Positions 1-64,000 of a stretch of 64,000 bases of DNA are shown piece by piece. The notes beneath the pieces are model-generated. The model saw only the letters and a program-made list of their open reading frames with translations. It had not been told where the DNA came from and made no database searches. How positions within the stretch are numbered: the stretch's first letter is position 1; the number at the start of each line of letters is the position of its first letter. Source of the stretch: Stomorhina lunata (lineage: Eukaryota > Arthropoda > Insecta > Diptera > Rhiniidae); assembly GCA_933228675.1 (NCBI GenBank), contig OW121740.1, positions 154,429,273 through 154,493,272 on the forward strand, written 5' to 3'. The position numbers were made by a program, and so were the translations under genes.

Positions 1-180
1 CAGAAATTATTTAAATGTAAGATAAACTTATTGAAAATTTATTCAGTTTTTGGCTTTTGCCGTTTATTTACTCACAAAATGTTAATTGTTTATAAGTGTT
101 CCCACGAAGTCAACATATTTTCATAATTTACAAATTAATTTTTGTTGGTTGAGAGTATACAATACTTTTTTTAAATTTCG

Positions 181-1832
181 AATTTTAAAAGAATTTCTGT
201 AAAAATAGAAAATTTTTGAAAAATTTCCGAAACAAATTTTAAAATTTTCTAAAATATATAAAAAAATTTTGAAAAATTTCGTATAAAAATAGTAAATATT
301 TGAAATATTTCGTATAAAACTAGGAAATTCTTGAAAAATTTCGTATAAAACTAAGAATTTTTTGAAAAATTTCGTATAAAATAATAAATTAAAAAATAGG
401 AAATTTTTGAAAAATTTCCAATAAAACTAGGAAATTTTTGAAAAATTTTCAATAAAACTAGGAAATTTTTGAAAAATTTTCAATAAAACTAGGAAATTTT
501 TGAAAAATTTCCTATAAAAATAGGAAATTTTTGAAAAATTTCCTATAAAAATAGGAAATTTTTGAAAAATTTCCTATAAAAATAGGAAATTTTTGAAAAA
601 TTTCCTATAAAAATAGGAAATTTTTGAAAAATTTCCTATAAAAATAGGAAATTTTTGAAAATTTTCCTATAAAAATAGGAAATTTTTGAAAAATTTCCTA
701 TAAAAATAGGAAATTTTTGAAAAATTTCCTATAAAAATAGGAAATTTTTGAAAAATTTCCTATAAAAATAGGAAATTTTTGAAAAATTTCCTATAAAAAT
801 AGGAAATTTTTGAAAAATTTCCTATAAAAATAGGAAATTTTTGAAAAATTTCCTATAAAAATAGGAAATTTTTGAAAAATTTCCTATAAAAATAGGAAAT
901 TTTTGAAAAATTTCCTATAAAAATAGGAAATTTTTGAAAAATTTCCTATAAAAATAGGAAATTTTTGAAAAATTTCCTATAAAAATAGGAAATTTTTGAA
1001 AAATTTCCTATAAAAATAGGAAATTTTTGAAAAATTTCCTATAAAAATAGGAAATTTTTGAAAAATTTCCTATAAAAATAGGAAATTTTTGAAAAATTTC
1101 CTATAAAAATAGGAAATTTTTGAAAAATTTCCTATAAAAATAGGAAATTTTTGAAAAATTTCCTATAAAAATAGGAAATTTTTGAAAAATTTCCTATAAA
1201 AATAGGAAATTTTTGAAAAATTTCCTATAAAAATAGGAAATTTTTGAAAAATTTCCTATAAAAATAGGAAATTTTTGAAAAATTTCCTATAAAAATAGGA
1301 AATTTTTGAAAAATTTCCTATAAAAATAGGAAATTTTTGAAAAATTTCCTATAAAAATAGGAAATTTTTGAAAAATTTCCTATAAAAATAGGAAATTTTT
1401 GAAAAATTTCCTATAAAAATAGGAAATTTTTGAAAAATTTCCTATAAAAATAGGAAATTTTTGAAAAATTTCCTATAAAAATAGGAAATTTTTGAAAAAT
1501 TTCCTATAAAAATAGGAAATTTTTGAAAAATTTCCTATAAAAATAGGAAATTTTTGAAAAATTTCCTATAAAAATAGGAAATTTTTGAAAATTTTCCTAT
1601 AAAAATAGGAAATTTTTGAAAATTTTCCTATAAAAATAGGAAATTTTTGAAAAATTTCCTATAAAAATAGGAAATTTTTGAAAAATTTCCTATAAAAATA
1701 GGAAATTTTTGAAAAATTTCCTATAATAATAGGAAATTTTTTAAAAATTTCCTATAAAAATAGGAAATTTTTGAAAAATTTCCTATAAAAATAGTAAATT
1801 TTTGAAAAATTTCCTATAAAAATAGGAAATTT
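181..1832. repeat. 31-bp palindromic satellite array (array 1)
   Basis: About 45 head-to-tail copies of a 31-bp unit. Each unit is a 27-bp perfect dyad (ATAGGAAATTTTT, a central G, AAAAATTTCCTAT) followed by AAAA. Copies from about 505 to 1735 are almost identical. The left edge (180-500) decays through variants such as TTTCGTATAAAA and TTTCAATAAAACTAGG, as expected when homogenisation is weaker at an array edge. The same satellite occurs in reverse orientation at 19741-20030. It carries no coding content. Confidence 0.97.
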
Positions 1833-1839
1833 TTTTGGA

Positions 1840-2295
1840 ATATAAAAATTTAGTTACTTTTTCCCTTATCTAATATTATGAAAAAAACAAAGGTGTAAAT
1901 ATTTTTATTAAGAAATAATTTTTATTTTACCAAAATTTAAATTTTCATTATTTTTTTTTTATTATTGTTGTTGTTATTTCCATAATTATTTTCATAATTT
2001 TCGGTCATATTTATTTCGGAGAGGGGGGGTAGGAAATATTCTCTGAACAGAAAAAGGAAATTTAATTTATTAATAAAGACAAATTTAATTGCACAATTTA
2101 AATCAAGCACTTTACGATTACAGGATGAACATAATAATTGCAATTTATTACATTATGGAAATAAAGACAATAACTTAAATTTTATTAAATATAAAAATTG
2201 AAATAAAATACTAAAGAGGCCTGATGGAAATGATAGAAAACGTACTCACGGATTACTGACACTATCAAGACCTATGACCCTACTTTTTTTTCAAT
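1840..2295. other. AT-rich stretch, no gene recognised
   Basis: AT-rich sequence with homopolymer and GTT/ATT runs near 1950-1980. Short open frames here have biased composition (runs of N, K and F) and no recognisable domain. I see no gene, RNA or element end. Confidence 0.5.
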
Positions 2296-2432
2296 TTGTA
2301 AGTCCTTACTTTCAATGATATCAATACGTTAATGTAAAGTCTTAAACATCTTATGAGTAAGTAATTTGTATTCAAAATGTTAGCTACTTATCCCATTATT
2401 TGGTAATAAAATGTATTGCTGGATACGGTAAG
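2296..2432 (+). repeat. Decayed end of the element family seen at 2917-4213
   Basis: This stretch aligns by eye with 4079-4213. Both run through a 'CAATTxGTAAGTxCTT' block, a 'GTTAATGTAA' block, 'TGAGTAAGTA' and 'TTATTTGGTAAT', and end near 'CTGG(G)TA'. It is probably the right end of another, older copy of the CCCAGC-ended element. I could not place its left end. Confidence 0.55.
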
Positions 2433-2734
2433 ATGGGTGTCAAACCAATGAAAGTCTCCAGGTTGTGTAGGGTATAATTAGTTGTTTTTTCGCATATTTA
2501 AAAAACAAACATTTTATAGGATATAGACACACGTTGAAACGAAATTAAAATTTATACATTTTGCCACATTACGTAACATTTCATGCAACATTAAAAAAAA
2601 TAACAAAAAAAAGTCCAAAATGTTCAGTCGAACGAATGAATGTGAAATTGTGTGTGAATAAAACATTCACAGTAATGAACACGCATTTCAACGCTCGTAA
2701 AAGCTGCAGCATAATGTACACACATGCACCTTAG

Positions 2735-2914
2735 AAGCAGGGATGGAAATTGAAGATTTCTAAAAAGATTCTTTTTGGATCCCGAAACTACATCTGATAT
2801 AACAGGTGTTGATATAGATCTTATTTCAAGATTTAAAACAATTACTGAAGTAATTGCGTGCAATGAACAAATTAATGCTAAAAAATTTGGTGATTATGCC
2901 AAGGAAACTGTTGC
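2735..2914 (+). pseudogene. Transib transposase relic, upstream part
   Basis: The translated frame contains a RFFLDPETTSDITGVD-like block followed by INAKKFGDYA. These correspond to ARRFFENYETTSKITGID and INAEKFHCYA in the better-preserved Transib transposase at 32977-35012. The Transib C-terminal domain is therefore recognisable, but a stop interrupts the DGN block just upstream (near 2740), and the frame is cut at 2915 by the element at 2917-4213. The relic resumes at 4216. Sequence divergence from the 33-kb copy is large, so this is a different and older Transib lineage. No terminal repeat of this copy was found. Confidence 0.8.
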
Positions 2915-2916
2915 TA

Positions 2917-4213
2917 CCCAGCAAAACTTTGGTAATGGCAAGTACTCTGATAACTGGTTACCTTGTAACGACTACAACATACCATCCGAATAAATAATAA
3001 GTTATTACAGAAGTACTTATTTGTAATTAAGATGGTAATTTAAACTGAATGGCCCCGGTTCAAATCCCACCAAGGGCAACAATTTTTTTTAGTTTTTTTT
3101 TTTATTAAAAGAGTCTTTTTAAATGATTTTTGAATTTTAAGAACTTAAATATTATCTTCTGTAAAAAAAAATTTGTAAAACTAACTCACGTTAATGAAAA
3201 AATACCATCATGAGTCAATTTTGATTATGTAGGGGATGTTGAATACCAAACACGATTCTAATTGGTCTTAACTTGGTAAGCCCAACTTATCTGGGTCATC
3301 CTTCATCTCAACTGTGGACACACACCTCCTCATGGTATCACCCGGGGAGCTAGTTTAACACCCATTAATATTGTGAGTTAACATGTTCCGAGAGTTGTCC
3401 CATAAGATCGGTAAAAATGGGTTAGGATTACGGGCTAGTAACCCTCTCTTGAAAAAAAATACAATGAAGAGGATAAAATTAGAATTGAAATGTCCTTCTA
3501 CCTAATATTAGAGGAGGATGTCCGAAACTTCGATAGAAAGACCAAGTAGAGGAACATTTTTCAAAGCTTGGCCTATAAAATTGGAGAATATTCGCACAAG
3601 ATCGAAATCCATGGAATTCTAAAATATGCTCGGACTTTGACTTTAACAGGTTGTAACATTTAAGTAAGTAAGAGTCAATCTTATGTAAAAACTTATACAA
3701 AAACAAGATTTAAATTGTTTAAGTTTTAAAATAATTTTAAAAAAGTTTTAAAATAATTACAAAAAATCGTATAAAAATATTTTTCCAAAAATTACAACAA
3801 AGCAAAAAAAAGCAGGGAAAAACAAAGTTATTTTCACATGATTTTGGATCTAAAAATAAAAATTGTTTATATTAATTATAAGCTGCTAAGTTTTCAACAT
3901 ATGAAGTAGCTCAGTGGAAGAGTCTCTGCCTAGCAGTCGGAGGGTCTGGGTTCGAGCCCCCATGGGATCATAAAAAAAATTTTGTATTTCGTTTAAAAAT
4001 ATATGTTTTTAATAAAACAACAACAAAAAAGTTGTTGTTGTTGTTGCTTTCAAATTGCTTACCCAAGTCATTACTTTTCTGCAATTGGTAAGTACTTGCC
4101 TCCAATGACATCCCCATGTTAATGTAATGACTTAAACAGCGAATGAGTAAGTAGTTCGTGTTCAATAGTTTAACTGTTTAACTCATTATTTGGTAATGAA
4201 AAGTTTTACTGGG
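2917..4213. mobile_element. 1.3-kb CCCAGC...ACTGGG element inserted in the Transib relic
   Basis: The Transib relic's homology breaks at 2915-2916 and resumes at 4216. The insert begins CCCAGCAAAACTTTGGTAAT and ends ATGAAAAGTTTTACTGGG, forming an imperfect terminal inverted repeat of about 20 bp, and is flanked by TA on both sides (2915-2916 and 4214-4215). Inside are two tRNA-like segments: a B-box-like GGTTCAAATCC near 3058, followed by a T-rich run, and a fuller A-box plus B-box unit at 3901-3970. A GC-richer patch at 3230-3460 is of unknown origin. No transposase frame is visible, so the element is non-autonomous. Confidence 0.75.
3901..3970 (+). other. tRNA-like (SINE-head-like) segment
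   Basis: It contains a perfect Pol III A box (TAGCTCAGTGG, 3907-3917) and a B box (GGTTCGAGCCC, 3949-3959) at tRNA spacing. The anticodon loop CTAGCAG would give AGC (Ala). The acceptor and T stems do not pair properly, so this is a tRNA-derived sequence or pseudo-tRNA rather than a working tRNA gene. It lies within the transposable element at 2917-4213. Confidence 0.6.
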
Positions 4214-4215
4214 TA

Positions 4216-4580
4216 TATATACATCCAAATACAATTATAGAAATATGCCAGCAACAGTGCACAAAGTTCTTTATCATGGAGAAGATGTCATTAAGCACCA
4301 TTTATTACCAATTGGAGATATATCAGAGGAAGCCCATGAAAAAAGAAATAAGGATTACAGATTTTACAGAGAACATAATACCAGAAAAACGCCACGAAGT
4401 TCTACAAATGAAGACTTATTTCACATATTATTAGCAACATTCATCTCTAGCATTCGAAGTCAATGGAAAGTAAATCCTTCGGACCTAAGTGCCGAAGTTA
4501 AAGCACTGCTATAGGACAGCAGTAATACAGAGCAGAATATAAAATATTTACAAGAAATATTCCAGCCAAATAAACAATAA
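4216..4580 (+). pseudogene. Transib transposase relic, C-terminal part
   Basis: From 4245 the frame reads MPATVHKVLYHGEDVIKHH and later ISEEAHEKRNKDYRFYREH and NTRK. These match the C-terminus of the transposase at 32977-35012 (TPTVHKVLQHG, LTEEAQEARNSDFKY, NTRKCSRK). The HxxxxH pair of the RAG1-like zinc-binding site and the SEEA block expected to hold the catalytic glutamate are both kept, although the copy is dead. The frame stops at 4512-4514. It is the continuation of the relic at 2735-2914, with small indels just after the insertion point. Confidence 0.82.
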
Positions 4581-4750
4581 TTATAATTTGCATTTAACAT
4601 TTAAGTGCAATAAAGTATACAAATATTAATAATAAATATTATTTTATTTATCTACAATCTATTTATGACTACAAATAAATATATATATAAAGAAAAATTA
4701 AGTTACACTCTTTTATTAAAAAAAAAAAACTAGGTAATATGTAAGTATTA

Positions 4751-6025
4751 AAGAGTGTTCTAAAAAAAATATGCATTTACTATTTTAGACAAAATTTATC
4801 CATAGTGCAAGAAATAATTTATTTTTTGATCAAGTTAGTTTCTATAGATATGTCAGATACTATTATTTTAGAAATTATTAATTTTCAATAGTTATTTCAA
4901 TCAAAATGGACTGCGAAAAAAAAGTTCGTGAAAATATAATTAAAACTTTTTAAAAAATCCGTCATGGACTTTTAAAAAAATAGCTAAAAATTTGAAAGTT
5001 GACCCTCGAACGGTTTCTAATGCCATCAGACGGTATAAGGAAAACCTGAGCATTGAAAGAAAACCTTGATCAGGGAGGAAAAAAGGTCCTACAGGTATTG
5101 GTAAGGCAAAAGAAGTCGAGCGACTCTTTCGAAGAGCGCCTAACACTTCTTTAAGAAAAGCAGCTCGTACGGTGAAATGTTCTACGAATTTTGCACATAG
5201 AGTCAAAGCTTATGCTGGACTGAAGACATACAAAGTCCAAAAGGTTCCAGATCGCAATGCTATAAAGAACTTAGAAGCAAAAAAACGAGCAAAAAAATTG
5301 AAGTCTGATTTTATAAAAAAATACACCTGTTGTGTGATGGATGATGAAACATACGTACTGGCGGTCTTTTCTCAACTTCCTGGTCAAGATTTTTATGTTG
5401 CTGATAAACTGGGCAATGTTCGGCAAGAGTTTCGCACAAAAAAACAAACAAAATTCCCTAAGAAGTTTCTCGTGTGGCAAGCTATTTGCAGTTGTGGCAA
5501 AAGAAGTAAAGTATTTGTGGCATCTGGCACAATAAACACAGAAATTTATATAAAGGAGTGCCTACAAAAACAGTTGTTACCCTTTTTAAGATAGCACAGA
5601 GTGACTACATTTTTTTGGCCCGATTTGGCATCATGCCATTATGGAAAAAAGGCACTTGAGTGGTACTCAAAGAATAATGTCATTTTTGTACCACGAGAGG
5701 CAAATCCACCTAACTGTCCAGAACTTCGGCCTGTGGAAAGGTATTAGGCTCTGGTAAAAAAGGAATTGAAGAACACAGGAAAGATTTCCAAGAACATGTC
5801 CGATTTTATGCGCAGGTGGAACACATGCTCCAAAAAGGTATCAGAAGCAACTATAAAATCTTTAATGGGAGGGTTTCCGAAAAAAGTCGATAATTTTGCA
5901 AAACCCGAGTACTAAGTAAACATTTTAATGCTAAATGATTTTGTATAATTTGTAGAGTTTTTATATTAAAAGGTTTGATTTTTATTTAAGAAAATCCAAC
6001 TACAAATTTTATTTAGAGCACTCTT
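4751..6025 (+). mobile_element. Tc1/mariner element, DD37E type
   Basis: A 1,275-bp element flanked by TA (4749-4750 and 6026-6027). Its left end AAGAGTGTTCTAAA and the reverse complement of its right end AAGAGTGCTCTAAA form the terminal inverted repeat. It encodes one decayed transposase (4906-5915). Length, TA duplication and TIR placement are typical of Tc1/mariner elements. The spacing between the last two catalytic acids gives the DD37E class, known mainly from mosquitoes and other insects. Confidence 0.92.
4906..5915 (+). pseudogene. DD37E mariner transposase, inactivated
   Basis: The N-terminal DNA-binding half is present but frameshifted in an A/T run near 4950, with a further stop near 5068. 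The catalytic half reads in one frame from about 5172. The first acid is in CCVMDDETYV (5333-5355), the second in FFWPDLASCHYG (about 5611-5646), and the third in CPELRPVERY (about 5717-5746), with 37 residues between the second and third. Two in-frame stops break this half: after PFLR (5592-5594), and directly after VERY (5746), where a tryptophan codon is expected. The natural stop follows FAKPEY. Apart from these lesions the protein is near full length, so the copy is only moderately old. Confidence 0.9.
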
Positions 6026-6389
6026 TATTAAGCAAAAATTAAAATTAGGGCCACCCTAATAAAAATACTGTAAATACCTCAACGAGAAAGGGGGCACCCT
6101 AAGGATAACTAAATATTAAATTGCTATTCAAGGTCGACTTGTGGCCCAAATTTGAGCCAAATCGGTTAAGAGGAATTGGGTCAAAAATGAGTTAGCAGAT
6201 TTGAAACAAAATAAAAAAGAAAAACATCGAAAATTGAATTTCAAGCTTAAATTTCTTAAGAACCACTGTAGCGATCTTAATAAAAAGCTACAGATGTTAT
6301 CTATTGATTAAAAAAAGAACTACTACAAAATCCTTAATAGTTAAAAAGTTACAGAGTTTTGGCCAATGAAAAATGATTCTGAACCACTG

Positions 6390-6780
6390 TGGACCGATAT
6401 CAACGAAATTTGGTACAGTGATTTTAGTTTACATAAGCAGTATTTGTTTACAATTTCATGAAAAAATATTGACATTTGTGGCAACTATATCGATTCCGGG
6501 AAGTGAGACCTATGGAAGGTACCATAAATAATGAACCGATAATGAACTATCAAAAAAATGATCTGTTCCAAATTTAATCAAATTATCTTTAGAATTGCAA
6601 CCTGTACTTTGATTACATGGTTTACATGGGGGTCCAGCCAGACATAGCTAAATCGACTCAGAAAGTGATTATAAGTCTATTGTTATACTAAAAGGTGGGT
6701 CTGAGATAAATATTTCTATGCGTTAAATACATCAGCACAAACTTATAATACCCTTTCCACCTATGGTGGTGAAGGGTATA
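6390..6780 (-). mobile_element. GTCY (mini-me-like) element, fragment
   Basis: It shares the family A sequence blocks of the copy at 38901-39684 in reverse: an ACCGAT(T)TCAACGAAATTTGG block, CCGGGAAGTG, GACTCAGAAAGTGATT and the terminal CCACCTATGGTGGTGAAGGGTATA. The GTCY microsatellite has been lost and the 3' half is missing. No coding sequence is present. Confidence 0.8.
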
Positions 6781-6889
6781 ATTAAACATTGCTAATATTC
6801 AAAACAAGTCTCTTATATAAAACAAAAAAAAAAAAAAAACACACAATTCGTTAAAAATAGCCTCTTCATTGAATGTTTTAATAAATAAT

Positions 6890-7815
6890 TTTTACCGACA
6901 AAAGCAAGACCTATTGGGTAGAGATAAATCTAGTACGCTGAATTCAATGATGCTAACTATTTTTATGGGTTAGCTCTAATTTTCGAGATATAACGTAATA
7001 AAAACAAGTAAGAGAAGCTATACTCGGTCAAGCCCGACTATATCATACCCTTTACTACTAAGGTCAAATATGGACCTACAATTAAACAAGTTTTCCTTAA
7101 GTCTTAGAGATAAACATACATATACTATGTGCTATTTTTTTTAAAATTTCGAGATTTATATCATTTCCGGCTAAGGGCCTGATATGGGAGCTAGGGTCAA
7201 TTGTGGACCGATTGTTACCAAATTTTGGTTATTGGTTCATATTAATAAAATATTTATCTGTGAAAAGTTTAAGTAATCAAATGCATTTATCTTTAGAGTT
7301 ATAAACGTTTTTGTGTTCAGCACAAACCCAATATACCCTTTCCACCTATTGTGGTGAAGGGTATAAACATGGAGGAGTTTGCGTAATAAATATTCGCGTT
7401 ACTCGAAAACTGTTTCTTTTCTTGAGCTAAGAAAAAAAACGAAATTCGGCAACAAAATTATATTTCAGAAATACTATTTTTTTTTAATCCGAGCAGTCAT
7501 TTTGGAAATAAATTTTTTTGTTTGCAAAAAAAAATATTTTTTTTTTAAAAAATCACAAAAATTTCCATTTTCAAAAATTTTTTTATGCAAACAAAAAAAT
7601 TTATTTCCAAAATGACTGCTCAGATTAACTGCTCTGAAAGATAATTTTGTTGTCGAATTTCGATTTTTTTCTTAGTTCAAGAAAATAAACAGTTTTCGAG
7701 TTAGGGCAATATTTATTGCTCAACCTCCCCATTTCTTAAATAACGCTATATCTCGAAAAAAAAAAACAAAAAACGATTAACACCATTAAATTCAGCGTAC
7801 TCAAATTATCTTTAT
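6890..7815. mobile_element. Foldback element with long inverted arms
   Basis: The left arm (6890-7003 plus 7366-7535) and the right arm (about 7570-7815) are inverted copies. They share AGTACGCTGAATTC/TTCAG blocks, TTTTCGAGATATA, CTCGAAAACTGTTT, CGAAATTCGGCAACAAAATT and AAATAAATTTTTTTGTTTGC. The left arm is interrupted by the GTCY element at 7001-7365. A one-armed copy occurs at 49568-49918. No transposase is present. Confidence 0.75.
7001..7365 (-). mobile_element. Short GTCY-family element
   Basis: It starts with the reverse complement of the family 3' end (AACAAGTAAGAGAAGCTATA then CGGTCAAGCCCGAC) and ends with CCACCTATTGTGGTGAAGGG TATA, the family 5' end. It is a shortened copy (about 365 bp) without the microsatellite. 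It is nested in the left arm of the foldback at 6890-7815. Confidence 0.8.
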
Positions 7816-8627
7816 TTATTCAATTTTCCCACATTTCCATCTCAGAAACAAACTTTAATGAATTTAGCATTATTTCTACTTATGTTTTTCTACGTTTGAC
7901 TTGTCCCAATTGCAACTTTTGGGACCATGCACAATTTGGCGTAGAAATAAAAAATTTAATTATTTTAATTACTTCGTTTTTATACCTTTCACCACCGTAG
8001 GTGGAAAGGGTATTATAAGTTTGTGCTGATGTATGTAACGCATAGAAATATTTGTCTTAGACCCACCTTTTAGTATATCAATAGACTTAGAATCACTTTT
8101 TGAGTCGATTTAGCGTAGTCAGTCCGTCCGTCCGTCTGAACGGCTGGCTGGACCGCCATGTAAACCATGTGATCAAAATACTGGTCGTAGTTCTAAAGAT
8201 AATTTGATGAAATTTGGCATAGTTAATTCTTTTTTGATAGTGGGATCATGGCTATTGAAATTCGTCAAAATCGGTCCATTATTTATGGTAGCTACCATAG
8301 GTCCCACTTCCCGGAATTGATATATTGACCCAAAATATTAATATCTTTTCATGAAATTTAAAACAAATACTGCTTATCAAAAATCATTGTACCAAATTTC
8401 GTTGAAATCGGTCCACATTTGATCACAGCTCCCATACAAACTCTTGTGTCAAAATGCACTGAATGAGACAAAAATCACTAAAACGCTCGTAAATGTATGT
8501 ATAATGGGAATTTTAAGTTTGTTTTTTGCATACATAATGCAATCAATTTGCCAAATTTCGAAATAATTTGTTCACATTTGATCCTAGCTCTCATATAAGT
8601 CCAAATGACGGAAATAGCTTAAATATA

Positions 8628-9448
8628 TCGGGTGGTTAAATTTCAAGGGCCGATGTTGATTTTAAATAAAACACAAACTATTTAGGAAATTATTGTAATT
8701 TTATTTTATTATGATATATTGGTATTACTCAACTATGTATGGAACAAAATATCGACCAAATGGGCGCCGCGACCACAGCGACACACCTCCATCCGATGGT
8801 CCAAATTTACGATGACCCTGAGGCATAATGGAGGTTCTATGCCGTTAATGTGATGAATTATCACATCCTTTAGCTCTTGAATTGTTGCTGGAATATTGAC
8901 GTACAAATTTTCTTTCAAATAACCCCAAAGAAAAAAAGTCCAACGGTGTCAAATCACATGATCTTGGCGGCGAATTGACATCGCCATTACGTGAGATAAC
9001 ACGGCCATTGAATTTGTTGCGCAAAAAGCTATTGTTTCGTTAGCTGTGTGGCAAGTGGCACCGTCCTGCTGAAACCACATATCGTCCACATCCATATCTT
9101 ACAATTTGGTCCATAAAAAGTTCGTTATCATCTCACTATAGCGAACACCATTCACAGTAACTGCCTGACCGGCCTCAGCTATACTATCGCGATTTTTGCG
9201 ATTGTAAGCACATTTGGACGATCAAATTGACCAAAAAAATCACGAAGTGCACGATATGCATTTTGATTCGAACGCCCATTTTCATAATAAGTCTGGATAA
9301 CTTTAACACGTTGTTGGATTGTGTATCTCTCCATGGTTCAAATTGAGTAAGTCTGAAATAGAGAAATGTCAAATAAAATTCGGAAAAAAAACTTGGCGTT
9401 TAGGTGTGGTTCACATTCAACATCGGCCCTTACAATTTAACCACCCTT
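8628..9448 (-). mobile_element. Internally deleted rosa-type (DD41D) mariner
   Basis: An 821-bp insert flanked by TA (8626-8627 and 9449-9450), with about 28-bp imperfect TIRs around GGGTGGTTAAATT and GGGCCGATGTTGA. It lies inside the GTCY element at 7981-9594, whose sequence rejoins exactly across one TA. It contains a mariner transposase gene missing its middle. Confidence 0.92.
8733..9334 (-). pseudogene. rosa-type mariner transposase, middle deleted
   Basis: Read on the minus strand it starts MERYTIQQRVKVIQTYYENG at 9334, the N-terminal helix-turn-helix region. After about 40 residues (FFGQFDRPN) it jumps to the mid-catalytic AGQAVTVNGVRYSEM block, so the second helix-turn-helix and the first catalytic Asp are gone. 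The later WFQQDGATCHTAN and SCDLTPLDF blocks hold the second and third Asp at DD41D spacing. Small frameshifts occur near 9030 and near 8930, and the tail (LKENLYVNIPATIQELKD onward) ends at 8733. It cannot encode an active enzyme but could still be mobilised if its ends are recognised. Confidence 0.88.
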
Positions 9449-9599
9449 TATAAGTTTTTAGAAAATGTTTGTATGATGGCAAAATAAAGCAAATATTTGT
9501 ACATATTTATACAGAAAAAAAAAACACTTTTGATCTTAGTGGTGAAGGGTATCGAATGGTCGGGCTTGACCAACTATAGCACTTTCTAACTTGTTTTTT

Positions 9600-10560
9600 T
9601 TTTGTTCAAAACTTGGGAACGACAACAATGTGCTAATTAATGTACGATCATTGATTGATGCCAAATAAAAACTGAAATAATTTTTAACTAAAATATAATT
9701 TTCATTTAGGCTTTACCTCATTAAATAAATTGCTATTACGTGAAAACAGAATAATAATAATAATATTTAATTACTGGTTGTTTTCAAAAAGTTTTGGGTT
9801 TAAATAAAATATTTCATCTAAAAAAGGATTTTTCTCAGAGCGTGATATGAAAACCAAAAAATACAAAATGACAAATGTCTCTTAAATGTAAAATTTAGAT
9901 TAAGATCAATTCAACTGTAATGATAATTACATCTGGCAATACTAATGCTTCTTTGAAGTCTGACATTATAAAAAAAAAGTAAAAGTTCAAAACAATATTG
10001 TTATAACAGCTGGGCTAAAAAGTTAAAAACCTTATACATACTTGGGAGCTATTGAAATTAAATCCATTAATAACACGGAATAGAATTCCATTTCAAATTT
10101 TTGCCATTTACCACTACTCAATACTGGTAAAATACCTCTACTGAATACCATAACCTAAATAAAATTGAGCTTTGTTGTTTAATATTAGTAACCCTCTCAA
10201 TAACGACCTTGACAAATATTATCTTATTAAAATTTTCCCAGGCTTTAACTTTGGATTTGCCATAAGTCAACTTTGAAAGTTGTTTAAACTAAAGCTTAAA
10301 CTCAACTTACCCCCGTTAGAATTGAAAATTGTTAATAATAAGCACATCATACCTGAAAAAATATAAGCAGAAAAAAATATATTATTATTAAATAAAATTT
10401 AAGCAAAATTAAAATAAAAATAAACAAAATATTGCATGTAAAAAATAATGTAATTGTTTTAGAAAATTACAATTATTGCAAAATTTTAGTAATAAAGACA
10501 GACATGTCAGTTCTTTTGCGATGAGAAACGGGGTTAACCTTGTAAATCATAGAATAGACA
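9600..10560. other. AT-rich stretch, no gene recognised
   Basis: Ordinary AT-rich sequence. I found no coding domain, RNA gene or element end. If the chitin-binding gene's first exon is further left, this lies in its first intron. Confidence 0.45.
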
Positions 10561-10569
10561 GTAAGAAGA

Positions 10570-12140
10570 TAAAACTTGTTCACACCAAGACCCAATATGA
10601 TCACAATATGAAAATCTTTTCTTGTTCACACAAACAACAATTTTTTCAACTTGTTCACACCATGAACAACTTTTCTTTAGAAAACTTGTCCATATAAAAT
10701 GAACAACTTTTCTAAAGAAAACTTGTTCATATACAAAAGAAAACTTGTTCATATACAATGAACAACTTTTCTATAGAAAACTTGTTCATATAAAATGAAC
10801 AACTTTTCTATAGAAAACTTGTTCATATAAAATGAACAACTTTTCTATAGAAAACTTGTTCATATAAAATGAACAACTTTTCTATAGAAAACTTGTTCAT
10901 ATAAAATGAACAACTTTTCTATAGAAAACTTGTTCATATAAAATGAACAACTTTTCTATAGAAAACTTGTTCATATAAAATGAACAACTTTTCTATAGAA
11001 AACTTGTTCATATAAAATGAACAACTTTTCTATAGAAAACTTGTTCATATAAAATGAACAACTTTTCTATAGAAAACTTGTTCATATAAAATGAACAACT
11101 TTTCTATAGAAAACTTGTTCATATAAAATGAACAACTTTTCTATAGAAAACTTGTTCATATAAAATGAACAACTTTTCTATAGAAAACTTGTTCATATAA
11201 AATGAACAACTTTTCTATAGAAAACTTGTTCATATAAAATGAACAACTTTTCTATAGAAAACTTGTTCATATAAAATGAACAACTTTTCTATAGAAAACT
11301 TGTTCATATAAAATTAACAACTTTTCTATAGAAAACTTGTTCATATAAAATTAACAACTTTTCTATAGAAAACTTGTTCATATAAAATGAACAACTTTTC
11401 TATAGAAAACTTGTTCATATAAAATGAACAACTTTTCTATAGAAAACTTGTTCATATAAAATGAACAACTTTTCTATAGAAAACTTGTTCATATAAAATG
11501 AACAACTTTTCTATAGAAAACTTGTTCATATAAAATGAACAACTTTTCTATAGAAAACTTGTTCATATAAAATGAACAACTTTTCTATAGAAAACTTGTT
11601 CATATAAAATGAACAACTTTTCTATAGAAAACTTGTTCATATAAAATGAACAACTTTTCTATAGAAAACTTGTTCATATAAAATGAACAACTTTTCTATA
11701 GAAAACTTGTTCATATAAAATGAACAACTTTTCTATAGAAAACTTGTTCATATAAAATGAACAACTTTTCTATAGAAAACTTGTTCATATAAAATGAACA
11801 ACTTTTCTATAGAAAACTTGTTCATATAAAATGAACAACTTTTCTATAGAAAACTTGTTCATATAAAATGAACAACTTTTCTATAGAAAACTTGTTCATA
11901 TAAAATGAACAACTTTTCTATAGAAAACTTGTTCACATAAAATGAACAACCTTTCTATAGAAACTTGTTCATATACAATGAAACAATTTTCTATAGAAAA
12001 CTTGTTTACACTATAAACAACTTTTGTAAAGAAAACTAGTTTACACTATAAACAACTTTTCTTGTTTACACTGTAAACAATTTTTCTATAGTGTAAGAAC
12101 AATTTTTCTATAGAAAACTTGTTTACACTATAAAACAAAA
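10570..12140. repeat. 37-bp dyad satellite array (array 2)
   Basis: About 36 near-identical copies of a 37-bp unit (10690-11960), with decayed copies on both edges. Each unit holds two dyads: TTTTCTATAGAAAA, and GTTCAT-ATAAA-ATGAAC. Two adjacent units near 11320-11350 carry the same T-for-G change (AATTAACAAC), consistent with local duplication. The right edge drifts to TTGTTTACACTATAAAC. Confidence 0.96.
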
Positions 12141-12149
12141 AATGATGTA

Positions 12150-13370
12150 TTAACATTTTTTTTCCCATATTTTTGCTTAAATTTTAAGTTTAAATTACAA
12201 TTCAATATAAATACTAAACCTGTCATTGTCTATTACCTCAAAATCAGATTTTGCTAGTGTTAATCTGTCGCCATATTTAAAGATAAAAACACTTTCAAGT
12301 CATTTAACACTTTGGATGTTCAAGCCATGATGATAGTCATCATGATGAGTGTTTTGAAGGCGTCAATCATCGATTACACGACATCGATATGAAGATTTAC
12401 AATTTTTTTTCCAAGTTTATTTCATCAACGACATAATTACATTGCTAAATAAATTGTTAATCTTCTTAACAAAATTTTAAATATTAATTTTTTTTTTTTA
12501 AATAATGAAATTTTGAAACAAGTCTTCCGAAATATTTAAGATTTCAACATCTAAAATTTTAAAACATTAAAATTCCTTGACAGGGTCAGTTTAAGATTAT
12601 TTTTTGTAACACGCTCATTTTTTTTTTGGGAACTCACACCCGACGCTGTTAATACCGGGCGTGATGTTTTCGTGATATTATATTCAGTTGACAAATGCAA
12701 AATTTAAATGCATTTTATGTATTTTTTTTATTTTTTACCAGCATGATGATGTAATTTTTTTAGTATAAACCAGCTTCTGTATTGAGATTTTTTTTGTTTC
12801 GTTTTCTGAAAATTTTGCTTTTTCGCACATCAGAATTTATTTAATGGCTGTTGACCTTGTTGAATTATATTTGTTTATTTATTTTTTTAAATACTTGCAA
12901 AATAATGCATTAACTAGAGGTATTAAAATCTGTTTTTAATCTTTTTTCCTTCGTGGTTTTTTGCTTCCCTCTATTATAAACAAGAATTAAATGTGATATT
13001 TTTTTGATTCGAGTATAGCGTGACACAAAATATTTCATACACTTTGACAAACTTTTCTACGGAAAACATATTCATACTATAACCAACTCTTCATAATGAA
13101 ACTTCTCCAATTTTATCTAGAAAACTTATTTACACTATAGACGACCTTTCTATAAAAAAAAAACTTTTTCATACTCTGCCCAACTTTTTTAAAGAAATGT
13201 TGTTCACACTACGAACAACTTTGTTTTTTACACTAACATTAATTTTCCAAAAAAACTTGATGTCCAATATTTATATGATGATGATGTATACACTACGTCA
13301 AACTTTTCTAGAGAATTGTTGTTCATACTATGACCAAAGGCATAGAAAGACTAGAAATATTGTTCAGAAC
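12150..13370. other. Spacer between arrays 2 and 3
   Basis: AT-rich sequence with T-runs. From about 13020 it contains scattered decayed satellite-like pieces (AACTTTTCTA, GTTCATACTATGA), which are probably old edge monomers of the 29- and 35-bp arrays. No gene is recognised. Confidence 0.5.
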
Positions 13371-14570
13371 AACTTTTTTATAAAAATGTTGTTTAGAACA
13401 ACTTTTAGAACATTTCTATAGAAAAGTTGTTCTGAACAACATTTCTATAGAAAAGTTGTTCTGAACAACATTTCTATAGAAAAGTTGTTCTGAACAACAT
13501 TTCTATAGAAAAGTTGTTTTGAACAACATTTCTATAGAAAAGTTGTTCTGAACAACATTTCTATAGAAAAGTTGTTCTAAACAACATTTCTATAGAAAAG
13601 TTGTTTTGAACAACATTTCTATAGAAAAGTTGTTCTGAACAACATTTCTATAGAAAAGTTGTTCTGAACAACATTTCTATAGAAAAGTTGTTCTGAACAA
13701 CATTTCTATAGAAAAGTTGTTCTGAACAACATTTCTATAGAAAAAAGTTGTTCTGAACAACATTTCTAGAGAAAAGTTGTTCTGAAAAAAATTTCTAGAG
13801 AAAAGTTGTTCTGAACAACATTTCTACAGAAAAGTTAATCTGAACAACATTTCTGTAGAAAAGTTGTTCTGAACAACATTTCTATAGAAAAGTTGTTCTG
13901 AACAACATTTCTATAGAAAAGCTGTTCTGAACAACATTTCTATAGAAAAGTTGTTCTGAACAACATTTCTATAGAAAAGTTGTTCTGAACAACATTTCTA
14001 TAGAAAAGTTGTTCTGAACAACATTCCTATAAAAGAGTTGTTTTGAACAATATTTCCATAGAAAAGTTGTTCTGAACAACATTTCTATAGAAAAGTTATT
14101 CTGGACAACATTTCTATAGAAAAGTTGTTCTAAACAACATTTTTATAGAAAAGTTGTTCTGAACAACATTTCTATAAAAAAGTTGTTTTGAACAACATTT
14201 CTACAGAAATATTATTCAGAACAACTTTCCTACAGAAATGTTGTTCATAACAACTCTTTTATAGAAATATTGTTCAGAAGAACTTTCTAAAGGAATGTTG
14301 TTCAGAACAACTTTTCTATTGAAATGTTGTTCACACCAACATTTCTATAGAAATGTTGTTCACACCAAATTTTCTATAGAAATGTTGTTCACAACAACTT
14401 TTCTATAGAAATTTTGTTCGCAAGAACTTTTCTATAGAAATTTTGTTCGCAAGAACTTTTCTATAGAAATGTTGTACGCAACAACCTTTCTAAGAAATGT
14501 TGCTCAGAACAACTTTTCTAATAAATGTTGTTCAGAACAACTTTTCTATATAAATGTTCAATAGAAATGT
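13371..14570. repeat. 29-bp dyad satellite array (array 3)
   Basis: About 40 copies of a 29-bp unit that is almost entirely one dyad: AGAACAAC...GTTGTTCT arms around TTTCTATAGAAA. Copies at 13400-13740 and 13860-14030 are near identical. The right side (14200-14570) becomes divergent, with CACACCAAC and CGCAAGAAC variants. The core dodecamer is shared with arrays 2, 4, 6 and 7. Confidence 0.95.
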
Positions 14571-15193
14571 TGTTAACACAATGATAAAATTTTCTATGGA
14601 AATGTTGCTTACTTCTTCTGTAAAAAAATGCTGTAAACAATTCCTAGAGAAAATTGTTTCACTCTAAGTTAAGCCGCTATAAGTATGCACAAATTTCTAA
14701 AGAGAACTGTTTTGGCACCCTACTAAGGCTAGGTTGGGCATTTTAAAACTTAAAGTTATTAAAATACACTATAATTTACATATTACAACAATTTTGTGGT
14801 TTGTTTAAAGGTGTGTTCACTGCGGTTGTTGGTACAAGTATGATGACAATGATGAGATGGTTTGGGGTTGGCTGCAGTTGCTCGGTTGTTGGATTTTTTT
14901 GTGAAAAAATAAAGAAAAAAATAAAATAATTCGCAATTATATAATTGCATTTAATCTTGACATTAATGCGTGAATACAAATCATGAATTGTTGATAATAA
15001 TAAAAAAACAAACAACAAATAAATTAACATAATTTTTTGTAAAATATTAAGTAGAAAGACAATAATGGAAAATGTTAACATGGATATGGTGACGGAACTT
15101 AAAATAAAATTTTGAATAAAGACTTAATTAAAAAATGTATATAAAAACCTCAAAAATTCTATGAAATAATTTTATTTTTTTTTTTATTTTAAG
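14571..15193. other. Sequence upstream of the first recognised chitin-binding-gene exon
   Basis: AT-rich, with a long T-rich tract at 15171-15193 that ends in a good 3' splice site (TTTTATTTTAAG). An open frame on the minus strand across 14776-15081 has no recognisable domain and I do not call it a gene. Confidence 0.5.
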
Positions 15194-15388
15194 ATTGTCG
15201 TGAATCCACACGCTCGAAACGTGCGAAAAGGGTAAGAGCACCGGAACCAGTACATTTTGAACCGGAACCACATCAAGATTTAGAAAGTGATGACAGTGGC
15301 AGTCAAGAAAAGGACTTACCCGAAATACCCACCAATTTTTTAAGTCCCTCTGTTAGGGAGTATCTAGAGTTGGGCAAATCAATACCAG
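15194..15388 (+). CDS. Chitin-binding gene, linker exon
   Basis: This exon starts after the TTTTATTTTAAG acceptor and ends at CCAG|GTAAG. It encodes a basic stretch (RSKRAKRVRA), an acidic serine-rich stretch (ESDDSGSQEK), then LPEIPTNFLSPSVREYLELG, which leads into the chitin-binding domain. The basic RSKR...AKR sequence resembles a furin-type cleavage region, which is inference. The preceding exon must end in phase 1. Confidence 0.85.
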
Positions 15389-18300
15389 GTAAGAAATTTT
15401 ATAAAAATACTATTAAAATGAAATATAAAATTATATAAAAAATTTGTACGCGTAATTTTTTTGTGATGCCTAGGCTTATATGTATATACATACGTAACAG
15501 TTGTATTGAAATTTCAATTCAAACATAACAAATATATACTGACCAACTTTTGTGTTTATTTGTAGTCATAAATAGACTTAAATAAATGTATTTTTACCAT
15601 ATGAAAACATAGATTGAAATATAGTTGGAAAAAATCATGGAATAAACAAACAATAATAGCAACTGCAAAAACAAAACAAAAACAAAAAAACGGTTCAATT
15701 ATAATTGAGCTTTAAAAATGACCCCAAAGGCATACGAAAGCTGTTTTGAATCCATTTAACTCTCCTTTTCCACATAACTTACTTGGAGTTGTGCACTAGA
15801 CCAGAGGCTGGTTGGAATTTTTGACGACAATTGAGATTTAGTCATAGTAGTAGTAGTGTGAACAAGTTTCAAAGTTGGTCATAGTGTGAACAACATTTCT
15901 ATAGAAAAGTTGGTCATAGTAGGAACAACATTTCTTTCAAAAAGTTGGTCATAGTCTGAACAACAGTTGGAAGAAAAGTTGGTCATAGTAACACTTCTAT
16001 AAAAAAGTTGATCCTAGTGCGAACAACATTTGTACAAAAAAGTGGGTCAGAGTATGAACAACATTTCCAAGAAAATATGGTAATAGTGTAAAAAACATTT
16101 CTATGGAAAAGTTGGTCATAGTGTGAACAACATTTTTATAGAAAAATTGGTCATAGTGTGAACAACATTTCAATAAAGAAATTGGTCATAATGTGAACAA
16201 CATTTCAATAGAAATGTGGGTCATGGTATGAACAACATTTCCATAGAAAATATGGTAATAGTGTAAACAACATTTCTATGGAAAAGTTGGTCATAGTGTG
16301 AACAACATTTTTATAGAAAAGTTGGTCATAGTGTGAACAACATTTCAATAAAGAAATTGGTCATAGTGTGAACAACATTTCAATAGAAAAATGTGTCATG
16401 GTATGAACAACATTTCTATAGAAAATATGGTAATAGTGTAAACAATATTTCTATGGAAAAGTTGGTCATAGTGTGAACAACATTTTTATAGAAAAGTTGG
16501 TCATAGTGTGAACAACATTTCAATAAAGAAATTGGTCATAATGTGAACAATATTTCAATAGAAATGTGGGTCATGGTATGAACAACATTTCCATAGAAAA
16601 TATGGTAATATGGTAATAGTGTAAACAACATTTCTATGGGAAAGTTTGTCATAGTGTGAACAACATTTCAATAGAAAAGTAGATTATAGTATGAACAACA
16701 TTTCCAAGAAAAGATGGTAATAGTGTAAACAACATTTCTATGAAAAAGTTGGTCATAGCGTGAACAACATTTCAATAAAGAAATTGGTCAGAGTGTGAAC
16801 AACATTTCAATAGAAAAGTGGGTCATAGTATGAATAACATTTCCATATAAAAGATGGTAATAGTGCAAACAACATTTCTATAGAAAAGATGGTCATAGTG
16901 TGAACAACATTTTTATAGATAAGTTGGTCATAGTGTGAACAACATTTCAATAAAGAAATTGGTCAGTATGAACAACATTTCAATAGAAAAATGGGTCATG
17001 GTATGAACAACATTTCTATAGAAAATATGGTAATAGTGTAAACAACATTTCTATGAAAAAGTTGGTCATAGTGTGAACATTTTTATAGAAAAGTTGGTCA
17101 TAGTGTGAACAACATTTCAATAGAAAAATGGGTCATGGTATGAACAACATTTCTATAGAAAATATGGTAATAGTGTAAACAACATTTCTATGGAAAAGTT
17201 TGTCATAGTGTGAACAACATTTTTATAGAAAAGTAAGTCATAGTGTGAACAAAATTTCAATAAAGAAATTGGTCATAGTGTGAACAACATTTCAATAGAA
17301 AAGTAGGTTATAGTATGAACAACATTTCCAAGAAAAGATGGTAATAGTGTAAACAACATTTCTATTGAAAAGTGGGTCATAGTATGAACAACATTTCCAT
17401 AGAAAAGATGGTAATAGTGCAAACAACATTTCTATAGAAAAGATGGTCATAGTGTGAACAACATTTTTATAGAAAAGTTGGTCATAGTGTGAACAACATT
17501 TCAATAGAAAAGTGGGTCATAGTATGAACAATATTTCCAAAGAAAAGATGGTAATAATAATAGTGACCATAAAAAAGTTTATCGGAGTGTGAACATTTCT
17601 TTAGAAAAGTTGGTTACAGTGTGAAAACCATTTCTATGGTCATATTATAAACAACATTTCTATCAAAAAGTGGTTCATAGTATGAGCAACATTTCTATCA
17701 AAAAGTTGGTTATAATGTGAACAACATTTCTATAAACAAATTTTCTCTAAAAAAGTTGTTCATAGTGTAAACATGTTTTCTTCAGAAAAGTTGTTTATAA
17801 TGTAAACAAGATTTTCCTAGAAATGTTGTTCATGGTGTAAACAAGTTTTCCTTTAAAAAGTTGTTTACAGTCTAAACAAAATCTTCTATAGAAAAATGTG
17901 TCAAAAATTTTTCTATAGAAAAGTTCTTCAGTGTGAACATGTTTTCTCCAGAAAAGTTGTTCATAGTAAACAAGTTCTTTTCTTAGAAATATTGGTTTTT
18001 AGTGTGAACACATTTTTTCTTCAGAAAATTTCCCTATTGGTAGGACAGTAGTTTTCAACATGCAATTAAAGTCTATTGCATTTGTTAGTGTTTATGTCAA
18101 CAACATTTAAAAAACGCTGTTGTCTTCGGGCTACAAATTTGGCGCACAGTTTTTTTTCCGTTTTAATCTGTAGCTGGTGTATTTGAAGCCAACAACTTTT
18201 TTTCTCTCGCTTGCAAAATCAATTCTTTTTAATTTTGTAGTTTTTCCAGTAAATAAATGCATTTTTCAGATGTTGTTGCTACTACGTTTACACTGGTCTA

Positions 18301-20944
18301 CAGTGTTTTAAGGGTTTTTTTAAGTAGAAAAACATCAGGGGACCAATTTGCCGCTTTCAATATCGACCGAAATATAAAGTATTTCAAAAACATTTTTGTA
18401 ACATACTTTTAGGATTAACAGAATAATATCTGTACAACATAAAAGCTTCACTGCAGTGTAACTTATTTAAAAAAAGTTTCCTGATAGTAAAATAATTTTG
18501 TTTAAACTAAATATTTTGACAAACAAATGGATATGTTTAGATATCAAGTTTTATGAAAATTTTTGCAAAATAATTTATTTTGAAAATCCTTAAGGTATGT
18601 TACACAATATTTGCTTGCTTAAAAGTCTGAAATTTTGATCGATAACGAAGGGGGCAATTTGGCCTTAGAATTTTGTTTTTTCATATTGTTTTTTTTTTTT
18701 TTTTTTTTTTTAAAACATCAATGGACTAAAAACAAAATTGCTCTTTAGACGTGATAGCATAAGATTTTTGTGTGATTAACGGTTTTAGAGTTATTGATAT
18801 CGCAATGTAAAAAAAATTTTGAACACAATCGTAAAAAAAATATATTTTTTTTTAAATTCATAAAAAATCGAAAATAAAAACAACTTATTATTGGTACTCG
18901 ACGATCGCAAAACCATTTATGAATATTCTAAAAAATATAATCCTTATATTTCGAAAATCAATCGATTGTAGTGTTTTTGGCCTTTCCATTCTATTTGCTA
19001 ATCAAATCTAAAGCAAAAAGATATATTTTGTAAACTAGTGTTAAAAATCCCCTACAACTACGATTTCAATCCAAGAAGACAAAAAAACAACTATAAAAAA
19101 GTTTTAAAAATTTTTTGGCTAACAAATATTTTTTACGATCGAATTTGAAGTGCATTCACTCGTAAATTCATTTATTAATAGACTTTATGCCGGACGACAA
19201 TGGGCGACAGGCATTTGGATGGATGCAGTAAAAGAGTCGAAGTAGGAAAATGGGCTGGGTGCTTGGTACATAAATATAGGATGATTTGATTGTTTCTTTG
19301 TTTCTTCATGTTTCAATTTCGTTTTTAGTTCTTCACCGACAAAAAAATGTTTGTTGTTGTGGTAGATACTCGTGGTCGGTCGTCTTGTTTAAGGTATATT
19401 TTGTTGAGAATTATGGGTTGGATTTTTTAGGTTCCTCTTTTTTTTATAGGTTGCTGAAATTACGCAAATTGCCACACACAATGCAAATGCATTTGACACT
19501 TTCGTGCATTGGTACAAATTGAGCTTTATTAGTATGTAGCACCAGAGAGTGAATACAAGTGCAACTAATGTATCCAGTAGCTCCAATAGAGGGGGATTTG
19601 TTTTTTTTTTGGTCTGCTCGGAATTTTGTTTTTTACCATTTTTTATCAACCAACAAAACCAATTATACCAGCTTGGTGGGGGGTTTTAGAGTATTTATTT
19701 TAGGTTACGTGTTTCATGTACTAAATGCTAGAGGTCTGCTTGAAAATTTCCTATTTTTATAGGAAATTTTTCAAAAATTTCCTATTTTTATAGGAAATTT
19801 TTCAAAAATTTCCTATTTTTATAGGAAATTTTTCAAAAATTTCCTATTTTTATAGGAAATTTTTCAAAAATTTTCTTATTTTTAAAGGAAATTTTTCAAA
19901 AATTTCCTATTTTTTCAAAAATTTCCTATTTTCTTCAAAAATTTTCTGTTTTTATAGGAAATTTTTCAAAAATTTTCTATTTTTATAGAAAATTTTTCAA
20001 AAACTTCCTATTTTTACAGGAAATTTTTTCATTTGACTCAAAATTTTGATTTGACTCATATATTAAAATGGAAATAATTTGATACCGATTTCAAATGTCT
20101 TCGGGCAGACGTCTTTTTTGTATGTGTTTTTATTATTTTGTAAATTCTTTTTATTTTGTTATATTTATTTCGTGTCCAATAGGTCGTCCTGGTGTTGATT
20201 ATCCCATACTCTCAGCCATTCCCTATACGAATTTTTATTGTGATGAACAGCCTTATCCAGGATTTTTTGCTGATATGGAGACCAGATGCCAGGGTAAGTG
20301 ATTAAAAGGAAAATGTTATAAAAAAAGTAATGATAATTTATATAAATGACTTGGAAAGGTTTAAAAATAAATTTAATTATACAAGGGCTATATGTCAAAT
20401 TATAATTTCAAAAAGGAAATAGTTAGAAGTTAACCCTTTTTTTACCTTTAAAAAAAAAATTCTCATAAATTTCGTTTTTGTGTTTCTTTTATTAAATGTT
20501 TTTTTAACAAATCAAAATATCTCTATGGAATATTTTACAAAAAGATTTATACAATTCAAGTAAAAGGTGCAGCTTTTTAAAATTAGAGCTATTTTTTATC
20601 TATGACACAATGTAAAAAAATGAAGAATGTATTAAAAGTAAAAGTTTTTATTACTCTTGATACCCTTTAGGAAGTTAAAATTTGTATAAATAATTCCCGT
20701 TTTCTTATTTTTTTAAGGTTGGCATTATTGCGATATCGATGGACGTCAGGCCTCATTTCTTTGCCCCAATGGCACACAATTTTCACAGGCTGTCTTCGTT
20801 TGTGACTGGTGGTTCAATGTACGCTGTGATCTGTCGCCACGCCTCTATGCGATCAATGCTCGCCTGTATCAACGTCCTAAAGAGAATCCCACCCGACCAC
20901 ATCGTATTATAACAAAAGAATTAGTAGATGATATTTTTAATTAA
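15194..20944 (+). CDS. Secreted chitin-binding type-2 (CPAP1-like) protein, last three exons
   Basis: Joining 15194-15388, 20183-20293 and 20718-20944 gives one open frame of 176 residues ending in TAA, entered with a split codon. All junctions are phase 1 and have consensus GTAAG donors and AAG/TAG acceptors. About 64 charged linker residues come first. A single peritrophin-A/CBM14 domain follows, with six cysteines spaced 15, 5, 10, 12 and 7 residues apart and the aromatic YTNFYC, GWHYC and CDWWFNVRC positions typical of chitin binding. Such proteins are secreted to the cuticle or another chitinous matrix and bind chitin. One domain with flanking linkers suggests the CPAP1 group. The first exon, expected to carry the signal peptide, was not found and may lie left of the window. 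Satellites fill the introns. Confidence 0.9.
15855..18010. repeat. 35-bp dyad satellite with 175-bp higher-order structure (array 4)
   Basis: About 60 divergent copies of a 35-bp unit (GAACAACATTTCTATAGAAA followed by AGTTGGTCATAGTGT). Monomers fall into types that recur every five units: the GGTAATAGTGTAA type starts at 16080, 16255, 16430 and 16605, exactly 175 bases apart. The array lies inside the intron between the first two recognised exons of the chitin-binding gene. The right edge (17740-18010) merges into GTGTAAACAAGTTTTC variants. Confidence 0.93.
18336..18666. mobile_element. GGGGCC-ended MITE, copy 1
   Basis: The left end CAGGGGACCAATTTGCCGC and the right end GAAGGGGGCAATTTGGCC form a degenerate TIR. 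Shared interior blocks include ACATACTTTTAGGATTA and AAGGTATGTTACACAATATT. Non-coding, and intronic within the chitin-binding gene. Three further copies lie at 25.1-27.0 kb. Confidence 0.75.
18670..19740. other. Intron sequence, no feature recognised
   Basis: AT-rich intron of the chitin-binding gene, with a 24-base T run at about 18688-18711. Short open frames near 19286-19762 on both strands have no recognisable domain. Nothing else supported. Confidence 0.5.
19741..20030. repeat. 31-bp palindromic satellite, reverse orientation of array 1 (array 5)
   Basis: About nine units of the array 1 satellite in reverse complement (central C instead of G, TTTT spacers), decaying rightward into shortened units. 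It lies in the same intron as array 4, only 150 bases before an exon acceptor. Confidence 0.93.
20183..20293 (+). CDS. Chitin-binding gene, first half of the domain
   Basis: The exon lies between TCCAATAG and GGTAAGTG. It encodes GRPGVDYPILSAIPYTNFYC and then DEQPYPGFFADMETRCQ, carrying cysteines 1 and 2 of the CBM14 domain. Coding composition contrasts sharply with the AT-rich introns. Confidence 0.92.
20718..20944 (+). CDS. Chitin-binding gene, last exon
   Basis: The exon begins after TTTTTTTAAG. It encodes GWHYCDIDGRQASFLCPNGT, then QFSQAVFVCDWWFNVRCD (cysteines 3-6), and a basic C-terminal tail (LYQRPKENPTRPHR) ending DDIFN and TAA at 20942-20944. No AATAAA signal was seen in the next 250 bases. 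Confidence 0.93.
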
Positions 20945-21838
20945 AGTTTTTAAGAATTTTGAGATGAAAGTATAAACAAAATTTGAGAGGAAGGTGATAT
21001 ATATTTTTATTGCAATAGGACTGTTTCAAACTCTATATACAAAAATATCAGTCGTCTATGGTCAGACTAAAGATACTAAAGCAAAAATATATAAACGCTA
21101 CCTCTTTAATTGTGTTTATACTAAAGGTTGGAAACGAAAATCAGTTTACATTTTTATTCGTTATTATAAAAGCAACACTAAATAGTATTGAAAGTACTGT
21201 TAAGTCTTCGAAATCTTCTAAAATTTCTTAATTAAGAGGCTGAAAATTTAAGAAGCAGCGGATTTAGGAATATGGATTTAAAAGATTTTTTAAATTTTTA
21301 TATTAAATATATGTTAAGTATTAAAAAATTTTAAGTTTTATGATAACACAGCCCAACACGAAAAATTGTACTTTACATTTTTCAGTCAGTATGTAAACAT
21401 CACCAATTCGTCTAACTTACTTTTTTGGATCAGCTATAGTTTTCGAGATATATATATATTTTTTTTCTTAAAAATTACGTCGTTACACGATTTTGAGTAA
21501 CATAGTAAAAAAAAATCGAAATTTAGTTTCAATATTATCTTCATACTGCCCTAATATAATTTTTAAACCACTCTGTAGTTTTGGAGATGTAGTAATTTTA
21601 TTAAAATTTTTGTTTTTTCGTGTTTCAAAAATTCATAAAATTAGAGATAACAACAAAAGTTTCAATATTTTTCGATAGCCATATGTTGTGCATAAAATGC
21701 AATATTTCTTGTAAATATGGACGCACTAGTTTATATATTTTGTTAGGAGTTCCTTATGCATCTACCGTATATAAAGTCTATACTTAACATTGATTAATTG
21801 GTGTCTAATTTTATAGATGCAATCCCTATATACTGAAT
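20945..21838. other. 3' flank of the chitin-binding gene
   Basis: Presumed 3' UTR and intergenic sequence. There is a 'GTTTTCGAGATATATATATA' block near 21439, resembling blocks in the foldback arms at 6890 and 49568. No other gene is recognised. Confidence 0.45.
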
Positions 21839-21839
21839 G

Positions 21840-23860
21840 TACCTCCAAATATTTTTGATTGTTGATATAAAAAGGGAATGTTATATATAAGAACTATAGG
21901 CTAATGTTGACCGATTGTCACAAAATTATATATGCTGCCCAGTAAGAAAAAAGGCTTATTCTCAAATTGAGGATGATTTGAAAATAAATCTTATTTCAAA
22001 GGTCAAACGTTTGATACTGATTTGATACTGATTTGAGAATAATAGCGTTCTCAAGAAAAAGGGGACTTTATTCTCAAATTGAGAAATGCCCTTATTCTCA
22101 AATCATTATCAAACCTCATTCTCAAAGGTTTTTCAAATTTGGATATCATCTACATGTGGAACATAAATAAAATGGCGTTGTATTTTTGATATGTTTGAGT
22201 TTGTTTTTGAAAACGGTGCATCATATTTGAATTCTTTTTGCTTAAAATATAATTTTTTTATTGTTAGCAAAAAAAAATTAAGAAACAAAGAAAATCTACT
22301 TCTTTTAAGCAAGGTTTTATGGTCAAATATGAATCAATTTTTAAAAATCCGGAAGAAATTACGAATTTTTTTTGAAATGCAATGACATTCCATTAAAATA
22401 TCTTAAACATTATTGTTTTTTTAACATAACATTTTTGTTTCAAGTTTGAAAAAACATTAAAATATGGTTCGATATCAAATTTTATAACACCATTTTTCAA
22501 ATTATTCTCAAATCATCTTAGGGTTTGATAATGATTTGAGAATAAGCTTTATTCTCAATTTGAAAAACTATCATTTTTCAAACATTTATTCTCAAATGAA
22601 CCCTCATTTGAAAATGAATTTGAATCTCAAACATCTGTTCAGGTTTGAAAAAAGTTTGAAAAAAACATTTGATATCAAATGTAAAAGTCATCCTATTTCA
22701 AACGTTTGACACTGTTCTTACTGGGTGGGTGGTATTTATAAAAAGTTTATTTGTGCAAAATTTAGTGACCATAGATGTCGCAGTTTATAATTTAATAGCT
22801 TTTAACTGGGGCTTGTGGCATTTTAGTGGTTTCCGGTAGCGGTTTTTATATAAAAGCTATGGTCAAATATGGATCGATTTCTATAAAATTTGTCATACTG
22901 ACCAAAAGTTGCATAAAACTTCTCTGTTCTAAATTTATTTGTCATAGATATTACTATTGTATTCAATTTATTAGAATAAATGTGATTCCCGGGGCAGGGT
23001 TATAAGGGAGCCCTAACTAAATGTGAACCGATTTCGCCCATTTTCAGTACACAGCTTTTATAACATATCAAAAGTAGTTTTGTGAAATTTTGTCTCTCTA
23101 AATCTTATAGTTAAGGAGCTATCACGCTTTTATCTGACGGACAGACGGACATAAACCCCTTTTCTTTTTATATTTTTGTGTTTCCGTAAATTATTTATAT
23201 GGGAGCTATGGTCAAATGATGACCGTTTGTGACAAAATTTTGCGCACTGGCTGGCATTGACAATTTAAAATTTAGTGATTATAAATGTTATAGTTTTAGA
23301 TTTATTGGCTTTTAAGTGTATTTTAGGTGAAATTTAGGCTGTTTTCATAAGTTTTTTGTATGGGAGCTATGGCTAAATGTGAACCGATTTTGATAAACTT
23401 TTATATGCCGCCTAGGGCTTATGTAAAACTTCTATATACCAAATTTTATCATTATAGCTATTATAGTTTGTTATTTATTAGCAAATAAGCGATTAGCCTA
23501 GGCGAGGTTATACGGAAGCTATGGCCAAATGTCAACCGATTTTGCCCAATTTCTATATCAAAATTTTCTCAAAATTGAGGAATGTTTTTACTAAGTTTCA
23601 GTAAGCTATCTCCTTTTGTTTAGACGTTATCGTGATTTCAACAGACAGACAAACGGACATCGCTCAATCGTCTTAGAATTTCATAAGGATTCAGAATAGA
23701 TATATATCGCTTTTGGTTTTTGAGAAAATATTGAGGAAATTACAAACGGAATGACAATCTCAATTTCCCCCCCCCCATTCTTTTTAATGGTGGGTATAAA
23801 AAAAGTTTATTTTCGCTAGTTTAATGTAAATTTACGTCTTTTGATACCCACCATTAAAAT
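21840..23860 (-). mobile_element. Old copy of the long GTCY family (family B)
   Basis: Blocks such as ATTCCCGGGGCAGGGTTATA, AAATGTGAACCGATTTCGCC and GACAGACAAACGGACATCGC correspond to the copies at 44520-46931 and 59811-62410. The right end reads TTTAATGGTGGGTATAAAA, with an inverted GATACCCACCATTAAA at about 23850. It is interrupted by the MITE at 21938-22725. Boundaries are approximate. No coding sequence. Confidence 0.55.
21938..22725. mobile_element. 0.8-kb CCCAGTAAGAA element, copy 1
   Basis: A 788-bp insert beginning CCCAGTAAGAA and ending TTCTTACTGGG, flanked by TG (21936-21937 and 22726-22727). Both ends are packed with short direct and inverted copies of TTCTCAAAT and TTTGAGAATA. 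The second copy, inverted, is at 50677-51473. No open frame with a known domain, so a non-autonomous DNA element. Confidence 0.88.
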
Positions 23861-23861
23861 T

Positions 23862-24329
23862 GTATATTGAGATTATAATTCCATAAGTAAATTAAATAAA
23901 TTTTATATACATAATTAAATATAGCCCGATTCGATCAAACCTTGATCATTCCCTTCGAATCAGTCTTGAACACGTTTAATACATAAGATCTTATCTATAA
24001 CTCTTATATTGCGATCTCTAAAGGTACAAGGCCAATACACGCGGCATGCGGCTGCGGGCGGTCGTAGCATTGCCGGTATATAAAATGTGCGTTTGTTTAC
24101 AAAAATATTCATATAAAAATATATTTGAGTAGGATATTTAATTAAATTTGGCAGTATTGAAAAAATCTGCGCGCGGAAAAGTATAACAAATTTCTACTTT
24201 TTTCCATTGCCGCTTCAAATTTGACAAATCAAAAAACAGCTGATTGCCGCCCGCAGCCGCTTGCCGCGTGCCTTGGCCTTCTACCTTAAAGAACCATAGA
24301 AAGGTTTTCTTATAAACGTTTTTATTTAA
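23862..24329. other. Intergenic, GC-richer patch
   Basis: A patch near 24036-24075 and again near 24240-24280 has inverted similarity (GCGGCATGCGGCTGCGGGCG against CCGCCCGCAGCCGCTTGCCG, with GGCCTT/AAGGCC just outside). It is a small inverted-repeat element of about 250 bp. No coding function is visible. Confidence 0.5.
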
Positions 24330-25120
24330 TTTTTTTTATAGAAAATTTTTCGATTAAGAAATTTTTTTATGTATGTATTTTTCTATAAAGGACATTTTTT
24401 GTATATTTGAACATTTTTCTTAAAGAAATTTTTTTTATATAGAGAGTTTTACTTATAATTTTTTTTTTATATAGAAAATGTTCATATAAAATTTAATATT
24501 AAATTTACTTAAAAAAATTTTTAGTTACAAAATTTTGTTAGGTACCTATTAAAAGTTTTTCCTTATAAAATTTTGTCAAAAAATTTTTTTTTCAGAAATT
24601 TTCTTGATAGAAAATTTTATGATCTAAAATTGTCGTATAGAAAATTGTTTGATATAAAATTTTTTTACAGAAAATTTTTGTATATAAATATTTCAAACAA
24701 AAAAATTTTTGGTATAAAATTTTCGTATAGAAAATTTTAAAATAAAAAATTATTTTAATTATAAAATTATATTAAAATTTTCTTGTAAAAAAATACATAA
24801 AAATTTTCTTAAAAAAAAATATTTTGAAATAAATTTTTTTTTATAGAAAATTTTTTGATATAAAATCTTCGTATGTACATTTTTCGATACTACATTTTTG
24901 TATAGAAAATTTTTCAAGTAGAAAATTATTCGTCATAAAATTTTCCTATAGACAGTGTTTCTTTTGTGTAGAAAAATTTTCCATGTAAAATTTTCGTATT
25001 TTTTTGTCAAAAATTTTTTCGATATGAAATTTTTGTATAGCAATTTTTTGTGTTAAAAATTTTTTGACACAAAATTTTCGTTAAGAACATTTTTTTCATA
25101 AAATTTTTGTGTAGAAGTTA
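24330..25120. repeat. Decayed TATAGAAAATTTTT-type tandem array
   Basis: Irregular alternation of TATAGAAAATTTTT and GATATAAAATTTT blocks, with no clean period left. It looks like an old, mutated version of the arrays at 47.9-49.2 kb and 52-59 kb. Confidence 0.7.
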
Positions 25121-25122
25121 TT

Positions 25123-25448
25123 ATCGATTATTCGATATCGATCGAAATGTAAAAAATTTCAGAAACATTTGTGTAGCATACTTTTAGGATAATCTAAATA
25201 ATATATAGTATATAAGGTTCACGATATTGCGACTTGTTTCTCAAAAGTTTTCTGATTGTTTTAAGAATAGATAGAATTTGATTTAAACTAAACGTTTTGC
25301 CAAACAAACGGTTATGTTTAGGTATCAAATTTTATTAAACTTTTTTTCAAAGTAAATTATTTTGAAAACCCCTAAGGTATGTTACACAATATTTGCTTAA
25401 AAGTCTGAGTTTTCGATCGATATCGAATGCGGGAATTTGACACCTGAA
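25123..25448. mobile_element. GGGGCC-ended MITE, copy 2
   Basis: It runs from TTCGATATCGATCGAAATG to GATCGATATCGAATGCGGG. The outermost left bases are lost where it meets the decayed array. The interior TAGCATACTTTTAGGATAAT and AAGGTATGTTACACAATATT blocks match the other copies. Confidence 0.78.
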
Positions 25449-25901
25449 TAGATCTGAATAATTTTTTCTATAAAACCTCTTTTTTTTGCACCGAATCTTG
25501 TAAGTATATAACTTTTTAATACTATTATTATTTAAAAATGTAAAAAGGTTTTCGTTTCCTTTCTTTATCTTATAACCTTAATGCGAACTTGTAGATATTA
25601 AAAAATTTAAATTCTTGTATCTTTTTATAAAATTTAAAAAATCTTTAAAAAATTACTGCATTTTCTTGGAATAGTTTTTATCATGTTCTTGAAAAATTAA
25701 AAATTTTAGTTTTTAAAAGATTTCTTTCCCAATTTCTTGCAGTTAAAAAATAAGTGCTACTTAAAAAGTTATTAACATTATTGTATTTTATTCTATTATT
25801 GTTGTAATTAAGTTAGTTTAAGAATATACATTTTTTAATTTAAAAAAAAATTTAAAATTTAAAAGGTGCATAACATTTTCAGTTATCCCAACTTATTGAA
25901 T

Positions 25902-26215
25902 AGGGGCCAAATTACGGCATTCGATATTGATCGAAATCTTTGTTATTTTCAAAAGATTTGTATAGCATACTTTGAGGATAATCAAAATTATTTAAAAGAT
26001 GCACAGTTTACTACATTTTTTGAAGTTATTTGCCAAAAGATGAACGATAGTAAAAGAGTTTTAGTTGAACAATATATTTTTTTTAAAAACGAATCAAAAT
26101 AGATACCAAATTTAAATAAATAATAAATAATAATAAATTTTTTGCATCGAAGTAACTTTGATCATCCCTAAAGTATACTTCACAATATTCGCTTAAAAGT
26201 CTGTGTTTTCGAGAA
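25902..26215. mobile_element. GGGGCC-ended MITE, copy 3 (right end worn)
   Basis: It begins GGGGCCAAATTACGGCATTC, then GATATTGATCGAAA, with AGCATACTTTGAGGATAATC inside and CACAATATTCGCTTAAAAGT near the end. The right terminal inverted repeat is not recognisable. A 78-codon open frame over this copy is not a gene. Confidence 0.72.
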
Positions 26216-26394
26216 GATGGTTTATGTGAGGATGTTTGCTCAAAATCGGTTAAGCGGTTCTTCATTTATCACATTTTTTGGAACAAATTAATTAGTATTT
26301 TTTTACAATCCATGGAAATTTTGTATATTAAAATAATATGTAAATATAAAAAATTTCCATATATTGTATAAACTCTATAATTTCTTTCTACACA

Positions 26395-26600
26395 TCGTAA
26401 ACAGTGCATTTGATCATGCTATGATCTTTAACAAAGTTGTTGCGTATAAATCGACGGAGGTTTCTTTAGTTAGTTGGATTAATTTCCGATAGATGGCGTC
26501 ACTGAAAATGATTTTAAATGAATTGAATCGTAAACTGTGCATATTTGATCATGTGCTGATTGGACAAAATCAATAAAATGATTAAAAATTAATTGAATAT
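26395..26600 (-). repeat. GGCGCC-containing repeat, reverse copies
   Basis: About 1.5 units related to the tandem repeats at 40627-40980, in reverse. ATCGTAAACAGTGCATTTGATCA, the AGATGGCGTCACTGAAAAT block and CGTAAACTGTGCAT recur in the same order. The two loci are 14 kb apart, so this is a dispersed family. Confidence 0.72.
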
Positions 26601-26719
26601 TTGTGTAATGTCTTTTCCTTTAAATTTATTTAAGTTGATGGCACAGCAACGCTCATATGCTACAATTAGTTAAATTAAAAAATTTGGTTCTATTAAATAA
26701 AGAGCTTTCTCGGCATAAT

Positions 26720-27036
26720 CAGGGGCCACATTGTCACATTCGATCAAAATGTGAGATATTTTAGAGACATTTGTGTAGCATACTTTTTGGATAATCTAAA
26801 TAATATATAACATATAAAGTTTACGACATTATGACTTATGTATTTGTTTAAAGTTCCCTTAAAGTAAAAGAATTTCATTTAAACGAAATATTTTGACAAA
26901 CGGATTAGTTTAGATGTCAAATTTATTAAACTTTTTGCAAAATAAATTGTTTTCAAAATCCCTAAGGTATGTTAGACAATATTTGCTTAAAAGTCGAAGT
27001 TTTCAATCGATATCGAATGCGGCGATTCGGCCCCAG
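26720..27036. mobile_element. GGGGCC-ended MITE, copy 4
   Basis: It begins CAGGGGCCACATTGTCACAT and ends ATATCGAATGCGGCGATTCG then GCCCC. This is the most complete pair of termini in the family, about 317 bp. Non-coding. Confidence 0.8.
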
Positions 27037-27039
27037 AGT

Positions 27040-27577
27040 TCCCATCAATATAATCAAATTATAAAAAATTCAGTATTTTGAAATATTTTATAGATTATTA
27101 ATATTTTAAAATGTTTTAATTTTTACATTAAATATATATATATTTTGTTAAATCAAACATATTATTCTATATTTTCGAAAACCTTGTTCTATATCAAAAA
27201 AAAAACTGTTTAATGTTACGATAATCTATCTTTAGTTTTAATTGATGTAAGTTTAAAATACTTTGACATTCAAAGTAAAAATCATGTTTTTTGTAAATAT
27301 ATATTTTAAAAAAATTAATTTTGAATAAACTCTATAATTTTTAGATGTATTTTATTAAAAAAAAAAAAAACATTTCTATATAATTTATACAATAAAGAAA
27401 GTAATTATTTTGTGTTCCATTATTTAGGTACTTTTGAGATTCAAAATGTATTTGTTTAATAAAATAAAAATTATAATAAGCACAATTTTTTTTTTATTTC
27501 TGACTTTTTATTTCAACTAAAGTTTTGAACAGAAACATTAATCTTTCTCCTCTAAAGAATAATATGATGGATATGGC
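27040..27577. other. AT-rich stretch, no gene recognised
   Basis: Very AT-rich, with A- and T-runs. No open frame, RNA gene or element boundary is supported. Confidence 0.5.
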
Positions 27578-27579
27578 AA

Positions 27580-27889
27580 CCCAGTCAGCATTTTTGTTAT
27601 TTTCTGATTATATTTGACTCTTTTTCGACTGCTGCGGACGATTAAAACAATCGATTATGCTATCATTTTCGATTCTATCGAATTTCAATCCCTTAAATGT
27701 TTGATTTTTAATGAATATGCTTTTAGTTATTGTATTTTTAAATAGTAACTTTTAAAGCATAAGCGCAAATCTACTTCGAATAGTTTTTTAATCGCGCAGA
27801 CAATAAATAATTTTTTGGTCTTCCAAACTGGTTAAAAAAGACTTATTTGGGTGATTTTTCAAAAAAAAATCTTCTAAATGCTGACTGGG
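27580..27889. mobile_element. 0.3-kb CCCAGTCAGCA element
   Basis: A 310-bp insert beginning CCCAGTCAGCATTT and ending AAATGCTGACTGGG, a perfect 14-bp TIR, flanked by AA (27578-27579 and 27890-27891). The interior has CTTTTTCGACTGC and CGGACGATTAAAAC. A truncated relative lies at 49246-49390. No coding capacity. Confidence 0.88.
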
Positions 27890-27992
27890 AATGTCAGAGT
27901 AAACCAGACCTGTCCAAAAACATATACATTAATATTTGCATTTGTGGTAAACAGGTTTGGAAGCTCTTACGGTCAGTGTTGCCAGATTTACT

Positions 27993-28104
27993 TTTGACGT
28001 GGTAGTAAAAAAAACTCTAACAGAGAGAGAAATGTAGCCCTTACAGAGCCGCGAACACCGATATATAAAATTTTATGATCGGACTTAAAATGGCGACAAA
28101 GTGA
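27993..28104. mobile_element. Fragment of the foldback arm seen at 28722-29280
   Basis: The sequence TTGACGTGGTAGT, AGAAATGTAGCCCTTACAGA, GCCGCG and GATCGGACTTAAAATGGCGA is the reverse complement of 28862-28962. It directly abuts the GTCY element's 3' end at 28105, so the GTCY element landed inside an older copy of this foldback. Confidence 0.75.
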
Positions 28105-29446
28105 AACAAGTACGAAAGTGCTTTAGCCGGTCAAGCCCGACCATACGATACTCTTCACCACTAAGGTAAAGGTGTTATTTTTCCTGTATAAAGAAAAATA
28201 TTTCATAAATTTTGCCATCATACAAACATTTTCTCAAAACTTATATATTTAAGCTTTTTTCTTCATTTGGACTTATATGAGAGCTAGGGTCAAATGTGGA
28301 CCGATCTCGTTCTCGAAACTTAACAAATTGATTACAGTTTCTACAAAAATTATGTATACAAACTCAAAATTCCTATTATCTTCAGATTTAAGAGCGTTTT
28401 AGTGATTTCTGTCTCATTTAGTTCGTTTTTAAAGAAGAGTTTGTATGGGAGCTATGGTCAAATGTGGACCGATTTCAACGAAATTTGGTACAGTAATTTT
28501 AGTTTACATAAGCAGTATTTGCTTTTAATTTTATGAAAAAATATTGATACTTGTGGCCAATATATCAATTCCGGGAAGTGGGACCTATGGGAGGTACCAT
28601 AATAATGACGAATTTTAATAGCCATGTTCCCATTATCAAAAAAATGATCTGTGTCAAATTTCATCAAATTATCTTTAGAATTGCGACCTGTAGTTTGATT
28701 ACAAGGTTTACATGGGGGTCCTGTAGAGCGGTTCGCCTTCCATACAAATAATATAAGTTGTGTCAGTCACCCCCTAGGATCAAAGACAATGTTAAAATAA
28801 TTCTAAAAATTTTATTTTTATTTTTTTAAAACGCCTACAAATACCGCCCTTTTAGTATTTTGTTCACTGTGTCGCCATTTTAAGTCCGATCATAACATTT
28901 TATATATCGCGGCTCTGTAAGGGCTACATTTCTCTATTTGATAGTATTTTACGACCACGTCAATTTATATTCATAATTAAAAAAAAACTAGATTTGTACA
29001 CGATTCGGTTAGGGTGGGTACGGATCGAATTTTGAAAAATTATGACTAGAAATTGATGTGGTAGTAAAAAACTATCAAAGTGAGAAATGCAGCCCTTATA
29101 CAGCCGTGAACACCGAAGTGTTATGATCGGGCTAAAGCCGACTAAGTTAACAAAATACAAAAAGGGCGGTATTTGTAGGCGTGGTAAAAAAATAAAAAAA
29201 AAATTATTAGACTAATTTTCACATTATCTTTAATCCTAGGCGGTGGTGACTGACTCAACTTTTTTTTCGAACCACTCTAAGGTCCAGCCAGACGGACGGA
29301 CGGACTGACATCGCTAAATCGACTCAGAAAGTGATTCTAAGCCTATTGGTATACTAAAAGGTGGGTCTAAGACAAATATTTCTATGCGTTACATAAATCA
29401 GCACAAACTTATAATACCCTTTCCACCTATGGTGGTGAAGGGTATA
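28105..29446 (-). mobile_element. GTCY (mini-me-like) element interrupted by a foldback
   Basis: On the minus strand the 5' half lies at 29281-29446 (ATACCCTTTCCACC reversed, then the GTCC/GGAC microsatellite) and the 3' half at 28105-28721. The 3' half ends with the ACCGGCTAAAGCACTTTCG and ACTTGT region. The two halves rejoin at GGTCC when the insert 28722-29280 is removed, matching the uninterrupted copy at 38901-39684. Confidence 0.82.
28722..29280. mobile_element. 559-bp foldback element (AGAGCGGTTCG ends)
   Basis: The arms of about 240 bp are inverted copies. From the outside in they run TAGAGYGGTTCG, GTGACTGA, ATCCTAGG, AAATACCGCCCTTTT or its complement, the GCCCTTAxAGAGCCG block, and the CACGTCAA centre. 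The flanking GGTCC (28717-28721 and 29281-29285) is a 5-bp target duplication inside the host GTCY element. No coding sequence. Confidence 0.82.
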
Positions 29447-30095
29447 AAAAATACTAAAAGGGCGGTATTTGTAGGAGTTGTAAAAAAATATATTTTTTTG
29501 TTAGAATTGCATTAACATTATCTTTAATCCTAGAGGGTGACTGACACAACTTTTTTTTTTTTTTTGTATTGAAGTCGAACCGCTCTACGAGACCCCCATT
29601 CTAAAGACAATTTGATGAAATTTGGCCCAGATAATTTTTTTGATAGTGGGACCATGCGTATTGAGTTTCGTCAAAATCGGTTCATTATTTTGGTACCTCC
29701 CATAGCTCCCACTTCCCGCAATTGATATTTTGGCCGCAAGTCTCAAAATCCTGCTTATGTAAGCCAAAATCACTGTACCAAATTTCGTTGAAATCGGTCC
29801 ACATTGGACCATAGCTCCCATACAAACTCTTTTGTCAAAACGCACTAAATGAGACAAAAATCACTAAAACGATTGTAAATCTAAAGAAAATGAGAATTTT
29901 GAGTTTATTTTTTGCATACATAATTTTTATAAAAACTGTAATTAATTTGCCAAAGTTCGAGATAATCGGTCTACATCTCATATAAGTCCAAATGCTTAAA
30001 TATCAAAGTTTTGAGAAAATGTTTGTATGATGGCAAAATTTTGCAAATAAATGTCTTTATACAGGAAAAAGAACACCTTTGACTATCGTATGTTC
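29447..30095 (+). mobile_element. Chimeric fragment: foldback arm joined to GTCY 3' half
   Basis: One foldback arm (AAAGGGCGGTATTTGTAGGA to TCGAACCGCTCTAC) is joined at GAGACCCCCAT to the 3' half of a second GTCY element. The junction is the same one as at 28721/28722. The GTCY part fades after ACAGGAAAAAGAACACCTTT, before its hairpin end. Confidence 0.75.
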
Positions 30096-30578
30096 GGACT
30101 TTATATCCCTTATATCCCTATTTATCCGATTTATCCCTTTCTTACTTGTCTTTTATATTTTCGAGCATCTTTATATAATCGAACAAAAAATTTTAATCTG
30201 GCAGCACTGACTGACACTGACAAAGACAATTTTACGTAAGTATGAGCGAGACAAACATAGTTGCGTCTCGCTCATACATAGTGTGTCGGAGTGAAAGCTC
30301 AAAAGCTCTTTTGTAAAAGTTTGCACATTGTGCTGTATGTAGTAGAGTTGGACGGCTCCGGTGTAAGCCATTCTTGTAGTAAAAGCTTTTTAGGAGTGAT
30401 TAAACTTGAATGAGGTATAACTCTATTTTGTTAGAACACAACACCTTTTTCGTAGATAAAATTTTGCCTTTTTGTGTTTAAGTGCATAATTCAGATTTTC
30501 CAGGTGATAACAGTAAACTTTCGAAAATTGTGTTATTAAAGCTCAAACATACAGTTCCTTTAAATGCCATCTAACAGA
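30096..30578. other. Intergenic stretch with one hairpin
   Basis: No gene is recognised. A perfect 13-bp inverted repeat, GTATGAGCGAGAC (30240-30252) and GTCTCGCTCATAC (30265-30277), could form a stem with a 12-base loop. Its role is unknown. Confidence 0.55.
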
Positions 30579-30686
30579 TATTGGCTGTTTTTTTTAGAGG
30601 TATAGAACTTCGAATTGAAATAAAACACAAGAAAATCGTTTTAATGTCCATCAATTTGGCTTTATTGGAAGGATAATTTTATGCCA

Positions 30687-31450
30687 TTAATGTTTAAATA
30701 TGATTTCGGGCATGTGGCCGCCGCGGCTGGCTCGAATAAAGCCAATTCTACAGGTCCAATTTTCAACTACTTTTTCGAGCATATTGGGCCGTATGTTGGC
30801 AATAACGCCACGAATGTTGGCTTCCAAGTCCCCTAACGTTTCTGGTTTGTTGGCGTAGACGAGCGACGTCACATCTTGGTGGCCAATTGACAGGTCCATT
30901 CCGCGAAATTATGCGCTCATCGAATGTTTCCTTCAATAAATCAATTGTGACGTGCGCTGTGTGGCATGTAGTGCCGTCTTGTTGGAACCACAACTCATCC
31001 ACATTCATGCCATCCAATTGGGGAACAAAATAGTCGGTTATCAAGGCTCTATACCGGTCTCCATTTATGGTAACTGACTCTCCAGCATTATTTCGGAAGA
31101 AGTATGGCCCAATGGCTCCACCAGCCCATAGAGCACACCAAACAGTCAGTTTTTGTGGATGTAATGGCGTCTCAAGGGTCTCATGTGGATTCTCTTCACT
31201 CCAAATGCGGCAATTTTGCTTGTTGACGTAGCCATTCAACCAAAAATGAGCCTCATCACTGAACAAAATTTTGCGATGAAAATCAGCATCGAGATCAATC
31301 TCATTTTCGGCCCATACACCAAAATCACGACGCATTGCATGGTCTCGCGGCTTTAATTCTTGCACAAGCTGGATCTTGTAAGGTCGCAAGCCAAGATCTT
31401 TGCGCAAAATCTTCCATAAAGATGATGGACAAAGCTCCAATTGCTGTGCA
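30687..31450 (-). pseudogene. rosa-type mariner transposase, catalytic part
   Basis: Minus-strand reading gives HRAQQLELCPSSLWKILRKD, then KILFSDEAHFWLNGYVNKQN (first Asp) and LWFQQDGTTCHTA (second Asp). It then runs through ISRNGPVNWPPRCDV and, after a frame change, SLVYANKPETLGDLEANIRG to MPEIIFKH. Relatives have SCDLTPLDYFLWGYVK between the last two blocks. That stretch, including the third catalytic Asp, is deleted here near 30880. The product would be catalytically dead even without the other damage. Confidence 0.92.
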
Positions 31451-31455
31451 CGGTG

Positions 31456-32815
31456 CACAGTGGTTTACGGACGCTTTTTTTTGGAAATAATTCTGTAACT
31501 TTTGAACGACTGGAGATATTTGAATGAAATTTGACATGGTGGTAGTCAAGGAGTATTTGAGTTGGTTTTTAAAAGCACTGGTCCATGAGGGGTCGGGAGA
31601 GTGATTGATGGACCTTCAAAGTTGGTCACCTCGGGTGTTCGATTTTTTTAAAAATTCGCCAAAAATCCATTTATGTATGGATTGAAAAGAAATTTTAAAC
31701 TTAAGTTGTCCTTGAGAAGATCTACAAAAAATATGCTTAAATGTGTAGGTTATCTCCTTTGGATTTCGAGATATTTGGGTAAAAAGGAATTTTTAGGTTG
31801 ATTTTTTACCTCTTTTTTTAAGCTTTTTTTGATCTGGTGGACGCATCTGAGGACCAAAAATTTTTTAAGAATATTCTTTAAATTTGTAATAAAATTCTGA
31901 ATAATTTTTGTGCAAGTTAGTTATAGAAATCTTCTTTTGTTTAAAAGTTAAAAATATTCAAAGTTGAAACTTACAAAAAATTTCGCTTTTTTTTTAGTTT
32001 TTCCCCAAAAGATAGCTATATTTTTTCACTAATAAAAAAATATTTTCTTAAGAAACATAAAAAGATTTTTAAAGTTTTTAAAAGAAAACATAATGAGAAT
32101 GCGCATAAAACAAATTTCTTGCTAATTGGACTTTTGGTCCTCGCACATGTCCTCTCCAAAAAATGGCAATTTGTAAAAAAAAAAATTAGTTTAAACAAAA
32201 ATTTCTCAAAAGGCAAAGCACCGATTTGAAAAAAATTATAATGTTCATATTTTCCAATATATCTGTTATTGATTAGAAAAGTTTTTTCTGAAACGCGCTG
32301 CAAATAGAGACAGTGTTGCCATATTTGTAAAAAAACTCATTTTTTGAAACACCTTTTTCCCCAGTTGGGAATTGGGGAATTTTTAAGTTAAAATTGGGAA
32401 TTTTTTTTAGTCTATTGCTTTTACATCTTATTGGTCTACATTACTACAAAATTTCATTGTAATATCTTTATCCATGTCATTTCCACAGAATATCAAAGAT
32501 TAAAAATATTTTCCTTAAAAAAGCAGAAAAACAATTTTTTTTTGTTTTACGATACAAAGTGTAAAAAAAGTAACGCACTTAAAAAAAACTTTTACTTAGT
32601 GCTAATCTCCTAGTCTTTCCCGATCTAATGATACTAAACATGTATATAAAGCATTAATACCGAGTCTTAAAAAACTCTGAAAACTTTGGCCCCCGTAGCA
32701 TTTTTACACTGTTTATTTAAATATAAGTGATGAATTTGTGCATATAAAATTAATAATCATACTCAAATATTTCACTATAAGATGACAATGATCCTTCGAT
32801 AACAAACAAATATTT
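31456..32815. repeat. Transib left terminal inverted repeat
   Basis: About 1.36 kb, non-coding. It matches 35620-36984 in inverse with only scattered single-base differences, for example GTGGTAGTCAAGG against GTGATAGTCAAGG, and TGCGCATAAAAC against TGCGTATAAAAC. Identity ends near the ACAAACAAATATTTT block. The high identity of the two arms suggests recent insertion or ongoing conversion between them. Confidence 0.93.
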
Positions 32816-32976
32816 TTTTATTTTTTTAAAGAAAATATCATGAGGATTTATGAAATATCAAAATGTAAATAATTTGTACTTATATTAAAAGGTGAAATAC
32901 ATTTTATTGAAGTATTTGTAGTTAAAGTTTAAACTTACAGTTTTTATTACATATTTATATAAAAGTAGTTATTTAC

Positions 32977-35012
32977 TTAATTTTTATTTTCAGTAAAATA
33001 ATCAGTACAATCTATTATATCAAGAACCTCTTCCAGGTGTTCGTTTTCAGAAGTTTTTGTATAACTGCTCCACCATTTCTTTCTTATCGTTGATAGAGCA
33101 GGATCAGAAGACAACAAGAGATAATTTATTAGATCCTGATTTTGCGATTTTCTTGAGCATTTTCTGGTATTAAATAGTTGGATATACTTGAAATCTGAAT
33201 TCCGCGCTTCCTGGGCCTCTTCTGTCAGTTCACCAAGTGGGAGAAGATTTGATTCAATTATTTCACGACCATGTTGAAGGACTTTATGAACTGTTGGTGT
33301 AATTTCTTTCCAGTGATACAAATGTCGTATACGAGTTAACGCGTTGAGGGCATAGCAATGAAATTTTTCAGCATTTATTTGATATTTGCTATTTATTGCC
33401 GATAATATTACGTAACATTTACGAAGAACTTCCTCATCAATTCCAGTAATCTTTGAAGTTGTTTCATAATTTTCAAAGAATCGCCTGGCCGTATTACCAT
33501 CGTTTGTACTGCCATATCCTACAAGTGGTTTGTCTATGTTTAGACCCGTCATAGTTTTGAATTCTTCCTGAATCCTTTTTTTTCACTAGATCTCATTTCA
33601 ATCAGTTCCTTATTATTTCTCACGGATTTTAGCTGATTATCAGGTATATTCCTATATTTCAGATCATATGCTATATGTAGCATAAATTCTAAAAATCGGA
33701 TACGTGCATGTAGGGGCGATATACCAAATTCCAGAACCTCTTGATTAATTGCAGTACTAGCTGATGCATCTTCTGAAGTTTGTAGAAATTCCGATTTCTT
33801 CTTTCCGCATAATGAGCATTTCCAAGTTGAATGGGTTTCCGTTATAGCGTTGCTTACTTTTCCATCTATCATTGTCAATTGAAGCTCAAAATTTACATTA
33901 ATCAAATATCCATGTATGTCTATGCAGACTGGACTCAAATTGTCTATTGAATATTAGATATCATCAACCCAATTTTTTGTGCTTGCTGCATTTTCTTTTA
34001 AATATTCGAATCTGATCGGTCTGCAAAATGCCTTTGATCCTGGAGATGTGTTAACCCACACATATTCAGTACGCTCTTTTGATGTGGATGGTTCAGAACG
34101 ATTCTTTCTTAATCTTAGTGGTACTAGGGATGCCATAAAAACGCTTCTGTAGTCATTTGTGTTCTGATGAGATGTTGATTGTTTGTATTCCGGTAATCCA
34201 GATAAACCGTCACATCCCCATTTACATATTAAAGTTAAGTCCTTGTTGTCAAGTTTCTTGGCTTCTTCTTCAGACAATGTAGTAGATATCAGCCTTGATG
34301 CCGTATTTTCCAATAATTTTGATAAATCCACAGATGCACTTTCGTCTCCTATCACGTTTGTTGGTATTAAGTTTTTTTTGGTTTTTAATAACGCATTATA
34401 TCCTGGTAAAATTGAGTGTCCTTTGTCTCGTAATGCCTTACAGAGTTTAATATATTTATTTTTACTCAATTTCAACTCGAGCATAAGAGCAAGTGCTTCT
34501 TCCTCCGAAAATTCTGATTGAGAAGAAGGAGTTGGTATACTCTTAATAATTCGCTTAAGACGTTTAGGAGAAGCCTCTGGGAGAATATCTGCTATTTGTT
34601 TAGCTTCAGCTGGTTGATTATTTCGTTTGAGCACTTCCTTAAAGGAATCTTTGATTTCAGTATCCGAATGAGTAGAAAGAACTTCGGATAATCGCATCTT
34701 TTTAGATCTTTCTCCGAGATCATCATAGTTTTTTAGAGGGGCTCCAGCACCAGAAGTTTTAAGCTCAATTGAGTCCTTCAGCCAGTCTTTAAATTTAGAT
34801 TCAAATCTTTTTAAACAGTAATTAACCGACTTAATTTTAAGTTCAAATAACTTTACAAATTTTACGACTTTGTCTTCCTCACTATTGAGAATCATGGAGT
34901 TAGTTTGACTTTTAGCATATCGCATGATTATTTTAATTTTTTCTGCTCTCGAACTGCTTGGTTGTTCAAAAAGAATATCGCACAACACTTTAAATTCCAA
35001 TGTTATAGCCAT
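32977..35012 (-). pseudogene. Transib transposase (RAG1-related), two lesions
   Basis: Starts MAITLEFKVLCDILFEQP at 35012. Residues 1-352 end at a TAA (33954-33956). The same frame continues directly (YSIDNLSPVCIDIHGYL), so this is one nonsense change. A shift in an A8 run near 33580 then moves the frame to IQEEFKTMTGLNIDKP, which runs to 32977. Family residues are present in order: the first Asp in KWGCDGLSG (residue 268), the second in LTMIDGK, a CxxC in WKCSLCG, HxxxxH in VHKVLQH, and the Glu in LTEEAQEARN. These correspond to the RAG1 DDE triad and its C2/H2 zinc site. Total length of roughly 670 residues is normal for Transib. The enzyme would cut and paste elements with CACAGTG ends. 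This copy is probably inactive. Confidence 0.93.
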
Positions 35013-35619
35013 GATGTTTTAACTGTTAATAGCAGTTACATTTAAAACTTTCTTTTTTATATTAAAAAAAAACATTTTTTATATATACCTGTATCCAAAG
35101 AATAATAAAGAAATCAATGAATTAATGTATTTTTTACCTCTAAAAATAGGTGCATATATAACTCAACAAATATGTGCGTCTCGTAAAACCTACCTGTATG
35201 GAGGTGAGTAACCATATCCTTTCTGACCATTATGAAAAACCCAAGTTGTAACAATTTTTACCTATTGCATTAACTTTCACATTAAAAAACATTTTATAAC
35301 CTTAACATAATTTTGCAATTTTTTCAAATACACCAATTTTAAATACCGGAAAAATGCCTTTAAATCTTATTTTAAATAAATTGTCACACTGTTACTATAA
35401 AAGTACTCTTCTAATTAAACTTTTGCTACAAATTATGGATATATTACCTTTACACTGTTATCAAAATCGGTGCCTTACTCGTACTTACTTATTTAGAATC
35501 TTTTACTAAAATTTTATTTTTTAGCTTGGAACAAAAGGCAAAATCGAATAAAATTTTTTTAAGTCATTCTTATAATGTTTTCTTTAAAAAAATAAAAAAC
35601 TATTTATATCTTTTTGAAG

Positions 35620-36984
35620 AAAATATTTGTTTATTAGCGAAGGATCATTGTCATCTTAAAAATAGTGAAATATTTGAGTATGATAATTAACTTTATATGC
35701 ACAAATTCATCACTTATATTTAAATAAACAGTGTAAAAATGCTACGGGGGCCAAAGTTTTCAGAGTTTTTTAAGACTCGGTATTAATGCTTTATATACAT
35801 GTTTAGTATCATTAGATCGGGAAAGACTAGGAGATTAGCACTAAGTAAAAGTTTTTTTTAAGTGCGTTACTTTTTTTACACTTTGTATCGTAAAACAAAA
35901 AAAAATTGTTTTTCTGCTTTTTTAAGGAAAATATTTTTAATCTTTGATATTCTGTGGAAATGACATGGATAAAGATATTACAATGAAATTTTGTAGTAAT
36001 GTAGACCAATAAGATGTAAAAGCAATAGACTAAAAAAAATTCCCAATTTTAACTTAAAAATTCCCCAATTCCCAACTGGGGAAAAAGGTGTTTCAAAAAA
36101 TGAGTTTTTTTACAAATATGGCAACACTGTCTCTATTTGCAGCGCGTTTCAGAAAAAACTTTTCTAATCAATAACAGATATATTGGAAAATATGAACATT
36201 ATAATTTTTTTCAAATCGGTGCTTTGCCTTTTGAGAAATTTTTGTTTAAACTAATTTTTTTTTTTACAAATTGCCATTTTTTGGAGAGGACATGTGCGAG
36301 GACCAAAAGTCCAATTAGCAAGAAATTTGTTTTATACGCATTCTCATTATGTTTTCTTTTAAAAACTTTAAAAATCTTTTTATGTTTCTTAAGAAAATAT
36401 TTTTTTATTAGTGAAAAAATATAGCTATCTTTTGGGGAAAAACTAAAAAAAAAGCGAAATTTTTTGTAAGTTTCAACTTTGAATATTTTTAACTTTTAAA
36501 CAAAAGAAGATTTCTATAACTAACTTGCACAAAAATTATTCAGAATTTTATTACAAATTTAAAGAATATTCTTAAAAAATTTTTGGTCCTCAGATGCGTC
36601 CACCAGATCAAAAAAAGCTTAAAAAAAGAGGTAAAAAATCAACCTAAAAATTCCTTTTTACCCAAATATCTCGAAATCCAAAGGAGATAACCTACACATT
36701 TAAGCGTATTTTTTGTAGATCTTCTCAAGGACAACTTAAGTTTAAAATTTCTTTTCAATCCATACATAAATGGATTTTTGGCGAATTTTTAAAAAAGTCG
36801 AACACCCGAGGTGACCAACTTTGAAGGTCCATCAATCACTCTCCCGACCCCTCATGGACCAGTGCTTTTAAAAACCAACTCGAATACTCCTTGACTATCA
36901 CCATGTCAAATTTCATTCAAATATCTCCAGTCGTTCAAAAGTTAAAGAATTATTTCCAAAAAAAAGCGTCCGTAAACCACTGTG
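35620..36984. repeat. Transib right terminal inverted repeat
   Basis: Inverse partner of 31456-32815, ending GCGTCCGTAAACCACTGTG. Open frames inside it (for example 36137-36424) are mirrored in the left arm and have biased Phe/Lys/Leu composition, so I do not treat them as genes. Confidence 0.93.
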
Positions 36985-36989
36985 CGGTG

Positions 36990-37233
36990 GCGAATCGATT
37001 CATTCGGGTCCTCTTCAACACTTTGCTCTACAGCGGCAATTGTTTCTTCGGTGCGCACTGTTCGACGTCGCTGCGGATGTGTATTATCACAGAGTAAACG
37101 TAGTGCGAAAACGATCCATGGTTAACCGAATTAATTGCTCTGATGGACGATTATGTCGACCATAAAATGAACCATTATTTTCGAAATAAATTTGCACGAT
37201 TTGCAAGCGTTGTTCTTTTGTCAACCTGTTCAT
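36990..37233 (-). pseudogene. rosa-type mariner transposase, N-terminal part
   Basis: It starts MNRLTKEQRLQIVQIYFENN at 37233, the first helix-turn-helix of mariner transposases, and continues to MDRFRTTFTL. There a one-base shift breaks the frame near 37040. The adjacent frame continues through THPQRRRTVRTEETIAAVEQ to NESIRH at the Transib insertion point. It is the upstream part of the gene continued at 30687-31450. Confidence 0.9.
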
Positions 37234-37347
37234 GATGAAATGGCAAACCAAACTAAATATTAATCACTTGACAGCTGACAAAATGGCCGCCAGTTAAAAA
37301 AGTAATGCCAACTTAAAGTTCTATACCTCAATAAAAAACGCCCGATA

Positions 37348-38020
37348 TAATCATTCAATTTTCGAAGAATATTGGTTTTTGAAATACTTTAAGTTAAAGG
37401 CATCAATGTTTTTCAGACTACTTATTTTGTATGACATTCTAGAAATAAGTCCTTGAGAAAATTGCGGCCACGATTGAATTCAGTAATCAATCGATTAAAA
37501 CTGGCCCTTAATTGTACTTCATCGCCAAACATCGATTTATGTCTATACATACATTTATGCGTTTCTTACTTTACTGGAGATAAATATGACAGCACTGGAA
37601 TTACTCAATATCGAAATATAAAAAAAGCAACCCTCGTGTAACACAAATTAATAAATTTGCATCTGTTTCCAGACTTAATTCTTTGTGTTAAGTTAGTTCC
37701 TTTAGCCACAAAAGTTAACCGATAAACAAATTATTTCAAATACACCCTAAAATAGGCAAAAGATTTTACTTTAATTATAATTCCAAAAGTATTGTGAACT
37801 TTTGGGCTGAAGATAAATTCAAAAAACATTTTGGACGAAAATATAGAAAATGAATCTATCTATTGTCGTATTAATTCTTTTGTTTCATTTTATTAGAAAA
37901 AAAAGTTTAAAAATACAAAAAAATTAATCAAAAAATATCTGTCATTTTGTCTGCGTCTACATTTAAAATTTCCATCAAAGAAACAGTTAAAATAAATAAT
38001 TTGTCTATCATTCGCCATGA
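37348..38020. other. Intergenic stretch before tRNA-Pro
   Basis: AT-rich, no recognised gene or element. It forms the 5' flank of the first tRNA-Pro gene. Confidence 0.45.
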
Positions 38021-38092
38021 GGCTCAATGGTCTAGGGGTATGATTCTCGCTTTGGGTGCGAGAGGTCCCGGGTTCAAATCCCGGTTGAGCCC
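38021..38092 (+). tRNA. tRNA-Pro (anticodon TGG)
   Basis: A 72-nt cloverleaf. The acceptor stem is GGCTCAA/TTGAGCC, the anticodon stem CTCGC/GCGAG closes loop TTTGGGT with anticodon TGG (reads CCA), and the T arm is CCCGG-TTCAAAT-CCCGG. The A-box region TGGTCTAGGGG and B box GGTTCAAATCC are intact. There is no intron and no encoded CCA, and a T-run terminator follows. An identical gene sits at 44294. Confidence 0.98.
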
Positions 38093-38094
38093 AA

Positions 38095-38108
38095 TTTTTT
38101 TTTTTTTT
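38095..38108 (+). terminator. Pol III terminator of tRNA-Pro
   Basis: A run of 14 T residues starting two bases after the mature tRNA 3' end, well above the four or more T needed by RNA polymerase III. Confidence 0.9.
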
Positions 38109-38679
38109 GTTTTAATTTTATTTTTAATTAAAATAAACATTTTTTTAATGATTTCAAATTTTTAAAAACAATAATAACCAAAATTATTTCACAAAAAATT
38201 CTCATATTGTAAAGATTGGAAAAGTGTAATTTTTTACATTTTCTAGAAGTAGTAAAAAAAGTTACGTTTAATGCTATTGAAACCATTGTTAATTGTTTTG
38301 ACTTTTGGAAATTTTATGAATTTCATTTTTTAAAAGAAAATATGGTGGGATGGGAGTAGGCGAAACATAGTTCCTTTCACAAAAACTACTTATTTTCGTA
38401 TATATTACACAGTACGACAGTGGTTGGTACACATGAGAAATGTCAACAGAAAATGAAAATTGGCTTAAAATAAAGAAATACGTGTCTCGGCGTTTTGCTG
38501 TAGCACGTCAGAATTTAAAAAAATCGATTTTAAAGATTTGAAGGACCGCGGAGGTTCACTTGTAACGTAATACTATTATAAAAAGTTCTATAAAAATAGA
38601 ATGGGTGAACCGATTTAAATGTTTGAGCCAGTTTTGAAAATATAATTAAATTTGGATTTGTTTTTATTAAAAAAAACAA

Positions 38680-38897
38680 ATCCAATCCGCTAGATTGTGC
38701 TTTAATTCTCATGTAAAATTAAAAAATATCCAAAAAATGTAATGTAATGTAAATGTAATGTAAAAATACAAAAATTAATATGATATATTAACTATTATTT
38801 TGTGTTAAAATGTTGGTAGTCGAATTTCGTACATTTTTTTGGATATTTTTTAATTTTACATGAAAATTAAAGCGCCCTCTAGCGGAAACAAATTTGT
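38680..38897. repeat. Small nested inverted-repeat element
   Basis: Arms run from TCCGCTAGATTGTGCTTTAA to its partner TTAAAGCGCCCTCTAGCGGA, both continuing through ATGTAAAATTAAAAAATATC. The core has several ATGTAATGTA repeats. The right arm contains GCGCCCTCTAGCGG, close to the CTCF recognition sequence. Non-coding. Confidence 0.7.
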
Positions 38898-38900
38898 TTT

Positions 38901-39684
38901 TTTATACCCTTCACCACCATAGGTGGAAAGGGTATTATAAGTTTGTGCTGATGTATGTAGCGCATAGAAATATTTGTCTTAGACCCATCTTTTAGTATAC
39001 CAATAGGCTTAGAATCACTTTCTGAGTCGATTTAGCGATGTCCGTCCGTCCGTCCGTCTGGCTGGTTGGACCCCCATGTAAACCTTGTAATCAAACTACA
39101 GGTCGCAATTCTAAAGATAATTTGATGAAATTTTGTACAGATCATTTTTTTGATAATGGGACCATGGCTATTGAAATTGGTCGAAATCGGTCCATCATTT
39201 ATGGTACCTCCCATAGGTCCCACTTCACGGAATTGACATATTGGCCACAAATATCAATATTTTTTCATGAAATTTAAAACAAATACTGCTTATGTAAACT
39301 AAAATCACTGTACCAAATTTCGTTGAAATCGGTCCACATTTGACCATAGCTCCCATACTCTTCTTTAAAAACGCACTAAATGAGACAAAAAGATCACTAA
39401 AACGCTCGTAAATCTAAAGATATTGAAAATTTTGAGTCTATTTTTTGCATACATAATTTTTGTAACAACTGTAATCGATTTGCCAAATTTCGAGATAATC
39501 GGTCCACATTTGACCCTAGCTCTCATATAAGTCCAAATGACGGAAATAGGTTAAATGTATAAGTTTTCAGAAAATGTTTGTATGATGGCAAAATTTAGCA
39601 AATATTTGTCTTTATACATGAAAAATAACACCTTTGACCTTAGTGGTGAAGGGTATCGTATGGTCGGGCTTGACCGACTTACTT
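38901..39684 (+). mobile_element. GTCY (mini-me-like) element, most complete copy
   Basis: The 5' end TATACCCTTCACCACCATAG has an inverted GGTGGAAAGGGTAT. Next come GTATACCAATAGGC, GAGTCGATTTAGCGATGTCC and (GTCC)n GTCTG at about 39041-39060. The 3' end carries GTGGTGAAGGGTATCGTATG, the hairpin GTCGG-GCTTGA-CCGAC and ACTTG, directly against a T run. It serves as the reference copy for family A in this window. No protein-coding capacity. Confidence 0.88.
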
Positions 39685-39937
39685 GTTTTTTTAATAAAAA
39701 CAAATCCAAATTTAATTCCCTTTTCAAAAGTGGCTCAAGCAATCGGTTTACCTATTCTATTTTTATAGAACTTTTTATCATAGTATAACGTTACAAGTGG
39801 ACCTCGATTTTATTAAAATTCTGACGTGCTACAGCAAAACGCCGAGACACGTATTCCATTATTTTTAGCCTATTTTCATATTCTGTTAACATTACTCATG
39901 CGTACTCAAAAAAATTTGATTTTGTCGTACTGTGTTA

Positions 39938-40626
39938 TTAGCTACTAATGCAAAAATCTTCAAATTTAGTACATTTTTCAAATAAAGGCGAGTATTTTTA
40001 TTAAAACAGTTATTAAACTTTGTATAACTGGCATATTGTCAAAAATATTTTGTTTAGAGGAATAGAAATACCGGAGTAACAGATTTCCGTCTATCATGCG
40101 TTTAGATCTGCGATTGGCAAAAGCTAGCCCGAGGGCATTTATCTGTTTTATATTCACACATATTGCTCACACATATAGGAAAAAAAAACAAATGTTTATC
40201 TTAAGATAATCATTCTCTCATGAGCATGTAAACATATGAGTTGTGTTATTAGTATCTTACTAACAAAACAACTTGTTTGTTTGAGTAAAGGCATAGATAA
40301 AGAGAGAACTACAAAAATAACCCACACAAACACAAGATGCAATAGTATTATTTTGCGGGACACTGGTTTAGATGATAATCTTATCTTTATGTTGATTTTT
40401 TGCATAGACACTATAATACGTATTTATTTTGTTCCGCAAATTAGATATAAGTACCTGGGCGACCGAGCCTTGCTCGGAGCTTTATGATAAGCATTTCGAG
40501 GTAAATTTTAAAGTTTTCGTATATTTTATAAAGAACTAATTAATTAAAATAAATTTAGAAAAAAAGGCGGTATACATATATCCAATTAATTTTGAATAAT
40601 TTTATTCATAGTTTAATATTAATAAT
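39938..40626. other. Intergenic stretch, no gene recognised
   Basis: Includes a compact hairpin CCGAGC-CTT-GCTCGG near 40463-40477 within a CCTGGGCGACCGAGCC block. No coding domain is recognised. Confidence 0.45.
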
Positions 40627-40980
40627 TTCGGAAATTGGTCATACCGACTTAGAAACCTCTGTCGACTCATGCGCAAGAACTTTGCTAAAGATCATAGCCT
40701 GATCAAATGCACAGTTTATGATTTAAGTAATTTTCAGTGGCGCCACCTGTCGACAATTATTCACACCAATTAAGAAACTTTCGCCGGCTCATGCGCTACA
40801 ACTTTGCTAAAGCTCATAGCACGATCAAATGTACAGTTTACGATTTAATTAATTTTTAGTAATTTTCAGTGGCGCCATCTTTCGAAAATTATTCATACAA
40901 ACTTAAAAACCTTTGCCGGTTTATCCGCAACATCGTCGCTAAAGAGCATAACATCAAATGCATAGTTTACTATTCTATAA
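40627..40980 (+). repeat. Three tandem 122-132-bp GGCGCC repeats
   Basis: Three imperfect units start near 40627, 40749 and 40881. Each contains a GACTTA/AACTTA-AAACCT block, CATGCGC, AACTTTGCTAAAG, TCAAATGxACAGTTTA and TTTTCAGTGGCGCCA(T/C)CT. Divergence between units is moderate. Related reverse units lie at 26395-26600. Confidence 0.82.
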
Positions 40981-40984
40981 GGAA

Positions 40985-42290
40985 CATACATACAGACAAA
41001 CATTTATTTGTTTAAAAGTTATAACATTATTACTTTTTATCCCCTAATTTCAAAAAAGTTTCATATGCATATTTGGCACTTCTTTGGAAACAACTAAATT
41101 TGGTACATTTGATTAAAACGCAGTTAACACAATGTTCCTTTTCATATTACTTTTTGAGATGTTAAGTTACCATTTTATCCCTTTTTTACCCATTTTGGCC
41201 CCAAAATCAAAACAGTACCAAATACGTGTTCAATATTTCTTTCACATCTATTGACTGCAGTATAAAGTTCCTTTTTACATTCTTTGGTTTAAAAAAAAGA
41301 GTGGGTTAAAAAAGTACCAAAAAACTATTTTCACCCTATTTTACCCGCCATCGGACATAGTTTGAAAAAAGTACCAAACACCTGTCCGCTTATTTTTATA
41401 GCTGTTCAAAATACCTATACCTATTACTTTAGGAGATATAACGTTTTTGATTTTTTTTCCCTTTTTCTCCGTTTTTACCCCCTTAGCGGTTAAAGTTCCA
41501 AAAGTCCCTTCATATTCGATCTATACGGCTATAAAGGTACCCAGTGTCTTCATTTTCATTATGTATATATATATAGATATATATACATACAATTATTGCT
41601 CGTTTAAAGATATTAGATGCGTGTTTTTCGATCTATTTAGAATTAGAGATACTCCTCTTGATGATGATGTCCTAACCAATCATTAAAACGCATTAAGGAA
41701 TGCTTGACCCCGACAATATTTTTTGGCTTAATATAAAAAAAACAATAACAAATAATTGTCATAAATTAGGATAATTCTTGTCTTTATAACTAACGACAGT
41801 TCTAAACATCTAGTCTATTTTTACATCTAACGAATGATTTTGAACGTCGCCCAAACAACTTAAACCAGATCTAAAATTAAGACAAAGGGTATATTTAGTG
41901 GGTAAAATTCGGTAGCTATAAATCTTCTAAACTAAAAGGTTTAGAAACAAAATTTCATTTTGTTTCAGCTTTTAAAGCAAGGTCATATTTGGAAGAAAGT
42001 AAACATGTATCCGGTACATTTTCAATTTATGGATTAAAAAAAAGCGTAAAAACGGGAAAAACTTTAAAAGTTTATTATATTTTTTAGTCCATGACTATCT
42101 TTGGAACGAATAAGGCAAGAAAAATAATTTAAAAATCGTGTGCAATATCTCTTAAATCAATAAAACGAATAAAAAATGAATAAATTGCGTTTTGACAACA
42201 TATCCGGTCAAAAAAATCTTTAAATATTCCAGCAAAATAAACGAAAAATGATATAACAAGCTTGTAAGTCAATTTATTTCATACAAAATT
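40985..42290. other. Intergenic stretch, no gene recognised
   Basis: AT-rich, with several TTTTACCC(C) and GTACCAAA repeats at 41050-41470 that read like decayed interspersed sequence, and a short TATATA tract near 41565-41590. No gene is supported. Confidence 0.45.
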
Positions 42291-43990
42291 CGTACTATAA
42301 GCATATGATAAATTTAATTTTCGTTTATGAATTAGGCGGTTAGTATTTAAAATTTTTGTACCATAAAATTTTGTATGAAAAAATGTATGATATCAAAAAT
42401 TAGTAACGTTTTTTATTGATATACATTTTCTATACAATTTTTGTTCTTATTTTCTATGTAACATTTTTATATCGTAAAATTTTATGTACATATCGTAAAA
42501 TTTTGTAAAGATATCGTAAAATTTTCTATACAAAATTTTGACATCAAAAAATTTTCTGTGTAAAAATTTTTATTTTAAAATTTTCTAAGAAATTGTATAT
42601 AAATAAAAATTTCTAAAAAATTTGATATCGAAATATTTTTCATTAAGTATAATTGAAAAAGTAAAAGTAAACTAAAATTTTTCGATATTAAAATCTTGTG
42701 ATTTTAATATCGACAAATTTTTAACAACATTTGAATATTGTAATATTTTATATCGTAAAATTTTATAAGCAAGAAAAAAATTGATAAAATTTTATATCCA
42801 AATATTTGCTTATAAAAATTTGATTGTATATTGATATTTTTTAAGGTTTTCTATAACATTTTAATACAAACTTTTTTTCTTTAAAAATTTTCAATAAAAT
42901 TTTTACCCAAAAATTCTAAAAAAATTTTCTTTTCATAATATTAACATTGCAATATTTTCTATAGTTAATTTTTCTATTAAACAATTTTGTAAATCGTAGT
43001 ATTTTCTATATAAAATTTCAATTTCAAAAAATTTGTTCATGCAAAAATTTTACATAGTAAAATTATATACAATTTTATGTGGTAAACATTTCTATTACAT
43101 TTTTTTTAAATCGTAAAGTGTATAACAAGATTTTAATATCGAAAAATATTATACAAAATTTTAATATTGAAAATTATTATGTCATAAAATTGTTCATGCG
43201 AAAATTTTTTTGAAAACATTTTCTTACCACAATTTTATCGTAAAATTTTTATTAATTTTTTTAAGGTTTTCTTTTAAATTTTGAATGTATTGTAAATTTT
43301 CTTTTATAAAATTTTTTTTACTGTAATATTTTTTATCGAAAAATCGAAATACTGACAAATTTTTAAAAAAATTTTACGAAAAATTTTGATATTTGTAATT
43401 ATTTTTGACAAGAATTAATACCGTAAAATTTTCTATTCAAAGTTTTAACATTTCAACATTTTCTATTGAAGATTTTTATATTGTAAAATGTTTTATTCAA
43501 AAATTTTGTATATCGTTGAATTTGCTATACAAAATTTGAACTTCAACAAATTTTGTATAGAAAAATTGTATTTTTTTTTTTATAAAATTGTCTATAGTAA
43601 AAATGTCTATAACATTTTTAATCAATTTTTTTTTTATAATCGAAAAAGTACGAAAATATTCTACAAAATTTTAATATTGAAAATTTTATTTCGTTAAATT
43701 TTACATGCAAAAAAATCTATAAATTTTCATATCGAAACATTTTCTTTACAAAACTTTATCGTTAAATTTGATATCGAAAATTTTGTTTAAGGTTTTTATA
43801 TTGAAAAATTTTGTCGGCACAATTTTAAAGTCAAAAAAATTTCTATAAAATTTTATTGTTGAAAAATTTTCTATAAAATTCTAATATATTTAAAATCTTA
43901 AAATTTTCTATGGAAACATAAAATTTTCTATGCATAATTTTATATCGAACAATTTTTTATACAAATTTAAATTTTCAGTTTTTGAAGTTT
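42290..43990. repeat. Decayed AT tandem array (TATCGTAAAATTTT type)
   Basis: About 1.7 kb of irregular TATCGTAAAATTTT, TCTATACAAAATTTT and ATATCGAAAAATTTT blocks with no stable period. It is probably an ancient relative of the arrays at 24.3, 47.9 and 52-59 kb. No coding content. Confidence 0.65.
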
Positions 43991-44293
43991 GAAAATGTAT
44001 TTAAATTTATATTGAATTAAATTTATATTGAATTAAATTTATATTGAATCCTTTAGATTACGAAATTCTTTAATTTCAATTGTTGCCATCCCACTGTGCG
44101 AGGAAACAATATTGTTTTTGAGTTTTATCAAAATATAGCAAAAATGTATCTAAATTTGTGTAAGTAAAATATGTTCCTATTTTTACTGCATCTGCAAGAT
44201 CGTGGACATTTCAAATTGTATCTTTCAACAATTTTACAAAAAGAAACCACCACTAAATTTATAAAGAGTAAATTTGACAAACATCTCACAAGA

Positions 44294-44365
44294 GGCTCAA
44301 TGGTCTAGGGGTATGATTCTCGCTTTGGGTGCGAGAGGTCCCGGGTTCAAATCCCGGTTGAGCCC
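44294..44365 (+). tRNA. tRNA-Pro (anticodon TGG), second copy
   Basis: All 72 bases equal the gene at 38021-38092, with the same stems, TGG anticodon and A/B boxes. Flanks differ apart from a short AGAGGCTCAA/TGAGGCTCAA match at the 5' edge and a CCCA 3' edge, so identity is confined to the gene. That points to selection or conversion rather than a recent large duplication. Confidence 0.98.
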
Positions 44366-44367
44366 AG

Positions 44368-44378
44368 TTTTTTTTTTT
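44368..44378 (+). terminator. Pol III terminator of the second tRNA-Pro
   Basis: A run of 11 T residues starting two bases after the tRNA. Confidence 0.88.
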
Positions 44379-44519
44379 GTTAAATTTTGTTTGTTTAGAT
44401 AAAAAATTGTTTTTTTAATAAAAAAAAAAATTTAATGCAAAAATGTGTTTTTTAAAAAAAAATAAAATTAATGAAAAAAAAAATTTGTAAGAAAAATTGC
44501 TTTTTTAATAAAAAAAAAA

Positions 44520-46931
44520 ACAAGTAAGAGTGGTATATTCGGCTTTGCCGAATCTTGGATACCCTTCACCAATGGTGTTGCAAAAGTACTTAATGTAATT
44601 CCTAGCAAAATTTGGTTATACTAGTATTATATGCAGAGTCATTAAAATTAAGAGTCGGAAAAAGAAAAGCTTTTCGGTGGCGTCATCATCTAGAATAGTT
44701 ATGCACCCAAAGGTTAGGTTGGGCAGGTGGCTGATGTCTACTGAAGCTTCACTTGTTAGAACCCAAGTGGTCCCTTTGTGAAAGATAATGATTATTAGAC
44801 TACAAGTAAAGAATGCATATTTAAGCCAGCCAGTAGCTTCGAAATAAAATATACACATATTTTACGAACACTTAATAAAGTTCGATAGACCAGATAAACC
44901 ATGCAGAAAAGATGCTTCAAAATGTAGATGCCCTTACATTTGCAATAGCACATCGATTTGATGAAGTTTAAGTATTCTGGCATGCAACCCAAAAACACAG
45001 TGCCCAGTGAGGGTTGTGCACTTTAATTCGTACGAATTATCCAACTAGTAAACTATTAAAATTATAGGGTATACACTCTTAGTTTTAGATACATACGTGA
45101 AATATATAGCTTTTGAATGGATGGATATCAGCTTTGTCGGAAAAGTTATTAAAGATTTACTTATTAATCTGAAGTTAGTTAATTAAGTAAAATGAACACT
45201 TCATCAATAATATTTGGGATGTATTGTTCTTTCGATATGTCCGATGGATGTTTGGAAAGTTTTGCTCTAGTTCCTTGTGCAATTTTAATGTGTTTTAATT
45301 TATCAGCATTAAATCGATTCCCGGTCGGGGTTATATGGGAGATTTCACTAAATGTGAATAGAGCTCGCCCATTTTTAATATCGAACTTTTCAAGAGATCA
45401 GAAATACTTTTGTCAAATGTTGTCCCTCTAGAAAGTTTATTTTAGGCGCTATCGCCCTGAATATCAATATTGTACAACGTCTTTATACTAAATGTCATCA
45501 TCTTATCTTAGCCGAAGTTATACGGGATCAATTGTCAAATGTGAACGGATTTCTCCCAATTGCAATTAAAAAATTTAAATTTTCGTTGATATGTGAGATA
45601 CTTACATACATATGTAGGTTTTGAACGGATATCATGTAATTAGCTGCATTTTTGTACTTCCTAGGAAGATTACCTATAATTTGATATATAATACATTCTC
45701 AAATGTTATCATAATGTTCAAAAGTCAGACACAAAATTAAGGTTAATGCAGAGTGTCTGTCTGCTAAAATCAGATTTGTGGAGCTCCTGAATTTTATACA
45801 AAATTTTAGGATATTGTCCCACCCTGAATTTTATCATTGTCGATCAAAACACCATCGCTTTCAACAAAACAGGAGCTCCAAAAACTTGACTACAACAGAA
45901 AAAATTACAGACAGGTAGACGGACGGACAAAAAAAAAAACAGACGGACAAACAAACAGACGGACGGACGGACAGACAAATAGACGGACGGACGGACGGAC
46001 GGACGGACAGACAGACAAACAGACGGACGGAGGTCGCGAAATCGATTCTTCTGCCGATTCTGAGTTGATCGGTACAATTTGAATGGTATTCGTAATCAGA
46101 TTTGTGGAGTATAGATTTTAGAAAATCCTCACACAAAGAACGATGTCAAATTTCATCACAATCGGTCCATAAACACCTGAGATATCGCTGAAACAATACT
46201 TACAAAATGTAAACAAAATTTCTTAGACACGTACTTTGGTCAATTTGCTGTACATCAAATGTAGTGTTATTGCGATATCTCAATTGTTTATGGACCGCTT
46301 TTGATAAAATTTAATAACGTGCTTGGCGGGGGAATTTCCTAAAATCTGATATAAAATTTATGTAATTCCGTGCTAAAGGAGGATGGTTTTTCCTATTTCT
46401 GCATTTCATTTTTTCAACAAACATTCTCTAATGCGAACTTTGGGCAATTTGCGATACATCAAATTCAGTGTTTTGGCGATATCTCAGTTGTTTATGGACC
46501 GATTTTGATAAGAGTGCTTTGGGAAACTATTTCCTGATATATAACATATTGTCACATGTACACCAGGAGTATCTTTTTTCTCTTGTTATTTAAAAGTGTG
46601 TTTCAATCAAAAATTTTAAAATTTTAGTCTAATTTTTTGTATTTTTTCGATATTTTCGGTGTTTATAAACCGATTTTAATGAAATTTAATAGCGTTCATT
46701 GCGGGAGAATTTCCTAAAATCTAATATATAATTTATGTAAGTCCATCCTCCAGGGGCTTCAGAAACTTGATTTCAACAGACAGACAGACAGGCGGACGTC
46801 GCTTAATCGGTTCTCCTCCCGATTCTGAGTCGATCGGTATAATTTTTATGGGGTCTACGATCACTAATAAAAAAATTACAAACGGAATCACAAACTTATA
46901 ATACCCTTTCACCTATTGGTGAAGGGTATAA
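44520..46931 (-). mobile_element. Long GTCY-family element (family B), copy 1
   Basis: The left edge is the reverse of the 3' end (ACAAGTAAGAGTGGTATATT then the hairpin ATTCGGC-TTT-GCCGAAT). The right edge is the reverse of the 5' end (ATACCCTTTCACCTATTGG, then TGAAGGGTATA). A GACG/GACA microsatellite lies at 45905-46032 and a second at about 46780. About 2.4 kb, closely matching 59811-62410 in inverse. Short open frames (for example 44795-44998) have counterparts in the other copy but no known domain. Confidence 0.85.
45905..46032. repeat. (GACG/GACA)n proto-microsatellite
   Basis: Interrupted GACG and GACA tetramers, the GTCY class in reverse, inside the family B element. Copy number differs from the inverse copy near 60763-60835, as expected for an unstable tract. 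Confidence 0.9.
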
Positions 46932-47930
46932 AAATAGTAACAATTGCAAATTTTACATGAATTGAAATAAGCAAGAAATCCTATTAATAAAATTTTGTTA
47001 AAAACAAAAATGTTTACACATTTAATTGTTTAAACAATGAAGGTAGCAATTGTTTAGTTTTTTTTTATTATTGTATAATTTACCACAAATCTTTTGATTA
47101 TTATTAAATCATAAACATAAAAGCAGTAACAATTAAATGAACAAAACAACAATAACAAATGGACTAACCTCTGTCCATTTTGTCGAAGAAACGCCCCAAC
47201 TCCCATCATGTTGGCGGTTTTGGAAATGATATGGTGGGTTTTGAAAACGTAACATTATTTATAAAACTCTAAATTGTTGTTAACATTATAATGTTGATGT
47301 TTAAATGATTAATTATAGCAACAGTTTTTTTTTGCTGCTTTTATAATAAATAGTCTAAAAATGTTCATTGTACTTATTTTAAAGTTTTCTTCTGGTTTTT
47401 ATATAACAATTGAGTTATTAAAGAAAACTTATAATTTAATATAACAAAATTGTCTCTTATTTAACACGAAAGTTATAAAAAAATCTCTATAAAGTAACTT
47501 TTAATATAAAGAGTTATCATAAAAAAATAAATATACCAAGATCAATCTCCTTAACTGGTCATTCGGTTTAAAAGAGATATTAACTCTTCTTTCGATTTAA
47601 TTTTTAATAAGTTGTTCTAAATGGGGCCCAATCAAAAATTGTCTTCGAATTTATTAGCATTTAATTTTATAAAGAATTGTGTTCACTGACGAATGTCGTT
47701 CCTGTCAAAATTAGTTAAAATGGCGAATGATACCACGAGCGCAGTATTTTTTGCCATTCCAAAACAAAGTAAATACGAATTATAAGGTTTTAAAAATAGA
47801 AAAAACATCTAAAGCGGAGATTATCTCCTAAACAAAATTACACAAACAAATTATTTTTTAGTTACGCTTTTCCTATAAAAAAAAAAAATTCACTTTAAAT
47901 TAATTTAATAAAAAATTTTACTAAAAAATT
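46932..47930. other. Intergenic stretch, no gene recognised
   Basis: AT-rich. The GC-richer CGCCCCAACTCCCATCATGT patch near 47192 has no open frame or splice context that I could use. No gene is supported. Confidence 0.45.
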
Positions 47931-49195
47931 CGTTTTTATAGAAAATATTTCAATATACAATTTTTTGATATAGAGTTCTATAAATTTCTATAAATATTCT
48001 ATAAATTTTTTTGAAATAAAATTTTTCTATGAAAAAGTTTTACGTTATAAAATTTTCTTTAGGAAAATTTTCTATATAAAATTTTTGTATAAAGAATTTA
48101 TTCATACAAAATTTTTCATTATAAAATTTTTTGTATAGAATTTTTCTACAAAAAAGTTTTTGATGTAAATTTTTTTGGTATTTAATTTTAAGAAAATTTT
48201 AGTACAGAGAAATTTTTGATAAAATTTTATAAAACTATTTCGATATAAAATTTTTCTATCGAAAATTTTTCGTTATAATATTTTTCTAAAGAAAGTTTTT
48301 TGATATAAGTTTTTTTGAAAAAATAATTTTTGTATACAATTTTTTTTTTAATATGAAAATTTTCTATAGAAAATTTTTCAATATAAAATTACTACTATTT
48401 ATTACAATAATAAGAAATTGTAATGAACTGGGATCTTAGTGCAATACACTACAGTAAAACTTTTTAATAAAATTTTTCTGTAGAAAATTTTTCGATACAA
48501 CATTTTTTCGATATAAAATATTTCTATATAAAATTTTTTAATAGAAAAATTTTCAATATAAAAAAATTTTCAATACACAATTTTTCTATAGAAAACTTTT
48601 TGATATAAAATTTTTCAATAGAAAATTTTTCTATAGAAAATTGCTCGATACAAAATTTTTTAATATAAAATTTTTCGAAATTTCTATATAAAATTTTTAG
48701 CACTTTTTTATAGAAAATTTTACGATATAAAATTTTTCTATAGACAATTTGTTTAAATAAGATTTTAACAAATTTTTTGTATATTGAATTTTTCTATAGA
48801 AAATTTTTCGATATAAAATTTTTAGATACAAATTTTTTTCGATATAAAATTTTTCTAAAGAAAATTTTTCGATATAAAAATTTTCTATAGAAAATTTTTC
48901 GATACAAAATTTTTTTGATATAGAATTTTTCTATATAAAATTTTTCGATATAAAATGTTTCTATAGATAATTTTTCGATAAAAAATTTTTCAATACAAAA
49001 TTTTTTGATATAAAATTTTTCTTTAGAAAATTTTTCTTTAGAAAATTTTTCGATACAAAAATTTTCTATGGAAAATTTTTCGATATAAAAATATTTAAAG
49101 AAAATTTTTCTGCAAAAAAATTTTTCGATATGAAATTTTTTAATTGAAATTTTTCAAATGAAAATTTTTCAATATAAAAATTTTTCCAAAGGCTA
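47930..49195. repeat. Partly decayed 30-bp array (CGATATAAAATTTTTCTATA type)
   Basis: Degenerate tandem units, clearest at 48841-48930 where GATAT(A/C)AAA blocks recur every 30 bases around CTATAGAAAATTTTTC. It shares the CTATAG dyad with the intact arrays but uses CGATAT in place of CATATT, so it is a separate, older subfamily. Confidence 0.8.
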
Positions 49196-49245
49196 AAAAT
49201 TATCGTGAAATTTGTTTATGTTTTGTGGGCCCATGTTAAGCCTCA

Positions 49246-49390
49246 TGTCAATAGGAGACCAGTCAGCATTTTTAGAATTTTTTTGATCATATTTAAATCT
49301 TTTTCGACTGCCACGGACGATTAAAACTATCAAATATGACCTCATTTTCAATTCGAAAAAGACTGCGCCTTAGGGAGAAAATGGTACCCT
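49246..49390. mobile_element. Truncated CCAGTCAGCA element
   Basis: It begins CCAGTCAGCATTTTTAGAAT and continues through CTTTTTCGACTGCC and CGGACGATTAAAAC, as in the element at 27580-27889. The right end is missing. Confidence 0.72.
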
Positions 49391-49567
49391 AGCCTTAAGA
49401 TACTTTTTTATAAACTTATTTTTTTGAATCATTTTAAGTCTTTTCCAATCAATTTTTGCGATTGTGTATGTGGTTGTTAAATAATCATCTTGCAGTAACT
49501 TTTGAATAATTTTTGGGCTACTTTTCGAGATATTTTTCAATCAATTTTGAATCAAAATCGAATGCTC

Positions 49568-49918
49568 GATTTTGACAACTTTTTTTACCGACACAAGAAA
49601 GATCTATTGGGTGAAGATAAATCAAGTACGCTGAATTCAATGGTGCTAACCTTTTTTTAGGTTAGCTCTAGTTTTCGAGATAGTTATCAAAAAAATTGAG
49701 AAGTTGCTCAATAAATATTCGCGTAACTCGAAAACTGTTTATTTTCTTGAGTTAAGTAACAAAATCGAAATTCGGCAACAAAATTATCTTTAAGGAACAC
49801 TAATTATTTCCTTTTATCCTAGCAGTCGTTTTAGAAATAAATTTTTTTGTTTGCAAAAAAAAAATATTTTTTTGAAAAATTACAAAAAATTTCCATTTTT
49901 AAAAATTTAAATGAAGTT
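49568..49918. repeat. One arm of the 6890-type foldback element
   Basis: It matches the left arm at 6890-7003/7366-7535 without the GTCY insert: TTACCGACA, AGTACGCTGAATTCAATG, CTCGAAAACTGTTT, CGAAATTCGGCAACAAAATT. The right arm is absent. It confirms the pre-insertion sequence of the 7-kb copy. Confidence 0.75.
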
Positions 49919-49973
49919 CCTTTGGAAACCTATTTCAGGAAATATCGAGGTTTTTATTTCAGAAGCTCCTTTT

Positions 49974-50120
49974 CTCAATTGATTGATCAATTGACTCAAT
50001 ATATTGATCTATTGACTCAATTGATTGATCAATTGCCTCAATTGATTAATCAATTAACTCAATTGATTAATTAATTGGCTCATTTGATTAATCAATTGAC
50101 TTAATTGATTGATTAATTGA
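49974..50120. repeat. 21-bp dyad minisatellite, seven units
   Basis: Seven units of CTCAATTGATTGATCAATTGA and variants. Each holds the dyad TCAATTGAT-TG-ATCAATTGA. Because 21 is a multiple of three, one frame reads a heptad-like LTQLIDQ series. I regard that as a by-product. Confidence 0.88.
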
Positions 50121-50676
50121 CTCTATTAGAGACCTATTTAAGAAAATATAAAGTTTTATATTTTTGAAAAAAAAAATCGATTTTAAATGATTCTTAGTTT
50201 ATGGTCTATTAAAGAAAGTATCAACGAATATGGTCTTAAGCTTTTAGACCAAAAATTCGATTTTTACTTAAAAGAAATTTTTTTTTACAATTGACTTTAA
50301 AAATTTACTTCTCATGGACTTACGAAACTTAAATTGGTCGTTCTATTAAAGCACACATCTCTCTTACCTGCAATGGAATTAAAAAAGAAAATATTTTTAT
50401 GAATTACAGGTGTTGAACAAAATTTCTATCAAGTAAAATGTAAAAAAACTTTTGATATTGGCTTTAAATCGTTTAAAAATGATGAAGATGAAAATGGTCT
50501 TTGATTTAATTTTAAGTTTCTTATTTGCTTTTCTATGAATATTTTGTAGTACTTCACTTGAACACAGAGAAAAAATCCTGAACCTTTTTCACTTTGAAAT
50601 CAATTTATGGGCTAAATTAATTTATAGAAACACTTTTTTTACTTTATATAGATTAGACCGGTTCAGAAGATCTGAG

Positions 50677-51473
50677 CCCAGTAAGAACATGATAACTTTT
50701 ACATTTGATATCAAACGTTTTTTTCAAACTTTTTTTAAACCTGAACAGATGTTTGAGATTCACATTCATTTACAAATGAGGGTTCATTTGAGAATAAACG
50801 TTTGAAAATGGTAGTTTCTCAAATTGAGAATAAAGGTTATTCTCAAATCATTATCAAACCCTAAGATGATTTGAGAATAATTTGAAAAATGGTGTTATAT
50901 AACTTTGATATCAAACCTTATTTTAAATTTTTTTCAAACATTAAAAAAAATAATTTATGTTAAAAAAATTTATGTTTACGATATTTTTATGGAATGGCAT
51001 TGCACTTCAAAGAAATTCGTTATTTCTTTCGGATTTTTTATCATCCATATTTGACCATAAAACCTTGCTTAAAAATGTCAAAGTTCAATAATATTGATGT
51101 GCATAAGTAAATTTTCTTTGTCTCTTAAATTTTTTTTTCCTAACAATAAAAAAATTATATTTTAAGCAAAATAATTCAAATATGATGCACCGTTTTCAAA
51201 AACAAAATAAACAAACTCAAAAAAAAAAAAAAAAAACATTTTATTTATGTTCCACATGTAGATGATATCCACATTTGAAAAACCTTTGAGAATGAGGTTT
51301 GATAATGATTTGAGAATAAAGGCATTTCTCAATTTGAGAATAAAGTCCCCTTTTTGTTGAGAACGCTATTATTCTCAAATCAGTATCAAATCAGTATCAA
51401 ACGTTTGACCTTTGAAAAAAGATTTATTTTCAAATCATCCTCAATTTGAGAATAAACCTTTTTTCTTACTGGG
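50677..51473. mobile_element. 0.8-kb CCCAGTAAGAA element, copy 2 (inverted)
   Basis: A 797-bp insert beginning CCCAGTAAGAAC and ending TTTTTTCTTACTGGG, flanked by AG (50675-50676 and 51474-51475). It is the reverse complement of the copy at 21938-22725 throughout, including the TTTGAGAATAA clusters and the ATCATCTACATGTGGAACAT block. Confidence 0.9.
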
Positions 51474-51475
51474 AG

Positions 51476-52255
51476 TTAGGACTTATTATGTGCCAAAAAT
51501 TAATGCAAAAACAATTTTGCTATTAAGCGATTATTGGGAAATTTTGTGGTGAATCGTTTTAATTTACGAAAATTGGTTAACAATATTCAAAAATTTGTAT
51601 TTAAGCTGATATTAAAATCTTATTCAAAAGACAAAATAATCTTAAAATCGAGATATAACACCTCAAAATCATATAAATAATATTGGAAATATAACTATTT
51701 TCATTTCACATAAACTGTAAAATAAAATAAATTTTTAAATTTTAAAAGAAGTTCTATTATGAAATGATTTTCAAATTTTGATTACACTATAGAAAAAATA
51801 CGGCCCATCCCAGGACAATGTAACACTTTCAGGACCTGTCTAAAGCAGACTTAGATATTAATAAAAAGCAATATTTTTTTTAAACTCTTTTACTTTGTGG
51901 AAAATGATTTGATTTTTAGTGTTTTCCATTTTTATTTCCTTATCATTTTTTTTTCAATTATAAAAATTTCCAATAAATTTGTTTCGTTTTATTTTCAAGG
52001 AATAAAGAAAATTTCTGGCGTTGACAACTATTAAAATAGCGATAAAAATAAATTATAAATAAGTCGAATAATAAAAAAGTTTGTTCTTGCCCTTTAGCGT
52101 AAGTAATGCAAATGTTTTGAATATAGGAAAAATAAATAAACACCGAACATATGAAACTCTACTCCAATGCTGAGGTCAGATGTAGGACCAATTTTTTATA
52201 AAGAATAATTTTCTATAAAAAAAACTTTCCTATTGAATTTTCATATTAAAACATT
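51476..52255. other. Intergenic stretch, no gene recognised
   Basis: AT-rich sequence leading into array 6. No gene or element end is supported. Confidence 0.45.
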
Positions 52256-55200
52256 GAAAATAAAAATTTTCTTTGAAAAGTTTTTCTATAGAAAATTTTT
52301 CCTTTTAAAAAAATTTTCTATAGAACATTTTTCATTTTAAAAAAATTTTCTATAGAAAATTTTTCATTTTAAAAAGTTTTCTAAAGAAAATTTTTCATTT
52401 AAAAAAATTTTCTATAGAAAATTTATCATTTTAAAAAGTTTTCTACAGAATATTTTTCATTTTAAAAAGTTTTCTACAGAAAATTTTTAATTTTTAAAAA
52501 TTTTCTATAGAAAATTTTTAATTTTTAAAAATTTTCTATAGAAAATTTTTCATTTTAAAAAATTTTCTATAGAAAATTTTTCATATTAAAAAATTTTCTA
52601 TAGAAAATTTTTCATATTAAAAAATTTTCTATAGAAAATTTTTCATATTAAAAAATTTTCTATAGAAAATTTTTCATATTAAAAAATTTTCTATAGAAAA
52701 TTTTTCATATTAAAAAATTTTCTATAGAAAATTTTTCATATTAAAAAATTTTCTATAGAAAATTTTTCATATTAAAAAATTTTCTATAGAAAATTTTTCA
52801 TATTAAAAAATTTTCTATAGAAAATTTTTCATATTAAAAAATTTTCTATAGAAAATTTTTCATATTAAAAAATTTTCTATAGAAAATTTTTCATATTAAA
52901 AAATTTTCTATAGAAAATTTTTCATATTAAAAAATTTTCTATAGAAAATTTTTCATATTAAAAAATTTTCTATAGAAAATTTTTCATATTAAAAAATTTT
53001 CTATAGAAAATTTTTCATATTAAAAAATTTTCTATAGAAAATTTTTCATATTAAAAAATTTTCTATAGAAAATTTTTCATATTAAAAAATTTTCTATAGA
53101 AAATTTTTCATATTAAAAAATTTTCTATAGAAAATTTTTCATATTAAAAAATTTTCTATAGAAAATTTTTCATATTAAAAAATTTTCTATAGAAAATTTT
53201 TTATATTAAAAAATTTTCTATAGAAAATTTTTTAAAATGAAAAATTTTTCATATTAAAAAATTTTCTATAGAAAATTTTTCATATTAAAAAATTTTCTAT
53301 AGAAAATTTTTCATATTAAAAAATTTTCTATAGAAAATTTTTCATATTAAAAAATTTTCTATAGAAAATTTTTTATATTAAAAAATTTTCTATAGAAAAT
53401 TTTTCATTTTAAAAAATTTTCTATAGAAAATTTTTCATTTTAAAAAATTTTCTATAGAAAATTTTTCATTTTAAAAAATTTTCTATAGAAAATTTTTCAT
53501 TTTAAAAAATTTTCTATAGAAAATTTTTCATTTTAAAAAATTTTCTATAGAAAATTTTTCATTTTAAAAAATTTTCTATAGAAAATTTTTCATTTTAAAA
53601 AATTTTCTATAGAAAATTTTTCATTTTAAAAAATTTTCTATAGAAAATTTTTCATTTTAAAAAATTTTCTATAGAAAATTTTTCATATTAAAAAATTTTC
53701 TATAGAAAATTTTTCATATTAAAAAATTTTCTATAGAAAATTTTTCATATTAAAAAATTTTCTATAGAAAATTTTTCATATTAAAAAATTTTCTATAGAA
53801 AATTTTTCATATTAAAAAATTTTCTATAGAAAATTTTTCATATTAAAAAATTTTCTATAGAAAATTTTTCATATTAAAAAATTTTCTATAGAAAATTTTT
53901 CATATTAAAAAATTTTCTATAGAAAATTTTTCATATTAAAAAATTTTCTATAGAAAATTTTTCATATTAAAAAATTTTCTATAGAAAATTTTTCATATTA
54001 AAAAATTTTCTATAGAAAATTTTTCATATTAAAAAATTTTCTATAGAAAATTTTTCATATTAAAAAATTTTCTATAGAAAATTTTTTATATTAAAAAATT
54101 TTCTATAGAAAATTTTTCATTTTAAAAAATTTTCTATAGAAAATTTTTCATTTTAAAAAATTTTCTATAGAAAATTTTTCATTTTAAAAAATTTTCTATA
54201 GAAAATTTTTCATTTTAAAAAATTTTCTATAGAAAATTTTTCATTTTAAAAAATTTTCTATAGAAAATTTTTCATTTTAAAAAATTTTCTATAGAAAATT
54301 TTTCATTTTAAAAAATTTTCTATAGAAAATTTTTCATTTTAAAAAATTTTCTATAGAAAATTTTTCATTTTAAAAAATTTTCTATAGAAAATTTTTCATT
54401 TTAAAAAATTTTCTATAGAAAATTTTTCATTTTAAAAAATTTTCTATAGAAAATTTTTCATTTTAAAAAATTTTCTATAGAAAATTTTTCATTTTAAAAT
54501 TCATTTTAAAAAATTTTCTATAGAAAATTTTTCATTTTAAAAAATTTTCTATAGAAAATTTTTCATTTTAAAAAATTTTCTATAGAAAATTTTTCATTTT
54601 AAAAAATTTTCTATAGAAAATTTTTCATTTTAAAAAATTTTCTATAGAAAATTTTTCATTTTAAAAAATTTTCTATAGAAAATTTTTCATTTTAAAAAAT
54701 TTTCTATAGAAAACTTTTCATTTTAAAAAATTTTCTATAGAAAATTTTTCATTTTAAAAAATTTTCTATAGAAAATTTTTCATTTTAAAAAATTTTCTAT
54801 AGAAAATTTTTCATTTTAAAAAATTTTCGATAGAAAATTTTTCATTTTAAAAAATTTTCTATAGAAAATTTTTCATTTTAAAAAATTTTCTATAGAAAAT
54901 TTTTCATTTTAAAAAATTTTCTATAGAAAATTTTTCATTTTAAAAAATTTTCTATAGAAAATTTTTCATTTTAAAAAATTTTCTATAGAAAATTTTTCAT
55001 TTTAAAAAATTTTCTATAGAAAATTTTTCATTTTAAAAAATTTTCTATAGAAAATTTTTCATTTTAAAAAATTTTCTATTGAAAATTTTTCATTTTAAAA
55101 AATTTTCTATAGAAAATTTTTCATTTTAAAAAATTTTCTATAGAAAATTTTTCATTTTAAAAAATTTTCTATAGAAAATTTTTCATTTTAAAAAATTTTC

Positions 55201-55620
55201 TATAGAAAATTTTTCATTTTAAAAAATTTTCTATAGAAAATTTTTTATTTTAAAAAATTTTCTATAGAAAATTTTTCATTTTAAAAAATTTTCTATAGAA
55301 AATTTTTCATTTTAAAAAATTTTCTATAGAAAATTTTTCATTTTAAAAAATTTTCTATAGAAAATTTTTCATTTTAAAAAATTTTCTACAGAAAATTTTT
55401 CATTTTAAAAAGTTTTCTATAGAAAATTTTTCATTTTAAAAAGTTTTCTATAGAAATTTTTTTATTTAAAAAAAAAAATTGTCTTTAGAAAATTTTTCAT
55501 TTTGAAAAATTTTGTATAGAAAATTTTTTATTTAAAAAAAAATTTTATAGAAATTTTTTTTTTTTTTCATTTAAAATAAATTCTATAGAAAATTTTCGTT
55601 TTAAAAAATTTTCTATAGAA
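52255..55620. repeat. 31-bp CTATAG satellite, forward orientation (array 6)
   Basis: About 108 units of 31 bp built from TTTTCTATAGAAAA, then TTTTTCATATT or TTTTTCATTTT, then A-runs. The ATATT and ATTTT types occur in blocks: ATATT at about 52550-53390, ATTTT at 53400-53670, ATATT at 53680-54100, and ATTTT from 54110. A rare TTTTTATATT variant sits at the end of the ATATT blocks near 53370 and 54085. Edges decay on both sides. Confidence 0.97.
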
Positions 55621-55624
55621 AATT

Positions 55625-56280
55625 TCACAACATATTAAAAATTTATTCCTTAAACGTTCGCTTTTGCTTCAGAGGTGTAGGCGATCAAAACCCCAGCTAA
55701 AATCAGACGGACAACAATTTAAATGCAATTTATTCACAATAAGATTAAAAAGATAAAAACTCCAATAAAAAAGTGAAGTGGCGAATTATATAATATTGAT
55801 TTATTTCATAGGCGCTAAATGTTTAGATTGTTTCATAAATTGTGTTGCTGTTGCTTGTTAAAAATGAAGCATATGCAACATGCTGCATGTTGCATGTATG
55901 CGTTATTAATCCAAATTAGATGAAAAGGTTAAATATGTGCTGATCATGACTTGCATCAACTGATATCTGCTACTAATTCCAGTTGATTTACAACAATTGT
56001 AGTTGCAATTATTTGCTTCTCTTCTATTCCTGGATCTGTTGCAAACAAATCATCAATTTGATTTGAGGAGTTTGCATGTGACTGACCTCTCTCCTCCTTC
56101 TTTTGATGAGGGGTAATCACTTGTGTTCATACGAACATGATTATTTTCATGAGCGAAATTAATATAAATGTTCAAATTTTTTATTTGTTTGCAAAATTTG
56201 AAAATGTTTGCAAATGAATAGATGTACAATTAGGGTTATTCCCTTTTCGTTTATTTTAGTAAGAAAATTTTTTTAAAACA
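55625..56280. other. Unique spacer between the inverted satellite arrays
   Basis: About 0.65 kb of non-repetitive sequence. It holds a perfect 23-bp palindrome, ATGCAACATGC-T-GCATGTTGCAT (55873-55895). No open reading frame or RNA gene is recognised. Confidence 0.7.
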
Positions 56281-59200
56281 TTTTTTTTATTCATTATGAA
56301 AAATTTTCTATACAAAATTTATTCAATATGAAAAATCTTCTATACAAAATTTATTCAATATGAAAAATTTTCTATAGAAAATCTATTCAATATGAAAACA
56401 TTTTTTACAGAAATTTATTCAATATGAAAAATTTTCTATAGAAAATTTATTCAATATGAAAAATTTTCAATAGAAAATTTATTCAATAGAAAAATTTTCT
56501 ATAGAAAATTTATTCAATATAAAAAATTTTCTATAGAAAATTTATTCAATATGAAACATTTTATTTTAATATGAAAAATTTTCTATAGAAAATTTTTTAA
56601 TATGAAAAATTTTCTATAGAAAATTTTTTAATATGAAAAATTTTCTATAGAAAATTTTTTAATATGAAAAATTTTCTATAGAAAATTTTTTAATATGAAA
56701 AATTTTCTATAGAAAATTTTTTAATAAGAAAAATTTTCTATAGAAAATTTTTTAATATGAAAAATTTTCTATAGAAAATTTTTTAATATGAAAAATTTTC
56801 TTTAGAAAATTTTTTAATATGAAAAATTTTCTTTAGAAAATTTTTTGATACGAAAAATTTTCTTTAGAAAATTTTGTGATATGAAAAATTTTCTTTAGAA
56901 AATTTTGTGATATGAAAAATTTTCTTTAGAAAATTTTTTGATATGAAAAATTTTCTTTAGAAAATTTTTTGATATGAAAAATTTTCTTTAGAAAATTTTT
57001 TGATATGAAAAATTTTCTTTAGAAAATTTTTTGATATCAAAAACTTTCTTTAGAAAATTTTTTGATATCAAAAATTTTCTTTAGAAATTTTTTTAATATG
57101 AAAAATATTCTCTAGAAAATTTTTTAACATGAAAAAATTTTTAATATGAAAAACTTTCTCTAGAAAATTTTTTAATATGAAAAATTTTCTCTAGAAAATT
57201 TTTAATATGAAAAGTTTTCTCTAGGAAATTTTTTAATATGAAAAATTTTCTCTAGGAAATTTATTAATATGAAAAATTTTCTATAGAAAATCTTTTAATG
57301 TGAAAAATTTTCTATAGAAAATCTTTTAATGAAAAAAATTTTCTATAGAAAATCTTTTAATGTGAAAAATTTTCTATAGAAAATTTTTTAATGTGAAAAA
57401 TTTTCTATAGAAAATTTTTTAATGTGAAAAATTTTCTATAGAAAATTTTTTAAAATGAAACATTTTATATAGAAAATTTTTTAACGTGAAAAATTTTCTA
57501 TAAAAAATTTTTAAACGTGAAAAATTTTCTATAAAAAATTTTTAAACGTGAAAAATTTTCTATAAAAAATTTTTTAACGTGAAAAATTTTCTATAGAAAA
57601 TTTTTTAACGTGAAAAATTTTCTATAGAAAATTTTTTAACGTGAAAAATTTTCTATAGAAAATTTTTTAACGTGAAAAATTTTCTATAGAAAATTTTTTA
57701 ACGTGAAAAATTTTCTATAGAAAATTTTTTAAAGTGAAAAATTTTCTATAGAAAATTTTTTAATATGAAAAATTTTCTATAGAAAATTTTTTAATATGAA
57801 AAATTTTCTATAGAAAATTTTTTAATATGAAAAATTTTCTATAGAAAATTTTTTAATATGAAAAATTTTCTATAGAAAATTTTTTAATATGAAAAATTTT
57901 CTATAGAAAATTTTTTAATATGAAAAATTTTCTATAGAAAATTTTTTAATATGAAAAATTTTCTATAGAAAATTTTTTAATATGAAAAATTTTCTATAGA
58001 AAATTTTTTAATATGAAAAATTTTCTATAGAAAATTTTTTAATATGAAAAATTTTCTATAGAAAATTTTTTAATATGAAAAATTTTCTACAGAAAATTTT
58101 TTAATATGAAAAATTTTCTATAGAAAATTTTTTAATATGAAAAATTTTCTATAGAAAATTTTTTAATATGAAAAATTTTCTATAGAAAATTTTTTAATAT
58201 GAAAAATTTTCTATAGAAAATTTTTTAATATGAAAAATTTTCTATAGAAAATTTTTTAATATGAAAAATTTTCTATAGAAAATTTTTTAATATGAAAAAT
58301 TTTCTATAGAAAATTTTTTAATATGAAAAATTTTCTATAGAAAATTTTTTAATATGAAAAATTTTCTATAGAAAATTTTTTAATATGAAAAATTTTCTTT
58401 AGAAAATTTTTTAATATGAAAAATTTTCTATAGAAAATTTTTTAATATGAAAAATTTTCTATAGAAAATTTTTTAATATGAAAAATTTTCTATAGAAAAT
58501 TTTTTAATATGAAAAATTTTCTATAGAAAATTTTTTAATATGAAAAATTTTCTATAGAAAATTTTTTAATATGAAAAATTTTCTATAGAAAATTTTTTAA
58601 TATGAAAAATTTTCTATAGAAAATTTTTTAATATGAAAAATTTTCTATAGAAAATTTTTTAATATGAAAAATTTTCTATAGAAAATTTTTTAATATGAAA
58701 AATTTTCTATAGAAAATTTTTTAATATGAAAAATTTTCTATAGAAAATTTTTTAATATGAAAAATTTTCTATAGAAAATTTTTTAATATGAAAAATTTTC
58801 TATAGAAAATTTTTTAATATGAAAAATTTTCTATAGAAAATTTTTTAATATGAAAAATTTTCTATAGAAAATTTTTTAATATGAAAAATTTTCTATAGAA
58901 AATTTTTTAATATGAAAAATTTTCTATAGAAAATTTTTTAATATGAAAAATTTTCTATAGAAAATTTTTTAATATGAAAAATTTTCTATAGAAAATTTTT
59001 TAATATGAAAAATTTTCTATAGAAAATTTTTTAATATGAAAAGTTTTCTATAGAAAATTTTTTAATATGAAAAATTTTCTATAGAAAATTTTTTAATATG
59101 AAAAATTTTCTATAGAAAATTTTTTAATATGAAAAATTTTCTATAGAAAATTTTTTAATATGAAAAATTTTCTATAAAAAATTTTTTAATATGAAAAGTT

Positions 59201-59380
59201 TTCTTTAGAAAATTTTTTAATATGAAAAATTTTCTTAAGAAAATTTATTAATATGAAAAATTTTCTTAAGAAAATTTATTGAATATGAAAAATGTTCTAT
59301 AGAAAATTTATTCAATATGAAAAATTTTCTATAGAAAATTTTTCAATATAAAATATTTTCTATAGAAAATTTATTCAATA
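56280..59380. repeat. 31-bp CTATAG satellite, reverse orientation (array 7)
   Basis: About 100 units of 31 bp, TTTTCTATAGAAAATTTTTT plus AATATGAAAAA. The reverse complement of this unit is exactly the ATATT unit of array 6. Positions 57740-59180 are nearly uniform. Left-side blocks carry linked variants (TTTAGAAAATTTTTTGATATG at about 56800-57060, AACGTG at 57480-57710), again showing block-wise spread. Confidence 0.97.
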
Positions 59381-59389
59381 TCAAAAATC

Positions 59390-59808
59390 GATTAATTTGA
59401 TTTCCCTTAATGTTTTGTAACTTAACAATCCATGTCCACACTGAAGCTAATCTCCATAACAAAGAAACTCCCAACTCCTTTTCAAGTCTGTCTTAGCTTA
59501 AATCATCAAGCTTTAGTCAGTCTTCGTCATGCATTTGGTGGGGGTAATTTATGACTGAATTAAAAACTTATGATTTAATGCAACGACATGATGTCTGATG
59601 TTTGTCTGTCATTTGTTATTTTCCAAAGATTTCTCGTCAAAGGAAAAGTCAATGACAAGTTAATAGAAAAGAAACTTGTTTCAATTTGTTTTCATGTTTG
59701 AAATAAATGAAAATTTCAATGTCATTAAAATTTAAATATTAAAAATTTAGGAAAGATGAAATTTTTGTACAAGTAAATTTTTTCATTTTATGGTAAAAAT
59801 ATTTCTTT
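59390..59808. other. Intergenic stretch, no gene recognised
   Basis: Moderately AT-rich, non-repetitive. No gene is supported. Confidence 0.45.
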
Positions 59809-59810
59809 TT

Positions 59811-59945
59811 ATACCCTTCACCAATAGGTGAAAGGGTATTATAAGTTTGTGATTCCGTTTGTAATTTTTTTATTAGTGATCGTAGACCCCATAAAAATTA
59901 TACCGATCGACTCAGAATCGGGAGGAGAATCGATTAAGCGATGTC

Positions 59946-59977
<32 letters not shown>

Positions 59978-62410
59978 CGTCTGTCTGTCTGTCTGTTGAA
60001 ATCAAGTTTCTGAAGCCCCTGGAGGATGGACTTACATAAATTATATATCAGATTTTAGGAAATTCTCCCGCAATGAACGCTATTAAATTTCATTAAAATC
60101 GGTTTATAAACACCGAAAATTTCGAAAAAATACCTAAAATTAGACGAAAATTTTAAAATTTTTGATTGAAACACACTTTTAAATAACAAGAGAAAAAAGA
60201 TACTCCTGGTGTACATGTGATAATATGTTATATATCAGATTGTAGGAAATATTTTCCCAAAGCACTCTGTAAAATTTTATCAAAATCGGTCCATAAACAA
60301 CTGAGATATCGCCAAAACACTGAATTTGATGTATCGCAAATTGCCCAAAGTACACATTAGAGAATGTTTGTTGAAAAAATTAAATGCAGAAATAGGAAAA
60401 ACTATCCTCCTTTAGTACGGACCTACATAAATTTTATATCAGATTTTAGGAAATTCCCCCACCAAGCACTTTATTAAATTTTATCAAAAGCGGTCTATAA
60501 ACAATTGAGATATCGCCATAACACTACATTTGATGTACAGCAAATTGCCCAAAGTACGTGTCTAAGAAATTTTGTTTACATTTTGTAAGTATTGTTTCAG
60601 CGATATCTCAGGTGTTTATGGACCGATTGTGATGAAATTTGACATCGTTCTTTATGGGAGGGTTTTATAAAATCTGATATATATACTCCACAAATCTGAT
60701 TATGAATACCATTCAAATTGTACCGATCAACTCAGAATCGGCACAAGAATCGATTTCGCGACCTCCGTCCGTCTGTCCGTCCGTCTGTTTGTTTGTCCGT
60801 CCGTCTACATGTCCGTCCGTCTACCTGTCTGTCCTTTTTTCTGTTGTAGTCAAGTTTTTGGAGCTCCTGTTTTGTCGATACCTCAGATGTTTATTTTGAT
60901 GAAGTTTAATAGCGTCCTTCGCAGGGGATTATCTAAATCCTGATGCATTCTGTAATTTGTGGTAGATATAATTTAGCGTTTAAGCGATGGTGTTTTGATC
61001 GACAATGTTGAAATTCAGAGTGCGACAATTCAGGAGCTCCACAAATCTGGTTTTAGCAGACAGACACACTGCATTTATCTTAATTTTGTGTCTGACTTTT
61101 GAACATTATGATAACATTTGAGAATGTATTATATATCAAATTATAGGTAATCTTCCTAGGAAGTACAAAAATGCAGCTAATTACATGATATCCGTTCAAA
61201 ACCTACATATGTATGTAAGTATCTCACATATCAACAAAAATTTAAATTTTTTAATTGCAATTGGGAGAAATCCGTTCACGTTTGACAATTGATCCCGTAT
61301 AACGCCTAAGGCAATCTCTTAGTAGCTAATAAATGACAAATTATAATAGATACGATGATGACATTTAGTATAAAGACGTTGTACAATATTGATATTCAGG
61401 ACAATAGCGCCTAAAATAAACTTTCTAGAGGGACAACATTTGACAAAAGTATTTCTGATCTCTTGAAAAGTTCGATATTGAAAATGGGCGAGCTCTATTC
61501 ACATTTAGTGAAATCTCCCATATAAACCCGACCGGGAATCGATTTAATGCTGATAAATTAAATCACATTAAAATTGCACAAAGAACTAGAGCAAAACTTT
61601 CCAAACATCCATCGGACAGATCGAAAGAACTATACATCCCAAATATTATTGATGAAGTGTTCATTTTAATTAATTAACTAACTTCAAATTAATAAGTAAA
61701 CTTTTCCGACAAAGCTGATAACCATCCATTCAAAAGCTATATATTTCACGTATGTATCTAAAACTAGGAGTGTATACCCTATAATTTTAAGTCTTGTATA
61801 CATTGACAATCATTGTTAAAGCTTTGACCTAAATCATTCCGCTAACTTCAGAGTTTTACATAACTAATCAAGAACTTTTACTAGTTGGATAATTCGTACG
61901 AAGTAAAGTGCACAATCGTCACTGTGCACAGCGTTTTTGGGTTGCATGTCAGAATACTTAAACTTCATCAAATCGATGTGCTATTGCAAATCTAAGGGCA
62001 TCTACATTTTGAAGCATCTTTTCTGCATGGTTTATCTGGTCTATCGAACTTTATTAAATGTTCGTAAAATATGTGTCTATTTTATTTCGAAGCTACTGGC
62101 TGGCTTAAATATGCATTCTCTACTTGTAGTCTAGTAATCATTATCTTTCACAAAGGGACCACTTTAGAACCCAAGTGAAGCTTCCCTAGACATCAGCCAC
62201 TTGCCCAACCTAACCTTTGGGTGCATAACTATTCTAGATGATGACGCCACCGAAAAGGTTTTCGTTTTCCGACTCTTAATTTTAAAGACTCTTTGCATAT
62301 AATACTAGTATAACCAAATATTGCTACGAATTACACTAAGTACTTTTGGAACACCATTGGTGAAGGGTATCCAAGATTCGGCAAAGCCGAATATACCACT
62401 CTTACTTGTT
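59811..62410 (+). mobile_element. Long GTCY-family element (family B), copy 2
   Basis: It starts ATACCCTTCACCAATAGGTG and carries GTCTG/GTCCG tracts at 59945-59997 and 60763-60835. It ends ACCATTGGTGAAGGGTATCC, then the hairpin ATTCGGC-AAA-GCCGAAT and ACTCTTACTTGTTT. It is the inverse of 44520-46931, with about 180 bp of length difference. No known coding domain. Confidence 0.85.
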
Positions 62411-62494
62411 TATGTTCATTTGAAAATTTTAACATATGAACTTTTCAATTTTGCGACTTAAGCAAATTTTTTACTTTTGGGTGTTAATGAATTT

Positions 62495-62780
62495 TTAATT
62501 ATGTGCGTACACCCGTTGATTTTTTTAAGCGAATCCAAAATATATCAAAAATATTTACAGTATAATCCATATAATCGCCCAGAAAAACACTTAAAGCGTA
62601 TGTGTACTTTAGCTTTCTCTCATTGGATAATCGTCTTCATTATTTGTTTCCGGTTTAGAGTAAACGCGGTATACTCTTCTTTTATGGGACTTTTCAAAAT
62701 GACCATACGACAAATTAAAGTATGGAAGTGCAACATATTAAAAAGTCTTTAATTTAATTATTTTGCTACTTGATACATAA
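62495..62780 (+). repeat. Direct duplication, left copy
   Basis: The same sequence order is repeated at 63500-63832: AAGCGAATCCAAAATATA, ATTTACAGTATAATCCA, CTTTCTCTCATTGGATAATC, TTTTATGGGACTTTTCAAAA, GTATGGAAGTGCAA and TTGATACATAAT. This copy ends exactly where the GTCY element at 62783 begins. An open frame at 62477-62752 is not conserved in the other copy. Confidence 0.8.
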
Positions 62781-62782
62781 TT

Positions 62783-63484
62783 ATACCCTTCACCATCATA
62801 GGTGGAAAGGGAAAGGCATAGAAATATTTGTCTTAGACCCACCTTTTAGTATACCAATAGACTTATAATCACTATCTGAGTCGATTTAACGAGGACGCAA
62901 TTCTAAAGATAATTTAATGAAATTTGGCACAGAGAATTTTTTTCATAGTGGGATCATGGCTATTGAAATTCATCAAAATCAGTCCATTATTTATGGTACC
63001 TCCCATAGGTCCCACTTCCCGAAATTGATATATTCGCCACAAATATCAAAATTTTTCCATGAAATTTAAAACATAGACTGCTTATATAAACTAAAATCAC
63101 TGTACCAAACTTCATTGAAATCGGTCCACATTTGACCATAGCTCCCATACAAACTCTTCTGTCAAAACGCACTAAATGAGACAAAAAAATCACTAAAACG
63201 CTTGTAAATCCGAAGATAATGGGAATTTTAAGTTTATTTTTTGCATACATAACATCTGTAATCAATTTGCTAAGTTTCAAGATAATCGGTCGATATTTGT
63301 CCCTAGCTCTCATATAAGTCAAAATGGCGGAAACATCTTAAATTTATAATTTTTGAGAGTATGTTTGTATGAAGGCAAAATTTAGCAAATATTTATCTTT
63401 ATACAGGAAAAAGAACACCATTGACCTTAGTGATGAAGGGTATCGTATGGTCGGGCTTGCCCGAATAGAGCACTTTCTTACTTG
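62783..63484 (+). mobile_element. GTCY (mini-me-like) element between direct duplicates
   Basis: The 5' end TATACCCTTCACCATCATAG and the 3' end GATGAAGGGTATCGTATGGT, then CGGGCTTGCCCG and TTTCTTACTTG, match family A. The GTCY tract and adjoining sequence near 62890 are deleted. No coding capacity. Confidence 0.83.
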
Positions 63485-63499
63485 TAAATAATGTGCCTT

Positions 63500-63832
63500 T
63501 ACCAGTAGATTTTTTAAGCGAATCCAAAATATAGCAAAAATATTTACAGTATAATCCAGAAAAACACATAAACGCTCAAACAAACATACATTTCATGAGC
63601 ACGTGTCTGAACCTTAGCTTTCTCTTATTGGATAATAGTTCTCATTGGATAATCGTGTTTCCGGACTGAAGTAAAAACGGTATACTCTCTTTTTATGGGA
63701 CTTTTCAAAAGGACCATAAGGCAAATCAATGTATGGAAGTGCAAAATCTTTATATTATCGTGTTTGATTTAATTATTTGGCTACTTTGTTGCCATGTGGC
63801 AACAAAAGTGCTATTTGATACATAATTTTTTC
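63500..63832 (+). repeat. Direct duplication, right copy
   Basis: Second copy of 62495-62780, more than 80 per cent similar by eye, with extra insertions. One of these contains a perfect hairpin TTGTTGCCA-TG-TGGCAACAA (63786-63805). It starts immediately after the 3' end of the GTCY element. Confidence 0.78.
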
Positions 63833-64000
63833 TAAATCCTAAAATTGTATTCCGATTTTTTTCCGATATTTCTCCATCTTAAGTGCAAACAATGTCCGTA
63901 AGAGCATTTTAACACTAATCACATGAATTTCTCATCTGACGTATAAATACGTAACGTAAGCGTTAAACATTTCATACAAATCGTTCATGATTATTTATAC

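What the first reader, a model, noticed from the sequence alone, without database searches (positions are those of the whole stretch)
31456..36984. Transib transposon whose ends are the exact V(D)J heptamer CACAGTG
Seen: ends CACAGTG-GTTTACGGACGC, 5-bp duplication CGGTG, and a transposase with D, D, E, CxxC and HxxxxH residues in the Transib/RAG1 order. Known: Transib is the transposon superfamily from which RAG1 and the RSS are thought to derive, but most family ends differ from CACAGTG at one or more positions. A dipteran copy with the full heptamer and a near-complete transposase is a useful comparison point. I saw no clear nonamer at 12- or 23-base spacing.
Basis: partly seen in the sequence, partly recalled or inferred. 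Interest (0 to 1): 0.78.

Follow-up and report, generated by a model that had tools for sequence, protein, structure and literature searches.

The report
Transib transposon with kilobase-long inverted ends
This is a jumping gene, probably from a fly, of the family related to the enzyme that rearranges our antibody genes; it ends in the same seven letters as antibody-gene signals, which is already known in kind for this family, and its most unusual trait is its very long mirror-image ends.

Summary
Window 31456-36984 (5,529 bp) is one insertion with perfect CACAGTGGTTTACGGACGC ends and CGGTG duplications. Joining the flanks gives one open frame of a DD41D mariner-type transposase across the junction. 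The enzyme is Transib: the read-through matches Helicoverpa zea Transib at 4.3e-89, amphioxus RAG1L only at 1.4e-4. The DDE, CxxC and HxxxxH residues are conserved. One in-frame stop and one frame change break the gene.

The reading is partly supported. Transib ends identical to RSS elements are already reported (PMC8355894). No nonamer stands above chance. No other copy could be examined, so the family-wide end is untested. Verdict: a well-formed new member of a known kind.

The parts
31451..31455 (.). left target-site duplication CGGTG
31456..32819 (+). left terminal inverted repeat, about 1.36 kb, outermost bases CACAGTGGTTTACGGACGC
   Evidence: 31456-32816 against 36984-35620, 1,351 of 1,361 aligned bases identical, one 4-base gap; BLAST carries the pairing to 32819 / 35617 at 98.9% of 1,368 columns
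31456..31462 (+). left heptamer CACAGTG
32977..35012 (-). Transib transposase gene, no intron needed, broken by one stop and one frame change; 678 residues when read through with X at both places
   Evidence: HzTransib matches
34209..34211 (-). codon of the first catalytic Asp (KWGCDG)
   Evidence: D in 67 of 67 relatives aligned; coordinates by arithmetic
33954..33956 (-). in-frame stop codon inside the transposase gene
33864..33866 (-). codon of the second catalytic Asp (MIDGK)
   Evidence: D in 66 of 67; coordinates by arithmetic
33549..33582 (-). overlap of the two reading frames; the frame change lies here, in or beside an 8-base homopolymer
33208..33210 (-). codon of the catalytic Glu (EAQEARN)
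   Evidence: E in 63 of 67, gap in the other 4; coordinates by arithmetic
35528..35641 (.). diverged internal repeat across the inner edge of the right arm, 77.6% identical over 116 columns to inverted-repeat positions 570-685
   Evidence: 86 bits against at most 46.4 in 100 shuffles
35617..36984 (-). right terminal inverted repeat
36978..36984 (-). right heptamer CACAGTG
36985..36989 (.). right target-site duplication CGGTG
30763..31455 (-). interrupted DD41D mariner-type transposase, larger (C-terminal) part
36990..37233 (-). N-terminal part of the same interrupted mariner-type gene, itself frame-disrupted

Best explanation
A Transib-superfamily cut-and-paste DNA transposon of 5,529 bp inserted into a DD41D mariner-type transposon copy. 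Inferred from HzTransib and RAG: a dimer of the DDE transposase binds both ends, nicks 5' of the CAC of each heptamer, makes hairpins on the flanks, excises the element and joins it to staggered target bonds, giving a 5-bp duplication (the product is shown here: CGGTG on both sides). The transposase gene is read on the minus strand between two inverted repeats of about 1.36 kb. This copy's gene carries a stop and a frame change, so as read it is non-autonomous; its ends are intact and could in principle be moved by a related working enzyme (inference). The long inverted repeats most likely arose by secondary growth, as described for Galileo, and are not what defines the RAG-like ends (inference).
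Against: Only one copy was seen, with no second copy in the window, so family boundaries and the consensus end rest on it. Pfam's RAG1 model (PF12940) gives only 13.9 bits on one piece, below its 25-bit cut-off, and no RAG1 or Transib model hits the read-through at E<=0.1. The target A-CGGTG-G matches only 4 of 6 fixed bases of the D. melanogaster hopper/transib2 motif CCANTGG (motif from PMC3276498; comparison by eye). In Galileo of D. [quoted passage not shown]
Confidence: 0.95

Rival explanations
1. The element is a RAG-like (RAG1L/RAG2L) transposon rather than a Transib, and so lies closer to vertebrate RAG.
Confidence: 0.02
2. The 1.36-kb inverted repeat is not a family trait but a one-off: a second end was copied into this copy (for example by repair or gene conversion), or it is an assembly fold-back.
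For: The arms are 99.3% identical at aligned positions; D. melanogaster transib1-4 have 40-45 bp TIRs (PMC10299278, Table 1 passage); only one copy was available.
Against: The flanks on both sides come from one interrupted gene and rejoin in frame with one copy of the 5-bp duplication, and the arms differ at 10 positions and one 4-base gap, so a pure assembly fold-back does not fit. Hztransib is described as having 'long TIRs' (PMC1852546). A copy-specific gain before insertion is not excluded.
Confidence: 0.3
3. The lesions in the transposase gene are sequencing or assembly errors and the copy encodes a working enzyme.
For: Only two lesions are apparent over 678 residues; the frame change falls in or beside an 8-base homopolymer; every motif residue checked is intact.
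Against: The in-frame stop is not explained by homopolymer error. The two arms have drifted at 10 positions, which would fit an older, inactive copy.
Confidence: 0.15

Closest known systems
Hztransib (Helicoverpa zea), structures 6pqn, 6pqr, 6pqx, 6pqy
   Same: Transposase family and fold, 5-bp duplication, described as having long TIRs (PMC1852546, passages) and symmetric TIRs with an RSS-heptamer-like end (PMC8289069).
   Different: Hztransib is 3,518 bp with a deduced 489-aa protein; here 5,529 bp and 678 residues read through. The match to the solved chain starts at residue 162 of the read-through, leaving about 160 N-terminal residues outside it. The Hztransib TIR length is in a figure that is not held, so lengths could not be compared.
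transib1-4 and hopper of Drosophila melanogaster
   Same: Filed as Transib; 5-bp duplication for hopper (532 of 533 sites) and transib2 (7 of 7) (PMC3276498).
   Different: Elements of 1.4-2.9 kb with 33-45 bp TIRs (PMC10299278 Table 1 passage) against 5.5 kb and about 1.36 kb.
V(D)J recombination signal sequence / RAG1-RAG2
   Same: Heptamer CACAGTG exact (consensus as printed in PMC8289069); RAG1 core fold in the model of a relative.
   Different: No nonamer at 12 or 23 bases above chance, symmetric ends, no RAG2-like gene seen.
Galileo and Foldback elements (Galileo: P superfamily, Drosophila)
   Same: Anatomy only: Galileo TIRs reach about 1.26 kb, partly grown by internal tandem repeats (PMC3573991, passages; PMC3688188, passages).
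   Different: Galileo belongs to the P-element superfamily with 7-bp target duplications; this enzyme is Transib. The Galileo copies with the longest TIRs lack the transposase gene.
Unnamed relative P0002 (675 aa)
   Same: 61% identity over 100% of the query, no interruption in its 675 aa; sister of the window protein at SH-aLRT 99 in a quick tree.
   Different: Known only as a protein on a contig of at most 2,340 bases, so its ends cannot be compared.

Membership tests
Transib superfamily | Transposase homologous to Transib, with DDE, CxxC and HxxxxH in that layout | tested here: met
   fold of the nearest relative
Transib superfamily | 5-bp target-site duplication | tested here: met
   CGGTG both sides, empty site readable in frame
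Transib superfamily | TIRs beginning CAC with an RSS-heptamer-like end | tested here: met
   CACAGTG at both ends
Transib superfamily | Single transposase gene, no RAG2-like partner | tested here: met
   ORF lists and the little space left; the small ORFs were not searched one by one, so a decayed remnant is not excluded
Transib superfamily | Ends conserved across genomic copies | not testable with these tools
   own-genome search was asked 9 times and not answered; no second copy in the window
RAG-like (RAG1L-RAG2L) transposon | Convergent RAG1L and RAG2L genes | tested here: not met
   no second long ORF; Transib far closer than the RAG1-like protein
RSS-type end (12/23) | Nonamer ACAAAAACC after a 12- or 23-base spacer | tested here: not met
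   0 of 9 at 12, 4 of 9 at 23, best 5 of 9 within one base of either, a common score
Galileo / Foldback (P superfamily) | P-superfamily transposase | tested here: not met
Galileo / Foldback (P superfamily) | Kilobase, internally repeated TIRs | tested here: met
   1.36-kb arms; one diverged internal repeat above shuffles, lying across the inner edge of one arm

The most novel reading that the evidence does not exclude
A lineage of Transibs, perhaps of flies, has gone the Foldback way: kilobase-long, internally repeated terminal repeats with exact RSS heptamers are its fixed architecture and add binding sites or recombination substrate, as proposed for Galileo, so that RAG-family transposition would be tied to long-TIR assembly and to chromosome inversions.
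Probability: 0.12. Interest if true: 0.5.

Novelty: new member of a known kind. Interest (0 to 1): 0.27.

Why it matters
It gives one cleanly bounded Transib with a full RSS heptamer and no nonamer, consistent with the view that the heptamer is the old shared part of the signal while the nonamer is not general in Transib. The 1.36-kb inverted repeats are the part worth following: if they recur in other copies, a RAG-family transposon with Foldback-like ends could be used to ask what long repeats do for a RAG-type enzyme.

Tried and rejected
RAG-like transposon: rejected on sequence, fold ranking and lack of a second long ORF. Nonamer in either orientation: no signal; the best reverse-orientation match is 7 of 9 at spacer 10 and comes from a T run. 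Extra heptamers or end-like sites inside the arms: the only exact heptamers in the element are the two terminal ones, and 14-mers of the outer 60 bases recur no better than in shuffles (12 of 14 observed; 15 shuffles gave 11 to 13).

Other copies: none in the window. Nothing in viral contigs, neither by protein profile (31 pattern matches, 0 confirmed) nor by an exact 18-base end (0).

Print: searches for Transib with 'long terminal inverted repeats' (0 papers), with CACAGTG (3 papers), with other heptamer spellings (2 papers, neither holding the word Transib), and with long-TIR or foldback terms (24 papers, 15 listed; 13 papers, 10 listed) showed me no described kilobase-TIR Transib beyond Hztransib's 'long TIRs'. 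Most of those listed papers I did not open, and only openly licensed papers are held, so this is weak evidence of absence. The founding paper (Kapitonov and Jurka 2005) is not held, so its end alignments were not checked. Of the 13 papers opened I saw passages found by search terms, never a whole text.

Fold of the N-terminal ~160 residues: the comparison barely tests residues outside 165-642; no statement is made.

Full report
WHAT IS THERE. The element runs from 31456 to 36984, 5,529 bp. Its two ends read CACAGTGGTTTACGGACGC exactly, found twice in the window and in none of 100 shuffles with up to 3 mismatches. CGGTG flanks it on both sides. When the flanks are joined with a single copy of CGGTG, one reading frame runs through the junction, and the larger flank is a DD41D mariner-type transposase: 95% identity over 87% to an unnamed protein cluster (P0123), with named relatives called 'putative DD41D transposase'. 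So this is a precise transposon insertion into another transposon. The insertion boundary does not depend on the Transib interpretation.

THE INVERTED REPEATS. The inverted repeat is much longer: 31456-32816 pairs with 36984-35620, 1,351 of 1,361 aligned bases identical with one 4-base gap; BLAST carries it to 32819 and 35617, 98.9% of 1,368 columns. Because the flanks on the two sides belong to one gene and rejoin in frame, and the arms differ at 10 positions, an assembly fold-back is unlikely. A 116-column stretch (570-685 of the repeat) recurs at 77.6% identity at 1344-1457 of the right arm, across its inner edge; it scores 86 bits, against at most 46.4 in 100 dinucleotide shuffles. Repeat growth of this kind is described for Galileo, whose TIRs reach about 1.26 kb, in part through internal tandem repeats and recruitment of inner sequence (PMC3573991, passages). 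Applying that history here is inference, and the fit is not exact: the Galileo copies with the longest TIRs have lost the transposase gene, whereas this copy keeps it in broken form.

THE HEPTAMER. CACAGTG is identical to the consensus RSS heptamer as printed in PMC8289069. Is this unusual? [quoted passage not shown] melanogaster and Transib2, N1, N2 and N3 of Anopheles gambiae (PMC8355894); another paper says most Transib families have symmetric TIRs with a heptamer-like end and little or no nonamer (PMC8289069). The element fits that second description: over spacers 11-13 and 22-24 the best nonamer match is 5 of 9, a score reached at 32% of positions in the element and 40% in the window. Symmetric ends would also fit 'Subgroup II' of PMC9435367 rather than Subgroup I, whose ends are all asymmetric; this was not tested by a tree with those sequences. 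The claim that most ends differ from CACAGTG could not be tested. From memory, not from a call: the founding 2005 paper aligned Transib ends with the RSS; it is not held.

HOW IT WORKS. Shown: bounded insertion, 5-bp duplication, symmetric ends, a broken but recognisable Transib transposase gene. Inferred from HzTransib and RAG: nick 5' of CAC, flank hairpin, excision, staggered joining. Inferred: this copy no longer encodes its own enzyme but keeps ends that a related enzyme could use. Not known: whether the long arms matter to the reaction. D. melanogaster transib1-4 have 40-45 bp TIRs (PMC10299278 Table 1 passage), so long arms are not general in the superfamily; Hztransib is described as having long TIRs (PMC1852546), so they are not unheard of either.

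HOST. Not identified. A fly is plausible: a Stomoxys protein lies in the same clade (P0039, 51% over 62%, species name cut off in the listing), and the nearest named fly hit for the interrupted mariner among the 120 listed is Musca autumnalis (79% over 87%). Against reading much into this: a moth protein (Eumeta japonica, P0027, 48% over 40%) ranks higher by E-value than P0039, the mariner list is dominated by a spider, Trichonephila clavipes, and transposons move between species.

VERDICT. The exact heptamer is a modest point already known in kind. The 1.36-kb arms are the unusual trait and deserve a genome-wide look. New member of a known kind; interest 0.27.

Noticed in passing
38021-38092 and 44294-44365: Two tRNA-Pro (TGG) genes on the plus strand, identical in sequence, 6.3 kb apart.
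   Followed up: partly
44518-46934 and 59806-62411: A dispersed repeat in inverted orientation, 94% over 537 columns and 86% over 2,021 columns.
   Followed up: no
52238-59387, 10738-12062, 13409-14558, 15871-17989, 241-1834: Several AT-rich tandem arrays with 29-37 base units, the longest about 7 kb of a 31-base unit; some units contain TTTCTATAGAAA-like palindromes.
   Followed up: no
30763-31455 and 36990-37233: The interrupted DD41D mariner-type gene is itself frame-disrupted on its N-terminal side, and relatives cover only 87% or less of the larger piece in the hits listed, so it is a decayed copy.
   Followed up: partly
31449-31462: The left junction reads CACGGTG directly followed by CACAGTG, because the duplicated target CGGTG is preceded by CA; the target itself looks heptamer-like. 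Probably chance or target preference.
   Followed up: no
L013, L058, L066, L067, L073: Five contigs of one Verrucomicrobia MAG carry a shared GC-rich repeat that contains CACAGTGGTTTACGG but is otherwise unlike the element.
   Followed up: partly
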